The notes below the pieces were generated by a model. That model had not been told where the DNA came from, searched no databases, and saw only the letters and a program-made list of their open reading frames with translations. A stretch of 64,000 nucleotides of DNA from Stentor roeselii (Eukaryota > Ciliophora > Heterotrichea > Heterotrichida > Stentoridae), in contig RSEH01000177.1 in NCBI GenBank assembly GCA_006503475.1, positions 1 to 64,000 on the forward strand. The letters are read 5' to 3'. The position numbers were made by a program, and so were the translations under genes. Of this stretch, positions 1 through 64,000 are shown one piece after another; position 1 is the stretch's first letter, and each line of letters opens with the position of its first letter.

Positions 1-255
1 AGGGAGCTGATTTTCATATGAAGAAAGAGAGTAAATTTCGAAGTTTTTCAATAAGATTCTCGCTACTGAATTGAATACCATTGAAGCATTTTTGTCTTTT
101 TGTCCGATTATGAAAAAGGGTTCCTCTGGGATAAAATCGATGCTGATGTTATATGTTAAATTGGGAGATAGTTCAAAGTTAATATTTTGACCGCAGTAAA
201 CTCGGAACGCTGAGACAGTGACAACAATGAGAAGAATTCTTGAATCTGATAACAT
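1..255 (-). CDS. 5' part of a secreted or membrane protein, cut by the window edge
   Basis: An ATG at 255-253 on the minus strand opens a frame of 85 codons that runs off the left edge without a stop. The first 20 residues (MLSDSRILLIVVTVSAFRVY, then C) look like a signal peptide, followed by a polar stretch with three potential N-glycosylation sites (NLT, NIS, NAS). The product is therefore probably exported or a type I membrane protein. I do not recognise the family. It could be the N-terminus of a receptor like the one starting at 4460, but I see no convincing similarity. Confidence 0.6.
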   Translation of the reverse strand, partial: MLSDSRILLIVVTVSAFRVYCGQNINFELSPNLTYNISIDFIPEEPFFIIGQKDKNASMVFNSVARILLKNFEIYSLSSYENQLP

Positions 256-861
256 ATTATTATTATAATAAATTATCTATCATATTTAATTAGCTGTATA
301 AATATGTCTTAACAATTTTAGGCATCTAAATAGAGGATGATGAAGCAAATTATTAAAGTATTGGACTCTTTGACTCATAAATGTGTTTTAAAAGATTTTA
401 ACTCATTAGATAATCTAAATAATTCTTGTAATAAAATTATTAGTTTAAATACAATGCTATTTGGATAATTCTATATATTAATAATTGTATTTTGCCATCA
501 GTTGTTTTATTCTTGAAATGAAGTAGTTAGTTGACTTTAATTATTCTTAGTTGTGGATAGTTGCCCAAAAAGGATATTTATATATTAGTATGAGCATAAA
601 GTCTCTCAAAATTATTAGTAGTGTTACAATTACTTAAGAAATTAAATTTTTATATAGTGGATTTAGTGTGGACTTAGAATTAAGACATTTGGTTAGTATT
701 TAAAGAAATTTTTACAGGTTATCACAAATGGTTATCATGAGGGTTTGTTTGAGTTGATGTGAGGAGAATGACAGCTTTTCAAAATAAAACTATCATTCTC
801 AATCGATTTATTCGTGATTTTACAAGTAAATAGTCTTTGAGTTGTTTCAATAAATATTATC
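256..861. other. AT-rich gene-free stretch
   Basis: About 600 bases of AT-rich DNA with stops in all frames. I see no RNA gene, repeat or conserved coding trace here. It contains the presumed promoter of the minus-strand gene at 1-255 and the decayed 3' flank of the fossil gene at 862-1420. Confidence 0.5.
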
Positions 862-1420
862 TTATTCTCTTATTAAAATATTTATTTTCCACTCTTGATA
901 TTTTTTATTCCAAGCTTTTTGAACTTTAGTAATCTTGAAGTCTATCTTATTTTCTTTTTCATTCTTAAAAAAAATACAGGATCAGTAAGTTCTTGTCTTA
1001 TTTCAGTATAAATTATGTTCCCTTGCCACTCATTACCTGGAGCTTCATCATCGAGGTTAAGAGCCTTGCTATTTACTTTGAGATTGAGAAGAAAATTGAT
1101 CTCTATTCAGCTTGAAGTATTTTCTTGAATTTTTTATTACACCGCTAAAGTATTGCCTTTTTCAGAATGATTTCTTTAATGATCCGCTCATCAAAAAATA
1201 CTCGAGGCTAGCATCAAGAAAAAATTTCCAATCCAGTGATCCTTGTACCTATCAACTTATAAATGACTAAAATCCACATTTATAGTATAGCGATACTTAG
1301 CCGAATCAGACCATAACAACAAGCGAAATATTAAAGAATTTACTCTTTTCAACCAGTTTAACCTGATAATTTTGTATTCTCATCTTTGGACCACTAAACT
1401 TAATATCAAATTTATTAAAT
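862..1420 (-). pseudogene. Decayed minus-strand gene of unknown family
   Basis: Read on the minus strand, this stretch gives protein-like segments that no longer form one frame. From about 1420 downward a segment DIKFSGPKMRIQNYQVKLVE appears, followed by stops. From about 1090 a segment rich in acidic and aromatic residues (NLDDEAPGNEWQGNIIYTE) runs into a run of eight A residues (in the minus sense T8 then AA), after which the sensible frame is shifted (KITKVQKAWNKKYQEWKIN) and ends at a TAA at 862-864. Base composition is richer in G+C than the flanks. I read it as a host gene in decay with at least one frameshift and several stops; the ancestor is not recognised. Confidence 0.4.
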
Positions 1421-1677
1421 ACAAATTAGATTAAAATTAAAGTTTTTAGCCTAATTAGGTAAATCATAAAACGTTAGATAAAGTGTTTAAACTTTTATTC
1501 CCGACTATATCCACTTTCTGCAGCGCCTTTTATTCTAAATTTTATTATAGCTAAATTATTCGATGATATAATTTTATAAATTGCTCGAATGATTTAATTA
1601 TTTATAAAGATTCTTTAAGATAGATATTAATAAATAAATTTAATATCAGATTCAACCAACTTCTTAATAACTAATTC

Positions 1678-3039
1678 CTAGATACTAATTATGACTAATC
1701 CAATCAATGCTACAGTCTTCGCTAATCCAAAACTACTGCTACTACTACTGCTGCTACTGCTGCTACTACTACTGCTACTACTACTGCTACTACTACTGCT
1801 ACTACTATAGCTGCTACTACTACTGCTACTACTACTGCTACTCTCATCATTTGGATTAATGATATCTAAAATATTTTTGATTTGAACTATTGCATAATTA
1901 TAATCAGAGAAGTAAGTATCAAAAACTTGCTGATCAAAGTCAGTTTTGAAAAACGAGTAGTTTTGATACTGAGTGAAGTTAGTATAGTAGTAATAATAAT
2001 GCAAACTATTTATCAATGAGCCTTCAAAACAACTCGCTGTGAAACTAAGTTGCAAATTGCAAGTAACCTCACTGATTTTATTGTAATTTATAATAGCTGT
2101 CTGCAAATTAGAGTCACCTTCAAATGGTAAACATATTCCTACACCCTTGAAACCACAAACACAAGGCTTGATATATTTTGAAGAAGTATCACTACAAGAA
2201 ACATAATTATCCTTATAACAATAAGTATAAGGCTTTCCACGTGAAATCGGGGCAAGCTCACATGAATATTGGTTTTTGGATGTTTTAACAGCAAAACCAC
2301 TGATGCATGCAACTGCAAGCCCGTCGTAATATAAACCAGTCTTCATCCCAATTCGTTTTGAAAAGAGTTTTGTGCAGATTCCTTGATCGCACAGCATGTT
2401 AGATGCACAGGGAATAGTTAAATTACAGAATAGGCCTTCAATATTTTGAACTGGTTTACACTTTAAGGAAATCAGGTCACAATATAAATCAACATTACAG
2501 TCACTGTTCGAATCGCAAGCTCCCTCTAAGCCTGTACCTTGACATTTGTTACCAATGCAACTTGAAGAAAGACAGTCAGTTGCCAATGTGCAATTCTGTC
2601 CTGGTAATTTCAGTTTTTTTTCAATCAAAGTGCAATTACTACTTGCGCCAATAGTTGGGTTGCAAACGGCTGAAGTGTTGCAGGAATAGATCAAATTCGA
2701 AGTCGCAAGTAATGAATTATAAATGTTTGTATCATGAATGACACATTGTCCTTGATTTTGTTGAGGGATGATACTGTATACAGGGCAAGAATTATATGTG
2801 CTAAGTTGCATTACAGTATTAACATAGTCAGGTATTATGCTTTTGACTACACAATCAGGTCCTACATTTTTGGTATATGAATCATTGAAATACAATTGAT
2901 AATATTTACTAAATACTAGAAAATCGGTAAACAAAGGAATGTTTTTGAATTTTATAAAGCACTCATAACTGAATCTATTCGAAGTGTGGCAAACATTATC
3001 ATCGGTTATATAATAAAGGAATTTCCATGAATAAATCAT
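1678..3039 (-). CDS. Cys-rich Dickkopf-N-like surface protein, 3' half of a longer reading frame
   Basis: The product (453 codons from the ATG at 3039) contains a run of cysteine-paired modules of the type C-x5-DC-xx-xxC-x3-xC (for example NCTLATDCLSSSC, DSNSDCNVDLYCD), which resemble the Dickkopf N-terminal Cys-rich domain found in many ciliate surface proteins. It ends in a long poly-serine tract and a short hydrophobic tail (FGLAKTVALIGLVIISI), which looks like a GPI-anchor signal or a C-terminal anchor. The frame continues upstream without a shift into 3052-3741, broken by a TAA at 3052-3054; residues after this TAA match the equivalent part of the second module (DDNVCH...ECF versus SEVTCN...SCF). 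So the ATG at 3039 is probably not the ancestral start. Whether this half is expressed alone is unknown. Confidence 0.6.
   Translation of the reverse strand: MIYSWKFLYYITDDNVCHTSNRFSYECFIKFKNIPLFTDFLVFSKYYQLYFNDSYTKNVGPDCVVKSIIPDYVNTVMQLSTYNSCPVYSIIPQQNQGQCVIHDTNIYNSLLATSNLIYSCNTSAVCNPTIGASSNCTLIEKKLKLPGQNCTLATDCLSSSCIGNKCQGTGLEGACDSNSDCNVDLYCDLISLKCKPVQNIEGLFCNLTIPCASNMLCDQGICTKLFSKRIGMKTGLYYDGLAVACISGFAVKTSKNQYSCELAPISRGKPYTYCYKDNYVSCSDTSSKYIKPCVCGFKGVGICLPFEGDSNLQTAIINYNKISEVTCNLQLSFTASCFEGSLINSLHYYYYYTNFTQYQNYSFFKTDFDQQVFDTYFSDYNYAIVQIKNILDIINPNDESSSSSSSSSSSYSSSSSSSSSSSSSSSSSSSSSSSSSFGLAKTVALIGLVIISI
1731..1842 (-). repeat. Poly-serine trinucleotide microsatellite
   Basis: An imperfect AGT/AGC trinucleotide run, inside the coding frame, gives more than 30 serines just before the hydrophobic C-terminus. 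Alternation of the two codons suggests selection for serine as well as slippage. It probably forms a glycosylated or extended stalk that holds the Cys-rich part off the membrane. Confidence 0.85.
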
Positions 3040-3051
3040 GTTGACAACTAT

Positions 3052-3741
3052 TTAGTCTCCTTCGAACAAAGGGCACATTGTGTAATTTGAAAGAGTAGTA
3101 CATTGGCAAGGTTTTGAATCTCTACCACCCATAGCTATACAATTACTTCCAGCTGAGCAACTTGTATTACTTGAGTTAGTCATGGGTGCAATAGCACAAT
3201 AATAAGAACCCCTAATAGATTGTGCATATCCACTACTGCAAGCTGGATAAAAGTTAGGGCTCCAGCGAATGGTTGTCTTATATCCGTTACCAATGCTGAA
3301 CATTCTAACACATACACCATAGTCACATAATGCTGAGTTACGACATTCAGTTGTATTTTGACAAGGTGAATTATAATCTTTTTGTAATGTGCAGATTCCA
3401 TCTGAACAATAAAGACTTGGGGAGCAATCATCTGAAGAAATGCAATTTTCCCCTTTAGATCTACCTTGGCAAACACCTTGACACTTCCCTGATTTGCAAT
3501 CAGAATTCTTAGAGCAATACTCTCCTGGATATCGAGATGGCAAAGGGTAAGGCACACAGTTTCCTGTGGTATTTTCCACTTCGCATGCTAATCCAAGGTC
3601 GCAAGACGAAACCAATACAGTGCTATTCTCTAGGTATGAGCAGGCAGGGGATTAATTGATGGGGTCGCTGCAACCATATTCTGGGCACTCTTGAGAGTTG
3701 GCGAGACTTATATAAGCCTAAATCAACTTCACAGTAACCAT
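3052..3741 (-). pseudogene. 5' half of the Dickkopf-like gene, interrupted by in-frame TAA codons
   Basis: This is a second Cys-rich module, homologous to the one in 1678-3039; the two share the order PGxxC...DCxSxxC...GxxC...DxxLYCxxxxC...xLCDxGxC...PLFEGD. The likely start is ATG at 3741-3739, followed after three codons by a 15-base intron (3718-3732, GTGAAGTTGATTTAG). After splicing the frame reads AYISLANSQECPEYGC and on, but contains TAA at 3652-3654 and TAA at 3052-3054, with no frameshift. Both stops lie inside sequence that still aligns with the sister module. Either the gene died recently or the stops are tolerated; I favour recent decay because the flanking 4 kb is also gene-poor. 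Confidence 0.5.
3718..3732 (-). other. 15-base intron (candidate)
   Basis: GTGAAGTTGATTTAG on the minus strand. Its removal fuses ATG GTT ACT to GCT TAT ATA in frame and removes an in-frame TAG. It matches the length and ends of the six other introns in this window, two of which also end in TTTAG. Confidence 0.5.
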
Positions 3742-4459
3742 TTTATATGATAGAGAGATAACTTTTGCCCTATTTTAATTATTCTCCAGGATAGTATGTC
3801 AAATTATTCAGAATTTCAAGGACTTTGAAAATAAATTCAATGTAATTTTTGATAGATAATATATTTTAAAGTCACTGAAGTGTAAGTTGTGATATTTTGA
3901 CGTTATTTCAATTCGACAAAAATTTTTAATCCTGAAAGTTGTGAAGATTGAATATTTATTATGATAATTCGGACTATTTTTTTTCAGTCTATCAAAATAG
4001 TTCAATTAAATCATTATTATAATCGATTTTCTAATTTAACATTTCTAACGAATATTCTAACAAAAACTCTTAAGAAAAATGAGTAATTTTAGTTCGAATT
4101 CTCTCAGTTGTGAGTAAATCAAAGTATTCATATGAGAAAAAATCATTTTTAGAAAAAGAATAGCAAATATTATGGTTAAATTCTTAAACATTGATTGATG
4201 ATTTTTAATTAAATATGATTTTGTCTAAGATTAATCTTCAATTCAAACTATTAATTTTTCTATATCCTAATATCATTTCCTTTCTATAATTGGTGATGAA
4301 GTACAGATAATAAAGATTTACCAAGGGGTTTTAATGGTTAAGTGATTTTCATTTGCCAGTTTATATTTTCTCATCGTTTAGTTAATTTTATTGCATTAGG
4401 TATAGTTCTTGTAGTTCAAACAATTATGTTGGTATCTCTTTTAATATTTGGTTATATTA
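3742..4459. other. AT-rich gene-free stretch
   Basis: About 700 bases between two divergent genes. Very AT-rich, with no frame or repeat that I can support. It must hold both promoters; I see no distinct element. Confidence 0.5.
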
Positions 4460-7400
4460 ATGAAACAAAACATGATCATATTACTCTTCATGTATCATAT
4501 TTCACTCATCAAACAAATTGAATGTCAAGTTATAGTATTTGGAGAAAAAAGTGATGAAAACTTTGAATTTTCTAATCTTTTATCATCTCGGATTAACTTT
4601 GAGACAATAATTATAGAAAAATTCTCAGAACTAACACTTATCCAATTAATTGATACTTTATTTATAATCGACATCAGCTTCAAAGACATTTACCATCAAC
4701 TGTTTGAGACCTTCGCAGAGACCTATCAAACCCCAGTGATAATCTTAGGCGAAGGTAAATCCTTGCCATGGGTATTTTACACATTCCCAGAGAAATCCTG
4801 CAAATATTCTTCAATTTTTTCAGTATTTTCCTACTTTTCAATAAAAAAGCCAGCAGTTTTATGGGAAATTTCCGACAGTAACTTGAAAATTCTGAATAAT
4901 CTGATAAATTCATTATTCCGTCCAGTGTTTCAAGCAAATCTAAAAGAAGGAGAATCTTTCGAAAACATTAAAAAAGTAGTTGGAAAGACTTTAAAATCCG
5001 AAGGTCTTATGAACTACCTGATATTAAACAATAAAATTCCTTGCAGCACCTTTGAAAACGTGCTAAAAGACCTTCACCTCGAAAAACAATGGAGCTTATC
5101 CCTGTACTTCGACGAGTGCATCTATCAGATGACCCGAACTGGTTCTTTTGTGCTGGTCCACGAGTCAGTTCTTGAATCCAAATCAAGAAACGATTACTTC
5201 ATAAATGCTTTAACAGTTTTTCTCGAAACGATAAAAGAAACTAACAACAAATACCAGATATTCAAGAAGTTTAGCTCATTTCAGCCAAACTGCTCTTATG
5301 CCCTTGCAAATTTCAATGAAAGTATCCAGAATGTTGCAACGATCAACAACGGGACTTTTCAGCAACTCAGAACTTTCAGGTACTTCACTGAAGAAACTCG
5401 AGTGATCCTAAACAAGCCCTTGATCGAGTTTTCTGCAAATACAGGCAGCCAGAACCCGCCTGGGTACAAAGAATCCTTTCAAAACTCCAAGTTTCAAACA
5501 GGGACAATATTCAGCGTGTCCTACATCAACTCTTTATTGACCCTCCTTCCCCATCACGACCTTTCACTATTCAAAGACGTGAACTGCGGGGTGAACATCT
5601 TCAACGAGTCCTTCAGCAGGTCTTGTTTTGTGTCGTTGTCTTCGAAACTAGGAGTGGCGTACATCCCGACTCTTTATTCAATCACGATTCCAGTTTTGAA
5701 TCAATTTAAAACTTTAGGACTTTCCACGCCGTTTATCTCGGGCTTCGGGTCGACTGCAGCTCTTTCGAACTCGAGTTTATTTCCGAATTTTAAAAGAATG
5801 TGTTCTTCAATCGAGTTCATTTCCCATGTTTACACCAGGATCTTCTACATCATGGGCTGGCAGAACATTGTCCTTTTTTACTCAAATGAACCTTTCGGCG
5901 AAATGATTTCATCTGTGTTGGTCGAAGAGCAGAAAAACAGCAGATACCAGATAGTGAATGACGAGAAGTACAGAAAAATCGATTATTTAATCAACTCTTC
6001 CAACTCACAGAACTACAGAGAAAACATTGAAAATGCTGTGAAAACTAACTGCAATATCTTTGTTTTAGCCATGTCAGACCCGTCACCTTTCCTCTTTTTG
6101 GAAGCGGTTTACGATTACGGCATTAGAAGAGGAGACATCCAGGTCGTGCTCTTTACTTTAACAGGTCCTTCAGTCTTCCTTGCTTCCGGCTCAGCTGAAA
6201 AAAGAGCTGAGTTACTTCATGGGTCCTTTTCCATCTCGAACGCAGCATGGGTCGGCGACTACGGCGAAGAAGTTCGTTCAAAGTACTTGAAAAGTCCTTC
6301 TTCAATCGACGCCCCTGTTCCAAGTTTCTACATCGACGCAGTCTTATCAATCGCCTACACATCACAACTGATGATCTTCCAAGGACAAAGCCCAGAAGAC
6401 CCGAAGCTTTTCATGCAACAGTTAAGCAGCATCAGGTTCTTAGGAACTTCAGGAACCGTCAACTTTGACAGTGGGTCGAACAATCGGAACCTGATTTACT
6501 TTTTCATTTACAACTACTTCCAAGACAAGACTCAGTGGAAAACCGAGCCTGTCGGGGTAGTCGACCCTCTGAGCAGTGTTTACTTTAAAGTCCTTAAAAC
6601 TCCAGTCTGGGCCTCGGGGAGCTTTCCTGATGATATGAAAGTTATGTATTTGGACTGCGGGTTCCCTGAAGGCCAGGTCAAGTTTTCAACGAGGTCTTTT
6701 ACCTTGCAAGTCACGGTTTTTGTTTTGGTCTTCATAGTCGTTGTGTGTCTTGTTCTTTATGATGTCAGCAAATTGCCTAGAAAACCCTTTGAAATGCTTG
6801 ACTCGAAAAAAGTGCCGCAGTTGGAAGATTTGATTATGTTTTGGTTCGTTTTCATTGAAAGCTTTCAGGTTCTCTCGATCGGACCTACTACAGGCCAGTT
6901 CAGCTCGTTTCTATCGAATCTTTCAGATCTTTTATCACTGAAGTTCACGAAAAGCAGCCACTTTCGCAATGAAAGGTACTGGATGGCCTTTTACCTGCTC
7001 ATTTTTTCAGGGTATTTCTGGGTACTGCTGTTTTTTTTGTCTCATTTGAAAATTTGTAGGTTTTTGCATAGAAAAGTCAAGAATTTCCTTGAATTTGTCA
7101 CTCCTATCATCGCGAATTATTTGTTTATTCCGGTTATTTCAGGACTTTTCAGTATTTTAAGCTGTGAACAGTCAACTGATGATAGTTTCAAGTCCTCTTT
7201 TTTTTATTTTGACTGCTCTTTGCACTGTTGGCGAGGGAAACACCTGCATCGGGTGGTTCAGGCCTTTGTTTTGTTGACTTTTTTTATCCCGATATCGATT
7301 TACTACCGGACCAGGTGGCAGGAACACAAGTCAGGCATCAATTTCAAGGCAAGCTCTTTTTATTTAATTATGAAGAATATCTTGTTGATGACTTTACTCA

Positions 7401-7831
7401 TTTTTGAGAAAGTCGTTAAAACGAGAAACGAAACTGTCCATTCAATTTTATTTTTATTCATTATTTTTATTATTACTTTACAAATTTGTTGTAGAAGTGC
7501 TTTTAACTATGATCGTGCGAACTTGTGGGTCAAGGTCATGATGGTTTGTGTTTTGTGGAATACTGGGACTGTTGTTGTTTTTGAGTTTGTTTCTTTCAAC
7601 AGGTTCATTTTTCTTGGATTACAACTGGCTGGATGGGTTGTTGCTTTGAACTTCGGCATTTACTTCCATTCAAAACTCCCTGAAGACTATTTAGAAATCG
7701 GTGAAGATGCTTCAATCGGAGACCTATTCAAATTTGCGATATCACGTAAATCCCTAAGTCCAATAATAGTTCAAAGCGAAGGAAACAGTTTAGAGATCGA
7801 GACCCATCGTGCACATCAGAACATAATTTAG
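4460..7831 (+). CDS. Large receptor: signal peptide, bilobed ligand-binding domain, seven or eight membrane helices (class C GPCR-like)
   Basis: The product has 1,123 residues. I chose the ATG at 4460 because it starts a clean signal peptide (MKQNMIILLFMYHISLIKQI). Residues about 380-650 look like a periplasmic-binding-type (ANF receptor, Venus flytrap) domain: NQFKTLGLSTPFISGFGS, a Tyr/Arg/Phe-rich hinge (YTRIFYIMGWQNIVLFY) and FLEAVYDYGIRRGD. Residues 20-330 look like a further, more divergent binding-like domain. From residue 750 to 1075 there are seven or eight hydrophobic helices, then a short cytoplasmic tail. This order matches class C (metabotropic glutamate/GABA-B-like) receptors, so it is probably a plasma-membrane or ciliary chemoreceptor. 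The membrane part is too divergent for me to be sure of true GPCR homology. It converges on the next gene with only three bases between stop codons. Confidence 0.7.
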   Translation: MKQNMIILLFMYHISLIKQIECQVIVFGEKSDENFEFSNLLSSRINFETIIIEKFSELTLIQLIDTLFIIDISFKDIYHQLFETFAETYQTPVIILGEGKSLPWVFYTFPEKSCKYSSIFSVFSYFSIKKPAVLWEISDSNLKILNNLINSLFRPVFQANLKEGESFENIKKVVGKTLKSEGLMNYLILNNKIPCSTFENVLKDLHLEKQWSLSLYFDECIYQMTRTGSFVLVHESVLESKSRNDYFINALTVFLETIKETNNKYQIFKKFSSFQPNCSYALANFNESIQNVATINNGTFQQLRTFRYFTEETRVILNKPLIEFSANTGSQNPPGYKESFQNSKFQTGTIFSVSYINSLLTLLPHHDLSLFKDVNCGVNIFNESFSRSCFVSLSSKLGVAYIPTLYSITIPVLNQFKTLGLSTPFISGFGSTAALSNSSLFPNFKRMCSSIEFISHVYTRIFYIMGWQNIVLFYSNEPFGEMISSVLVEEQKNSRYQIVNDEKYRKIDYLINSSNSQNYRENIENAVKTNCNIFVLAMSDPSPFLFLEAVYDYGIRRGDIQVVLFTLTGPSVFLASGSAEKRAELLHGSFSISNAAWVGDYGEEVRSKYLKSPSSIDAPVPSFYIDAVLSIAYTSQLMIFQGQSPEDPKLFMQQLSSIRFLGTSGTVNFDSGSNNRNLIYFFIYNYFQDKTQWKTEPVGVVDPLSSVYFKVLKTPVWASGSFPDDMKVMYLDCGFPEGQVKFSTRSFTLQVTVFVLVFIVVVCLVLYDVSKLPRKPFEMLDSKKVPQLEDLIMFWFVFIESFQVLSIGPTTGQFSSFLSNLSDLLSLKFTKSSHFRNERYWMAFYLLIFSGYFWVLLFFLSHLKICRFLHRKVKNFLEFVTPIIANYLFIPVISGLFSILSCEQSTDDSFKSSFFYFDCSLHCWRGKHLHRVVQAFVLLTFFIPISIYYRTRWQEHKSGINFKASSFYLIMKNILLMTLLIFEKVVKTRNETVHSILFLFIIFIITLQICCRSAFNYDRANLWVKVMMVCVLWNTGTVVVFEFVSFNRFIFLGLQLAGWVVALNFGIYFHSKLPEDYLEIGEDASIGDLFKFAISRKSLSPIIVQSEGNSLEIETHRAHQNII

Positions 7832-7834
7832 GAC

Positions 7835-9757
7835 TTAATTTTTAATCCTCTTGGAATATATTTTATAGCACTTGTCACAAACCGGGACCAATTCAAACTC
7901 CCAGGTGAGTTTTTTATTGATATAAACAGGACTAGTGTGAGACTTACTAAGATGCAGTTCAATTCCAGTAGTTTCACTTCCACTCTCTAAAATAAGATTA
8001 AGTTCCCTGACGACGTCACTGGGCAAGTTGAGAATAAGCGAGCGAAGCGAGTATTTATCATAACGGTCTTCAAGAATGATTTTCCTGAGAACCTTGTACT
8101 GCATGTGCTGGGTTATCGGAGTCGTCGGGCGCTTCGACCTGTCCAGCAAGTGGTTAACGGTGTCGATGTTCAGAAGATCCTGCAACTTAAGCAGTTCAAA
8201 TAAAGTCCCTGCGTATTCCAAGTGGTGCTTCATTAGAAACTCTATTTTTTCCTTAGTTTCGAAGTCGTTTCTTTTCAGCAAACTGCAGTAGTCCCCACAA
8301 CAGAGCCTTTGTCTGTTCATTTTTCCTTTAACTAAGCCAGAACCCTCAGTGGCGCTGAATAAAGAAATGTGCTTTGTTGAAGAAATCACTGGAAGTTTTG
8401 AATGTTTCTTGATTTCTAAAGAGACTTTTAATAATTTTATCAAATAAAGTCCTTCGCTGGACTCTATGAAGTCAGCAACGCAGCCTGATATTGTCAGATT
8501 CGACCTCAGCTGTCCTTTTAATACTTTACAGATTTCTTTGTACAGGGGTTGATACCATTCTTGCTTTTTCTGGTTGGTTATCTGGTAAATTTTGCAGCAT
8601 TTGTTTGAAAGTTTTATAAATTGAGACTTTAACCACTTTTTCTTGCTTGGCTGAGGGTTTTGGAGAGATGTTAATGCTTTTGATATAAATTTTTCTATTT
8701 TATCAAGTTTTTTGCAGAGATAGGATTTGAATAGGAAAAGCTTTTGCTTGTGCTTTATGAAAATTGAGAGCTTTAAACAGGTTTTTAGAATTGATTTCAA
8801 TAGTTTTAGAAGTTTTGATGTGAATTTTAAGAATTCTAGTTGAAAGAGTTCTTTTTCGAAATAGATGGATTTGCTGTTTATGGGGAAAACTACTTTGCAT
8901 TTGAAGCCCCACTCAAAAAGTTCAAGTTCTTGTGTTGAAAACTGAAGAGACTCAAGAAGTTTAGAGGGAACAATTCTAGTGACCCAACAAGAATGTCTCT
9001 TATCTTTATGCTTAGCTTTTTCCTTTGCACTAATGAAGTAAATCTTGGGAATACCCGCTGAAAACACGGCCCTAGTCTTCGAAGGAAGAATTCCTTTAAA
9101 CTTAACAAAACTGGAAATTAAGACAGGAGTCTTAAAATAAGAAATCTCTTCAATTTTCCTAACCAACTCTTCAAACTGTTCAAATTCAAAAAAGAGCGAT
9201 TCATACAAAATACTCTTCGAAGAGTGATACTCAAGTCTCAACACAAAACTCGAATAATCTTGATGCACATTTTTCTTAAACAGACAAAGTTCTTGCTTCA
9301 AGTCCTTCAGACTAAAAGTTTTACTATAAACCTGCCCCGCGCTCGACCACAGCTTGACCGGCTCAGCAGAGGTGAAAAGGACGATCGATTCAGGAATATT
9401 CAGAAAAATCACTTCTTTTTTGCATTGTTTGTGAAGTGCCATTAAAAACTGATTCCCCGATAAAGTCTTTTCAAGTTCCTGACTTTCTGAAGAAAAGTCA
9501 GAAAATGATTCAGTTTCTAGTCTTTGTTGAAGAACTTCAGTTTCTTTGGCTTTGTTGTCTGTTTTCAGTTTATGTCTCGGTTTTGATGAGAATTTATCAA
9601 CGATTCCTCTTGTAATCACTAAAGTTTTAAACTCTTCAACTGCATCTTGGACTCGCAAGGGTTTACTGAACTTGGACTTGAGTTCTTCAGACTCAAGCCC
9701 TAAAATTTTAAGTATTTTTGAAAGAGTTTCATGTTCAATCAAGGCTTTTCCGTCCAA
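7835..9757 (-). CDS. Unknown ciliate protein with C-terminal CxxC motif; paralogue of the gene at 21986-23080
   Basis: The frame gives 640 residues ending in VCDKCYKIYSK near the C-terminus, a CxxC pair that resembles a one-sided zinc knuckle. The gene at 21986-23080 has the same plan: an N-terminal segment (MNCLSQ.../FLMALHKQ...), a G-x-YC-x-L motif (CCGDYCSLL here, CFGTYCELE there), a helical stretch with PxDVxR, and the final CxxCxxIY. This copy has an extra charged region at 200-400 rich in Lys, Phe and Leu. The start is unresolved: the open frame begins after a TGA near 9800 but contains no ATG before 9442; the 105 codons before that look protein-like, so an unseen 5' exon or a non-ATG start is likely. 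I cannot assign a function. Confidence 0.6.
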   Translation of the reverse strand: MDGKALIEHETLSKILKILGLESEELKSKFSKPLRVQDAVEEFKTLVITRGIVDKFSSKPRHKLKTDNKAKETEVLQQRLETESFSDFSSESQELEKTLSGNQFLMALHKQCKKEVIFLNIPESIVLFTSAEPVKLWSSAGQVYSKTFSLKDLKQELCLFKKNVHQDYSSFVLRLEYHSSKSILYESLFFEFEQFEELVRKIEEISYFKTPVLISSFVKFKGILPSKTRAVFSAGIPKIYFISAKEKAKHKDKRHSCWVTRIVPSKLLESLQFSTQELELFEWGFKCKVVFPINSKSIYFEKELFQLEFLKFTSKLLKLLKSILKTCLKLSIFIKHKQKLFLFKSYLCKKLDKIEKFISKALTSLQNPQPSKKKWLKSQFIKLSNKCCKIYQITNQKKQEWYQPLYKEICKVLKGQLRSNLTISGCVADFIESSEGLYLIKLLKVSLEIKKHSKLPVISSTKHISLFSATEGSGLVKGKMNRQRLCCGDYCSLLKRNDFETKEKIEFLMKHHLEYAGTLFELLKLQDLLNIDTVNHLLDRSKRPTTPITQHMQYKVLRKIILEDRYDKYSLRSLILNLPSDVVRELNLILESGSETTGIELHLSKSHTSPVYINKKLTWEFELVPVCDKCYKIYSKRIKN

Positions 9758-9869
9758 TTTATTATATTCCCAGTCAAATTTAATTAAAACAATGATAATT
9801 CATGAAAGATTCTAAGATGTTTCTTGTAACCATATCTGAAATGGAATCTTCAACATTTTCATGATATAA

Positions 9870-11420
9870 ATGATTAAACTCTTTGACATTGTTGAGAAAG
9901 TCTTGACTTTCCTCACGACCCAAGAACTTGCGATTCTATCGCAAGTGAGTAAATCTTTAGAAAAAACCGTAAAAACCTCGAAACCCGCGAAATATTGTCT
10001 GTGGCGCTGCGACATCCCCTGCTCCAGACGCCTTGGTTTCTGGATGTGCCAACTAGACCTGGAAAAGTAAGAAAAACTCAGAACAAAACAAAAGACTTTC
10101 AAGTCTTTTCCCGACTTTCCAAGCGATTTCTTTTATTCTTCAGTCTTGAGTCAAGTTTTTGATCTTTCTACTTCAAGTGAAAGCCAAGACGATCGATTAG
10201 TGTCTTGCAGAAATGACATCATGAAAGACATTCCTCGAACCTACTTAGTGGCAGGGAATGCTTCAGAAGAAAGTGACTTGCTGAATGTTTTGATGGCGAT
10301 TTCATTTGTAAAGCCAAGCATCGGGTACTGCCAAGGAATGAACTTCTTGGCAGCTGTCATCGTGAAAGTGACTTCAAATCCTGAAACTGCCTTCTGGGTG
10401 CTTTTAGGACTTATTGAGAAGTGGAGCATGGAAAACCTTTACACCCCCGGCGTTCCTGACCTGGCCTTGCGGGAGTACCAACTGAATCATTACTTCCAAA
10501 ACATCTTACCGGACCTTTACTCTCACTTCCGCAAGTTGGGAGTGACAAACGCCTTCTTCATATCCAGGTGGTTCATGACTCTTTTTTCCACTTACCTCTC
10601 CATCGACGAGATACTCCCCATCTGGGACTGCTTTTTCAGGGAAGGCTGGAAAGTGATCATCAAAGTGAGCATTCACCTTTTGAAGCAAATCAGAAACACT
10701 CTTCTTCAGTGGGACCTTGGGCAGATTTCGAAACATCTCAGAAAACACCTGGTTGATACTAACGCTGTTGAAATTTTATCAGGGGCTAGATTGGTCAGAG
10801 TGACGAAGAATGAAATGGAACAACTTGAAAGCGAATTTTATAGAACTCAAGTTAACTTCAAACTTGCTGCACTTGAAATGAATCATGTCCTTAGTGAAGA
10901 TGACTTGCAGACTATCAGGTGGGGAAAACATGAACTTGGAAATTTTAGTGAAACTACTCAGCAGGATATTCAGATCTTTCAAGGAAAAATCACAAGGCTT
11001 GATACTGAACTTGAAACTTTTTCTAAACATTATCTTCAAATCACTATGGAATATGCACAGGTCTCTAGTGAACTTGAAAATTTGCAGGAAAAAAAACAGT
11101 TTTATATGAAAATGTTGAAGGAAATGCAGGAAAAATATAGAAAGAACTTGTTTCCTAGGATTTTTAAAAAGTTTATAAGGAAAAAAAGTATTATGAGTGG
11201 AGAGGCTCAGATTAATGATGATAGGATTATAACGAGAGAAGATATTGAAGCGTGTGAAGAAAAGTTGAAAGTTCTAGAAATCGACGAGTCCGAACTAAAA
11301 AGCCAATACATGGAAAAGAAACTGATTTACAAAGACGCCCTTTCCAAAGCATACGACCTGAACGACCGTAAAAAGCGATACTCAATCCAGCTCTGCGATT
11401 TTTTGAATTTAATAAAATGA
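9870..11420 (+). CDS. F-box / TBC (Rab-GAP) / coiled-coil protein, one intron
   Basis: Exons 9870-10066 and 10082-11420 give 511 residues. The first exon ends at an in-frame stop that lies inside a 15-base intron (GTAAGAAAAACTCAG). Residues 1-35 (LFDIVEKVLTFLTTQELAILSQVSKSLEK) look like an F-box. The TBC domain follows from about residue 100: the arginine-finger motif DIPRTY, the glutamine-finger motif YCQGMNFLAA and the C-terminal block WDCFFREGW are all present, so the GAP should be active on a Rab GTPase. Residues about 330-510 are a charged coiled coil. Rab-GAPs end Rab signalling on membranes; the F-box suggests coupling to SCF ubiquitin ligase. The F-box call is weaker than the TBC call. 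Confidence 0.85.
10067..10081 (+). other. 15-base intron
   Basis: GTAAGAAAAACTCAG. It interrupts a codon after its second base; joining restores one frame across F-box and TBC and removes an in-frame TAA. Confidence 0.85.
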
Positions 11421-11434
11421 CTAATAATATTTAA

Positions 11435-12304
11435 ATGAGCCTAACGGATTTTTCAAAAGAAAACTTTTACGCAAGAGAAAAACCCGAAAAACTACCCCCA
11501 ACTCGTTTAGCTCTCTCAAACCTTTCAAATTCAACATTAGTTTCAATCAGAAACATAATAAAATCAGGTCCTTCAGACTACTCCTCAGACATTCTAGAGA
11601 CCCTTCTAAAAGAAGAGCAAATTTACCGAATGTCTCCGAATTTCTTATCAACTCAGTCCGACCTTTCATCAAAAATGAGGTCGATTCTCGTGGACTGGCT
11701 TGTCTCAGTCCACAGAAGATTCAAGCTTCTTCCTGAGACTCTCTTTTTGACAGTCCGTATTCTTGACCGATGCCTTTCCATGCAGATTGTCCAGAGGAAA
11801 GAACTGCAGCTTGTCGGAGTCGCTGCCTTGTTCATCGCTGCTAAGTATGAAGAAATTTACCCGCCTGAGTTGCATGACTTGATTTTACTCACTGATCGCG
11901 CTTATACTAAAGAACAGGCGCTTTCAATGGAAGCTGAAGTGCTGAGGACTCTTAATTTTATTGTCACTTTTCCCAGCTCTTGGAGGTTTTTTGAACGGTT
12001 CGGGGAAGGCTTGCCTGATGACTGCAGGTCTTTTGCTCAGTACTTGCTTGAACTTTGTCTCATGGAGACTTCGATGATTAAGTACTTTGATAGTCTTATT
12101 GCTGCTAGTGCGGTTTATTTGAGTGCCAAGATCCTTAGAAATGAGTTCAAAAGTAATGTTATTTATAGTGAAGAAGAAATCAAACCTTGTGCTGTTGATA
12201 TTTTGGTCTTGTTTCAACTCGCCGCTTGCTACCCTCTCATGGCAATTAAGGAAAAGTTTTCTAGGCCGCAGTTTCATCAGGTCTCGACGTTGTGTATGGA
12301 GTGA
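11435..12304 (+). CDS. A/B-type cyclin
   Basis: The product (289 residues) contains the cyclin signature MRSILVDWLVSVHRRF at residue 81 onward and the second-helix block LFIAAKYEEIYPPELHDL, followed by a C-terminal cyclin fold. Residues 24-32 read RLALSNLSN, which fits the destruction box RxxLxxxxN, so APC/C-dependent turnover is likely. Cyclins of this class activate CDK1-type kinases in G2/M. The protein is short for the family (usual length 350-450) because the N-terminal tail is small. It starts 14 bases after the stop of the TBC gene on the same strand. Confidence 0.92.
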   Translation: MSLTDFSKENFYAREKPEKLPPTRLALSNLSNSTLVSIRNIIKSGPSDYSSDILETLLKEEQIYRMSPNFLSTQSDLSSKMRSILVDWLVSVHRRFKLLPETLFLTVRILDRCLSMQIVQRKELQLVGVAALFIAAKYEEIYPPELHDLILLTDRAYTKEQALSMEAEVLRTLNFIVTFPSSWRFFERFGEGLPDDCRSFAQYLLELCLMETSMIKYFDSLIAASAVYLSAKILRNEFKSNVIYSEEEIKPCAVDILVLFQLAACYPLMAIKEKFSRPQFHQVSTLCME

Positions 12305-12456
12305 TTTTAAATGGTTTATTTAAATGATTAGGTTAATATGATGGAGGTGATTTAGATATTGAATCAATCAGTAGTTTTCTGATAATTTTTATGATTAATT
12401 GATTTAAGATAATGAATCTTAAAAAAGTTTTTTAGAATTTATCATGAATTAACTTA

Positions 12457-13788
12457 TTAAGACGTAAACCGCTGAAAACCCTCTGCTTTTTCATTAACGG
12501 AAGGAATAAAACTACCTCGAATCAAATCTCCTCTAAGCACTCCTGACTTGAATTCTTTAGTCTGCTCGATACTAGCAAATATAGACTTCGGAATATTTTT
12601 CCTTTTTTCAACCTGCGGAAGTTCAACAGGAACAACATCCTTCGGAAAAATCTCAACAACGACACAAGAAATATCATCAACACAAACATCTTCCTCTTCA
12701 CAAAGTCCAAGCCACCTAAATCGAGCTTCTTCAGCAAGAAGTCTAGAAATAGAAGAATTGTTAAGACTAGCAGGGTATTCCATCAAATCACTTTTCGCCT
12801 TTTTCCTGAAATTTTCCACAAAATTAACAACTTCAATATTTTCCATCACATCCCAAAGTCCATCAGAGCCAATCACAAAGAAAATATCACGAAAAGTCTG
12901 GAACGGAAAACAATGATAAATAGGTTCAGATATAACTCCTACTTTTTTTCCAATAGAATCTCCAATAGACCTGCTCATAGCAAGTCCAGGGAAAAGGCCA
13001 CTGCTATCAAAAACTCGAAAAGGTCCAAACTTCAGCCCGAAGTTATCAGAAAACTGTTGAACCACGCCTCCAGCTTGAACAATTCTGGAAAATTCTTCTT
13101 CCATATTCGGCTTCTGGTCCACTGAAAGCGTGAACGAGTGAAGTGACCGAACCGGTTCGACCATGCGAAAAAATCTGTTGTCTTTTACTAAAACACGCTC
13201 TTCAGGCACCTTGTGACTCGGGACCGTCGCCAGGACAGCTCGCGAGTCGCCTACACTGGCAACGTGAAAGTGGTCGTTGAAGAAAACCAGTAGAATTGCA
13301 GTGCATCCTGACGTGGTACAGTTAATTTCAAGACTTTCTCTTATTTTCACGTCACATTCAACTATCACTTCTTTCAAGGCTGTTTCTGTCTCGGTTCTGA
13401 AACTTTCGAGATTGGCCTCGAAAAAGTTTTTTATGAATTTTTTGCAGAAATTTACAACTTTTCGACCGTCTTTTCCATGCCCGTCGAAAAGACCGATGAG
13501 GAAAAGGTCGGTGGCAGTTAGGATGGTGAAATCGTCTTGACAGTCTTTAGAGATGAGGCCTCTTGGATCTACTGACGGCAGAGTGCATCCTGAGGATTTC
13601 AACGTCGTCTTCTCCATTTCGAACACTTCTGAGAGGAGGACGACGGGGGAAGGAAGTTTAAAGGATATTTTTTCGAAAGTTATTGTTTTGCCTCGTAGGT
13701 CTTTTTCTTTTACTTTGATAGTTTGGGTGTTCGAGTAGCTTAAAGTATCTGAAAGCATATTTGCATGAGAAAAGCAGCAAGTTCCCAT
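12457..13788 (-). CDS. PP2C-type protein phosphatase, probably N-myristoylated
   Basis: The metal-binding motifs of the PPM family appear in order: LFDGHGKDG near residue 98, TSGCTAILL, VASVGDSRAVLA, AMSRSIGD, VIGSDGLWDVM and DDISCVVVEIF. The acidic residues that bind Mn/Mg are present, so the enzyme should dephosphorylate Ser/Thr. An ATG at 13839 is also in frame, but I prefer the one at 13788: it gives MGTCCFSH, a good N-myristoylation site followed by palmitoylatable cysteines, which would place the enzyme on membranes. An insert of about 50 residues (LATVPSHKVPEER to QVVQQ region) enlarges the catalytic domain. It stands in a divergent pair with the phosphodiesterase at 13921. Confidence 0.9.
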   Translation of the reverse strand: MGTCCFSHANMLSDTLSYSNTQTIKVKEKDLRGKTITFEKISFKLPSPVVLLSEVFEMEKTTLKSSGCTLPSVDPRGLISKDCQDDFTILTATDLFLIGLFDGHGKDGRKVVNFCKKFIKNFFEANLESFRTETETALKEVIVECDVKIRESLEINCTTSGCTAILLVFFNDHFHVASVGDSRAVLATVPSHKVPEERVLVKDNRFFRMVEPVRSLHSFTLSVDQKPNMEEEFSRIVQAGGVVQQFSDNFGLKFGPFRVFDSSGLFPGLAMSRSIGDSIGKKVGVISEPIYHCFPFQTFRDIFFVIGSDGLWDVMENIEVVNFVENFRKKAKSDLMEYPASLNNSSISRLLAEEARFRWLGLCEEEDVCVDDISCVVVEIFPKDVVPVELPQVEKRKNIPKSIFASIEQTKEFKSGVLRGDLIRGSFIPSVNEKAEGFQRFTS

Positions 13789-13920
13789 TATAATAGAAAG
13801 GATTAATTTTATTGCAGATAGATTACAAGGATTTTGCATTTTTCGGAATAATGATTATTGAGAGTAGTTGATAATTCGAGATGATTAATAAGGTTTCTTT
13901 TGCGGTTTAGTCAAATAGAA

Positions 13921-15006
13921 ATGGGGTGTATGGCTGTTAGAATACCTGGATGCTCAGACACATTGAACGAATCTCAAATCGAAATGGAACCTTTATTCAG
14001 TGTGAAAGACGCCTACAAGCAAGTGACAACGCCGTATAAAATCCGAATAAATCCCACTCCTAAAATCAGCATGTCTCAAATCAAACTCTCCCCGTTAACC
14101 ACCCCTGAAAATTTACTCTTAAACAAAGACTTTCCTGTATTTTTCTACACACCAGACCAGCTACTCTCCTGTTGCGCTGAGATATTAAAGATCTTCAACT
14201 TAGAAAGTCTAAAGCTTCAGTCCTTCCTGCATCTAATAAGCAAAAATTACTTCCCAAACCTTCCTTTTCACAACTTTAGACACGGTTTTTCAGTCTTCCA
14301 GATGATTTACGTGATCGGCGAGAGAAATCAAGGCTTTGAAAATTTTCTAAGTCGCGAAGACTATCTTTTCATGCTTCTTTCAGGTCTCGGCCACGACGTG
14401 CGACACCCAGGAGTGAACAACTCTTACTTAACAGCGACGAACCACGAGTTATCGATCGAGTATCACAACAAGTCAGTCCTGGAGAACCACCACGCTTCAG
14501 TCACTCTAGAACTGCTGAAATACTCGAACCTGATGGGAGAAGTCGACTTTCACTACATAAAAGAAGTCGTTGTTTCTACCATTCTCGCAACTGACCTCAC
14601 TCGTCATGCCCAGGTTGAAAAGGAATTCAAAGAGGCCGTCGCTGCTTATGATAAGTCAAAAAAAAACCATCGAATCGCTTTCATGAGCTATGGAGTTCAT
14701 TGTGCTGACTTGGGAAACCAAACTCTTGAATTTTCAATTGCTGCTCTGTGGTCTTTGAAAATCATTCAGGAATTCAATCAGCAGGTCGCTTGTGAGGAAC
14801 TTTCGGGAATCACTGTCTCGGAATTCATGAGAATCGGGAATGATGTGGAAAAAATTAAAAAGTCTCAAGTGGGGTTTATTGATTTTGTTATTTTTCCACT
14901 TTGGAAGGTCTTGATTGATACTCTAGAAAATCTAGAGGATTTCGAGAGAGAACTGAAGAAAAATAGGGAAAAGTGGCTGGAAGTTCAGGAGAACTATTTT
15001 CTTTAA
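13921..15006 (+). CDS. 3',5'-cyclic nucleotide phosphodiesterase, class I
   Basis: The product (361 residues) carries the class I PDE catalytic signature: HNFRHGFSVFQMIY near residue 117, then GLGHDVRHPGVNN near 157, and the third metal ligand in CADLGNQ near 265. These residues hold the Zn/Mg pair that hydrolyses cAMP or cGMP. The frame is open a little upstream, but only through a TTG; the first ATG gives MGCMAVRIPGC, another MGC myristoylation/palmitoylation signal. No GAF or PAS regulatory domain is present, so regulation is probably through membrane anchoring. Substrate choice cannot be read from the sequence. Confidence 0.92.
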   Translation: MGCMAVRIPGCSDTLNESQIEMEPLFSVKDAYKQVTTPYKIRINPTPKISMSQIKLSPLTTPENLLLNKDFPVFFYTPDQLLSCCAEILKIFNLESLKLQSFLHLISKNYFPNLPFHNFRHGFSVFQMIYVIGERNQGFENFLSREDYLFMLLSGLGHDVRHPGVNNSYLTATNHELSIEYHNKSVLENHHASVTLELLKYSNLMGEVDFHYIKEVVVSTILATDLTRHAQVEKEFKEAVAAYDKSKKNHRIAFMSYGVHCADLGNQTLEFSIAALWSLKIIQEFNQQVACEELSGITVSEFMRIGNDVEKIKKSQVGFIDFVIFPLWKVLIDTLENLEDFERELKKNREKWLEVQENYFL

Positions 15007-15237
15007 GGGTTTTCAGTAATAATATATTTAAGTAATTTGATTCAGGTTGAGCATATTGACTGAAGAATTATAATTGATTATTAGTCCGAAGCCATTAAAT
15101 CATTACTTTGATGAGAACTAAAAACCCATAAAACCAAAAAAAACCAAAAATCTGCAAGTATCGAAAATCCTTCTAATCCCCTACATCAAAATCAAATCCA
15201 TAATCAATCTTCCATTCTAAATCCATCCAAGGTATAA

Positions 15238-15984
15238 ATGGTGAAGAAGCAAGGAAAGAAGAAGCCAGCAGCTTCGAAGGAGGCAGAGAACCCCTTATTC
15301 GAAAAGCGTGAACGAAACTACCGAATAGGAGGTAACCTGCAGCCAAAGCGTGACTTATACAGGTACGTGCGATGGCCTGAATACGTCCAGCTGCAGCGCA
15401 AGCGCCGAGTTCTTCTGACCAGGCTGAAAGTTCCTCCAGCGATCAACCAGTTCCGTTCAACACTGGACAAGGCGCAAGCGAACTCCTTATTCCGCCTTCT
15501 GGGCAAGTACCGCCCCGAGTCTTCCAAGCAGAAGCTGATGCGTCTTGAGAGTGAAAAGAAAGACGGCACCTCTAAAACGAAGCCATTTTTGCTCAAGTAC
15601 GGCCTGCAACACATCACTCACCTCGTCGAAAAAGGACAGGCCAAACTCGTAGTCATCGCTCATGACGTCGACCCCATCGAACTCGTCCTTTGGCTGCCGG
15701 CCCTCTGCAGAAGTATGGGCATTCCTTATGTCATCGTCAAGGGCAAGTCGCGCCTGGGCATCCTGACTCATAAAAAGACCACCACTGCTGTCGCCTTGTC
15801 TGAAGTACGCAAGGAAGACTTACATGACCTGGAGCTAATCGTCAAAAATGCCAAGTCACAATTCAATGACAACCCTGAAACTAACAAGTGGGGAGGAGGC
15901 ATCATGGGCACCAAAAGCACCAGACTACAGGAAGAAAAGGAAAAGCTCATCGCGCAGGAAGCTGCTAAGAAGGCTGGTCTATAA
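15238..15984 (+). CDS. RPL7A: 60S ribosomal protein eL8 (L7a)
   Basis: The product (248 residues) is a full-length eL8: lysine-rich N-terminus, PLFEKRERNYRIGGNLQPKR, the YVRWPEYVQLQRKRRVL block, and the L7Ae RNA-binding core with KLVVIAHDVDPIELVLWLPA and GIPYVIVKGKSRLG. It sits on the large ribosomal subunit and binds kink-turn RNA in 28S rRNA. The gene is more G+C-rich than its neighbours with many C-ending codons, as expected for high expression. A strongly diverged paralogue is at 51924-52682. Confidence 0.96.
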   Translation: MVKKQGKKKPAASKEAENPLFEKRERNYRIGGNLQPKRDLYRYVRWPEYVQLQRKRRVLLTRLKVPPAINQFRSTLDKAQANSLFRLLGKYRPESSKQKLMRLESEKKDGTSKTKPFLLKYGLQHITHLVEKGQAKLVVIAHDVDPIELVLWLPALCRSMGIPYVIVKGKSRLGILTHKKTTTAVALSEVRKEDLHDLELIVKNAKSQFNDNPETNKWGGGIMGTKSTRLQEEKEKLIAQEAAKKAGL

Positions 15985-16014
15985 TAAGTAGTTTCAGAAT
16001 GGCTTTACTCATAA

Positions 16015-17352
16015 ATGTCGAAAAGCAGGCAGATCCAACAAGAGATTGAGAAAAAACTTCAGCAGGTTGAAGAAGGCTCAGCTAATTTCGGGTCCATTCT
16101 CAAGAAGTTGCAGGGGACTGTCAATGCGCCGCAGAAAGAAAGGCTTGAAAATGAACTGAAAAAAGAGATCAAAAGACTTCAAAAAATCAGAGAGTCGCTC
16201 AAAGCTTTAGAGTCACAAGAGCCGAGACTGAGGCAACGAATGGTCGAAGCCAAGAAAAAAATAGAAGAGTTGATGGAAGTGCATAAACAAAGCGAAAGGG
16301 ACTCAAAAGTAAAGGCTTTCAGCAGAGAAGGACTTTCTAATGCGAGTCGAATGGACCCTCAGGAAGAGTCTCGAAATGAAATGCGTGAAATGATTAAAAA
16401 TCTTCAGGGAAGCATTCAGGATAAGATCAATATGAAGGAAGGAGAGATCGAAAGATACAGAAGCGCTCGAACTAGACCTCCTCAGTTTGAAGAAGCCAAC
16501 CGTTACATGAGAGCAGCCAGTAATCATTTAGACCGTCTTGAGCAGGTTCTTCGACTTGTGGAAAACGATTCAGTCACTCTTGACACCATCTGGTCCATCA
16601 ACGAGAAGTTCGAGTCGTTTTTAAAGGAAGAAGATCTTCAAGAATCCGAGCAAGAACTTGAAAATATCTACAAAAGTCTCAACCTTTCAAGCAAAATACT
16701 TCAAAACTTCCCTTCTCTTAACGATGAAGAACATGACCCTCAAAAACGCGCTCTTTCAAAAAAACAAGAAAATAAACCTTTACAGCCTGTCGCAAAAACT
16801 GAAATTAAACCTGTTGAAAAAGGGTGGAACTCTAAAGAAGCTTATGTGAAAATCGCTGGAAAGCCGGAAAAAGTGTTGGAAGACCTTCCTGAGGAAGACA
16901 TTGAAAACGTAGAGAGTATTTAGGAAAAGACTGACCCGGAAGTCACGAAAAAGATGATGGAACACGCCTTCGCTTTTTCCATTCGGAATGAAGAAAGAGT
17001 CAAAACTTCTGTGCAGTTTCTTTTGTCGCCTTATCAAGTTCACTCCACATTTCCCAAGAAGCCTTTGTTCAACAATGCCTTTTTGAAGAAACTTGATATT
17101 GACACACTCTTTTTCATGTTTTATCATCAGCAAGGCACTTATCAGCAGTATCTTGCTGCAAAGGAACTCAAGTCTAAAGGGTGGCTTTTTCATAAACGCT
17201 TTCAGTCTTGGTTTTTGAGACAGGGAGACCCCAAGTTGTCTGCTGCCGATCGTGAAAAAGGCTCTTTTATGTACTTCGACTATGAGACGACTTGGTCCAT
17301 GAAGAGGAAAAATGATTTTGAATTTGATTATTCATACCTTGAGAATGATTAA
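16015..17352 (+). CDS. CNOT3: CCR4-NOT complex subunit 3 (NOT3/NOT5), one intron
   Basis: Exons 16015-16908 and 16924-17352 give 440 residues. The N-terminal 230 residues match the NOT3 coiled coil: SRQIQQEIEKKLQQVEEG, the KKLQ and LKKEIKRLQKIRE stretches and a helical second half. The C-terminal exon is the NOT box: LDIDTLFFMFYHQQGTYQQY, AAKELKSKGWLFHKRFQSWF and GSFMYFDYETTW are diagnostic. NOT3 scaffolds the deadenylase that removes mRNA poly(A) tails. The linker between the domains is shorter than in animals. The exon boundary removes an in-frame TAG that would otherwise cut off the whole NOT box. Confidence 0.93.
16909..16923 (+). other. 15-base intron
   Basis: GTAGAGAGTATTTAG, phase 0, five codons long and ending in an in-frame TAG. 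If it is retained, translation stops before the NOT box; if spliced, the frame continues with GAA AAG ACT. Confidence 0.85.
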
Positions 17353-17408
17353 TTTGATAATTTTCATTTTTCTCAATTTTTCATTAATTCACTTAATTTC
17401 AATTCAGA

Positions 17409-18698
17409 TCAGTCGAAGTGGTAGCTAACTGCTCGAACTATCTGAGCCATGCCATCCTCAAATCCCTGATACTTAAGCAACGCCTCAATATCACTCCTAC
17501 AAATCATGCACTTTTGAGTCTTCTTCCACACTTCACAAGCACATTCAAAGCAAATGCCAGCATGTCCACATTTCATAAAAATAGCATTATGATCATTCAT
17601 ACAACAAACACTACAAAGCCGAGCAGAATCCAAAGACTGGTCAATACTTTCCGCAATGATCTCAACTTCCTCATAATCCAAATCAGCCTGAACAAAGAAA
17701 TTACTTGAAATCTTCTTCATAACTTTAGGAAACTCATTCAATTCAACTAAAATCGCAGGAAGCATAACTTCAGGCAATCTTGGAATTTCCATTTGATGCT
17801 GACTAGACCTCGAACCAAGTCCAAAAAAATGACGGTGCATCCAGTCCCTGCCTAATCCTTACATCAAAATGCTATTGAACAAAAACGTCAAAACAAAAAG
17901 TCCGATGAAGTAAATCAACAGCGCGAGAAGTGCCGAAGACGTATTCACCCATTCAATGTCCCCATTATCCAAAGCAATCGACAAAAAAAGGTACCCGAAA
18001 CAGATGGCGAGGCCATACAAACAATAAACAAGCCAGAGAGGCCCGATGGACTCGACGCAGTTTCTTTGATTCCTGCATGATAACCGGATTAGCCGAAAGC
18101 CGTTGATGAGCTGTCCAAGGCCGATGAGGACCAGACTGAGGATCACGATCCAAACGGGCCAAAAGATGTAAAACCAGTTCCAAGGGATAAGCTTGAATTG
18201 CTTTAGCCCGACAAATAAAATTGTTAGACTTAGGGAAAGTTTGAACCAGTTTTCTATTCGATAAGAAAATTCTTGGATTTTGTAAACGGGTTTCGCTTTA
18301 AAGATCATGAATATGCAGTGTTGGCAAAATAATGGAATCATGCTGAAGACCAGGTTTGGCTTGGGGAGGTAAGACATTATTGTGAGATACATAAAAAAGA
18401 ATAAGGTAAAAATTTGGATCAATAGCTCTTGCTTTAAAAAACGGTCGTTCCAGTTACTTTCGGATAGGTAGTAGACTGTTCGGGTTAAAATGATCACTTG
18501 AAAGGCTACAAGAAGGGTGAAAGGGACTAAATAAGGCACTGATCCGCTTAGGCTTAGTTTTAAGAGTAAGATAAAAGCTGTGCAAACGAAGAAGTACTCG
18601 TACCAGGTCCTGAGTTGTTTACTGATGATGGTTCGATGTAGCATGTATTCTGAAACTTGCTGTTGATTCATCTCTTGTTGTCTTTCAGCGAAATCCAT
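17409..18698 (-). CDS. Multi-membrane-helix RING finger protein, one intron
   Basis: Exons 18698-17863 and 17847-17409 give 424 residues. The first exon encodes about six to seven hydrophobic helices with a basic loop; the second encodes a C-terminal C3HC4 RING: CSVCCMNDHNAIFMKCGHAG, then CFECAC and CMICRSD. This layout suggests a membrane-bound E3 ubiquitin ligase of the Golgi, ER or plasma membrane. The junction is a 15-base intron (GTAAGGATTAGGCAG) and joins LM to DWMHRHF. The gene at 48800-50074 is a paralogue with the same domain order and the intron at the same codon. The family is not one I can name outside ciliates. Confidence 0.85.
17848..17862 (-). other. 15-base intron
   Basis: GTAAGGATTAGGCAG on the minus strand, between second and third base of a codon. 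Its removal joins the membrane part to the RING part in frame; the same position is used in the paralogue at 49630-49644. Confidence 0.88.
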
Positions 18699-18720
18699 TT
18701 TATTTTTCCTATTTTATTAT

Positions 18721-19686
18721 CTAGCTTGAGACTGTTGACGACTTCACTATTCCTTCGAAGTGCTTCTTCGCAATGTTGATATTAATCTGTGTCAGCGCTG
18801 GCTGCACACTCGAGTCAGACGACACAAGCATAATATAAGTACTCGACGTGAACTCATCAATAAAAGCACAGAAGTTCGCATTCATCACAGTCATAGACTT
18901 AAACCTAGCAGTTGCTTTGCTGCAGCTAAGTTTAAACAACTTGATAATATTCGAGATTTTCTCAAAACGATGAGAATCACGATGTTCTTTCCCAGAAAAT
19001 GAAGAAATCACAAGAAAAGTCGACTTTTCAAACAAAACCACTTCATCAGCTTCACAAGCAACACAGAACTTTTTAAGACTTTGTGAAAGCATTTCCGAGT
19101 TCGGAATCATATAATTCACTATTTTCGACCAAGCCAAATACAAAGTTTCATCCCAAATAGAAGTCCCGAAACAGACTACTTTCAAAGTATCACTATTTTG
19201 AAGTATTTCTTTTTCCCTTCTTGCATAAGCTTCTGAGCGTTTTTCTTGTTGAATAAGGTCGAGTTTGTGAATCAATACAAAAATATGAGCAGTTGGCGAG
19301 TGTTCTTTGATTGCATCTACACAACTCTTGTAGTACTTCATGTCTCGCTGGTCGTCAGACTTGATGTCGAACACGTAAATCAACACCTGAACATTTCGGA
19401 AGAGAGTGTCACGCTGACTCTCAAAGTAATGCTGCATGAAATGGTCTTGTCCTCCGCAGTCCCAAAGCGCCAGGCAGAGATTTCCTAGAAAGCGAATTCT
19501 TGATTCGTTTATTGAATGAGTGAAGCCCAGGCGCATCGTGTCCTTCGGCAGAAAATTCGCGAAGATGATGCTTCTCATTGAGGTCTTTCCTGCACCGTTT
19601 TTTCCCATAAGGAGCACTTTTTTGTTAGGGTCGTTCTCTTCCATTTTATTAGATGTTGAAGTTTGAGAAGGTGGATTATTTATCAT
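18721..19686 (-). CDS. RagA/B (Gtr1) GTPase
   Basis: The product (321 residues) matches the Gtr1/RagA family throughout: [20 protein letters not shown] (P-loop), [40 protein letters not shown] (switch II DxxG), [11 protein letters not shown], and the HKLDL base-recognition motif that is typical of Rags instead of NKxD. Rag heterodimers recruit TORC1 to lysosomes in response to amino acids. The C-terminal roadblock-like part follows from about residue 200. The first ATG is 19686; the ATG at MEENDPNKK is an alternative. Partner RagC is not in this window. Confidence 0.93.
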
Positions 19687-19763
19687 TGGAATCAATTTTG
19701 GTTCAATTTGGTTTGGATAAGTTTATGATTAATTTTATTTAAGTCATTGTTTTATGTCAATTG

Positions 19764-20897
19764 ATGATTGAGATTTGCTCAGTAATTTATTATTCTGGAA
19801 TGCAAATGAATATTTCTCAAAAGTCGTCATTAACTACTATGAAAGCTAGTCAAAGCACTTCGAGTTCACATTTCAGCGAGCTTATGATCATTGTACTTGA
19901 TAGCAACACTTATATGGCAGGTGATAAAGTCACAGGAGAAATTTTAATAAATGCTACAGACTCTATCAGCCCATTGTCGCTTGAACTGATTGCTTCAGGT
20001 GTTGAAGAAATTCATGTTTATGATGAAAAAGATCTGAAAAACCCCAGCTCTTCTGATAAAAGTTCAGTCTTTTCGATTCAAGTCCCTTTTCCGAGTTCAG
20101 AAACTCTTAACCCAGGAAGTTATGTCTTTCCTTTTTCATTAAAACTGCCACCTCACTGTCCATCAACATTTGAATTCTTTGGGAGAGATAACCAAAACAA
20201 CTATATCAAGTCCAATATTTCTTATAAGATTTGTGTTTCGAGTACTGATGGTCTGAAACTTTCAGACTATCAGATTTTTATTGTTAAAAATAAGTACTCT
20301 TTAACGAATCCTCAGATTAGTCAAGGTTTTACTGAAGAAATTACTGGATGTTGTTCAAAGCTTGGGTCTTCTAACTACACCCTCTCAATTCTAAACACCG
20401 ACCATTGCGAAGTAAACGGCGATATCACATTCAGACTAATCCCCGACAACAAGCTCTGCAAAGCTCCAATAAACAGAGTAATTTCAAAAATCTGCGCAAA
20501 TTTAAAATTTTCAACATCAAAAGGCACTTTCAGCACACTTCAAGAAATCGCGGTGATCGAGCGAGCGACATGGGTGAGTAGTTTCAGTAACACAGTATTC
20601 GAGAAAGACTTCGAGTATAAATGTCGTTTGACAAACAACGACTCGATGAACATTTCCAGTAACTCAACGCCCCTGATCCAAACTGAGTACTTTTTGCAAG
20701 TTTTCATCTTTTACGACAAGTTTCGCGGTTCAGATCCAGTGGAACTGATTCTTCCATTCCACGTGAACCCATCAAATTACTTAAAAACAAAACTTCCAAA
20801 GCTTCCTGAATCCTGGAGTCCAGAAGAAAGAGGAATTTTAGTAGTTCTCTGGAGTGCCGTCAACGGTTTCGAGATAAAAGACATGAATACCTTCTAG
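19764..20897 (+). CDS. Arrestin-domain protein
   Basis: The product shows the beta-sandwich pattern of an arrestin N-domain: MIIVLDSNTYMAGDKVTGEI followed by LELIASGVEEIHVY, then YVFPFSLKLPPHCPSTFEF and a C-domain with LNTDHCEVNGDITFRL. Alpha-arrestins act as adaptors that bring ubiquitin ligases to membrane receptors and channels. I see no PPxY motif, so binding to HECT ligases is doubtful. The first ATG is 19764, but 19800 or 19806 is possible because the real arrestin fold begins at residue 35. The gene forms a divergent pair with RagA. Confidence 0.8.
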   Translation: MIEICSVIYYSGMQMNISQKSSLTTMKASQSTSSSHFSELMIIVLDSNTYMAGDKVTGEILINATDSISPLSLELIASGVEEIHVYDEKDLKNPSSSDKSSVFSIQVPFPSSETLNPGSYVFPFSLKLPPHCPSTFEFFGRDNQNNYIKSNISYKICVSSTDGLKLSDYQIFIVKNKYSLTNPQISQGFTEEITGCCSKLGSSNYTLSILNTDHCEVNGDITFRLIPDNKLCKAPINRVISKICANLKFSTSKGTFSTLQEIAVIERATWVSSFSNTVFEKDFEYKCRLTNNDSMNISSNSTPLIQTEYFLQVFIFYDKFRGSDPVELILPFHVNPSNYLKTKLPKLPESWSPEERGILVVLWSAVNGFEIKDMNTF

Positions 20898-20957
20898 CCA
20901 CTAGCTATCATAATACTATTTTAAATCTTCAGATTCTCCTCCAGTCACTTCTCATAA

Positions 20958-21941
20958 ATGTCGAGCCAAGATCAAGACATCGATGCAATCATCGAAAAGT
21001 TGTTAGAAGTGCGCCAGGCACGGCCAGGGCGACAAGTGAACCTGACTGAAAACGAGGTGAAGTTCTTATGCAACAAAAGTCGCGATATTTTCATGTCCCA
21101 ACCCATTCTGCTCGAATTAGAAGCTCCTTTGAAAATATGTGGAGATGTCCACGGGCAGTACTACGACCTTCTCCGCCTTTTTGAATACGGCGGGTTTCCC
21201 CCTGAAGCCAACTATCTCTTCCTCGGGGACTACGTCGACCGTGGAAAGCAGAGTCTTGAGACAGTCTGTCTTCTGTTGGCCTACAAAATCAAGTACCCCG
21301 AAAACTTTTTCCTGTTACGGGGAAACCATGAATGTGCCTCGATTAACAGAATTTATGGCTTTTATGATGAATGCAAGAGAAGATATAATATCAAGCTTTG
21401 GAAGACCTTTACTGATAGTTTCAATTGTCTGCCTATTGCGGCGATCATTGATGATAAAATCTTCTGCATGCATGGAGGACTCAGTCCGGAACTGTCGAGT
21501 ATGGAACAGATTAAAAGAGTCATGAGACCTGTGGATGTTCCTGATACTGGACTTTTGTGTGATCTGCTCTGGAGTGACCCTGATGCTGAAGTCCAGGGAT
21601 GGGGAGATAATGACAGAGGAGTTTCTTTCACTTTTGGATCGGAAGTTGTTTCGACTTTTCTTAGAAAACATGACTTGGATCTCATTTGTAGAGCGCATCA
21701 GGTGGTGGAAGATGGATACGAGTTCTTTGCGAAGAGACAACTCGTTACTGTTTTTTCTGCACCGAATTATTGTGGAGAGTTTGATAATAGTGGAGCCATG
21801 ATGAGCATTGATGAGAGTCTCATGTGCAGTTTTCAGATTTTGAGACCTATTGAAAAGAAAAACATGAACCAGGTCACTTCTGGAGCTAGGCCTTATACTC
21901 CTCCTTCTAAAGCAGCTAGTCCTAAGAAAAGCATGAGTTAG
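20958..21941 (+). CDS. PPP1C: Protein phosphatase 1 catalytic subunit
   Basis: The product (327 residues) is a complete PP1: [66 protein letters not shown] and [11 protein letters not shown]. These residues bind the two catalytic metals. It is closely similar to animal and plant PP1 (same length, same RVxF-pocket region) with a short Ser/Lys/Pro tail ([12 protein letters not shown]). PP1 removes phosphate from Ser/Thr in cell-cycle, glycogen and ciliary control with many regulatory subunits. Confidence 0.97.
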
Positions 21942-21985
21942 TTTAGGATTATTTAACTAGGAATGCTGAAACAAAACCTGGCAAA

Positions 21986-23080
21986 TTAAAAATTAAAATT
22001 TCCGCTTGCGACCTGATAAATCATGAAACATACAGGACAAATCAAAATCGAATCATTATCATTCCTATTTTTCATCTTTTTCGCCGCTACTGTATCTTCA
22101 CCCTTAAATAAAGATTGAAAAATCTCCAAGAAATTTCTTTCTTTCAACGGAAACTCAATTTTTCTAATTACTTTTCTTATCACATCATGAGGAAGGTTAT
22201 AAAACTTCCACGACTCAACTTTTCGATGTTTTTTAATCCTCTCTGTAACAACCTCAAGTTCACAATAAGTCCCAAAGCAGACATTTTCCTTTATTTTTTC
22301 TTTAAAAATCGAAAAACGTTCAGGTAAAAACTTCAAAATTTTACTTTTCGTGATTTGAAGTCTTGGCCTGACCTTCGTCTGAAGATTTCCAACGAATTCA
22401 AAAGATTGAGTCCTGCTAAGATTTTTAACCCTTTCATTTTTACTCGAAGAAATCACGATTTTACAGTTCAAAATGCTTGGTCTTGGAATATTAAGTCGAA
22501 AAACCGCGCAAGGCGAAAACCCTTCAACCCAAAACTTTCCAAGTCGATCCTGAACGAAAGAAGTGGTGAACGAGTTCAAGGAAACCATTTTTTTTTCCAC
22601 GAGATTAACGCAGTTAATCGAGCAGACCAAAAAGAACTTCTCCAAGGCGATGTCGTCAATTTTCACCCAGGCACTTACCTTGAACAAGGAAAGACTTGAA
22701 GTGTAAAGTCCAGCCGAAAACTCAAGACTATGTCTGTAAATCTTTTCTTTTTCTTTCAGTCCTTGAACGGCTAAAAGCTCGTCATTTGGCAGAATTTCTG
22801 AAAGTTTCGAAAGTTTTGAATAGAAAAAAACTCCTGAAACTTGAAGACATTTTATTTCTGGGTCTCGGGAAGGGTACAGGCTTTGTTTCAAAATTTTTTC
22901 CACTTGGTCCAAAGGAGGAGAAAAGACTGTTGAAAGTTTTCCAGACTCGTCAGTGAAAAGTACCTTGAAAGGACTTCCTGCTTTGAGTATCACTAAAGGC
23001 AGGACATTGATGCAGTGAATAGAATTTTCAGAGCCTTGGCTGAGACAGTTCATTGTCCAGATCCAAGATTTTTCTTCCAT
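21986..23080 (-). CDS. Unknown ciliate protein with C-terminal CxxC motif; paralogue of 7835-9757
   Basis: The product (364 residues) has no domain that I recognise. Its features are a CFGTYCELE motif near residue 267, a charged helical segment with NLPHDVIRKVIRK, and a final ICPVCFMIYQV. The same motifs in the same order occur in the larger gene at 7835-9757, so these define a small family. The two conserved cysteine pairs could bind one zinc ion across the chain. It begins with a good ATG (MEEKSWIWT) and lies 13 bases downstream of the stop of the reductase gene on the same strand. Confidence 0.65.
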   Translation of the reverse strand: MEEKSWIWTMNCLSQGSENSIHCINVLPLVILKAGSPFKVLFTDESGKLSTVFSPPLDQVEKILKQSLYPSRDPEIKCLQVSGVFFYSKLSKLSEILPNDELLAVQGLKEKEKIYRHSLEFSAGLYTSSLSLFKVSAWVKIDDIALEKFFLVCSINCVNLVEKKMVSLNSFTTSFVQDRLGKFWVEGFSPCAVFRLNIPRPSILNCKIVISSSKNERVKNLSRTQSFEFVGNLQTKVRPRLQITKSKILKFLPERFSIFKEKIKENVCFGTYCELEVVTERIKKHRKVESWKFYNLPHDVIRKVIRKIEFPLKERNFLEIFQSLFKGEDTVAAKKMKNRNDNDSILICPVCFMIYQVASGNFNF

Positions 23081-23093
23081 AAAGATTTTATTA

Positions 23094-24062
23094 CTATTGG
23101 AGACTTGTTGAAGGAAAGCGAATTTCTCGATCGTGAGTCTCAGAAAAGTTGATTTCTGGGCCTTTTGGAATCACTTTAGACGGGTTGATGTAGGACAGTC
23201 CCATGAAGTAACCTCGCTTTATGTGATCTATGTTCACTGTTTCTCCGAAGTGTGGAAGTGAATACAAGTCTTTCAGGTAGTTCCAGAGGTTTGGGTAGTC
23301 TCGGATTTGACGGATGTTGCATTTGAATATAGAAAAGTAGGCAACGTCGAAACGGATTAAGGTTGTGAAAAGACGGATGTCGGCTAGCGTCACGGAGCTT
23401 CCGCATAGGTAACGACTTGATGATAGAATTGATTCTGCTCTGTCGAGAGCTGAGAAGAGGTCGACTACTGCTTGATTGTAAGCTTCTTGGGTCGTTGCAA
23501 ATCCGCATTTGTAGACTCCGTTGTTTATTTTATCGTAGATCCAAGAGTTTACCTCATCAATCGCAGGTTTCAATTCAATCGGATAATAATCAAATCCATC
23601 AAAGCACTCATTAATCATAACAATAATCTCAGAAGATTCATTATTAACAATCTTCTGCTGAACCACATCAAACAAGACAGGGACAGTGACCCTGGCAGTA
23701 CACAAAGGTTCAGACTTCAAGTAAACCTGCCTAAGATGAGTGAATCCAAAGACCTTATCAGAGGTGCTTCCGGGGTATTCCGTGAATCTCCACCCGTCCT
23801 CATCATTCAAGACAGGGTCAACAACAGAAACCTGGATCATTTCAAGTCCTCTAAGATTTTTCATGATCAAAGCACGATGAGCCCAAGGACAAACATGAGC
23901 GACATACAAGTGATACCTGTGAGGATCCGCAGGAAAGCCAGTGCTTCCATCCCTCGAGATCCAATTCCTAAAAACAGTAGGTTCACGTTCAAACTTCCCT
24001 TCAACCATTTTTCCAGGTGTTGCATTTTCAGTGACCCAGACTCCATTGACCAGTTTTCCCAT
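23094..24062 (-). CDS. Glutathionyl-hydroquinone reductase (Xi-class GST, ECM4/YqjG-like)
   Basis: The product (322 residues) has the family's active-site motif CPWAHR with the catalytic Cys at residue 58, preceded by FRNWISRDGSTGFPADPHRYHLYVA. The C-terminal GST helices follow, including SWIYDKINNGVYKCGFATTQEAY and the RLFTTLIRFDVAY block. The length matches YqjG and Ecm4. Enzymes of this class strip glutathione from conjugated hydroquinones and act in detoxification. Stentor makes the polycyclic quinone stentorin, so a role in pigment quinone chemistry is a tempting inference with no support in the sequence itself. Confidence 0.93.
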   Translation of the reverse strand: MGKLVNGVWVTENATPGKMVEGKFEREPTVFRNWISRDGSTGFPADPHRYHLYVAHVCPWAHRALIMKNLRGLEMIQVSVVDPVLNDEDGWRFTEYPGSTSDKVFGFTHLRQVYLKSEPLCTARVTVPVLFDVVQQKIVNNESSEIIVMINECFDGFDYYPIELKPAIDEVNSWIYDKINNGVYKCGFATTQEAYNQAVVDLFSALDRAESILSSSRYLCGSSVTLADIRLFTTLIRFDVAYFSIFKCNIRQIRDYPNLWNYLKDLYSLPHFGETVNIDHIKRGYFMGLSYINPSKVIPKGPEINFSETHDREIRFPSTSLQ

Positions 24063-24072
24063 TATTTATTAA

Positions 24073-24969
24073 TTATTTTACATTCCTCCATTCATTAACA
24101 AGATCTTTGATAGCACAGTCAATAGACGGAAACAAAGAAAGTTCTCTTATTTTATCGCAGTTCAACATGTAAAGTGAAGTTTTCGCTTCTTCCGGGGTAT
24201 CACTTTGAATTTCTATTTCCATGTCGAAGCTGCTTCTGCCGAAGCTGTCTTTTTCAAATGAAGAGTCTTCATAAATTTCACTGCTGATGAGTTTGATGCC
24301 GACTTCATTTTCTTCATATAAACTTTGACTGGAGATCACGTTGAGTGACTTGTCGGCGAGATCCGCGCAGGAGGACTTGCGTTGATGAATGACTGGGATC
24401 AACTCGCTTCCAACAGAGAAAAGTCGCGGCCTAGGTCCGAAGTCCTGAACACAAATCGTCGGTTTTACTTGTTTTCGGTAGTACTGGACTGATACCGACA
24501 GGGCAGAATCAAGTGAAACCACCTGGTAAGGCTCGAGAGGGAACTGAAGAAGCTTTCCAGGCTTGAGACTCGGCCAACTGAGGGCCAAGGAACTGTCTCT
24601 TATATAAATAATCTTGTTTTGATACTTGAAACTTGGACTCATCTGGGCAAAAGCCATGAAAGCTCTTAAAGCTTGACTATCACTGAAGTAATTTCGCTTA
24701 CCTTTTCTGGATTCTGATAAAGAAAACCTCCACTTCTCAAGTAACAACGGAAGACACCCTTCAGTTTCACTCACAATCTCTAAACAAAGTTCCCTACTTC
24801 TCAGATTCGGCCAAAAAAACTCAATTTCTGCTCGAACATGGTTAAAACCAGGGATTTTCACCTGAAAAAACAAGTCAGTATTTTCCAGCTTCTTAAAAGA
24901 AGACCCATGCAGATGAAAAAGCGAGTCACAAAGTTTTATCAGGAATTTTTTCAAGTAGTCTGATTCCAT
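24073..24969 (-). CDS. ATG13-like autophagy regulator (candidate)
   Basis: The N-terminal 160 residues resemble the HORMA domain of ATG13: an alpha-helical start, a block with LPLLLEKWRFSLSES (family pattern LLERW), an ALRAFMAFAQMSPSFKYQNK helix (family pattern RSLxxLxRxLPAYKL) and LDSALSVSVQYYRK (family pattern GxxxLSVxYR). The remaining part is acidic, Ser-rich and presumably disordered, as in ATG13. ATG13 activates the ATG1/ULK kinase and is phosphorylated by TORC1, for which a RagA gene lies 5 kb away. The match is by motif spacing only, so I hold it as probable. Confidence 0.55.
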   Translation of the reverse strand: MESDYLKKFLIKLCDSLFHLHGSSFKKLENTDLFFQVKIPGFNHVRAEIEFFWPNLRSRELCLEIVSETEGCLPLLLEKWRFSLSESRKGKRNYFSDSQALRAFMAFAQMSPSFKYQNKIIYIRDSSLALSWPSLKPGKLLQFPLEPYQVVSLDSALSVSVQYYRKQVKPTICVQDFGPRPRLFSVGSELIPVIHQRKSSCADLADKSLNVISSQSLYEENEVGIKLISSEIYEDSSFEKDSFGRSSFDMEIEIQSDTPEEAKTSLYMLNCDKIRELSLFPSIDCAIKDLVNEWRNVK

Positions 24970-25002
24970 TTATAGCTAATTTTAAAATTAGAAGCAATTT
25001 AA

Positions 25003-25605
25003 CTACTTCAGCTTTTTTTTAATTACTGGGAGAAGACCTGTCGCCCGATGCTTGATGATCTCTTCAAGTTGCTGGATTTGGTTTTCAGTTTCCTGCATCA
25101 TGCGTCGTTGCAGTTCAAATCGATAAGTGAGGCAATTTCTCACCAGGTCATTACTGGAGACTACGAATTCACATGAAACAAGTTCCATGAACTTGTAGCT
25201 GATGTTTTGAATGATATCGAAGCGTGCACCGCCTTGTCGGTCCATGTAAAAGACTGCGAGGAACTGAGTGGGTGTTGTTTTTACTTTATTTAGCAGGTTT
25301 TCCATGAGTTTTGGGTAATCTTTTAGTTTTATCAGCAGTTTGTGACTTTGCTGAATGTCTCGGAAAGTGTCTACGTTGCGCTTGTGGGTGTAGTGAAAGA
25401 ATAAGTCAACCTCGCTTATTAACTCGATTTTTACTTCTTTTGGATCGTCTGCTGGACCTCGGATGTAAATCGTTGCGTCTAGGGTTTCCAGGGTTCCTAG
25501 TGAATCGGAGGTTTCTACTAGACGCAGCTCCACTGGCACTGAGATGCGGAAGACCTCAGTGTAGAACTTTCCGAGGCTTGGGTTGCGTAGAACTGAGTCG
25601 TCCAT
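25003..25605 (-). CDS. SAS6L: SAS6-like protein (SAS6L), basal-body/ciliary
   Basis: The product (200 residues) has the SAS-6 N-terminal head fold pattern: VKIELISEVDLFFHYTHKRN, then TFRDIQQSHKLLIKLKDYPK, LLNKVKTTPTQFLAVFYMDR and FDIIQNISYKFMELVSCEF. This is the version called SAS6-like in trypanosomes and apicomplexans, which lacks the long coiled coil and cartwheel-forming role of true SAS-6 and is found near basal bodies or the apical complex. A short coiled-coil (MQETENQIQQLEEIIK) ends the protein. Length fits SAS6L and not SAS-6 (500-650). Confidence 0.75.
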   Translation of the reverse strand: MDDSVLRNPSLGKFYTEVFRISVPVELRLVETSDSLGTLETLDATIYIRGPADDPKEVKIELISEVDLFFHYTHKRNVDTFRDIQQSHKLLIKLKDYPKLMENLLNKVKTTPTQFLAVFYMDRQGGARFDIIQNISYKFMELVSCEFVVSSNDLVRNCLTYRFELQRRMMQETENQIQQLEEIIKHRATGLLPVIKKKLK

Positions 25606-25659
25606 TAATTAAAATTTAAGAGATTGAGGAGGATTTGGGGTATTTTGAGGGTTTATTGA

Positions 25660-26040
25660 AAATGGGATTTGAGGATTTTGGAGGATTATAGGAAAGGGTT
25701 TATTAGAGTTTTAGTTGATTATTTAAGATCATTTTTAAAATTTGATTTTTTCGGAGTGAGGATTATAGGAAAGGCTTTATAAGATTTTTACTTGATTATT
25801 TTCATCATCTTTAAAATTTGATTTTTTGGAGTGAGGATTATTGGAAAGGCTTTATTAGATTTTAACTTGATTATTAAGATCATTAATTAAAATTTGATTT
25901 TTTGGATTTAGGATGATTGGAAAAAGTCTTTATTAGATTTGAACTTGATTATTTATGATCATTATTTAAAATTTGATTTTTTGGAGTGAGGATAATAGGA
26001 AAGTCTTTATTAGATTATTACTTGATTATTAAAGATCACT
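25660..26040. repeat. Tandem repeat, about 76 bp x 4.5 copies
   Basis: A unit of 74-79 bases is repeated about four and a half times. Each unit carries AATTTGATTTTTTGGAGTGA, a GGAAAGG(C/T)TTTATTAGA block and TTGATTATTWAAGATCA. The block starts GGAAAG fall at 25692, 25769, 25843, 25919 and 25998. The last unit reaches the stop codon of the EF-hand gene at 26029. The units have drifted by some 10-15 percent, so it is not very recent. Confidence 0.85.
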
Positions 26041-27663
26041 ATTAAAAATAGTTTCTAAGTCCTCACCTTCTATCAATAATTCAACTCCAATGTTTAAGAA
26101 CCTCAGATATACTGATAGCTTTTCCTCAACTTCTTCCGGGTTCAGCTCAAGAGCTTCAGAAACGATGGGAACGAGTTTGCTGATCTTTTTGACGAAGTCG
26201 GATATTGTTTTAAGATATTCGTAGAGTGAAGAAAAGGGGTCACCCTTTGGTGAGTCGAAAGAAGCCTCTCCTTCAATACTTAGAAACTTTTTAATGGCAT
26301 CTCCTTCTTTGCCTTTGATATCGATTATTTCTGAGTACCCAGCCCAATGTTCAGATTCAATAACAATCATTCCAGGTTCAATCGACTGAAGAAATCCAAC
26401 ATTCTTCCTTTTCCTCATTTCATTCAATGAGCAACTAGAACTAACATTAAAAATCACAAAATCATCAATAGGAGAAACAAATGTTTTTTCAATATTTTTC
26501 AATTTATCAGCAAAAGCACTGACCGATTCATTGTTAAAGTTAAAGCAAAAGCTGAAAAAAATTTCATTCCTCACAAGCTGCACCCTTGTATTCGCGAATT
26601 CCGGCATTTCAGGAAACTGATTATTTAAAAAACTGAATTTCAAGTAATAAAGCATATCTTCCACCAACTTCAATCTCCTAACAGCAGTTGCCTGACTCTT
26701 GCAAGTGAGGACAAAAGTGATCCAAAACTCATGAATATTCAAATTAAGCATTTCTTCTATTTTTCTCAAAAGCTGTTCTCTTTTCGCTGATTTGGTAACA
26801 GAAAGTTTCAATGAAAGTTTAACTTCTTTTAAATTTTTCACTTTAATGCAGATTTTTTTTGAGACTTTCCTTTTGTCTATTCCTCTTTTTTGTAGCGGAT
26901 TAGCCATTTTAGGCAAATAATAGTTGATTCTTTCAGTCATATTCGCCGTCAAGTCCAGTACCGAGGTCTTCTTCTGTCTTCCTCGTTTCCACCAATAGCT
27001 GAATTCATTAAAGTTGATTTTTCCGTCATCATTTCTATCAATTGCTTTAAAAATTCTATTAGTGTCGGCCTGTGTCAAATTTTTATCAAGTTTTTGAAGT
27101 GCTTCATAAATCTCTTCATTGTTAATAAATCCGCTTTGGTCTTTATCCATATCATTAAAAATCTCTCTTAAGAGCTTTTCAAGGTTAGTTTGTTGAATGA
27201 ACAGATGATTCCAAAGCAAAGTCAATGAACCCGAAGGAATGACTACTGCGCGGTCAATACCTGAAACTTTCTGCTCCGTCACGATGAGATGCACCGGGAT
27301 GTTGATGTGTTTTTTTGACAGAACTTTCACGATTTCCAGGTCTTGAGCTGCTGCCACGTAGAAAACAAGCGAATCGATGCAGAGAGGACTTTGGGCTGAG
27401 TAGTTGTAGTACGAAAGCACGTTAAAAGTCATTACAAAGGACTGAGAAATCTCTATCTTGTAATGAGACCTCTGGAAAGTGAGGGAAAACTCTGGCTCTG
27501 TCCCTGTCCAGATCAGGAGATTGCAGTGGGAATAGGGAAATTCTACCTCTAGAGAACGGATCGAACGGGGGGTTGTGAATCTTGATTGCTTTAAATCTGA
27601 GAGCTTGTCGTCTGGCTCTATTATCACTGGGTATCCTCGTTTAGATGTACAGCAGCTGCCCAT
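26029..27663 (-). CDS. N-myristoylated EF-hand protein
   Basis: The product (544 residues) begins MGSCCTSKR, a strong signal for N-myristoylation and palmitoylation. Two canonical EF-hands lie near residues 170-230 (DMDKDQSGFINNEE and AIDRNDDGKINFNEF), each with a full set of calcium ligands. The region before them contains a short domain of strands and helices (residues 50-160) that I cannot name, and the region after holds a long globular domain rich in Phe and Lys. It is probably a membrane-bound calcium sensor. The last codons overlap the tandem repeat at 25660-26040. Confidence 0.75.
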   Translation of the reverse strand: MGSCCTSKRGYPVIIEPDDKLSDLKQSRFTTPRSIRSLEVEFPYSHCNLLIWTGTEPEFSLTFQRSHYKIEISQSFVMTFNVLSYYNYSAQSPLCIDSLVFYVAAAQDLEIVKVLSKKHINIPVHLIVTEQKVSGIDRAVVIPSGSLTLLWNHLFIQQTNLEKLLREIFNDMDKDQSGFINNEEIYEALQKLDKNLTQADTNRIFKAIDRNDDGKINFNEFSYWWKRGRQKKTSVLDLTANMTERINYYLPKMANPLQKRGIDKRKVSKKICIKVKNLKEVKLSLKLSVTKSAKREQLLRKIEEMLNLNIHEFWITFVLTCKSQATAVRRLKLVEDMLYYLKFSFLNNQFPEMPEFANTRVQLVRNEIFFSFCFNFNNESVSAFADKLKNIEKTFVSPIDDFVIFNVSSSCSLNEMRKRKNVGFLQSIEPGMIVIESEHWAGYSEIIDIKGKEGDAIKKFLSIEGEASFDSPKGDPFSSLYEYLKTISDFVKKISKLVPIVSEALELNPEEVEEKLSVYLRFLNIGVELLIEGEDLETIFNSDL

Positions 27664-28724
27664 TTATTATTATGCTTTCGTTATGAGATTATTGTGTTTG
27701 AATGGTTTTTATTAGTTTTGAATGCAAGTTTTAGGATTTTATTTAGAAAATTTTGTTTAGGTTTGAAGGGGGATTATTCAAGGAAAGATTTTTCGTTGAA
27801 TAATTTTAATTCGGCTTGATTACAAAAGTTGTAACTGATGGCACTAAAATAATTATGATAAGAAAGACATTTTGATATTTGATGAAAATAGTAATTGATA
27901 AGAGAGGATAATTTGGTACTAATCAGATGACTAAAATTATAGTTACTCAACAAATAAGGGTTTTTTTTAACTTTTTTAACAATATTTATAAAAGTGTTTA
28001 AGATTAATTATAAATCATTTTTTAGGTAATTAAAACAAGCTCTATTAAGCTAGCAAAGAGTAAGTGTTTAATAGTAAATTTATTGTTACTAAATACATTT
28101 AATATGAATTGAGTATGAAGTAATTCAAAAAGACATAAATATCTATAGAAAGTATCTTTAGAAATGAAAAAATTTTATCTTAATTGATATTATATAAGAG
28201 TCTTTGTAAAATTGTAGTTAAACCCTCGAAATAAGGCAATATTAATTTTGCATAGAGATAATTAAGGAATCCTAAACTAATGAAAAGTCTCAAATAATCT
28301 AGGCCATCTTAAGACAGTGCATTCAAATCTCAAAAAAGAAAGAATTATTGAGCTGGAAACCAAATTACAGACATCTAAGTTTTATATAAAAAATTTATGG
28401 ATTTGCATCCCTACTTATACCTCACTTATTAAAATAATCCTATGAATTGGATTACAGAAAGGATTAAAAGGTTGCTCGAAAATATTCTAACACCCAACCT
28501 AATCACTACATTTGACCGCATGCAGAGAAAATCACAGAATGGATTTGTTAATTTTTTCAATTTTATAAAAATGTTAAATTTTTCTCAAGTGATTCACTTT
28601 GATGATTTATTAAAGATATCAATTAATCCATCTCGATAACCATTGGAAAAATCTAAGAAATATTTTTAAATAATGAAAATTTATCTTCTAGATACCTATA
28701 TTAGGCTATTATTATTCTCATAAA
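27664..28724. other. Gene-free AT-rich stretch
   Basis: About 1 kb with no supported gene. A 65-codon frame at 28442-28639 on the plus strand (MNWITERIKRLLENILTPN) is coherent enough to be a relic exon or a microprotein, but it has no recognisable family and its flanks are stop-rich, so I do not call it. Confidence 0.4.
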
Positions 28725-30113
28725 TCAAATTTGGCAATTGCTTCGAGGAATTAAAAATCGAGGATTTTTGCATCTAATGATAAAAAGACACAATTTCCAT
28801 CCCAATAAGCCCACTCCTAAAACATGACCCACAACAACTGCCAAAAAAAAGCAACCCACTAAAAAAGGGCTCAAAATAGCTCCAAAAAAAATCCCACAGA
28901 AAATCAACCAAAATTCTTTACACTTTTCACCAGGACACTCCAAAACAAGCCCTCCACAATAGTCAGTAAAAAAGAAAGCACTGAACACAAGTGGTGCAAA
29001 AGCAAAAAACAAGGGTGTTAATAAAATTCCAATAAAAACAGCAAGAAAATAGCTTAAAATTAGATTTTTATCAGAAAATTCTTTCAACTTTTCAATCCTG
29101 ATATGCCCACGTCTAACTAAAAAAATTAAAAAACAGAAAAAAATGACAGAAAGAAAAGGAATGGCCAAAGGACAAAAAGCCATTCCAAGGACAATCAAAA
29201 AATGAGGGTCAATTTTTTTCAACTTCTTAACATCTGAAGAGATAAGATGAAAAGAAGAGTACTCACTTCCACACATCAAGCACCATTCATAACTGCATTT
29301 AGGACACTTTAAGTGATTTAATCGATATTTTTTCTTTATTTCATTCCTGCATTTCGGACAAGAATGTTTTAAATACTTTTTCGCTGAAATTTTGCAATTT
29401 TCGTTTGGGTGCCATTTGGACAAGCATAAAAAGCAGAACTCAAAACTGCAAAGGTTGCAAGTCAATTTTCTTTTGTTCGGAATTCCTTTGCCGTAGCCTT
29501 CGCAGTGGCCAGTTGGACAGAGTTTAATGAAAGGGTCTTGAAAAATTTCACATTTTTTTGACTCCTGGTACTGAAAAAAGACTGAATCTGTGACTGAGCT
29601 TTGAATAATCGATTCAGGAAGCAGGAAGAGACATCCTGTGTTGAGACAGGTTATCAGACTGGCTTTTCCAGAGTTTATTTTGTCTTGGATTGACTTTAAA
29701 AGACAACTGCTGCAAAAATCATGTCCACAGGGCAGAGGAACTTTTTCTGATGTTTTGTTTTTGCATGAAAGACATATGATGCTATCTAAACTTGCCACTT
29801 CTTTGGTTTTTTTGTTGAATATAAGATTTTCAGATGGAATTCTTGAAAATGATTCAGAGTCATCTGGAGAGTTTATTATTGGATCATTGGTTTCAGGTTT
29901 ATTTGAAAATTTTGATGATGAAATTGAATCGTTTTCAGATTGATTGAGAATTGATGGACTGAGAAGGAGAACTTCTTGTATTAACGAGCTTTTTTCATTG
30001 GGTTTAGTTTGGTGAATATCGTTTTCAGTTTTTGTTGGGGTTTTATTTAGATCTTGGGGTTTTTCTTGGATTTTATCTTGATTAAGGCCTTGGGGTTCAG
30101 TATGACTGTCCAT
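28725..30113 (-). CDS. RBR-type E3 ubiquitin ligase with membrane helices
   Basis: The product (462 residues) has RING1 at residues 114-165 (CLSCKNK...PCGHDFCSSCLL), an in-between-RING at 200-245 (KLTCNLCSFEFCFLCLSKWH) and RING2 at 252-282 (CPKCRNEIKKKYRLNHLKCP and CSYEWCLMCG). The catalytic cysteine of RING2 should be C270, in the NHLKC motif equivalent to NHMTC. Three or four hydrophobic helices follow (residues 305-450), so the enzyme is membrane-bound, similar in plan to the RNF19/RNF144 and ARI-like membrane RBRs. The N-terminal 100 residues are low-complexity and Ser-rich. Confidence 0.88.
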   Translation of the reverse strand: MDSHTEPQGLNQDKIQEKPQDLNKTPTKTENDIHQTKPNEKSSLIQEVLLLSPSILNQSENDSISSSKFSNKPETNDPIINSPDDSESFSRIPSENLIFNKKTKEVASLDSIICLSCKNKTSEKVPLPCGHDFCSSCLLKSIQDKINSGKASLITCLNTGCLFLLPESIIQSSVTDSVFFQYQESKKCEIFQDPFIKLCPTGHCEGYGKGIPNKRKLTCNLCSFEFCFLCLSKWHPNENCKISAKKYLKHSCPKCRNEIKKKYRLNHLKCPKCSYEWCLMCGSEYSSFHLISSDVKKLKKIDPHFLIVLGMAFCPLAIPFLSVIFFCFLIFLVRRGHIRIEKLKEFSDKNLILSYFLAVFIGILLTPLFFAFAPLVFSAFFFTDYCGGLVLECPGEKCKEFWLIFCGIFFGAILSPFLVGCFFLAVVVGHVLGVGLLGWKLCLFIIRCKNPRFLIPRSNCQI

Positions 30114-30359
30114 TTATCGAAATATTTGGTGAATTTAATCTTTATCATAAATTTGTTAGAAGAAAAGGATATCTTAATCAGTATTAAATATTAGAATCAC
30201 TCAAATCAGGGTCAAGAACTAATTCAGAAACTTTACATCAAATAGGAAAAAAATCACTGAAATTTTATCAAACTTTCATAATAATATTCTCCACTTTGTC
30301 AAAACCAATGAAAAAAATCCAATTCATACAAAACCCAATAAATACTAACCATTAAGTAA

Positions 30360-30914
30360 TTAAGCAATCGAAATCGGTACACTAAAAACAAAACAACAAG
30401 CGAAAGACCCAATCAAAAGTACCGAAACCAAAAAAAAACTATAACAAACAACCCAAAATCTATTCCTAGCCTGCATCTTATAAGGATACATGAAATACTC
30501 AAAAGGTTGAACCTTTCTACAAACCCCATTATCAACAGCATTGAACTGAATGACCCAGACATAGCAAATAACTCCCAATACCAAAAAAAGCGCCCCAAAA
30601 AAATATTTTCGATTCTTTTCAACAAAGACCCTGACCCTTGCATACTTATAAAACAAGTACTCAATAAAAACCCAGGTACTTAAAACAAATGCCAAGAAAG
30701 TCCAGGTGCATACAAAGTTATAAACAACAAAAACCACAGGAAAAATCCTTGAATGCGGAAGTGTCCAAAACAAAAGCCAAGCCAAGCTGCAGAAGTAATA
30801 AGCAATAAAAACATAAACCCACGAAGGCACAGGCCGTCTATTTAAAAAAGCTTTTGCTAGTTCAACCACGATATATCCTTTAACAATCCAGCTGATGACT
30901 TCAGTAAAGGTCAT
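30360..30914 (-). CDS. Small four-helix membrane protein of unknown function
   Basis: The product (184 residues) has four or five long hydrophobic segments rich in Phe, Trp and Tyr and few charges. No signal peptide or recognisable domain is seen. The codon use is like neighbouring genes and the start ATG stands 50 bases downstream of the start region of CHMP6, on the same strand. I do not assign a family. Confidence 0.55.
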   Translation of the reverse strand: MTFTEVISWIVKGYIVVELAKAFLNRRPVPSWVYVFIAYYFCSLAWLLFWTLPHSRIFPVVFVVYNFVCTWTFLAFVLSTWVFIEYLFYKYARVRVFVEKNRKYFFGALFLVLGVICYVWVIQFNAVDNGVCRKVQPFEYFMYPYKMQARNRFWVVCYSFFLVSVLLIGSFACCFVFSVPISIA

Positions 30915-30965
30915 GTTGAATTAGCTATCTATTAATAACCTCTAAACTACTATTGTATACGATAA

Positions 30966-31502
30966 CTATAAAGTAGAGATCCTTTTTGTGTATCTTTTTC
31001 TTATCGGTTGGCCTTCAGTACTTGTTCTTTCCTTGAACTCTTTCTCGATATAAGCATCGACTTCAGTTAAATCAGGAAAAGCTTTTCTGAGCTCTTGAGT
31101 GACTTCTTGTAGATACTCTTCATCAAGCTCCAGGATTTTCGCTACATCATCTCGACTTGCGATTTCATTAAGTGCAGCAAAAGACTTTTTGCTGTCTTCC
31201 AAGGCTTCTTTTTTTCTTCCTGACTTCTCGATTTCGATTGCGTCGTCCACTTTTCTCATCAGGTCTTGGAAAATCTTTTCCTGGCTGCGAAGGTAGAGAT
31301 ACTTCGATCTTAGTAATTTCGCCAGATCTTTTTTGTTCTCTGATTTGCAGGTTTCGATCCCGTTGTTGCAGTCCAGGTAGATTTTATGCACCGAGTGGAT
31401 TTTATCGATTATCTTGTCTCGGGTTGATTTCAGTTCTTCGTTCAGAAGGACTATTGCTGTTACTGGACTTACTTTTGACTTGCACATTACGCATTGGCCC
31501 AT
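30966..31502 (-). CDS. CHMP6: ESCRT-III subunit CHMP6/Vps20-like
   Basis: The product (178 residues) begins MGQCVMCKSK, the myristoylated N-terminus typical of Vps20/CHMP6, followed by the Snf7 core: a basic helix-loop-helix (LNEELKSTRDKIIDKIHSVH, LAKLLRSKYLYLRSQEK) and an acidic C-terminal half (VAKILELDEEYLQEVTQELR). CHMP6 links ESCRT-II to the Snf7 polymer in multivesicular-body budding. The closing segment is basic (KRYTKRISTL), which is unusual for the family. The start with MG and the Snf7 pattern make CHMP6 more likely than the other CHMPs. Confidence 0.75.
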   Translation of the reverse strand: MGQCVMCKSKVSPVTAIVLLNEELKSTRDKIIDKIHSVHKIYLDCNNGIETCKSENKKDLAKLLRSKYLYLRSQEKIFQDLMRKVDDAIEIEKSGRKKEALEDSKKSFAALNEIASRDDVAKILELDEEYLQEVTQELRKAFPDLTEVDAYIEKEFKERTSTEGQPIRKRYTKRISTL

Positions 31503-32076
31503 ATATTATTTATTGTTGAAGGATTATGAATGAATGTTTTTAGATTGTTGATGGAAGGTTATGAAGTGTTTTTTGGTTTGGGAAGATTTTAAAGGTTTTA
31601 AGAGAAGAGGTTATGGAGGAGATTTGTTTGGAAAAAGAATTTAGAGGAATTTTTTTGGTTTTTTTTTTTCGTGAATTTTTTGTACCTTGAGTTTTACATA
31701 ATTTTTTACGAGTGCAAAAGAAGTGGATGAAATTTTAGAAATATGGGATTTATGAAAAGTTCAGAAAAAATTGAATCGATAAATATTTCTGGAGAAGTTG
31801 AAAAGTTGATTGAAATAGTAGCATAACAGGTTTGAGTTGAGTTATTATGATAAATATTGAGCCTTATAAATTCATTGAATCTTAGCTGGATTCAATGGTT
31901 GTTAATTATTTTGGGCTATGCCCTTGCTAAATGATTAGTAGATAGTTTCAAGTATATATACACAAGATTAGATGCTTAGATTCATGAAATCTTAAGCATA
32001 ATAAAACTCAGGAATTAAGTAAAAAAAGATAGCAATATAGTCATTAATTTTCAAGTTGAGTGCGACTTGGCATTAA
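31503..32076. other. AT-rich gene-free stretch
   Basis: Very T- and A-rich, with a run of thymines near 31665. I see no gene, relic or repeat. It contains the promoter of CHMP6. Confidence 0.5.
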
Positions 32077-32517
32077 TTAAAATGATTTCGACCTCGAAAA
32101 CGATTTAAAAATGAAATTATTAAATTGTTCCGATCCAAGTCTTTTCCTTAAGCAAAAAGGAGCAGATGTCCGCTGGTCAGGATCTGGTTGATCGTTAATT
32201 TCGATCAAGTCAGGAATTGCACTTGGGAATGTCAGGTCAGGAATATCGAAGTCAAGAGCCACTGCAGTGGAAAGAGATGAATTTCGATTCTGCGAAGCTG
32301 AAGACGATCTTTTATGAAGAGATTTCGGACTTATCATTGAAGGGATTTCCCAAATCAGTCGACTGTAGGTATTGTTGATTGGTCTATCATGGGAAAAGTC
32401 ATAGCTATATATTAGCCCTTTTTCGAGACTATGCATTCGGATTTGTCGTCTTGCTGAATTCACCCAGTCCTCTACTTCTTTTATATAAGTTTCCGTTGGG
32501 TCTTCATTATCAGTCAT
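32077..32517 (-). CDS. Unknown small protein
   Basis: The product (146 residues) is rich in Ser, Asp and Pro with a helical N-terminus (EDPTETYIKEVEDWVNSARR) and a basic C-terminal tail (FIFKSFSRSKSF). It is more G+C-rich than its surroundings and starts at a good ATG preceded by A-rich sequence, so it is probably a gene. It contains possible phosphorylation sites (KRSSSAS) but no domain I know. Confidence 0.5.
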   Translation of the reverse strand: MTDNEDPTETYIKEVEDWVNSARRQIRMHSLEKGLIYSYDFSHDRPINNTYSRLIWEIPSMISPKSLHKRSSSASQNRNSSLSTAVALDFDIPDLTFPSAIPDLIEINDQPDPDQRTSAPFCLRKRLGSEQFNNFIFKSFSRSKSF

Positions 32518-33128
32518 TTTTGATAACGAACTTTTTGAATATAAACTCCGCTGAAGTTTAGATGTTTTGAAGAGGATGGATGGAGGTTTTAGCTTGGTTT
32601 AAATTTTTTTAAGGAATTTTTGAGAGTTTTAGATGGACTTTCGGTTTATTTGGAAGATTTTGGAAGGGTTTATTGGGGAGTGGGTTTAGGTGATTGGAAT
32701 GAAGAAGGTTTTTTGAGTTGGGATTTGAAATTGTTGGGATGTTTTTATGGTTTGGTATTGACGTGATTGACTGGCATGTTGTTGGGATTTTGGATTAATT
32801 GTAATATTCAATTTGATGCTTCATGGGCTTTGAATTTATTATTTTTTTAGGGAATCGAGCTCTTTATTCTTTATATTATGAGTGTATATCACTTTTCATA
32901 AGGGAATTGTTTTAATTCATCAAACCAGTGTGGCTATAATAATCAGAATTGTTCTGCTTTCTAAAATGAACACAATAGATAAATATTAAAACCCTTTTCA
33001 AAATTGATCGAAACTATTCTAAAATATTTTAAACTACTTGATAATGAAAATTCTGGAATCTTAAAGTATTCAATAATGTATCAATTCTATGATTAAACCG
33101 ATTTGATCTAATCTTTAATAAATCGAAA
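32518..33128. other. Gene-free stretch, G/T-rich on the plus strand
   Basis: About 600 bases. The first half is clearly G/T-rich on the plus strand, the second half plain AT-rich. No frame, repeat or RNA gene supported. Confidence 0.5.
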
Positions 33129-33368
33129 ATGTTCAGAAAGCTGTTGAAGCTACTCGGAGATTTTAAAGATGCAGAAATAAATCATTCACTGAGAGAATCA
33201 CTTGAAAAAAATCAAGCCTTTAGAAAAATTGTGATAGCGATACATGAATCGGCCACTAAACTAAAACCCAAAAATCTTAAAAGCAAAAAAAAAAAGAAAG
33301 ATGATGAACCCTTGGATATTGAAATTACACCTAAAGAAAATAAGAATGAGGAAAGTAAAAATGATTAA
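33129..33368 (+). CDS. Small lysine-rich protein
   Basis: The product (79 residues) has an amphipathic helical first half (MFRKLLKLLGDFKDAE, KNQAFRKIVIAIHES) and a charged Lys/Glu tail. The first 20 residues could act as a mitochondrial presequence or membrane-binding helix. No family is recognised. The gene stands alone between AT-rich gaps, with an A-rich context before ATG, and its codons resemble real genes. Confidence 0.4.
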   Translation: MFRKLLKLLGDFKDAEINHSLRESLEKNQAFRKIVIAIHESATKLKPKNLKSKKKKKDDEPLDIEITPKENKNEESKND

Positions 33369-33524
33369 ATGATTACTAGTTTGGTTTAATTGAATATTGA
33401 ATATCTCATACAATAATTTACTATTTAAATAATTAAGATCTTTTAAATAACATTCGGATTGTAGTACTAGCCCTTCAAATGAGACTCACTTAAAGTATTC
33501 AAGTTCTTCTCGATCAGGTCCATA

Positions 33525-34436
33525 TTAAACATTAAACAAATTTTTAAACTGTTTGACATCATATTCCACTGTATTTTCTTGTTTAGTTGGAGTACTCATA
33601 ACAAGCACTTCTCCTTCAGTTTCCACTCCCTCAGATTTACCTTCCTTTTTATCATAAAAGTACTTCTGATTAAATTCCTTCAATTTTTTTGCGTAAACCG
33701 ATATTTGAGCCTCAGCAGGTTCTGGCGTTAAGTTAAAAATTCTTTTCATAGCCTTTACATTGATCTGTTTTTTAACTGCGTTTCTCGAAAGGTTTCTTTC
33801 AGGTTTTACTTTTTTTTCCTTGTAAACAACTTTCAATCCAGCAAATCTCGGACTTCTCCTCAAAGGCGACTGTTTAATCGAAGAAGCAGTCGAAGTTTTA
33901 GGTGCTTTTCTTTTTTTCGGCAATTCCGGCTGCGTATCTTCTAAAAATTCCTGAGCTTCTTCAAACAACTCAAGTTCCTTCGACAACTCAAGTAAAAAAT
34001 CAGGATCAACAATCCTAGAGTACCTCGGCAATATTTCCTGAATAAAGAAATGATTAAAAAGTGAAGAATCTCTCTGAATAGCAAGCTGCAACGATAAACT
34101 CCTTCCAATCTTCGAAAGTTTTAAAACTTTTTCACTACTCGGAGCACTTCGCAGCAGTTCCAACTGCAGATAAAATTTGATTTTACAATGGAACTAAATA
34201 AATTTCACGATTTCTTTACTACTCTCTACAATTTTCAAAATTTTCTCAAAAGTTTCCTGTAAAATATTCTGTAAAGGAAAACATCGACTATTTAAAAGTC
34301 CAACAAGACTATCAACAGTCTCCAAGAATTCAGTAAGACTTTCTCCTTCATTTCTCTTGATAACTTTCAATAATTCATCAGAGTAAAACTCAGGTGCACA
34401 CTTCGCGAAAAATCTGTATTCAATTAAACTTTCCAT
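33525..34436 (-). CDS. Unknown nuclear-type protein, one intron
   Basis: Exons 34436-34209 and 34193-33525 give 298 residues once a 15-base intron (GTGAAATTTATTTAG, 34194-34208) is removed, which eliminates an in-frame TAG. The N-terminal 150 residues are helical, with repeats of Leu/Ile heptads, and look like a small HEAT-like domain. The second half has a basic Ser/Pro/Arg motif (PKKRKAPKTSTASS, a nuclear-localisation type) and PLRRSPRFAGLKV, so a nuclear role is likely. I recognise no family. The start is 22 bases from the start of the thiolase gene on the other strand. Confidence 0.65.
34194..34208 (-). other. 15-base intron
   Basis: GTGAAATTTATTTAG on the minus strand, phase 0, with an in-frame TAG as its last codon. 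It joins SSKEI to FHCKIKFYLQ. Confidence 0.75.
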
Positions 34437-34458
34437 TTAAATATAAGAAACGAATATT
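34437..34458. promoter_or_regulatory. 22-base divergent promoter
   Basis: Only 22 bases lie between the start codons of the gene at 33525-34436 (minus) and acetyl-CoA acetyltransferase (plus). It is almost all A and T. Both transcripts must begin in it or just outside. Confidence 0.5.
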
Positions 34459-35661
34459 ATGGAAAGATTAGCCGTGATCACCAATCATTTATCAGCGAAT
34501 CGCGATGTCTGCATCGTGGCAGCAGGGCGGTCTCCGATGACTCAGTACAGAGGGGCCTTATCCGGCTACACAGCAGTCGACCTTGCGGCTCTGACATTGA
34601 AAGGAACTTTGGAAAAATACCAGATCGCATCATCTTCAGTCCAAGAGCTATTTCTTGGCAACGTCTACGCCGCTGGTCTCGGACAGTCCCCTGCGAAGCA
34701 AGTCGCTGTGAAGGCAGGTCTTCCAGACTCGACGATTTGCACGAATTTGAACAAGGTCTGCAGCTCTGGAATGGTTGCACTTACTTCAGCTTTCATGACA
34801 ATAAAACAAGGAATTCAAGATGTAGTCGTCGCTGGAGGTGTTGATATTATGTCTAATGTTCCTCATTATATGGCTCGAAATAGTACTACTAAAGGAGATA
34901 CCAACCTTGTTGATGGAATGATTAAAGATGGACTCTGGGACTCCAGGTATAATGTGCATATGGGCGAATGTGCTGAAAGATGTGCAGATAAATATTCGAT
35001 TTCTAGACAAGATATGGATACTTTCGCTGTTAATTCTAATACTAAAGCTGTTCAGGCATGGGCAAATGGCAAGTTCAATAATGAAGTCATTCCACTTAAA
35101 GACCCTAAAAATCCAGCTGTGACGATTTCAAAAGATTCTATCAAGGGACCTTCTCAAAAATTCACCGAAATGCGTCCCGCATTTCGGAAGGAAAAAGGAA
35201 AAGTAACAGCAGGGAATGCTTCTCCTCTAAGTGACGGTTCAGCAATGTTAGTCCTAGCATCTCGAGCAAAAGCATCTGAGATGGGTTGGAAAGTTTTAGC
35301 AACAATAGAAACCTTTGCAAATGCCGAGCAAAATAACATCGAATTCACAACTTCTCCTAATCTTGCAGTGAGAATAGCAGCAGAACGTGCAGGTCTCGAT
35401 CTTCAAAAAGTAGATTATTTCGAGTTAAATGAAGCTTTTGCAGTTGTTGGAATTGCGAACACCCAACTTCTAGGAATCGATGCAAATAAAGTTAATGTTT
35501 ATGGAGGAGCTGTCGCCCTTGGCCATCCTTTAGGCTGCTCTGGAGCGAGAATAGTTGTGACTTTGATTAATGTGCTGAAACAAGAAGGTGGAAAAGTAGG
35601 AATTGCAGGGATTTGTAATGGGGGAGGAGGAGCGACTGCTGTGGTGGTCAGGGTAGAATAG
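34459..35661 (+). CDS. Acetyl-CoA C-acetyltransferase (thiolase)
   Basis: The product (400 residues) is a complete biosynthetic-type thiolase. The acyl-binding Cys lies in NKVCSSGM (about residue 101), the second catalytic Cys in GICNGGGGA near 387, and the His of the conserved loop in GGAVALGHPLGCSGAR near 352. It joins two acetyl-CoA to acetoacetyl-CoA, the first step of the mevalonate pathway, which makes the substrates of prenyl synthases; two prenyl synthases lie 4 to 9 kb downstream. A mitochondrial presequence is not obvious; the N-terminus (MERLAVITNHLSANRDVCIV) could be a weak one, so compartment is open. Confidence 0.94.
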   Translation: MERLAVITNHLSANRDVCIVAAGRSPMTQYRGALSGYTAVDLAALTLKGTLEKYQIASSSVQELFLGNVYAAGLGQSPAKQVAVKAGLPDSTICTNLNKVCSSGMVALTSAFMTIKQGIQDVVVAGGVDIMSNVPHYMARNSTTKGDTNLVDGMIKDGLWDSRYNVHMGECAERCADKYSISRQDMDTFAVNSNTKAVQAWANGKFNNEVIPLKDPKNPAVTISKDSIKGPSQKFTEMRPAFRKEKGKVTAGNASPLSDGSAMLVLASRAKASEMGWKVLATIETFANAEQNNIEFTTSPNLAVRIAAERAGLDLQKVDYFELNEAFAVVGIANTQLLGIDANKVNVYGGAVALGHPLGCSGARIVVTLINVLKQEGGKVGIAGICNGGGGATAVVVRVE

Positions 35662-35670
35662 TTAATAAAA

Positions 35671-35808
35671 ATGTTTACCAATTTTATGGTCTTTGCTGGA
35701 GGAGTCGCTTGTGGCGTGTGGTATATGAGCTTTACTTTCAAGAGCCCTGCTGGAATTTCGAAGGAAAAAATCGATGAGTTGAGGATGAATGTCACTCGAA
35801 ATAGTTAG
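35671..35808 (+). CDS. 45-residue single-helix membrane microprotein
   Basis: A short frame, ATG at 35671 to TAG at 35808, reads MFTNFMVFAGGVACGVWYMS and then FTFKSPAGISKEKIDELRMN. The first 24 residues form one membrane helix, the rest a short amphipathic tail. It begins 9 bases after the thiolase stop and ends 40 bases before the next ATG, in a space that would otherwise be an abnormal gap for this region. The A-rich pre-ATG context is like that of the neighbours. It resembles the small membrane subunits of mitochondrial complexes in style, but I cannot name it. Confidence 0.5.
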   Translation: MFTNFMVFAGGVACGVWYMSFTFKSPAGISKEKIDELRMNVTRNS

Positions 35809-35848
35809 ATAATTGAAGAAGTGGTTAAAGTTAGTATTCATTAACATT

Positions 35849-36841
35849 ATGAACATCTTCTTACCTCGACTTAAACAACGAAGCACTTCAAGGACTAAAC
35901 TCGTTTTAACTCCTCATAAAATCTTTCAAATGCAACCGATTCATAACAAAAGTGCTGATCTTCACAAGTCCTCTCAAATCACACTGAAAGGAAAACTGGT
36001 CTCTAAAAACAACTCATTCGAAAAACGACCTTCTTACTTTTCTCGGTCTCCAAAAGCTGCCCGTTTGAAAGTTTTCCGGAAAATCGATCCACTTTTCGTG
36101 ACTTTTGACAAGACCCAGATAAAAGAAAGTTTCAATCCAAAAGTACTTAAATCCAAGTATCAGCTTTATTCTGAGGTGATAAAAGGACTGCTCTCAATGT
36201 CACCAGGTTCTAAAGAAGTTTCAGGGACTTGCCTTCTGGACTTGTTTTTAGACCTCGGGTATAGTTCAGATAGTAAAACTCTTGAATTAGTCTTAAGAGC
36301 TGCCTGCTCGAATCCCTTTCTTTGCTCATTCAGCAAGTCAGACCTTAAAAGTTTTCTCTTCGAAGACAAACAAGAAAGTTCTTTTCTCACAATTTTAAAA
36401 GAGCTAAAAGACTTAAAAGACCTGAAAAAACCACCTGGTCAAAATTTCGACTCTTATATAAAACTGTTGAAAAGGTGGTGGGCTCAGATCTGCTCAGCAA
36501 AAAACGGCTTTGCACCATCTGAAGCAGTTTGTAACTTTCTGGTAAAAATCAGTGTATTTTCCTCTTCATCTGAAGTGAAAAAGGCTTTTGAGAAAATTTC
36601 TCAATATATGAATTTTAGTCAGTTCCTTGGAATCTTTTCCAGAGGTCTGTTCAAATTTTTACTTCTAAGTCTTTGTGAAGACTTCATCGGGCAGAAGGTG
36701 GTTCCAGCTGATATCGAGTTGAATGCTTTAAGAAGAGAAAGAATGCTGAATACTCTAAGCAGCCTCAACAGTCTTACCCCAAAAAGTTCCATCAACGAGT
36801 CAACCGTCATCGACCGACTCAACCCAAAAGGAAAAAGATGA
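35849..36841 (+). CDS. Gene X: unknown protein; 3' part duplicated at 40430-40638
   Basis: The product (330 residues) starts at ATG 35849 (MNIFLPRLKQRSTSRTK); the frame is open upstream only from a TTG. The N-terminus is basic and Ser-rich. The middle has helical segments separated by acidic loops (LFLDLGYSSDSKTLELVLRA), reminiscent of degenerate EF-hand or ARM helices, and a WW-containing helix (KLLKRWWAQICSAKN). The C-terminal CEDFIGQKVVPADIELNALR is the part preserved in the decayed copy. The function is unknown. Confidence 0.6.
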   Translation: MNIFLPRLKQRSTSRTKLVLTPHKIFQMQPIHNKSADLHKSSQITLKGKLVSKNNSFEKRPSYFSRSPKAARLKVFRKIDPLFVTFDKTQIKESFNPKVLKSKYQLYSEVIKGLLSMSPGSKEVSGTCLLDLFLDLGYSSDSKTLELVLRAACSNPFLCSFSKSDLKSFLFEDKQESSFLTILKELKDLKDLKKPPGQNFDSYIKLLKRWWAQICSAKNGFAPSEAVCNFLVKISVFSSSSEVKKAFEKISQYMNFSQFLGIFSRGLFKFLLLSLCEDFIGQKVVPADIELNALRRERMLNTLSSLNSLTPKSSINESTVIDRLNPKGKR

Positions 36842-36871
36842 CTTTAATAAATTTGCAAATTTTAATAAATA

Positions 36872-37648
36872 ATGAGATACTCCCCTGATCAAGCAGCAAG
36901 AATCATTCAAAGAGCCGTCAGAAATCGCAGGTCAAGAAAAACTCCTGCAGTTCTTGATGAGATGAGAAGAGCTGAGTTGCAGATCATCAAGGAAAAACAT
37001 CGAGAACGTCTTGAAGCTAAAGAAAGAGAATATCTTTTTTTAAGTAAACTTCCTGCCGATGCTGTTTTAAAACTTTACCTTCGAAAACAACATCAAGCCG
37101 CTATCGTCATTCAAGCTTTTTGGCGCGGCAGAGCCGCGCGGAGGAAGATTAAAAACATTCGGAAAGTAGAACCACCCGCGAAAGTTGAAAAAATTAGGAC
37201 TTATAAGTTGCCTCCTGACTCTTTTTACTCAAAAATCAGTGAAGAACGACATGCGGAACTTGTTAAAAGGGTCAGACTTAAAGGAAATGGAGATTTAGAA
37301 GAATATAAAGAAAAGTATTCAAAGTTCTTGTCGAAACAAGTCGCATGGGAAAAACTTAGACAACAACGTCGAGGGGATCGGTTGGAAATACAGAGGATTA
37401 TTAAGGCACTCATTGAAAGCAAGAGTCTTAATAAAAATTTGAATTATTTTGTTGAGAATCCTACTGGTGAAGAACTTTTGAAAGCAAGGAAGATACATAA
37501 GAGTAAAATTGTTGACCCGAAGAAATGGTGGATGAATCTTGATTGGGATGATGATATTGAAGCTGTTGGGTCTAATATTTTGGAACAGATTCAAGAGTAT
37601 AAACTTAATTTGTATAGGGAAAGACGACTGGAATTTGCTAAGTTTTAG
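36872..37648 (+). CDS. IQ-motif protein
   Basis: The product (258 residues) has two IQ-type motifs: AARIIQRAVRNRRSRKT at residues 8-24 and AAIVIQAFWRGRAARRKIK near 76. Between and after them lie long basic/acidic helices. IQ motifs bind calmodulin; proteins of this form occur in cilia and basal bodies (for example IQCB1 and IQ-domain ciliary subunits), so a calmodulin-linked cytoskeletal role is likely. DNA for WRGRAAR contains a G+C-rich hairpin, present also in the decayed copy at 40665-41481. Confidence 0.75.
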   Translation: MRYSPDQAARIIQRAVRNRRSRKTPAVLDEMRRAELQIIKEKHRERLEAKEREYLFLSKLPADAVLKLYLRKQHQAAIVIQAFWRGRAARRKIKNIRKVEPPAKVEKIRTYKLPPDSFYSKISEERHAELVKRVRLKGNGDLEEYKEKYSKFLSKQVAWEKLRQQRRGDRLEIQRIIKALIESKSLNKNLNYFVENPTGEELLKARKIHKSKIVDPKKWWMNLDWDDDIEAVGSNILEQIQEYKLNLYRERRLEFAKF

Positions 37649-37670
37649 GAGTTTTTATGGTTTATATTTA

Positions 37671-38893
37671 ATGGATGATGGTTTCGAAGGGTGTTGGATG
37701 TGGTTTGATGATGAGTTCAAGGATTAGAATTTTAAGTACTTTTAGAAAGGTCACCAAAGCCTTCACTGAACTTAAACTTGAAGAAAAGAGTTCACAGAAC
37801 GAAATCAGAAAAACATTCATGAGCCACTTATGCCGATTATAAGAGGAAATATTAAAGAAGTCAAAAACTAATCAACCAGTAGATGACTCCGTTGAAAGCT
37901 ACTCCAGCAATCTAAAAATCTGATTTGAAAACTTTACATCATATTCAATCACTCCATGAATAGTTTATTCACTCAAGATCGAGCTTGCAGGGAGACATCA
38001 GTGAAAATTTGTAATTTGATAAGAAAAATATCACTTCAGGCCTTTATTAAGTCAACTCTTGATAAAGACCTGGCATAGGAGGAGAGAGATAAAATGTTTT
38101 GACAGAAATGATGATAATGATATTGACGAAATATTAAAAATTAATTTCTTTTAATATTCATCATCACTAGCTTTAGTTTCGACAAGGAAGAAACATCCTA
38201 GATAATATTTTAAATAATTTTCATAAATTAGAATCAGAAAAACGACTATTTTTTTTTTGAATTCAAAAACAACTGAAGTAACTCTTAGAATTGTAATAAA
38301 TTAGTCAAGCTCTCTAAGTTAGCTTCTTTTAAAGCCAGACAGTCTAAATAAGGTCATAATTTGAGATCATGGGTCAGTTTGTCTTAATGAAGAGACATAG
38401 AATATGTCTAAATGAACTATTTATCTTCTGCGTATTAAATATTTAACCAAACATCATTGGCATCAACTCGATTTTCAATCAATTAAAAGGAAGTAACACC
38501 TTTAACTAATGAAGGCCTATCAAAATTGCTTAAGTCAACAGCAAACACGACTTGACAGAATTTCTGAAGTAGTGATGAATTCAATTTCAAGAGTTTTTCT
38601 TCTTATTTGAAAGAACTTCTTGACTTTAATATCAGAGGCTATCGTGCTCAACTTGAAACTAGAGGAAAGTCCTTATAAAGCCTTAAAATCCTCAATTTCT
38701 TAGTCTTCAAATTATCTGGTGTCAATGAAGAGTCTTTAAATACCTAAATAAAACAGTGAAGTACGCTTTTCAGTTGGAAACAAGAAAGTTAGTCTTAAAA
38801 AAGTATTATTCGTATTTAAATCCAATATTCTCTAACATTAGAGCTACCAAAGGCATCATATCGAAAATACTGATAAAAATTATTTTGAAGTAA
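37671..38893 (+). pseudogene. Decayed copy of the 503-aa gene (copy A)
   Basis: Homologous to 41504-43015. The start context TTTATATTTAATGGAT is shared. Then 37745-37830 reads like 41580-41665 (GGTCACCAAAG..TTCAC..A..TTAAACTTGAAG.A.AAGAGTTCAC), and 38640-38670 matches the CAACTTGAAACTAGAG block of the intact gene at 42753. Many small deletions, frameshifts and stops are visible, and the total length is about 290 bases shorter than the intact gene. Both ends of the fossil are fixed by the intact IQ gene before it and the prenyl synthase after it. Confidence 0.9.
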
Positions 38894-38923
38894 GAAAAAA
38901 AACGCATATATCGATAAATTATA

Positions 38924-39979
38924 ATGTTAGTGTTTCGATGGTCATCTACAAAGTTTTTGGATAATTACCTGCAGCTACTGAAAACAACTGGATTCGAAAT
39001 GATTCTTCCAAAAGAAGTTAATCACTCTAATATGGGTTTTTCCAGTGATTTCGACACTGCAGCAATAACCAAAAGTTTTGCAATCCCCACCTACGATATG
39101 CTTGAAAGAGGTGGAAAAGCTTGGAGGGCCAGCTCATCCATAATGATATCTGATATGCTCGGCCTTCCTCGAGACGAAATGCTTCCTCTTGCCCAATGTG
39201 TTGATTTCATTCATAATGCGACGCTAATCCATGATGACCTAGAAGATAAAAGTCTGAAAAGAAGAGGCAAGCCTTGCACTTATTTATTATTTGGGGTGGA
39301 TAGGACAGTTAACACTGGAAGTGCCTGTTATTTTGCAGCTTTGAGTTACTTTTATAAGACAAGTTTCAGTAAAGAAGTCAAAGATGAACTTATCAAGGCG
39401 ACGATTGACGAGATGATGATGATACATTTGGGACAAGCAACTGATATTGAATGGAACAACAGCGACTATATCCCCACTCAAGAGCAGTATATTAGAATGA
39501 TCTGCAACAAGACCGGAGTCCTTTCTCGACTTGGAGTAAGGTATCCTCTCATTGTTGCTCAGTCCGATTCTCACATCAGCTCTGCTGTAATTGAACATGC
39601 AAACAACGTTGGCATAAGTTTTCAAATTATCGACGATTTGATCAATCTCAGATCTGAAGAATATGCCAAAGGACGCAGCTATGTCGGAGAGGATATCACT
39701 GAAGGCAAAAAAACCTTGATGGTCATTCGTGCCATTCAACAAAGACCTGAAAAAGCGGAAAGACTTAAAGAGATCTTGAGTATGAAGACTAATAACATTG
39801 AATTAGTCAACGAGGCTCTTGATATCATCAAGTCAACTGACGCTTTTCAGTATTGTGAAGACTTTGGATTTGACATCATTCAGAAAAGCTGGAAAAAAGT
39901 CGATGAAATCTTTCCTGAGTCTCAGGCAAAGCAAGATTTACATGATTTAACTTTTATGCTTAGTAGCAGGAAGGCGTAA
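38924..39979 (+). CDS. Polyprenyl synthase, GGPPS-like (copy A)
   Basis: The product (351 residues) has both aspartate-rich motifs of trans-prenyltransferases: IHDDLED at 102-108 (first DDxxD) and FQIIDDLINL at 233-242, whose last acidic position is Asn. RGGKAWR (IPP binding) and GQATDIEW are also present. DD-L-I-NL resembles the DDYANL motif of eukaryotic geranylgeranyl diphosphate synthases, so a C20 product is likely, though C15 or longer cannot be excluded. About 48 of 351 residues differ from copy B at 43041 by my hand count, roughly 86 percent identical. Both look functional. The acetoacetyl-CoA thiolase upstream feeds the same pathway. Confidence 0.9.
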   Translation: MLVFRWSSTKFLDNYLQLLKTTGFEMILPKEVNHSNMGFSSDFDTAAITKSFAIPTYDMLERGGKAWRASSSIMISDMLGLPRDEMLPLAQCVDFIHNATLIHDDLEDKSLKRRGKPCTYLLFGVDRTVNTGSACYFAALSYFYKTSFSKEVKDELIKATIDEMMMIHLGQATDIEWNNSDYIPTQEQYIRMICNKTGVLSRLGVRYPLIVAQSDSHISSAVIEHANNVGISFQIIDDLINLRSEEYAKGRSYVGEDITEGKKTLMVIRAIQQRPEKAERLKEILSMKTNNIELVNEALDIIKSTDAFQYCEDFGFDIIQKSWKKVDEIFPESQAKQDLHDLTFMLSSRKA

Positions 39980-40429
39980 ATAAAGAGTTTAGGGTGATAA
40001 GGAGTTTATTGGAGTATTGGCACAAATAAAGAGGTGATTTTATTGAAGGTAAAATTCAAAAGTTTATTTGATCAGAAACAGCTATTTCTAAATCTAGCCA
40101 AAAGTCTGAAGGCATGATTGTAGCCTCAAGTCTGAATTAACCTGGAAAATTTTCAAATGTGACCATCACCCTCAGGACCACCAAAAATATATAAAATTGA
40201 AAATCTTTCAAGTGAAACCACCTTGATAGGAAAATAGAATGGATCGAGTTCTAAAAGGATCTAAAAAGTTCAAAATTACTAATAATGAATTTTAATTAGA
40301 ATACTTAGAATTGTCTTTCTGTCGTTATTTGTATCGTAATCATAATATAATAAATAAAACGAATCATTTTTTTTTTTCAAATGGAATTTCACTCAATTAT
40401 ATTTTTCTGAGATATCAGAGTTTAACTCC

Positions 40430-40638
40430 AAAACTTTATCAAATAATTCTTTCATTTCTCATTCTTTGTGAAGACTTCATTGCGCAGAAGGTGATTTCTG
40501 CTAATATCGAACTAAATAAGTTAAAACTAGAAAGAATACTGAATTCGCTAAGCAGTCTCAATAGTCTTCTTAATCCAAAAGCTCAATCAGTATGTCAAAC
40601 GTTTTCAACCAATAAACGAAAAGCGAAGAGATGAAATT
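40430..40638 (+). pseudogene. Truncated copy of gene X (copy B)
   Basis: From 40465 the sequence matches the 3' end of gene X: CTTTGTGAAGACTTCATT.G.CAGAAGGTG.TTC is shared with 36674 onward, and the translation CEDFIAQKVISANIELNKLK matches CEDFIGQKVVPADIELNALR. The region before 40430 shows at most a weak match, so the duplication probably started inside gene X and this copy never had a complete 5' end. Confidence 0.85.
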
Positions 40639-40664
40639 AATAAACTTGCGAATTTATCAATAAT

Positions 40665-41481
40665 CAGAAATCCTTAGAAAAAATTGAAAGAATCAAAGAG
40701 CTGTCAAAACTGTGCATAAAGAAAAACTGCTACCGTTCTTGATGAGATGAGTAGAACTAAGTTGCAGATTATTAGGGAAAAGTATCGAGAACGGTTATAA
40801 GCGAAAGAAAGAGAATATCTTTTCTTAAGTAAATTTCTTGTTGATGCTGTCTTGAAACTTTACTTTCGAAAACAACATCAGAATTTTATTGATACTCAAG
40901 TCTTCTGGCGCGGCAAAGCCGCGCGGAAAAAGAAGAAAAATTTAGATGCTCGAGAAGGTTGCAACAATCAAGACCTTTAAGTTGCCCCCTGACTAGTTTT
41001 ACTTAAAAATCATGAGAAGGATACGCTAAACTCGTCAAAAGGTCAAACTAAAGGAACTGGTGATGTGGAAGTAAAAGAAAGCATTCAAAGTTTCTCTTGA
41101 AAAAATTTATTTGGGAAAAACTACGACAACAATATTGAAGGGACCATCTGAGATTTAGAGAATTATCTAGAAAATAACCGAAAGAATATTTATTAAAATA
41201 CGAACTGTTTTGTTGAGGACTCCACTGCTGAAGAACTTGAAAGATGCATTAGAGTGAATTTTTTGACACGAAAATGGTGAATAAATCTTGAATGGGGCGA
41301 TAGCATTAAAGCTTTTGGGTGTGATATAATTAAAAGATTCAAAGAATAAACTCTAATTTTTTAAGAAAGAAAAACACTCGAAGGATAAAAGGAATAATTT
41401 TACAACTATCAATGTGTCTGCTGAATTGATTCATAGATGACTTTTCCTTCTTACATACACCTGTAATTCGCTAAGTTTTAG
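40665..41481 (+). pseudogene. Decayed copy of the IQ gene (copy B)
   Basis: Homologous to 36872-37648: GTTCTTGATGAGATGAG.AGA, the TCGAGAACG block, AGAGAATATCTTTT.TTAAG, and the hairpin-bearing TGGCGCGGC.AAGCCGCGCGG are shared. Frameshifts, stops and an insert of about 80 bases near 41385-41465 break it; the last codons TTCGCTAAGTTTTAG are intact and are followed directly by the functional 503-aa gene. Confidence 0.9.
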
Positions 41482-41503
41482 GAATATTAATAGTCTATAT
41501 TTA

Positions 41504-43015
41504 ATGGATAAACTTTTTCAAGATATAGGCTTTTGTTCTGATATGAAGTTTCAGGCTTACGGGGCGAATTATTACTTTTGGAAAGTCACCAAAGAGTTCA
41601 CAGAGTTTAAACTTGAAGACAAGAGTTCACTAAACGAAATCATAAAAACATTCATCAACCACTTCAAACAATTGAAAAGAGGAAACGACAAAGAAGTGAA
41701 AAAATTAATCAGCCAATTCATGATAAGCATTAAAAGTTACTTCCGCAACCTAAAAATCGGATTTGAAGACTTTACAAATCATGTTCAATCACTTCATGAC
41801 GAGTTTTATTCACAAAAGATCGAATTAGTAAGAACAACATCAGTGAACATTTTAGAATCCGCTAAGAAAAAATTCCATTTCACGCCTTTACTAAGTCGTT
41901 TCTTGATAAAAGACGTGACATTAGAAGAACGAACAGATATATTTTTGACAGAAGCGATGATGATGGAAGTAATTAACCCTGAAAAAATCTCTACTTTATT
42001 TTTTGATAAATTTTCTTCATTCATCACTGGCTTCAGTCTCGACAAGGAAGAAATCATTTTAGAAATAATAAAGACCAACATGAAGAAATTTGAAGCAGAA
42101 GAAACAACAATTTTATACGGAATTGAAAGGCAACTGAAGCAAACCCTTATAAATTCAATTAACTCTTTAAAGCCCTGCAAATCAACTCTTTTAATAAAAC
42201 AACTGCCAGGTGTTAACAATCAGATCACAATGTGGGAAGTCTTGAGCGAGTTTGTATTAAATGATGAGGACCTGGAACTCAAACAAGTTCTTTCATTAGG
42301 TGGAAATGAAGTCCTTGCAACGATAGCCTTGAAAGAAACTAACCAAATCATCTGCGTGTTTTCGAAAGAACTGATTACTTTGATGAGTTCCACTACTATT
42401 GACGATTTCAGCACAGTCTTCGCTGATGGGTCCACTCGCGATAACCTGGTTTACTTCAGCAACTCAATCAGAAAAGCATTCATTGGTTATGAGCATGAAA
42501 ATCAGGTGATAGTCCGAAAAGAAATCAACTTTTTCAACCCTAGCATACCTGATATCAAGTCAGTTGTTTTAATCAACTCAAAGGAAGTCGCGTTTTTAAC
42601 TCGTGAGAACCAGTTTCGACTTGCTTTAATTGAAAGTAAAGCCGAGTCGACTGATGCTTCTGAAGTTATAATGAAGCCTTATTCAGACATCTTAATTTCC
42701 ACATGTAAGAACTTCTTGATCTTAACTTCATATTCAGAAGTTTTCGTTTTCAACTTGAAACTAGAGCCAGTGTTGATCGAGACCTCAAGTCCTCGATTTG
42801 TCCTTTTTTCAAAAGACTTACTGACTTGTGTTTTCAATGAAGAGTCTGGAGATACCTACGTAAAACAAGTGAAGTACCCATTTCAACTAGAAACTAAAGA
42901 ACAGTCATCAAGTAGTGCTTCTAGAATTTCAGTTCAATATTCCCGGACCTTGCAACTTGGCCGAGGCATTCTGAATGATTTGCTTACCGAGAAAAAGTTT
43001 TCAATGAAGAACTAA
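41504..43015 (+). CDS. 503-residue unknown protein (intact in copy B)
   Basis: The product starts at ATG 41504 (MDKLFQDIGFCSDMKF). The first half is helical, with heptad-type segments (VKKLISQFMISIKSYFRNLK, LERTDIF). The second half is beta-rich with a repeating pattern of short strands (EVLATIALKETNQIICVFS, SKEVAFLTRENQFRLALI), consistent with a beta-propeller or similar. No catalytic motif is seen and I recognise no family. Survival of only this copy while the twin at 37671-38893 decays shows that the gene is under constraint. Confidence 0.7.
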   Translation: MDKLFQDIGFCSDMKFQAYGANYYFWKVTKEFTEFKLEDKSSLNEIIKTFINHFKQLKRGNDKEVKKLISQFMISIKSYFRNLKIGFEDFTNHVQSLHDEFYSQKIELVRTTSVNILESAKKKFHFTPLLSRFLIKDVTLEERTDIFLTEAMMMEVINPEKISTLFFDKFSSFITGFSLDKEEIILEIIKTNMKKFEAEETTILYGIERQLKQTLINSINSLKPCKSTLLIKQLPGVNNQITMWEVLSEFVLNDEDLELKQVLSLGGNEVLATIALKETNQIICVFSKELITLMSSTTIDDFSTVFADGSTRDNLVYFSNSIRKAFIGYEHENQVIVRKEINFFNPSIPDIKSVVLINSKEVAFLTRENQFRLALIESKAESTDASEVIMKPYSDILISTCKNFLILTSYSEVFVFNLKLEPVLIETSSPRFVLFSKDLLTCVFNEESGDTYVKQVKYPFQLETKEQSSSSASRISVQYSRTLQLGRGILNDLLTEKKFSMKN

Positions 43016-43040
43016 AACGGATATATTAGAATAGATTATA

Positions 43041-44096
43041 ATGTTTTTGTCTCGAAGGTCATCTATGAAGTTTTTGGATAATTATCTCCAGCTATTGAAA
43101 AACACTGGCTTCGAGATGATCCTTCCTAAAGAAGTTACTCATTCGAATATGGGATTTTCCAGTGATTTTGATACTGCTGCCATTACCAAGTGCTATGCAG
43201 TACCCACTCATGATATGCTAGAAAGAGGAGGAAAAGCTTGGAGGGCCAGCTTATCCATGATGATCTCTGATATACTCGGCCTTCCTCGAGAGCAAATGCT
43301 TCCTCTTGGCCAATGTGTTGATTTCATCCACAATGCAGTGCTGATCCATGATGACCTTGAAGATAAAAGCTTAAAAAGAAGAGGGAAGTCTTGCACTTAT
43401 TTACTTTACGGTGTTGACAGAGCAGTTAACTCTGGAAGTGCTTGTTATTTCTCAGCTTTGAGCTATTTATACAAGACAAGTTTTAGTAAAGAAGTCAAAG
43501 ATGAACTCATCAAGGCAACTATTGATGAAATATTTTTGATGCATTTAGGACAAGCAACTGATATTGAATGGAACAACAACGACTATATCCCCACCCCAGA
43601 CCAGTATTTTAGAATGATTTGTAATAAAACTTCAGTCCTTTCTCGACTTGGAGTCAGGTATCCTCTCATTGTTGCTCAGTCTGATTCTCGTATCAGCTCT
43701 GCAGTAATTGAACATGCAGACAACATTGGCATCAGCTTTCAAATCACTGACGATTTAATCAATCTCACATCTGAAGAATACGCTAAAGGACGTAGTTATG
43801 TCGGAGAAGATATCACTGAAGGTAAAAAAACTTTGATGGTCATTCGCGCCATGCAGCAAAGACCTGAAAAAGCAGCAAGACTCAAGGAAATCTTGAGTAT
43901 GAGGACTAATAACATTCAACTAGTCAACGAGGCTCTTGACATCATCAAGTCAACTGACGCTTTAAAGTATTGTGAAGACTTTGGAAATGAAGTCATTCAG
44001 AAAAGCTGGAAAAAAGTCGATGAAATCTTTCCTGAGTCTCAGGCAAAACGAGATTTACATGATTTAACTTTTATGCTAAGTAGCAGAAAGGCGTAA
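43041..44096 (+). CDS. Polyprenyl synthase, GGPPS-like (copy B)
   Basis: The product (351 residues, the same length as copy A) retains IHDDLED, FQITDDLINL, RGGKAWR and GQATDIEW, so both copies should be active. Differences cluster at the N-terminus (MFLSRRSSMKF versus MLVFRWSSTKF) and at residues 164-167 (IFLM versus MMMI), which lie near the chain-length pocket in trans-prenyltransferases; a shift in product length is possible. Its start lies 25 bases after the stop of the 503-aa gene. Confidence 0.9.
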   Translation: MFLSRRSSMKFLDNYLQLLKNTGFEMILPKEVTHSNMGFSSDFDTAAITKCYAVPTHDMLERGGKAWRASLSMMISDILGLPREQMLPLGQCVDFIHNAVLIHDDLEDKSLKRRGKSCTYLLYGVDRAVNSGSACYFSALSYLYKTSFSKEVKDELIKATIDEIFLMHLGQATDIEWNNNDYIPTPDQYFRMICNKTSVLSRLGVRYPLIVAQSDSRISSAVIEHADNIGISFQITDDLINLTSEEYAKGRSYVGEDITEGKKTLMVIRAMQQRPEKAARLKEILSMRTNNIQLVNEALDIIKSTDALKYCEDFGNEVIQKSWKKVDEIFPESQAKRDLHDLTFMLSSRKA

Positions 44097-44173
44097 TTAA
44101 GAGTTTAGGGTGATAAGGGATTTATTGGAGGATTAGAGGATTGAAGTGTTTAGATTTTTTTAGGTTAGAAAAA

Positions 44174-44533
44174 TTATGATGTTGAAGAATAGGAAATTCC
44201 TTCTTCGATATCCAAGCAGAAGGCTTCAGGGTCTGCTTCGGTATTTTCTTCGAAAGAAATCGCAGCATTAGTTTCAAAATCTGCCAGATCAGAAAGTGTT
44301 TGCGATTGCAAAGCACGACTGAGAGACAGCATCGTCTCAGAGACACTATCGGAACCATCAGTACTGGTCCAGCCTGGAAAATCTTTGAAACAAAGATCAG
44401 CTTCTGTAGGGGTATTAAAAGGGATGGCATTTTCAGATGATTGAAAAAAGTCCCAAAACTCATGTTTTATTGTCTTTGATTCGAAAAGTCTTTCAATAGT
44501 CTCAGCTGTTGTTATCTGTATGGTACTCGTCAT
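44174..44533 (-). CDS. Small acidic protein
   Basis: The product (119 residues) is acidic and rich in Ser, Thr and Glu, with an aromatic patch (HEFWDFFQSSEN, FPGWTSTDG) and no domain known to me. Start context is A-rich. It faces the F-box gene at 44619 head-to-head. The G+C content is higher than in the gaps, so I take it as a real gene, but only with fair confidence. Confidence 0.5.
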   Translation of the reverse strand: MTSTIQITTAETIERLFESKTIKHEFWDFFQSSENAIPFNTPTEADLCFKDFPGWTSTDGSDSVSETMLSLSRALQSQTLSDLADFETNAAISFEENTEADPEAFCLDIEEGISYSSTS

Positions 44534-44618
44534 TTATTATGATCAAAATATTACCAACTATTAAATCAATATCTCAAAAGCTTTCTTGTTCCATTCCTTC
44601 CTCTAAAATTTTACAATA

Positions 44619-45821
44619 ATGGACAAATTCTCTATTTTCCTGATTCGAGAAGTCCTGTCTTACCTGGACTTATCAGAAATCCTAGAATGTTCTTGTTTGA
44701 ATAAAAAATTCAAGAAACTTATAAAAAAACCTGACTTCTGGAATTTCTTATTCAAAGCAGAAAAAACCAGTTCTTACCACTCAGGACCTTTCTTCGACTT
44801 TAACAAGGCTTCGAAGTTGTTTCGAAATCTTTCTCTTGCGAACTCAGAGTTTTCATCTTACGAAGAAATGATAAAAATTTACTCATTCTTGCAAAATCCA
44901 GAGAAACTTGAGATAGTTTCAATATCTTCTTCAAGTCCAAGCTTTAAAGATACAAGTAAAAACTTTATCCACTATTGCAACTTGTTTCGTGTTTCAGTTT
45001 CAAGTGACTTAGAAGACAACGAGTCAGAGATTTTATTGGAACTTTCCGAGTTTTGCTTTATTTTTTCATTTAGCTTTAAAGTTTTCAGACTTATCAGTAA
45101 TCTGAGTGTGTTATTTGCGCCGAAACATGTAAAAGTATTGATTGGGGAGACTTCAGATAGTTTTAAATGGGAGTCTGAGACGTATGAAGTAGATTTATCA
45201 GAGAACTATAACACGATTTTGGTACTTCCTACACTGGTCACAGGAAAGTTCTTGAAAATAATTTTATCAGGTCATCAGTCAAAACACCTAGAAAGTAACT
45301 TATTCCAAACCACTCTTCAACATATCGAGTTGACAGGCCACCCCACGTCATTTAAAGGTGAATCGATTGTTTCTATAATAAAATCTCAGCAATTTTTCAA
45401 GATTTTAGCAAAAACTGAGCTTTTATCTCCTTTTTACTATGAAAGAGCTCTTCACTGTGGACTTCTGAAGAATTTTTTCGATGTTCTTCCTGAGTATAAT
45501 ACAGACATCGAGGCTTATTTTTACTTTAAATACTTTTCTAGTCTTGAACTCAAGACAAGAAGTTTCAGTAGCTTTGAACTTGTGGGAAACTACTTCTTTG
45601 ATCAAGGCGATTTACTTGCAGCTGAGAAGATTTTTTTTGATATTCGAGACCTGCGAAGAATGTCTCGATGCGAGCTGTTAAAACGGAAGTTCGAGAAACT
45701 GAAGCTGATAACAAAAGAAAATGATTCCAGATATCCAGACAAGAAGTTTCTTTTATTAGAAGCGAGAAAATTGGGAGGGCTTGAACTGGAAGATGAGCTT
45801 GTCATTCAGTTGCAGTTTTAA
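44619..45821 (+). CDS. F-box / beta-sandwich / TPR-like protein (paralogue of 62233-63438)
   Basis: The product (400 residues) starts with an F-box (FLIREVLSYLDLSEILECSC, residues 5-24, then KKFKKLIKKPDFWNFLF). The middle, about residues 130-250, reads like a discoidin/F5-8C-type beta-sandwich (HVKVLIGE...KWESETYEVDLSENYNTILV...TGKFLKIILSG). The C-terminus is helical with a TPR-like unit (SFELVGNYFFDQGDLLAAEKI). The gene at 62233-63438 has the same order. The F-box should bind SKP1; the beta-sandwich may select substrates. This domain order is not one I know from other lineages. Confidence 0.75.
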   Translation: MDKFSIFLIREVLSYLDLSEILECSCLNKKFKKLIKKPDFWNFLFKAEKTSSYHSGPFFDFNKASKLFRNLSLANSEFSSYEEMIKIYSFLQNPEKLEIVSISSSSPSFKDTSKNFIHYCNLFRVSVSSDLEDNESEILLELSEFCFIFSFSFKVFRLISNLSVLFAPKHVKVLIGETSDSFKWESETYEVDLSENYNTILVLPTLVTGKFLKIILSGHQSKHLESNLFQTTLQHIELTGHPTSFKGESIVSIIKSQQFFKILAKTELLSPFYYERALHCGLLKNFFDVLPEYNTDIEAYFYFKYFSSLELKTRSFSSFELVGNYFFDQGDLLAAEKIFFDIRDLRRMSRCELLKRKFEKLKLITKENDSRYPDKKFLLLEARKLGGLELEDELVIQLQF

Positions 45822-45844
45822 ACTAATCTCCCATTTACTCTTAC

Positions 45845-47035
45845 TTACCCCCACCAGCTGGGCTTCACGTTTACCCGGTTGTAAACTGGACGAATCGGTG
45901 GAAGACTAGCAGGCAGTTTGTCATACTGTTCTTTAAGCGCCTGGACTTGTTTTGCCACAGTATCTTGCTTAAAAGGGTTATGATAAGCAATATACGGTGG
46001 ATTATCTAATTTTTTCTTACATTTTTCATTTCGCCGGTCAATTCTATTAAGTCGATCAATTCTTTCAATAGGTTCCGTCACACTTTTCGGAGGACTATGA
46101 AAAGCTTCTGGGTACTTATGACTTATTTTCTGAGAGTTATAATTCGAAGCAGGAAGACTTTTCGTAAGAGCATTGATTTGCTTTGGAATTTTTATAGTAT
46201 TGAGTAGTTCATTTTGAGCTAGAGGCTCAGAAGTCTCACAATGTTTCAAAACAATCGGGTTAATCAACAGCTCTTCACAACTCGGACGATTCCTGGGGTC
46301 GACCTTTAACATCAACCGAATAATCCTTGAAAGATCTTCAGAGTACATATTTGGTATCGCTGGGTAATCGCCACTTATCACTTTCCTATACAAGCCCTTC
46401 ATGTCCATTGCCTGAAAAGGCGGACAAAGTGCAGCGACTTCATAAATAACGCATCCAAGGCTCCAAATATCCGACTTGGAATCATAAGGTTTGTCCTTCC
46501 ACACCTCAGGACTGGCGTAATAAGGAGTCCCTGTCTGAGTGTAAAGCAATCCCATCTTCGCCACTTTCGAAACATTCATATCTCCGATTTTAATGCAACC
46601 GTTTTGATTCAAGTAGACATTGGCGCATTTGATATCCCTGTGCAAAATACTCAAATCATGCAAAGCTTTCAGACCTTTTAAAGTCTGCACGAAGATGTCC
46701 CAGATTTCAGCTTCTGCGAAATGAGTTCGGCGCTTTTTTATCAATGAAATCTTTTGAAGTAGGTCTCCACCGTCAGCGAATTCAGTTATAAGGCAAAGCT
46801 GGTTGGAACCCTCGTCAATAAAAGCCTCTTTGAAGGTGATCACGTTGGGATGGGCGATAGAAGCTAAAATTCTGATTTCATTTACTGAATTTTCTCTTTC
46901 TTTTTCAGTCAATGATCCGAATTTCACCTTTTTTAAAGCGTAGATCATCCCGTCGCTTTTTCGTCGGACTTTGTGAACTTCTGAATAGGCTCCTTCGCCG
47001 ATTTTGTTTAAAATTTCAAAACTTTTGAGTGACAT
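45845..47035 (-). CDS. NEK-family protein kinase
   Basis: The product (396 residues) has a complete kinase fold: glycine loop IGEGAYSEV at 12-20, catalytic Lys35 in YALKK, HRDIKCANV at 132-140, GTPYYASPEVW and the DIWSLGCVIYE helix. The DFG motif reads DMN (152-154), as in the algal FA2/CNK branch of NEKs (usually DLN). The Asp is kept, so metal binding should remain. The C-terminal tail is basic and Pro-rich, with a coiled-coil-like NRIDRRNEKCKKK. NEKs of this branch act at basal bodies and cilia. Confidence 0.93.
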   Translation of the reverse strand: MSLKSFEILNKIGEGAYSEVHKVRRKSDGMIYALKKVKFGSLTEKERENSVNEIRILASIAHPNVITFKEAFIDEGSNQLCLITEFADGGDLLQKISLIKKRRTHFAEAEIWDIFVQTLKGLKALHDLSILHRDIKCANVYLNQNGCIKIGDMNVSKVAKMGLLYTQTGTPYYASPEVWKDKPYDSKSDIWSLGCVIYEVAALCPPFQAMDMKGLYRKVISGDYPAIPNMYSEDLSRIIRLMLKVDPRNRPSCEELLINPIVLKHCETSEPLAQNELLNTIKIPKQINALTKSLPASNYNSQKISHKYPEAFHSPPKSVTEPIERIDRLNRIDRRNEKCKKKLDNPPYIAYHNPFKQDTVAKQVQALKEQYDKLPASLPPIRPVYNRVNVKPSWWG

Positions 47036-47091
47036 GTTTTTTATTTAGTTTTAATTGTATTTAATGAAGGGTGATTTGGTTTTAGATAATT

Positions 47092-48549
47092 ATGGGCTGT
47101 GGGAATTCAACAGCGATGAATAGCACTGGAAAAAAATTGAAAATTTTACCTGAAATTATTGTTGACCCGAATAATTTTATTGCTACGAACTCTAAACCTT
47201 TTCAAGATGTTTATAAAATCGGAAGGCTTCTTGGAAGTGGAAGTTTTGGGGATGTTAGGATTGTCACTCATAAAGAGACTGGAGATCATCGGGCTGTTAA
47301 GATATTCAAAAAGGACTTGGCTAATACTGATGGAATGAAAAAAATGCTGGTTGATGAGTTGAATATTTTGAGGACTCTTGACCATCCAAGTATAATCCGA
47401 ATCTTCGAGTTTTTCGAAGACGATAAAAAGTACTACATTGTGATGGAGCACTGCGAAGGTGGCGAGCTATTCGAAGAAATTCTAAAAAAAGAGTACTTCG
47501 ACGAAAACGTGGCAGCGTCAATTCTTCATCAGTTATTCTCAGCAGTAGCTTACCTCCACAGCAAAAGAATCGTGCACCGTGACCTGAAACCTGAGAACAT
47601 TCTTCTCGAGGACAAAAACGACCTTCTCAACCTAAAACTAGTCGACTTCGGTCACGCGACACGTTTAAACCCAGGTTCTCGGATACGAGTTCCAGTGGGC
47701 AGTTCTTATTACATTGCCCCAGAGGTCCTAAAAGGTTCTTACACAGAAAAGTGCGACTTATGGAGCTGCGGGGTCATCACTTACATGCTCTTATCCGGAA
47801 AGCCGCCTTTTGACGGCAAGTCCGACGATGAAATCATAGAAAAAGTAAAAAAATGTTCTTATCATTTCAAAGATGAGGTTTGGAAAAGTGTCTCTAATGA
47901 AGCAAAAGATCTTATTTTTAAGTTACTTGCTCTTCCTGATGTCAGGATTTCTGCTCAAGAAGCATTAGAAGACCCTTGGCTCCAGAGAAGGGTAAAAAAG
48001 GAAAACTTGTCGAAAAAAATTGTCACTCATGCCTTGGATAACTTGAAAGGCTTCAGCAAGAATAATAAGTTGAAGGAAGCTGTTAATAGTTTTATTGCTA
48101 CTCAGTGTTTGACTGTCGCTGAAAATAAAGAGTTGAGAAATGTTTTCAAGGAAATGGATGGTAATGGAGATGGAAAACTTAGTCGCAAGGAACTTATTGA
48201 TTATTTTATTAGGGAAATGGGAGAAGATGAAGCACAGAATGAGGTTAATCGCATTTTTGCTCAGGTTGATACTGATAATAATGGATATGTGGAGTATACT
48301 GAGTTTTTGAAAGCTAGCTTGGATGGAAAAACTAGAAACAATAAAGGGTATCTTAAAAGAGCTTTTGATATGTTTGATAAGAATGGGAGTGGAACCATCA
48401 CAATTGAAGAACTTAGAAAAATCCTTGCTGGAGGAAGTGTCAGTAGTGATGGAATCTGGGCTCAAATAATTCAAGACGTAGATAAAAACGGGGACGGAGT
48501 AATCGACTTGCAAGAATTTGAGAGCCTCCTAATGAGCAAGATTAGCTAG
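47092..48549 (+). CDS. Calcium-dependent protein kinase (CDPK)
   Basis: The product (485 residues) begins MGCGNST, a myristoylation/palmitoylation signal. The kinase domain has LGSGSFGDV at 48-56, Lys70, HRDLKPEN at 162-169 and DFG at 185-187. A junction helix precedes four EF-hands (EMDGNGDGKL, QVDTDNNGYV, MFDKNGSGTI, DVDKNGDGVI), all with full calcium ligands. In CDPKs, Ca2+ binding pulls the junction helix out of the kinase. Such kinases control motility and secretion in alveolates. It is divergent from NEK at 45845, 56 bases apart. Confidence 0.96.
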   Translation: MGCGNSTAMNSTGKKLKILPEIIVDPNNFIATNSKPFQDVYKIGRLLGSGSFGDVRIVTHKETGDHRAVKIFKKDLANTDGMKKMLVDELNILRTLDHPSIIRIFEFFEDDKKYYIVMEHCEGGELFEEILKKEYFDENVAASILHQLFSAVAYLHSKRIVHRDLKPENILLEDKNDLLNLKLVDFGHATRLNPGSRIRVPVGSSYYIAPEVLKGSYTEKCDLWSCGVITYMLLSGKPPFDGKSDDEIIEKVKKCSYHFKDEVWKSVSNEAKDLIFKLLALPDVRISAQEALEDPWLQRRVKKENLSKKIVTHALDNLKGFSKNNKLKEAVNSFIATQCLTVAENKELRNVFKEMDGNGDGKLSRKELIDYFIREMGEDEAQNEVNRIFAQVDTDNNGYVEYTEFLKASLDGKTRNNKGYLKRAFDMFDKNGSGTITIEELRKILAGGSVSSDGIWAQIIQDVDKNGDGVIDLQEFESLLMSKIS

Positions 48550-48799
48550 GATCTCACCCATACATTAAAAATCACTAAATTATATCAAAAAATCTGCTCT
48601 TGATATCAAATTCTTAGCCAATCAAAATCTCTCTTTTCAAGAAAAAATCCTCACTTCAAAAAACCCTCATTCCTAAAAAAAACCAATTCTAAATCCTAAA
48701 ATTCTTAAAAAAAACTAATTTCAAAATCTCCAGTTTTCACATCTTTAACCATAGAACATTCTAATATAATCTATTCACACAAATCTTTTATAAATAAAT

Positions 48800-50074
48800 A
48801 TGATCATCAGTAATAATCCAGCACAAAGATTAGGATACGAACTGCAACGAAACAAAGAGGCAGTTCTCAGCCAGGTCTTGATCTGGTGTGAGCACTTCTT
48901 GCATTTGGCAGTGTTTTTCCTCTTTACTATTCTATGGTTAAGCGGTTTGGTTCCTCAGCCAGTGCCCTTCGCGGCGGCATCTCTTGTCCAATTGCTTCGA
49001 ATAGTGAAGCAAATGACGACACTAGCAAAGACCCAGGCCCTCGGAAGCAAAAAATTTTTCATCAAAGAGCTTCTGCTAAGTTTTTTTTCATTCCTGTTCA
49101 TTTTCTATTTGATGTTCATAAGTTACGTGCCAGAAGCTCAGCTGGTCATAAGCCTCTGCCCTCTGCTGGCAAATATGATGGTTTTTCTATTGTTTAAAGT
49201 GAAAAATTATCATAGAATCAACTATTTTTCTTCTAAACTAGAGATTTGTATACAACTTGTCGCTTTTATGGCGGTTTTGTTCGCAGGGCTTAAGGATATT
49301 CAAGTCATTCAGATGGACTGGATTTTTGTTTTTTGGTCTGTTTGGATTGAAATTTTGGTTTTTTTGGTCTTTGGAGCTCTGCAGCTTGCTAAGGGCTTTA
49401 AGAAGATATTTTATAGGAGAAATAGAGAAGATTTTAATGAAGCTGTTGGAAGGATTTGGATCGGCGCTGCTTTGATTTGCGCAGGGTTTTGTGGATTTTA
49501 CTTGTTTTTTTGTCTTTCTAGGGAATTGGATATGGATAAGTGGAATGGGGTTAAGGTTGCTATTTTGGTGTTTTTGTTGTATTTTGTTGTTCTTGCTATT
49601 TTCACATGGATTCTCAGAAATCTTTTGACGTAATTTATAAAAAGGGACTGGCTAGTCTGCCACTTCAGCACTCCAAGCTTTCAATTTTTCACCGAATCAA
49701 GAAACTCCTTACTCAACCTCGATCAACTCCAAATCACTCTAATCGACGTTGAAAATTTCCCATCAAGACTAAAGCATTTCTCCTCCAATTTCTTCCTAGT
49801 TCAAAGTGAAGACCCAGAAGAACTCCAAAATTTTTCCCACGATTCAAGCCTTGAAATTTCTAAACTCTGTTTAATTTGCTGTATAAACCCTCCAAACTCC
49901 ATCTTCATGAACTGTGGTCACGGAGGAGCCTGTTTCGAGTGTTCTTGTCAGACCTGGGCAAAGAACCAAAAGTGTTTTTACTGCAGAAGTCCAGTTCAAA
50001 TTCTTTTAAAATACGAAAGCGAGTCAGAAGGGGTAGTCGAAGTGACTCGAGCAGTGAAAGTAAAGTTAAATTAA
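48800..50074 (+). CDS. Multi-membrane-helix RING finger protein, one intron (paralogue of 17409-18698)
   Basis: Exons 48800-49629 and 49645-50074 give 419 residues. Several hydrophobic helices (first exon) are followed by a C-terminal RING: CLICCINPPNSIFMNCGHGG, then CFECSC and CFYCRSP. The 15-base intron GTAATTTATAAAAAG joins LLT to DWLVCHF at the same codon and phase as in the paralogue. Domain order, length and the intron show common descent; sequence identity outside the RING and helix loops is low. It is probably a membrane E3 ligase. Confidence 0.87.
49630..49644 (+). other. 15-base intron
   Basis: GTAATTTATAAAAAG. It removes an in-frame TAA and connects the membrane region with the RING. 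Confidence 0.88.
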
Positions 50075-50085
50075 TAACATTTTAA

Positions 50086-51927
50086 ATGGACTTCAAAGGA
50101 ATTCTTGACAAAGACATTCCTGAAGCCCTTCAAGTGAACTCGAAGTTCGCCCGTTCATTCGAGGCGAAAAAGCGTCGAGAAGAGATTCAAAAGGCGAAGG
50201 AGCGTGCACAAGAACTTCATCTTTACTCAGGCTCTGAAGTCTCATCATCGGAAAGTGAGGACTCTTCAGCGGAGCTGCTGACTTCGAAGGCCAACTCCAA
50301 GTTTTTAAAGCTCATGACAATGATAAAGACGAGTGACCCGGCACTGAAAGACCCGGACTACAAAGCTTTCAGTGACTCTGACTTTGAGACTTCTTCAGAG
50401 AAGTCCTTAAAACAAGGAAAAGAAGGGAAACAAGTGAAGCCTGTCAGGTACAAAGACCAACTCAGGCAAAGTCTTTTAAACCCGACGACTGACAAGCCAA
50501 ACACTGAAGTCCAGAAGCAAAGAGAGCTGAAAGATGACTTTTTGTCTGCAGTCAGTCAGTGGGAAAACCTTGATAAAGACCAGGACCTGCTCAAGCCTCG
50601 CAAGCAGGACTCAAAAAAGGACTCAGAAGATGATTTAATTGAAGCTGTGCAGGAAATCACTAAGGACAAGAAAGAACTAAAAAAGTTAAAAGAATTCTGG
50701 GGAACAAGTGAAAGTCATGATGACCAGTTCTTGAAAAACTTCGTTTTGAAGAAGATGTGGCAGGAACCTGATGAAAAGTTACTTACTTATGATGAGATTG
50801 TAGAAGAGGAAGATGAGAAAAAGACAAATGAAGCTGAAAAATTCGAAACTGCTTACAACTTCCGATTTGAAGAAGAAGGTTTCGATAAACTAAAATGTAA
50901 CCTTTAAACAGCCTACCCTCGAAACATCGACCAATCAGTACGAAAAAAGTCAGAAACCCGAAAAACTCAGCGAGAACTAAAAAAAGAACGAAAAGAACAA
51001 GAAAAACTTTCAAGAGCCGAAGAAATAAAACGTTTAAAAAACCTAAAAAAAGCTGAAATCGCTTCAAAACTTTCCCTAATCGAAAAATTCGCCGGTACTA
51101 AACCCTTAATGCAGGCAGAAACATTTGAAAAAGACTTCGACCCAGCAGAGTACGACAAAGAAATGTCTCAGATGTTCAACGATTCTTACTATCAAGTCGA
51201 AGACCGTCCTATGGTAGACCCAGACGACATTGAAAAGGTTCAAGAAAACGACGTCGACGTTCTAAGAATCGAGCAAACCGCTGAAATCCCTGCAAGTCTC
51301 AAGGAAGGCACCCAGGGCACCTGGTGGTTATGCGACGGCTGCGAAGAAGGCATTCCTGAAAATCGCTGGCGCTTTGACTGCCTTGAATGCCCGAATTTCA
51401 CATTGTGCGAGGCTTGCCGGGCGAAGGTCGTTCATGAGCATCGATTAAAGCGCTTGAAAGTACCTCTTGGCTGTGCACCGCCTTCGAATGTTGTTAAAGT
51501 TTTGTGTGATGACTGTGGAAAAGACATTTCTCGTGAAATGCAGTTTGACTGCACACAATGTGATGACTTTAGTGTTTGTGAACAATGTCTTGAAAGCACT
51601 TCTCATCCACATCAGCTGAAAAGTGTTCAGGACTTGTGGAAAGAACTTGAAGCTCTTGATTATGAAGATATGGTCGCTGGGGTACCTTGTAGATTCAAGT
51701 ATCGGCAGGTTAGACCTCGGGACTATGGACTCACCACTGATGAGATCTTTGAGTGGGAGGATAAAAAGTTGAATAAACTTGTCAGTCTTAAGAAAATCGC
51801 TCCTTATCGAGAAGATGACGAAGTCAAAGTCACCAAGAAGAAAAAGAAATTCGTCGAAAAATCAAAAGAAAAAAAGAAAAAAGATAAAAAAATTACTAGA
51901 GAAGAAAGTTATAAAACAGGTAATTAG
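50086..51927 (+). CDS. KRI1: KRI1 ribosome-biogenesis factor with two inserted ZZ-type zinc fingers, one intron
   Basis: Exons 50086-50896 and 50912-51927 give 608 residues. The N-terminal half is acidic and lysine-rich as in KRI1, with YNFRFEEEGFDKLK and, after the 15-base intron (GTAACCTTTAAACAG), SYPRNIDQSVRKKSETRKTQ and the EKDFDPAEYDKEM block. The C-terminal KRI1 domain is at about 512-570 (LDYEDMVAGVPCRFKYRQVR and GLTTDEIFEWEDKKLNKLVS). Between them, at 408-500, are two fingers of ZZ type: LCDGCEEG...CLECPNFTLCEACR and LCDDCGKD...CTQCDDFSVCEQCL, each with a closing H-x-H pair. KRI1 works with KRR1 in 40S subunit assembly in the nucleolus. The zinc fingers are not part of the family as I know it. 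Confidence 0.88.
50897..50911 (+). other. 15-base intron
   Basis: GTAACCTTTAAACAG. It splits a codon after its first base and removes an in-frame TAA in the middle of the conserved KRI1 region. Confidence 0.88.
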
Positions 51928-52682
51928 AATTCGATTGAATATTTAATACTCCATTGTTTATATAGTTCCTCATGGATAATTCTTAATTTTTCTGATCTTT
52001 TATAACCCATTTCAGGGTATTTCCAACGTTTTAAGTAGGTGTCGTTGGTGAAGTACTTGTTTATTTCCAATACTAACTGGTCAAAATTGCTTTGATCTCC
52101 TTGTCTCACCTCAGTCAATGCAATAGTAGTGCAGGTCTTAGTCCCCGTGAGTTTACCCAATCGGTCTTTATTTTTTATGATGCAGTAAGGAACTGACATC
52201 GCTTCACAGAGAGATGGAAGCCAGACTACAAGTTCAATTGGATCCACGTCCCAAGCGATCACTACCAGCTTTGCAAGACCTTTTTCAACGAGTGAAGTCA
52301 CGTGTTTCAGTCCAAATTTCAAAACAACTGGCTTTGGAGATGATGAAGGGACCTTTTTTGAAATGATAGCTTCGGATAAAGCTTTTAAACGCGCGCATTT
52401 TGATGAACGAGTCTCGGGTTTGTATTTTCTTAGTAGTCGGAATAATGAATAGGTCGTGTTTATACCCAGAGGACTGTAGAACGGGTTCAGTGCTGGAGGA
52501 ATTTTCAAACTTTTTAGTAAAAGTTTACGTTTTCGCTGGATTTGGATGTATTCTGCCCATCGCACGTAAAATCGTAGGTTCCGACGAGGCTGGATTGAAC
52601 CGATTCTAGAAAGTTTTACTCGGGTTGTGAATAAAGGGTTTTCATTTGGTGGAGGTGAGGCTGGCGGGATTTTTTTTACCAT
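51924..52682 (-). CDS. Divergent paralogue of ribosomal protein eL8 (L7a)
   Basis: The product (252 residues) keeps the RPL7A framework: NPLFTTRVKLSRIGSIQPRR, YVRWAEYIQIQRKRKLLLKS, LAKLVVIAWDVDPIELVVWL and SVPYCIIKNKDRLGKLTGTK. It differs strongly from the canonical copy at 15238-15984 in the linker (residues 65-120) and in the C-terminal tail, and its base composition and codon use are ordinary, not those of a highly expressed gene. It is probably an alternative eL8 used under particular conditions or in a different particle. Its stop (TTAG overlap, 51924-51927) overlaps that of KRI1 on the other strand by four bases. Confidence 0.88.
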   Translation of the reverse strand: MVKKIPPASPPPNENPLFTTRVKLSRIGSIQPRRNLRFYVRWAEYIQIQRKRKLLLKSLKIPPALNPFYSPLGINTTYSLFRLLRKYKPETRSSKCARLKALSEAIISKKVPSSSPKPVVLKFGLKHVTSLVEKGLAKLVVIAWDVDPIELVVWLPSLCEAMSVPYCIIKNKDRLGKLTGTKTCTTIALTEVRQGDQSNFDQLVLEINKYFTNDTYLKRWKYPEMGYKRSEKLRIIHEELYKQWSIKYSIEF

Positions 52683-52959
52683 TTATAATTTTTGTGATTA
52701 TTGCAGTAATTAATAGAAGTTATGAAATGGTGAGTATAGGGTTTAATATTGGATTATAAATTGTTTGATTAAAAATTTCAAATTTTGAAGATTCAAGGAA
52801 AAGTGATTTAAGAATTTTTCGAAATTTGATATAAATTTTATTGAAGTATAATAATTATCAAGTGCTTTGATATTAGGATATTGAATGAATCGCTTTTATG
52901 AAGTAATTATTTAATCAGTAATCACTTATTTTTTTCACTATAGACTTTCATTAAAACCA

Positions 52960-53160
52960 AAAACAATGTCCCAGCACTCAATTATGTTCCTTGATTCAAC
53001 ATTAGGGTCTAGAATAACTAATTCTTTAATATATGCTTCATCCATATTCTTTATTAGCCACTTGGCTTTAGATTGAAATTCTGTTCACTATAGAAAATAT
53101 CTTCACCTAAAATTATTGTAAGTGACTTGATAGTGATTGGGTATTAATTTGAAAAAGGTG
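52960..53160 (-). pseudogene. Relic of the RING/PHR-like gene
   Basis: Homologous to the functional gene at 53875-54819: 53006-53040 (ATTCAACATTAGGGTCTAGAATAACTAATTC) matches 54029-54061, and the decoded minus-strand words KNMDEAYIKELVILDPNVES align with [19 protein letters not shown], with TIILGEDIFYSEQNFN against [16 protein letters not shown]. Stops and shifts break it. The extent is at least 200 bases; traces may continue to about 53750. Confidence 0.65.
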
Positions 53161-53874
53161 TTCTAAAACTCTTCAACATAATTGGGACTTTTAAATCACA
53201 TTTGATATCGCGTGAGTATTACAATAGTCAAGACTGCATTTAATATTCTCAAGTATTAGAATCAAGTTTCTTTACCTTTAAATGGCAAAAATGTTATAAA
53301 GAGTATCAAGTAATTGATTTGAGATTATACTACTGCAGAATATTCTTCTTCATTTTCTATTGAGTTTAAACCATTTCATCAATTGTAAAAAAATTGATTC
53401 ACTGCAAACAAGGCACATAGTCTGGGAATTTCTATTAAAATTCTGATACAGCTCAAACAAAACTTACGTCCTTACGAGTTTGCAATAGACACAACCCTCT
53501 AAGTATCACACTAGAAATAAATCAGCTTCTCCAATTATTTAGTTTATATGAGAAAGGGATCATTACCTTAAAGCAGATGTTAATTAAAGATTATATTTAA
53601 GCACATCGATAGATGATAACAAACTAAAAATGATTTAGATAAGATACTAATCATAAGTGATAATTGAACCTCATACTATGATTCGCAATAAATCAAAACA
53701 ATCTATATCAGTATTTGGAGGTCATGCGATTTTGAAAAATAAAGAATTAAAAGCTTTTATTATTATTTAATAAACCTAAGATATCAAGAAGCTATAAATT
53801 AATAGTATTTTTTCTTTCATCGTGTTATTATTTAAAATTTTAGGAGCTGAAATTATAAATAGTTGTTAACTCAA
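53161..53874. other. Gene-poor stretch, possibly further decayed parts of the same relic
   Basis: About 700 bases with slightly raised G+C in short patches (53395-53520) and no open frame. It is consistent with an older 5' part of the relic at 52960-53160, but I cannot align it by eye. Confidence 0.35.
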
Positions 53875-54819
53875 TTATTTACTCTTATCAAATACTAAAA
53901 AAATGCTCCAAACTCCTCCAGAATCATTTGCGATTTGTATTGAATAATCCTTATAAACAAAATTATTCTTTGTTTCTGATAAAAGATAAATAGTCTTACC
54001 TTCTATTTGATATCTTAAAGTATATTCAACATCAGAGTCCAAGATAATAGATTCTTTAAAAATATGCTTTATCAACAACCTGGGTTCTTCTGTGAGTTTT
54101 GGGTTAATTTTTTCATCAACAAAAACAATTTTTTCACCCATGAATATTGTAAAAGACGTAATTTTAAGAGAATTTGTTTTAATATAAGATGCTCCGAATC
54201 CGAACCCCTTAAGTAAAATAGGTTCATTAGAAGTAATCTTTAACTTATCATCACAATATCCTGCTTCATGAGTCAAAGTGCAAAAACTTATTTTTGTTCC
54301 AAGCCAGCAAACATCTTCATTAAAAAACGACTCTTCTCTCGCAAAAATAATATCAGATATACTCTCAAGACATTGACTCGCCAAAGAGCAATTCACGTAA
54401 TCAAAATTATGTTTACTGTCAAATTCAACTAAATTATATTTCTTCACAAGGTTCAAATGATCAAAAATATCTCCATTCAAATTCATTAAAAGTTCATTAG
54501 AAATATTTTCAGCATTAGCATAATCCAAACTGCATCGAATACATTCAAGTACCTCCAAATCAAAATCCCTCTGACTAATCAATCCATTAAAAACACTTTC
54601 GATCATCTGAGGCCTACTCTTCTCATCTTCCTCCTCAACCTTCCAATCATCTCCTTTAAAGCTCTCTTGATCAATAGTCAAAAACATTGAATCAACACAA
54701 ATAGGGCACTTTTGAACTGAATTCCTTTCTAAAAACTGAACACATTTCAAACAAAACCAATGTTCACAAGAATTAACAAGGCACTTATTTTTTTCCCCTT
54801 GACAATAACAGCAAATCAT
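53875..54819 (-). CDS. RING finger / PHR-like protein
   Basis: The product (314 residues) starts with a RING-type motif ([28 protein letters not shown] at residues 3-42). A helical stretch follows, with [20 protein letters not shown] near 110. Residues 170-310 look like a beta-sandwich of PHR type: [38 protein letters not shown] and [16 protein letters not shown] domains read out substrate in other E3 ligases. It shares the divergent promoter with STK36 (31 bases between start codons). Confidence 0.75.
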
Positions 54820-54850
54820 AATAATACCCCACTTTCATATCAATACAAAA

Positions 54851-57800
54851 ATGGACAACTATCACGTCCTTCACCCAATCGGCGAAGGTTCCTTCGGAAA
54901 AGTATTCAAAGGTCGCAGGAAATACTCAGGGCAGATCGTGGCTTTAAAGTTCATCACAAAGCGAGGAAAGACGGAAAAAGACCTGAATAACCTTCGTCAA
55001 GAAATCGACATTCTCCGCGGGCTGCACCACGAAAATATCATTCTTCTGCTTGATTCATTTGAAACTCCACATGAGTTCTGTGTAGTTACTGAATTCGCGC
55101 AAGGAGAACTGTTTGAAATCTTGGAAGATGACCACAACTTGCCAGAGTCAGAAGTGAGAAAAATCGCTCAACAACTGGTGCAAAGTCTTCATTACCTTCA
55201 TAGTCACCGTATCATCCACCGTGATATGAAGCCTCAAAATATTCTGATATCAGCGAATGGAACAGTGAAGCTATGTGACTTCGGCTTCGCTAGAGCGATG
55301 AGTTCCTCAACAATAGTCCTGACGTCAATAAAAGGTACTCCTCTTTATATGGCTCCAGAGCTGGTACAAGAGATGCCATACAACCACACCGCTGACTTAT
55401 GGAGTCTCGGTGTAATTATCTACGAACTCTACGTCGGCCAGCCTCCATTTTACACGACTTCAATATACACTCTCATAAACCTAATCGTGAAAGACCCAGT
55501 AAAGTTCCCTGAAAACATGTCCCCTGACTTCAAAAGCTTTTTAAAAGGTCTTCTAAATAAACTTCCCCAAGAAAGACTTGCCTGGCCTGACTTGCTCGAC
55601 CATCCATTTGTAAAAGAAACCGAGGAAGAAAAAGTGAAAAGACAAATGAGGACTGACAAGTACTTAAAATGGGCAGGTATTGAAAATTCAACTTCAGAGC
55701 CAGCAAAGAAAATGACAAGCGCTGTGAGCGACTCACCCGATCTTTGGACTCGTTTCGAGGTTTTAGCTTCAGATGACGGAGGATGTAGCAAGTTACGTCA
55801 TGATCCTGGCTTTTTAGAGAAATTTGTAGCTTTACTTAACTCCACTGCTGATTTACGTAATGCAAAAGAAAGGAAAAATCAGGTCGTGCTTAGTTTGAAG
55901 ATTTTATTACAGGTCATGAGCAGGTCTAAAAGCGAAGACCCGAATCTGGACATTTTAAAGTCGCCGAGTCTTGCAACGAGTTTGATCGGATTTATGAAAA
56001 GATGCATTAAACAGGACCAGAACTCTTCTTCAGCTGTTCTTATCGATGTGGTAGGGGACTGCATTAAATCAATCGGTCAGATGCTCAAGTCGACCTTTAA
56101 CAAGTCCTTAGGTCTCGACAACACCTTAGTAAAAAGTGTGATTCCAGTCATTTCTCCTCTTTTGGCTTATCCCAACGCTTCCGACGTGTTAAGTCTTCAG
56201 ATGAACACAGTGAAAACCTTAGGAGTCATCTTATCACAAGCAGGGACAATTCCAGTCCGTTGTCTTTACGTCTACAAAGAAATGAGCGACTCTTCCATCT
56301 TCAAAGAACTGATCAGTCTTCTCAAGACAAATCAAAACCTCGGCCTTCATCGTCTCATTATCCAGACCTTGTCCTTCGCAGTGCATCCAACAAATGGCGA
56401 AGTCTTTTTATTCCCTTGGAAGCGAAATCGAAGTGAAATGGTTTCTGAATTCAACGACGCCTTCAGCGTCTTCGATGGAGTCCGTCAGTTGATCTGGTCA
56501 AATCTTAATGAATTTTCCTGGCTTCCACTGTTCATGGACGTGTTTTCCACTGAAGACGAGGGAAACTTGACGAAAATTTCAGTCCTTCGAATTATTTTAC
56601 AGATGATTCGAGTTTCTCGAGATGCTTTAGATGTTTTAACGTCTTATCGAGGGTTTATATCGATAGTCACTAGTCAATTACGACATGAAGACGTGACTAT
56701 TGTTGGGATTTCATTGCAGATCTTGACTCATCTGCTAAAACAAATGGCGGCGCTTAGAAGAAAAGTGACTGACCTCGACATCGACGTGACTCTCGTCATG
56801 GACTTGTTTGAATCGTTCTACGCGCCTTGTGATCGACAAGTAATAGCAATGGAAGCTCTTTGCTTGACGGCAGAACTGATCCAATCAGGGAATTCCAAGA
56901 CTGCTGATTTGATTTTAAATAAATTCACATCAGCTTCTACTCTTCGAATGCTTGCAACGCTTTTATCTCCTAGTTCTCGTCAAGAAGAACTTAAAAAAAT
57001 AGAAGGCAGTGGATACGGCTGCTTGTTTATGGGCTTCGCAGATGGACCTGTGTTGTTAATTCAAAGAGTTCTTGCGAAATTAATGCAGAACCAAGCAGCT
57101 TTAGCTGATTTTCTCTTGACGAGTGCTGAAGTGATTCCAGATCTAGTGATTTCAATAATCAACTCTTTAAGTCCTCGATGTGAGATCTCTCCAAAGGGAG
57201 TGATTTCGCTTTTAACTTACATTCACGACGCGATTTACTCTGACTTTCGAGTGTTACTTCAAAAAATGATGCAAGAGGGGATATTAAAGAGCATGGCTGC
57301 TCTTTTAAAAGAAAATCAACTTTTAAGTATCCAAGAATGGCCGATCATCTGTGGGGGGGGCCCTTCAGCTGTAGGTCTCATTGTGGCTCAAGTCCTGCGA
57401 ATCTTCAACTTGCCCTACACGACTCAGTCCTACGCGCGGGAGATCGAGTCGATTAATAAAGAGTTTTCGAGCTGCGAGGTGATCAGCATTACGTTGAACA
57501 TCATGAAGCATCTGAGCAAGGAACACTTGAGCATCGCTGTTAGTCTTCTGGCAAGACTGGTGCTGAATAATGACCCAGGAAAGCCTTTTGCCCAACAGTT
57601 TATCCAAGCAGGGGGAATGAGTTGTATTAACAAGTACAACTTGCTGGCACAGGACAACTCGATCCACACTATTATCGACACCTTGTCACTTATCAGTCAG
57701 TTAGCAAGACTACAGAAGGAAAATTATGAATTAATTCATCAAATCGGAATTTACTCTGACCTTGCAAGGCTTATTGAACATCGTGATTCGGGAATAAGGA

Positions 57801-58345
57801 GCAAAGTTTGCAATTTAATTGGAAATATTTGTAGGCACTCGTCGTTTTTTTATGATTTGATTTTGGAACATGGGCTTGTCGCTGCTGCTATTAACTGCTG
57901 TAAAGACCCTGATAGAAATACTAGAAAATTCGCTTGTTTTGCTGTTGGAAATGCAGGGTTTCATAATGCTAAACTTTATGAACATCTTAGACCTTGTGTT
58001 AAGTTACTTGTTGATTTGCTTAATGATAGTGAAGAAAAAACTAGGGCTAATGCTGCTGGAGCTCTTGGAAATTTTGTTAGGAACTCGGATTTGCTTTGCT
58101 CGGAACTTATTAAACATGGAGCGCTTAAACAACTGCTGGAAGTCGTCAGGAATGACCCTGGACCTAGTCAAAGTCCAAGACAAGTTGCTTTGTTTTCTAT
58201 TGGGAATTTATGTGTTTATCATCAGTGTAAGGAAGAGTTTGAAAGTCTTGGGTTGAGGAATATTGTTGAACATCTTTTGAATTATAGAGATACTCAAGTT
58301 TTGAAATATTCTACAAGGATTTTGCAGAAGCTGGGGAATAACTAA
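54851..58345 (+). CDS. STK36: Fused/STK36-type kinase with C-terminal armadillo-like region
   Basis: The product (1,164 residues) is a close match to Fused kinases: [20 protein letters not shown], catalytic Lys33, [10 protein letters not shown] at 123-132, DFGFARAM at 143-150, [20 protein letters not shown] and [20 protein letters not shown]. The C-terminal 900 residues are helical repeats of ARM/HEAT type (for example [38 protein letters not shown]). In animals STK36 is needed for the central pair of motile cilia, and homologues exist in most ciliated protists. The second half uses T-ending codons heavily, the first half C-ending codons. Confidence 0.95.
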
Positions 58346-58431
58346 TTGACTATCTATAGATTAATTTAAGCAAGAGCAACTCATTTTTAGTTAAATTTTA
58401 GAATTCCTTACAATCATTCAATAAGTTAAAA

Positions 58432-59379
58432 ATGACATCTCAAGAACTCAGAATCGCAAAACTTTCAAAAATCCTAAACAACTCATCTCTAAATAAAGAC
58501 GTGGGCAGCCCAGTGATTCAAGCTGCTTACAAACGAGCCTACGACGACCTTCAAGACAAAATAAAAGGAGAAAAAGCTTATCACCAAGAAACCGAAGCAC
58601 GTCAACGAGTCCAGCACTCAATCGAAAAACAAGAAGAACAGCTAAAGGAAAGTATGCGAAAACATCATTTTAACGTCCTCAAAAAGCAAATAGAAGACCG
58701 AAAAAAGCGAAGAGAAATTAACGAAGTAGAAAAATTGTTAGAAAGACCCAAAAGTCTTCCTAAAACTCCTCCTGAACCTCCAAAGTTCTTCATTCGTGAA
58801 GGACTTAAGGACCAGATTCGAGAAAAACGCAAAAGAATTAGAGAAAGTCAGAAGACTGAATTGGATTACGACAGGTTTCTTATAAAAGTTGCGAAAAATT
58901 CACTTGAAGATGATATCAGGAAAAAAAAACAAGCGAAAAATGAGGTTTTTGAAGAACTTAAAGAAAGTTGGAATGATGCAAGGGTTATTAATGGATTAAA
59001 AAAACAGGCTGATAGACTAAAGTACTTCGCTAATACAAGTGTGAACCAAACAACGAGCCCCAAGAATAAAGTTAAATATTTTTCTAGAGGTAAAAACAAA
59101 ACAAGTGAAAATTCACCTGTTAAAGAAACTAAAGCAAATGAAAAAGTCTTCAATACTGAGCAAAAACAACTTGAAAATAAAAATAACGGAAAGCAAGACC
59201 CTGAAAAAGAAGAGATTTTAAAGAAACTTGAAAAAATTGATGAACGCAGTAAAAAGATAGAACAACAAAAGGAAATATTGAAGAAAATACAAGAAATTGA
59301 AGAATATGAAAAAAATCTTGGCAAGGAAAAGAAAGCTATTATTGAATATTTGGCATCTAAGGGCAAAACATTTGAGTAG
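58432..59379 (+). CDS. Coiled-coil protein, unknown
   Basis: The product (315 residues) is highly charged and helical throughout, with two long coiled coils (residues 60-185 and 250-310, for example LKKLEKIDERSKKIEQQKEI) and a Pro-rich joint (PKSLPKTPPEPPKFFIREG). The N-terminal word VIQAAYKRAYDDLQDKIKGE is distinctive. This looks like an axonemal or basal-body structural subunit, but I cannot name it. It follows STK36 on the same strand, a ciliary kinase gene. Confidence 0.65.
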   Translation: MTSQELRIAKLSKILNNSSLNKDVGSPVIQAAYKRAYDDLQDKIKGEKAYHQETEARQRVQHSIEKQEEQLKESMRKHHFNVLKKQIEDRKKRREINEVEKLLERPKSLPKTPPEPPKFFIREGLKDQIREKRKRIRESQKTELDYDRFLIKVAKNSLEDDIRKKKQAKNEVFEELKESWNDARVINGLKKQADRLKYFANTSVNQTTSPKNKVKYFSRGKNKTSENSPVKETKANEKVFNTEQKQLENKNNGKQDPEKEEILKKLEKIDERSKKIEQQKEILKKIQEIEEYEKNLGKEKKAIIEYLASKGKTFE

Positions 59380-59411
59380 TTAGTAAAGATTGAATTGTTG
59401 CATAATAATAT

Positions 59412-61286
59412 ATGAACCAAATTTTTACTACAATGCCACGTATTGATGAGGAAGATGAATTACAAGCTAATGACTCGATTATTTCATCTTCTCAACCAAA
59501 TCATCATTTCGTATCTTCCAGTTTAACAGAGTTCCACGAAAGATCCTCACAAGGTGATTTTTCATCATCAAAGTCGACAATATCAGTTTTCTCAAGCGAG
59601 TTCTCACAAGCCGAGCGTAGCTTAAACATAAAGCTCTGGGAGTCAATCGAGCGAAACGACGTAGAAACAATAAAAAGTCTATTAGACAAGTCAAAAAACA
59701 ACTTAATAAGTGCAAGTCCAAACGCTGCAGGTCTAAACGATTGGACAGCGCTTCACATGTCCTCAGCCTACGGTTTGAAAGAAATCTGCGAAGTGCTTCT
59801 TTACAACAGTTCATCCACGAACATAAACGCGCGAACGTCAATGAACAGGACGCCTCTTCACCTTGCAACAATTCACAACCACATCTCAGTAGTGAAGCTT
59901 CTTGTTCACGAGGGAGCGAAGCTAAACTTAACAGACAACGACAACAACACAAGTCTTCACTACGCCTCGACTCAAGGATACACAGACATCGTCGACTGGT
60001 TATTAAGAAAAGGACCGAATTTGACTATAAAGAACTTAAAAGGTCGAACAGCTGCTGACATCGCCTTGAATTTCGAAACTTTTCAAGTCTTTCTTGAATA
60101 TTGCAAGAAAAATAAACTGGAACTACCTGTCACTGGCTATACCCGGTCAGTCATTCATCATACACTTCTTCATAACTCTCGAGAAGACCAAATCAATAAA
60201 CTTCTTCTCAAAGCTTCGAAAAATCCTAGTTTAAATGATTTAAAAGTTTTTGAATCAAGACCTAAACTTAGAACTTTTAGCCAGAAAAAAAAAACTAGTT
60301 TCTTTAAAATCGAACTACCTCCTTGCAAAGTCACCCCCAGTGACTTTCGAGGACTTTTACAACTAGGAAAAGGCAGCTTTGGCGAGGTTTACCTCGTTGA
60401 AAAGAAAGATACTCTTGAGCAGTTCGCTTTGAAAGTATTAAAAAAAGATAAAGTCCTTGGAAACAACCTAGTCCGATACGCATTCACTGAAAGAAACATT
60501 TTAATGACGATATCTCATCCATTCATAATCAAGTTAATTTACGCCTTTCAAACCCCAGAGAAACTAGCAATGATTATGGACTTCTGCCCAAATGGCGACT
60601 TAGGCACACAGCTAGTGCGCGAGAAGAGATTCTCAGAAGAAAAGGCAAGATTTTACCTGGTAGAGGTCTTGTTAGCTCTACAAGAGCTTCACAGTCACGG
60701 AATCATTTTCAGGGACCTGAAACCCGACAACGTCGTTTTAGACCAAGACGGCCACGCGCGACTCACAGATTTCGGCCTCTCAAAAGAAGGTCTCGGCGAC
60801 GAGCAGATGACTCGGTCCTTCTGCGGGTCAGTCGCGTACCTCGCCCCAGAAATGCTGAGAAAGTCAGGACATAGCAAGTCAGTCGACTGGTACCTCTTCG
60901 GAGTTCTTATGTATGAACTTCTCATCGGCTCACCGCCTTATTACTCTTCAAGTCGAGAACAGCTTTTTAACAATATTCAAAGAGGAAAACTCAAACTTCC
61001 TGGAGGTCTTTCTCCTGATGCGAAAAATTTAATTAAGCAACTTCTTCAGAGAGACCCTAGTAAAAGATTAGGAGCTTCGAAGAAAGATGCTGAGGAAGTT
61101 AAAAATGACCCGTTTTTTAAAGATGTTGATTGGAATGCGTATTTGAATAAACAGGTCAAACCTCCTAATTTTCACCCTGTTAGAAGGGTTTTTAAGGAGA
61201 TCAGTTTAGAGAAAATGTTTGGGAAACTTGAAGATGATGTCCCTGCACCGAGACTTGAGGGATGGTCGGTTTTGCAGCCGAGTTAA
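59412..61286 (+). CDS. Ankyrin-repeat AGC kinase
   Basis: The product (624 residues) has an acidic Ser-rich start, ankyrin repeats at about 85-215 (GLNDWTALHMSSAYGLKEIC, NRTPLHLATIHNHISVVKLL, NNTSLHYASTQGYTDIVDWL) and an AGC kinase at about 310-570. Motifs are LGKGSFGEVYLVEKKD, Lys in ALKVLKK, IFRDLKPDNVVLD, DFGLSKEG and the activation loop SFCGSVAYLAPEML, with CGS where most AGC kinases have CGT. The AGC tail DWNAYLNKQVKPPNFHP is present. The hydrophobic motif at the extreme C-terminus is missing. Ankyrin-AGC fusions are known in ciliates and other protists. Regulation by PDK1 is likely. Confidence 0.9.
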   Translation: MNQIFTTMPRIDEEDELQANDSIISSSQPNHHFVSSSLTEFHERSSQGDFSSSKSTISVFSSEFSQAERSLNIKLWESIERNDVETIKSLLDKSKNNLISASPNAAGLNDWTALHMSSAYGLKEICEVLLYNSSSTNINARTSMNRTPLHLATIHNHISVVKLLVHEGAKLNLTDNDNNTSLHYASTQGYTDIVDWLLRKGPNLTIKNLKGRTAADIALNFETFQVFLEYCKKNKLELPVTGYTRSVIHHTLLHNSREDQINKLLLKASKNPSLNDLKVFESRPKLRTFSQKKKTSFFKIELPPCKVTPSDFRGLLQLGKGSFGEVYLVEKKDTLEQFALKVLKKDKVLGNNLVRYAFTERNILMTISHPFIIKLIYAFQTPEKLAMIMDFCPNGDLGTQLVREKRFSEEKARFYLVEVLLALQELHSHGIIFRDLKPDNVVLDQDGHARLTDFGLSKEGLGDEQMTRSFCGSVAYLAPEMLRKSGHSKSVDWYLFGVLMYELLIGSPPYYSSSREQLFNNIQRGKLKLPGGLSPDAKNLIKQLLQRDPSKRLGASKKDAEEVKNDPFFKDVDWNAYLNKQVKPPNFHPVRRVFKEISLEKMFGKLEDDVPAPRLEGWSVLQPS

Positions 61287-61329
61287 TTTAATAATGAAGG
61301 TTTTTCTAAAGGTTATGGTTGTAATATTT

Positions 61330-61671
61330 ATGGGAAATAAACAGGTCACTACTCCGATTGTTGCGGATTCTTTTGGCAAGGAGCCTGTCAATCTACAGGG
61401 TGGAAATATTGTTACGCCTCTTGCTGAGAATTCTGATGCTGTTGTTTATTCTACTTCTGTTAAGGGACTCTACTCGTCGAAGTCTAAAGAAGTTAGATCC
61501 ATTGATAGCGTTTTAGGACAGAATCATGGAAGATATTTGGTTAGGCCCAAGAATGTCATGAATGATGGAAAAATTTTGCAGGTTAAGTCGATTAACCCTG
61601 AACCTGGGAAACTTTATTATATTGTCAGAAAGCAGGAAGGGGCTGACAAATGGATTAATAATTCTAGCTAA
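61330..61671 (+). CDS. Small N-myristoylated protein
   Basis: The ATG at 61330 gives MGNKQVTTPIVADSFGKEPV, a good myristoylation start; the upstream in-frame ATG at 61294 would prepend a 12-residue hydrophobic lead (MKVFLKVMVVIF) and give a signal-anchor instead. The product (113 residues) is beta-rich and polar, with IVTPLAENSDAVVYSTSVKG and GRYLVRPKNVMNDGKILQVK. I recognise no family. It follows the AGC kinase by less than 50 bases on the same strand. Confidence 0.55.
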   Translation: MGNKQVTTPIVADSFGKEPVNLQGGNIVTPLAENSDAVVYSTSVKGLYSSKSKEVRSIDSVLGQNHGRYLVRPKNVMNDGKILQVKSINPEPGKLYYIVRKQEGADKWINNSS

Positions 61672-61692
61672 GGGGTTAATTTTCTAATTCTA

Positions 61693-62226
61693 TTAAGCCT
61701 CGTTACGTTTACTTTTGAGCTCTAGCATCTGGTTTGTGCTTAGGTGGTTGATTGAAATGCTCAGCTTTACATCATAAATCAAAATCCCGATTTCAGAAAG
61801 CATGACAAAGCACTGAAACACAATATAGGCAGTTCCACCCAGCACAGCCATCACAATGATTTGAATTATTAGGATCATGCAGAGGTAAACCAGGTAAAAG
61901 CGAATCAGGCATAAGTGAAATTTGTGTGCGCCGATGAAGCCGAGAATAGGAAAGACGAATGTCAAGACAAGTGGCCAGGCGCCTGCGAGTAAGTAAATAA
62001 AGCAGCAGACAGATAAAACTAATGACGTCCATTTCACTATTTTTGATTGCAAAATGATTGAGTCGAAGTTGGATGGAGTTTGGTCTGTGGGGGGACCCTG
62101 GACTTCCAAGGGACCTGGACTAAAAATGTTCTGTGCTTGTTGATCATCTTTCTTTGAGTAGTCGACTATGATGTCATTGAAGCCTGAGTTATTTTGATTT
62201 TTATCTGCATCTTCTGAGTAATTCAT
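61693..62226 (-). CDS. Four-helix membrane protein, unknown
   Basis: The product (177 residues) has a 55-residue polar N-terminus and three or four hydrophobic segments (SLVLSVCCFIYLLAGAWPLV, LVYLCMILIIQIIVMAVLGG, FQCFVMLSEIGILIYDVKLS). The helix spacing resembles small tetraspan families (for example MARVEL-type), but no signature is present. It shares a 6-base gap between start codons with the F-box gene on the other strand. Confidence 0.6.
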   Translation of the reverse strand: MNYSEDADKNQNNSGFNDIIVDYSKKDDQQAQNIFSPGPLEVQGPPTDQTPSNFDSIILQSKIVKWTSLVLSVCCFIYLLAGAWPLVLTFVFPILGFIGAHKFHLCLIRFYLVYLCMILIIQIIVMAVLGGTAYIVFQCFVMLSEIGILIYDVKLSISINHLSTNQMLELKSKRNEA

Positions 62227-62232
62227 TATAAT
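62227..62232. promoter_or_regulatory. 6-base gap between divergent start codons (TATAAT)
   Basis: The minus-strand ATG (62226-62224) and the plus-strand ATG (62233-62235) are separated by only TATAAT. Either each gene is transcribed from inside the other, or real starts lie a little downstream. No other ATG early in either frame gives a better N-terminus. Confidence 0.5.
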
Positions 62233-63438
62233 ATGAATGAAGATAAGAAATTATTTCGTATCAGGGATTTTAGTTCTTTTATAATTTCTGAAATTTTTTG
62301 TTTTTTAGACATCCGGTCAATTTTTGAATGCCGAAAGACCTGCAAGAAATGCCATAAAATCATAAGTTCAGGTATTTTTTGGGACCAAAAATTCAATAAA
62401 ACTTCTGAAGGCAGTCATTTCGAAGGACCATATTTCGAATTTCCAGATCCTTTCAATATCCTAGAAAAAATTCATCAATCATCACATTTCGAGTCTCATC
62501 AAGACATATCAAAAGTCCTTCAAATTCTAAAAAACCCAAGAAAGCTGTTAATCGAATCAATAACTTCATCATCATCCGAATCCGGGTACCCCTCAACAAA
62601 CTTGTTACTTTTCAACAACCTTCTCTGGAAATCATCACCAAGTGACTCAAGCGACTCATCAGACTTTCTTCTTCTGACCTTAAAAGAAGAATCTTTAATT
62701 TTTTCAGTAAATTTCAAAGTTGCAAGACTGAAAATCAAAGAATATAATCTTCCCTTTCCTCCTGTTTCATTCAAAGTCCTAATCGGTTCATCAGAATTTA
62801 ATTTTCATTATGAATCCAAAGAATTTCAAGTGAGTTACTCAGAAAACTACAACGCTTTCCTGGCTTTACCTGAAATAGTTAAAGGAAAATGTATTAAAAT
62901 TTTACTTATAGGGAAAAAATGTAAGGATGTTGATGGTTGGCTCTGTTGTTTAAGGTTTTTAGAAGTGGTCGGATTTGATGGCGGTGAAGATGAAGGACTT
63001 AAAATGATTCAAGAGTCGAATTTTTCTGGAGTTGAACTTTCGCCTTTTTATGTGGAAAGAATTCAGAAAATTGGAAAATTGAATGAATTGTTTCAGGTGG
63101 TCACTGATTATGAAAATGATGTCCTTGCTTATTTTTATGAAGTTTTTAGATTTGAATTTCAAATGTCTTTTAATTTTTATTACACTGAAATGGCTGCTAA
63201 TTATTATTTTAAGATTGAAGATGATTTCAGGGCTTTGAATTTTTATAGGAGTATTCAGGATCCTTTCGGAATTGTTAAAATTTTGATTATTTTGAAAAAT
63301 TTTGAAGGCATTCGGAAGGTTTTAAAGGATGTTGGAGAAAATATCAGTTTGGATGTTGTTTTTGATATTGCTTGTGGAATTAAAGGAAAGAAATTTGCAC
63401 AGAAAGTTTTAATAGAATTAAGTAATTATATTGGTTGA
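62233..63438 (+). CDS. F-box / beta-sandwich / TPR-like protein (paralogue of 44619-45821)
   Basis: The product (401 residues) has the F-box (FIISEIFCFLDIRSIFECRK, then CHKIISSGIFWDQKF) in the first 50 residues, a middle beta-sandwich (FKVLIGSS...ESKEFQVSYSENYNAFLALP...KGKCIKILLIG) and a C-terminal helical part (MAANYYFKIEDDFRALNFYR). Length and order match the paralogue (401 versus 400 residues). The F-box is basic and Cys-rich here. It is expected to act as a SKP1-bound substrate adaptor. Confidence 0.75.
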   Translation: MNEDKKLFRIRDFSSFIISEIFCFLDIRSIFECRKTCKKCHKIISSGIFWDQKFNKTSEGSHFEGPYFEFPDPFNILEKIHQSSHFESHQDISKVLQILKNPRKLLIESITSSSSESGYPSTNLLLFNNLLWKSSPSDSSDSSDFLLLTLKEESLIFSVNFKVARLKIKEYNLPFPPVSFKVLIGSSEFNFHYESKEFQVSYSENYNAFLALPEIVKGKCIKILLIGKKCKDVDGWLCCLRFLEVVGFDGGEDEGLKMIQESNFSGVELSPFYVERIQKIGKLNELFQVVTDYENDVLAYFYEVFRFEFQMSFNFYYTEMAANYYFKIEDDFRALNFYRSIQDPFGIVKILIILKNFEGIRKVLKDVGENISLDVVFDIACGIKGKKFAQKVLIELSNYIG

Positions 63439-63532
63439 AATTTATAAAATTTTAATGAAATTTAAACTAATAATTAAATTCCCATGAAAACAATCGAGTT
63501 TTAAACTAGTTTCGTATGAACATCTATTTTTG

Positions 63533-64000
63533 TTAATACAACCCAGAGTAGCTTTTATTTTTCGAGAAGATCTTCTCAGACTTTTTGTTGATCTGAGGGT
63601 AAAAAAAACATTGAGTATCTTCAATTTCAATAAGATTTTTCCTAGGCGACATCAGTCTTTCCGAGCTTTTTCCCAGTTTTTTCGCAATCAAAATAGTTTT
63701 CTTGCTAAGTTGAGGACTAAAAGAGTACTGCCTTTGACTAGTCCAAAAAGCCTTGGTCCTTAAAAGACGGTCCTGAACACTCGGGTCTCTCTTAAGCTGA
63801 GTTTTTTCATCCTTTTTGTAGAACTTTTCATTAAGTTTTTCTTTATTCCTCTCATAAATCCTTGAATAAGCCAAAAGTCTTTCAGTGACATTTCCTTCTC
63901 GATTCATTTTCTGTGCAAAGGGGCTGATCTTAGGCACAGAAAAAATAGACTCACTTAACTCCTGAGCAGCTTTAACCATCACCTGCTTATCTCTGTAAAG
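63533..64000 (-). CDS. 3' part of a ciliate PxINKKS-repeat protein, cut by the window edge
   Basis: The frame is open from the right edge (minus strand) to a TAA at 63535-63533, giving the last 155 residues of a larger protein. It is basic and has the repeated motif F-x-P-x-[IL]-[NS]-K-K-[ST] (SFSPQLSKKTILIAKKLG, FYPQINKKSEKIFSKN). Such motifs recur in large flagellar and cytoskeletal proteins of ciliates. The N-terminus is outside the window. I do not know the specific family. Confidence 0.7.
   Translation of the reverse strand, partial: LYRDKQVMVKAAQELSESIFSVPKISPFAQKMNREGNVTERLLAYSRIYERNKEKLNEKFYKKDEKTQLKRDPSVQDRLLRTKAFWTSQRQYSFSPQLSKKTILIAKKLGKSSERLMSPRKNLIEIEDTQCFFYPQINKKSEKIFSKNKSYSGLY

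Follow-up and report, generated by a model that had tools for sequence, protein, structure and literature searches.

A probable tandem duplication with piecemeal gene decay and a retained pair of predicted geranylgeranyl diphosphate synthases in Stentor roeselii

In a 64,000-nucleotide stretch of contig RSEH01000177.1 of Stentor roeselii (the window), two neighboring blocks carry related genes, and a predicted geranylgeranyl diphosphate synthase (GGPPS) is open in both. The locus raises the question of why such a pair was worth keeping. We argue that the region at 36657-44134 very probably arose by a single tandem duplication followed by piecemeal pseudogenization, with the GGPPS pair kept. 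Features of the two blocks are on the plus strand unless the minus strand is named.

Extent of the duplicated unit

Comparison of the blocks by blastn returned three matches, each with E <1e-80: positions 36657-37611 of copy A align with 40450-41359 of copy B (72.9% identity), 37628-38290 with 41461-42152 (72.4%) and 38608-40018, the synthase region, with 42704-44134 (82.2%). Blocks A (36657-40018) and B (40450-44134) are adjacent, in direct orientation and share the same gene order without rearrangement; identity is 72-73% across the IQ gene and part of the 503-aa gene and 82% around the synthase. Copy A consists of gene X, an open IQ gene, a dead 503-aa gene, an open GGPPS and a decayed fifth gene, and copy B of the tail of gene X, a dead IQ gene and open copies of the 503-aa gene, GGPPS and gene 5. 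The region's genes are open under the standard code. The original prediction of co-linear tandem copies is borne out by these alignments, which extend past the prenyl synthases over the IQ and 503-aa regions; the order of its four-gene block stands, but its limits were probably too small, with the fifth gene overlooked.

This fifth, putative coding gene is an open 119-aa ORF on the minus strand in copy B (44174..44533), with no Pfam match. Its presumed decayed copy, also on the minus strand (40063..40360), lies in what had been taken for a spacer; it aligns to 44245-44548, which covers most of the ORF and its start, and it has the co-linear place and expected orientation. The local alignment score of 42 was reached in 0 of 1000 shuffles (maximum 31.5), the position outscored every other non-self one in 508 window-and-strand tests, and blastn with loose settings gives the core of the match an E of 8e-10; in a control, unrelated windows scored up to 35.5 versus 40.5 for the matching window. 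The remnant is weaker than the rest of the block and is recognized by score and position together, and a degraded second copy of gene 5 is the most likely identity of 40063-40360, so that the duplicated unit would be larger than four genes. The gene and its remnant show 5 stops and codon differences that are flat by position (29, 29 and 29 of 83 codons), which leaves the coding status of gene 5 unproved. The same loose blastn also matched the spacer weakly to 35 bases within gene X (E 0.005). The spacer DNA returned only its self match in the genome, in a search of low sensitivity that likewise left the gene 5 match unreported, and a protein search of the genome reported neither another match to the gene 5 protein nor the decayed copy. 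An unrelated or mobile insert was considered for the spacer and rejected, since its local alignment falls on gene 5. Should the gene 5 match hold, the old junction between copies A and B would lie in the unstranded interval at about 40361..40449, and the unit would have run from inside gene X to just past the start of gene 5.

Gene X is an open frame of 330 aa (35849..36841) without a Pfam match. The protein searches of the 44.4-Mb, 522-contig assembly, in which the best candidates only were scored, gave it 6 other, distant matches on other contigs (22-38% identity). As predicted, it is whole in copy A only and copy B starts inside it: the 3' fragment (40450..40635), found by blastn and protein matching, is cut by the junction, and its protein match is limited to gene X residues 269-313 of 330 (40452-40583), a piece of 45 residues that is open throughout.

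Several observations concern the wider window and genome. Contig C228 carries a relative of gene X (L024, 7338-8456) and one of the 503-aa gene (L025, 4079-5650) 5.6 kb apart, a closeness with a chance probability of ~0.005 by rough arithmetic from the 6 X-like and 3 503-like loci elsewhere, and the two are perhaps an ancient shared block. At E 1e-3, no IQ, synthase or gene 5 match occurred in the 19.8 kb of C228 that the search covered, and an ancient paired block there was rejected as a match of the whole unit. The similarity of a kinase on C228 to the window kinase (34%) was also rejected as support, being absent among the 88 other scored rows of 1416 candidates. The window kinase ORF itself (47086-48546) has at least 88 other matching stretches in the genome, 88 of 1416 candidates having been scored, and is assigned to a very large family. 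Three ORF pairs at 15238-18713 and 48794-52682 (32-48% protein identity) mirror each other in order, the pattern that an older inverted segmental duplication would leave; 25653-26049 contains short tandem repeats with copies ~77 bases apart and 83-86% alike. A tRNA scan of the window at a bacterial code setting found none.

Open and decayed copies

The IQ gene is open in copy A (36872..37648, 258 aa), where it has one IQ motif just over the Pfam cut-off and a DUF4441 match under its cut-off; among the best candidates scored in the genome, it has no match outside this locus. Its copy in B (approximately 40664..41382) is disrupted by 11 internal frameshifting indels (689 aligned bases) and 11 stops (222 aligned codons). 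The reverse holds for the 503-aa gene, which is open in copy B (41504..43015), has no Pfam family over the cut-off, and has 3 other matches at 20-26% identity among the best candidates scored; a single-sequence fold prediction of the protein gave a mean pLDDT of 36.6, too low to be of use. In its copy in A (approximately 37671..38893), the two alignable parts together carry 21 internal frameshifting indels and, over 328 aligned codons, 17 stops, a poorly aligning middle being left out of the counts; the coordinates indicate a net loss of ~230 bases between these parts. For both genes the state of each copy agrees with the original prediction.

A study of Stentor coeruleus describes the standard code together with introns of 15 or 16 nt (PMC9505925). 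In our window, long frames are joined across GT..AG gaps of 12-30 nt, most commonly of 15 nt (7 cases) and then of 20 nt (5 cases). Introns of 15 or 16 nt bounded by GT..AG were tried as a rescue of the dead copies and rejected, as none restores the frame. With such introns permitted, the longest ATG frame is 55 codons in the A copy of the 503-aa gene (15 shuffles: mean 49, maximum 106) and 17 codons in the B copy of the IQ gene (shuffles: mean 43, maximum 88), compared to 503 and 258 codons for the open copies. Having no usable frame even with tiny introns, both dead copies are classed as putative pseudogenes.

Copy B has thus lost the IQ gene, and copy A the 503-aa gene and, most likely, gene 5; gene X in B was cut at birth, with most of the gene missing. 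The original prediction saw in this pattern a resolution by complementary loss, which the analysis does not support as anything special, because gene X was truncated from birth and three coin tosses give some split across both blocks with a probability of 3/4. Double loss of a needed gene would be selected against, and which copy is lost first is a coin toss; random loss readily gives the observed split, and no special cause is needed.

The retained synthase pair

The two synthases are open frames of 351 aa each, at 38924..39979 in copy A and 43041..44096 in copy B, and are identical at 303 of 351 residues (86.3%). Both match Pfam PF00348 (E 1.8e-58 and 4.4e-58) and contain the motifs DDLED, DDLIN, GKxxR and RRG, in agreement with the prediction of two intact copies, ~86% identical, that keep their motifs. 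The genome holds 3 other matches at 26-39% identity among the best candidates scored. In phmmer (best 60 of 174 matched sequences), the closest PDB relative of copy B is yeast YPL069C (2dh4, E 1.2e-36), followed by other GGPP synthases, and the pair is accordingly annotated as a putative geranylgeranyl diphosphate synthase nearest to the yeast type III enzyme.

One source describes type III enzymes as having no aromatic residue at -4 or -5 relative to the first aspartate motif and a Tyr, Phe and His at the floor of the cavity, and reports that Tyr107, Phe108 and His139 of the yeast enzyme stop chain growth (PMC9729869). These three correspond to Tyr136, Phe137 and His168 through the phmmer alignment, given a shift of five residues that we infer for native yeast numbering relative to the PDB chain, and all three are identical in copies A and B; the -5 and -4 positions are the non-aromatic A99 with T100 (copy A) or V100 (copy B). 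The same source words the first type III motif as DDXXXXD, and the yeast enzyme is type III by a title cited within it (PMC9729869); the first motif is DDLED, and so DDXXD, in both copies and DDIED in the yeast chain, neither of which fits that wording. Since the three chain-stopping residues are the same in A and B, both copies are predicted to make GGPP. This sharing argues against different chain lengths and leaves dosage, timing or location as possible reasons for keeping the pair.

All rates given here are pairwise between A and B and, with no outgroup block, do not separate live from dead lineages. For the synthase pair, dS is 0.55 (bootstrap 0.41-0.74), dN 0.067 and dN/dS 0.12 (0.08-0.18), with 33 of 107 four-fold sites differing; an alternative site counting gives a dS of 0.51 and a ratio of 0.13. 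As a ratio of about 0.5 or higher would be expected had one member drifted freely, selection appears to have maintained both synthases through most of the time since the event. Of the original suggestion that the pair was kept for dosage or for different products, selection on both copies stands, but different products are made less likely by the identical Tyr-Phe-His set and motifs. A run of 29 silent-capable codons at 43941-44045 (codons 301-335 of synthase B) is identical in both copies (permutation p 0.0065); codons 1-280 alone give a dS of 0.64. Gene conversion is a possible source of the run and would make the synthases look younger.

The synthases may alternatively have been kept because they diverged in role, whether in expression, cell compartment or product, a reading that we hold to be possible but doubtful. 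Differences occupy 5 of the first 10 residues versus 43 of the remaining 341 (Fisher p 0.006), compatible with an altered targeting end, although protein ends are often free to vary. Residues 164-167 form a run of four replacements beside His168, but 461 of 5000 shuffles yield a run at least as long; T100V is located four residues ahead of the first aspartate motif. Relative to the yeast chain, copy B has 9 changes and copy A 5, and relative to a second compared GGPP synthase chain, which we take to be the human enzyme, 7 and 6, which is not clearly lopsided. Against a changed product stand Tyr136, Phe137, His168, DDLED and DDLIN, all identical in both copies (for the floor role, PMC9729869). 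The narrower proposal that the pair split its work between compartments or life stages, with changed N-termini and a changed patch by the product cavity while the other genes became single again, is rather unlikely. We consider it likelier that both copies were kept for additional GGPP supply, or for a division of expression or location, than for a change of product.

Divergence rates, the number of events and known systems

For the IQ pair, dS is 0.73 (0.51-1.06) and dN/dS 0.35 (0.22-0.50), and for the 503 pair 0.64 (0.49-0.83) and 0.58 (0.41-0.80). Four other gap settings give a dS of 0.52-0.63 for the IQ pair and 0.44-0.60 for the 503 pair, with dN/dS at 0.37-0.42 versus 0.52-0.61. The gene X pair has a dN/dS of 1.15 (0.49-2.88) and a dS of 0.29 (0.11-0.57), on 54 codons only. 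The calculation proposed in the original prediction hence ranks the pairs as would be expected for live/live, live/dead and dead-on-arrival copies: the 503 ratio is in keeping with a copy that died early after the event, the IQ ratio with one that survived a while, and the gene X ratio with a piece without use from the outset. The 503 ratio exceeds the IQ ratio in 83 to 98% of bootstraps, depending on gap setting, which is suggestive of the loss of the 503-aa gene in A before that of the IQ gene in B, and only suggestive, since the live genes may differ in constraint. Dating the event by its dead copies, as had been envisaged, gives a relative date only.

The synthase, IQ and 503 pairs have overlapping dS intervals, indicating similar neutral divergence, with gene X lower on its 54 codons. 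This overlap supports one tandem duplication, and a single event for the whole unit is inferred; the low dS of the gene X fragment and its open 45-residue piece count against it. It is very unlikely that the synthase was instead duplicated or converted at another time than the rest: the stretch without silent differences at codons 301-335 (p 0.0065) and the higher identity around the synthase would fit such a history, though selection explains much of the latter, while the order kept without rearrangement and the overlapping dS values oppose it. An assembly artefact, in which divergent alleles or germline and somatic versions were joined in tandem, is extremely improbable, as a dS near 0.5 with many frameshifts looks far greater than the usual allelic difference and as a single contig carries both copies, the decayed fifth gene preceding the junction.

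In the favored single-duplication account, one event would span the IQ gene, the 503-aa gene and GGPPS, with one end inside gene X and the other shortly past the start of the minus-strand gene 5. Mutation would then erode the redundant copies (in A the 503-aa gene and gene 5, in B the IQ gene), at times that may differ; the gene X fragment in B would have been useless at birth, and both GGPPS copies would stay under purifying selection. The locus would preserve a single event cleanly and with built-in clocks, in which live/live, live/dead and dead-on-arrival pairs adjoin, and rates of pseudogene decay and of indels in such genomes could be calibrated on it. The literature titles listed, a weak guide to novelty, included none evidently on this locus or on a tandem GGPPS pair in ciliates.

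Tandem (segmental) duplication with nonfunctionalization of redundant copies is a textbook fate of gene duplicates. The locus is an ordinary, well-preserved and clean case that leaves the general view of duplication unchanged: it shares with the textbook picture co-linear copies, one live copy per gene, pseudogenes in place and one pair under selection, and is the same in kind, though unusually readable, as compact genes leave decayed copies in order. With type III GGPPS from yeast (YPL069C) and, presumably, human, the pair, whose first motif is DDLED, has in common PF00348, DDLIN as second motif and the floor Tyr-Phe-His; it has ~30% identity to these two chains and differs in forming a tandem pair. 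Reciprocal loss, or divergent resolution, treated for example in PMC5896889 and PMC9157103, has in common with the locus that different genes survive in different copies, but it compares two lineages, whereas the copies described here are known from one genome and one tandem array.
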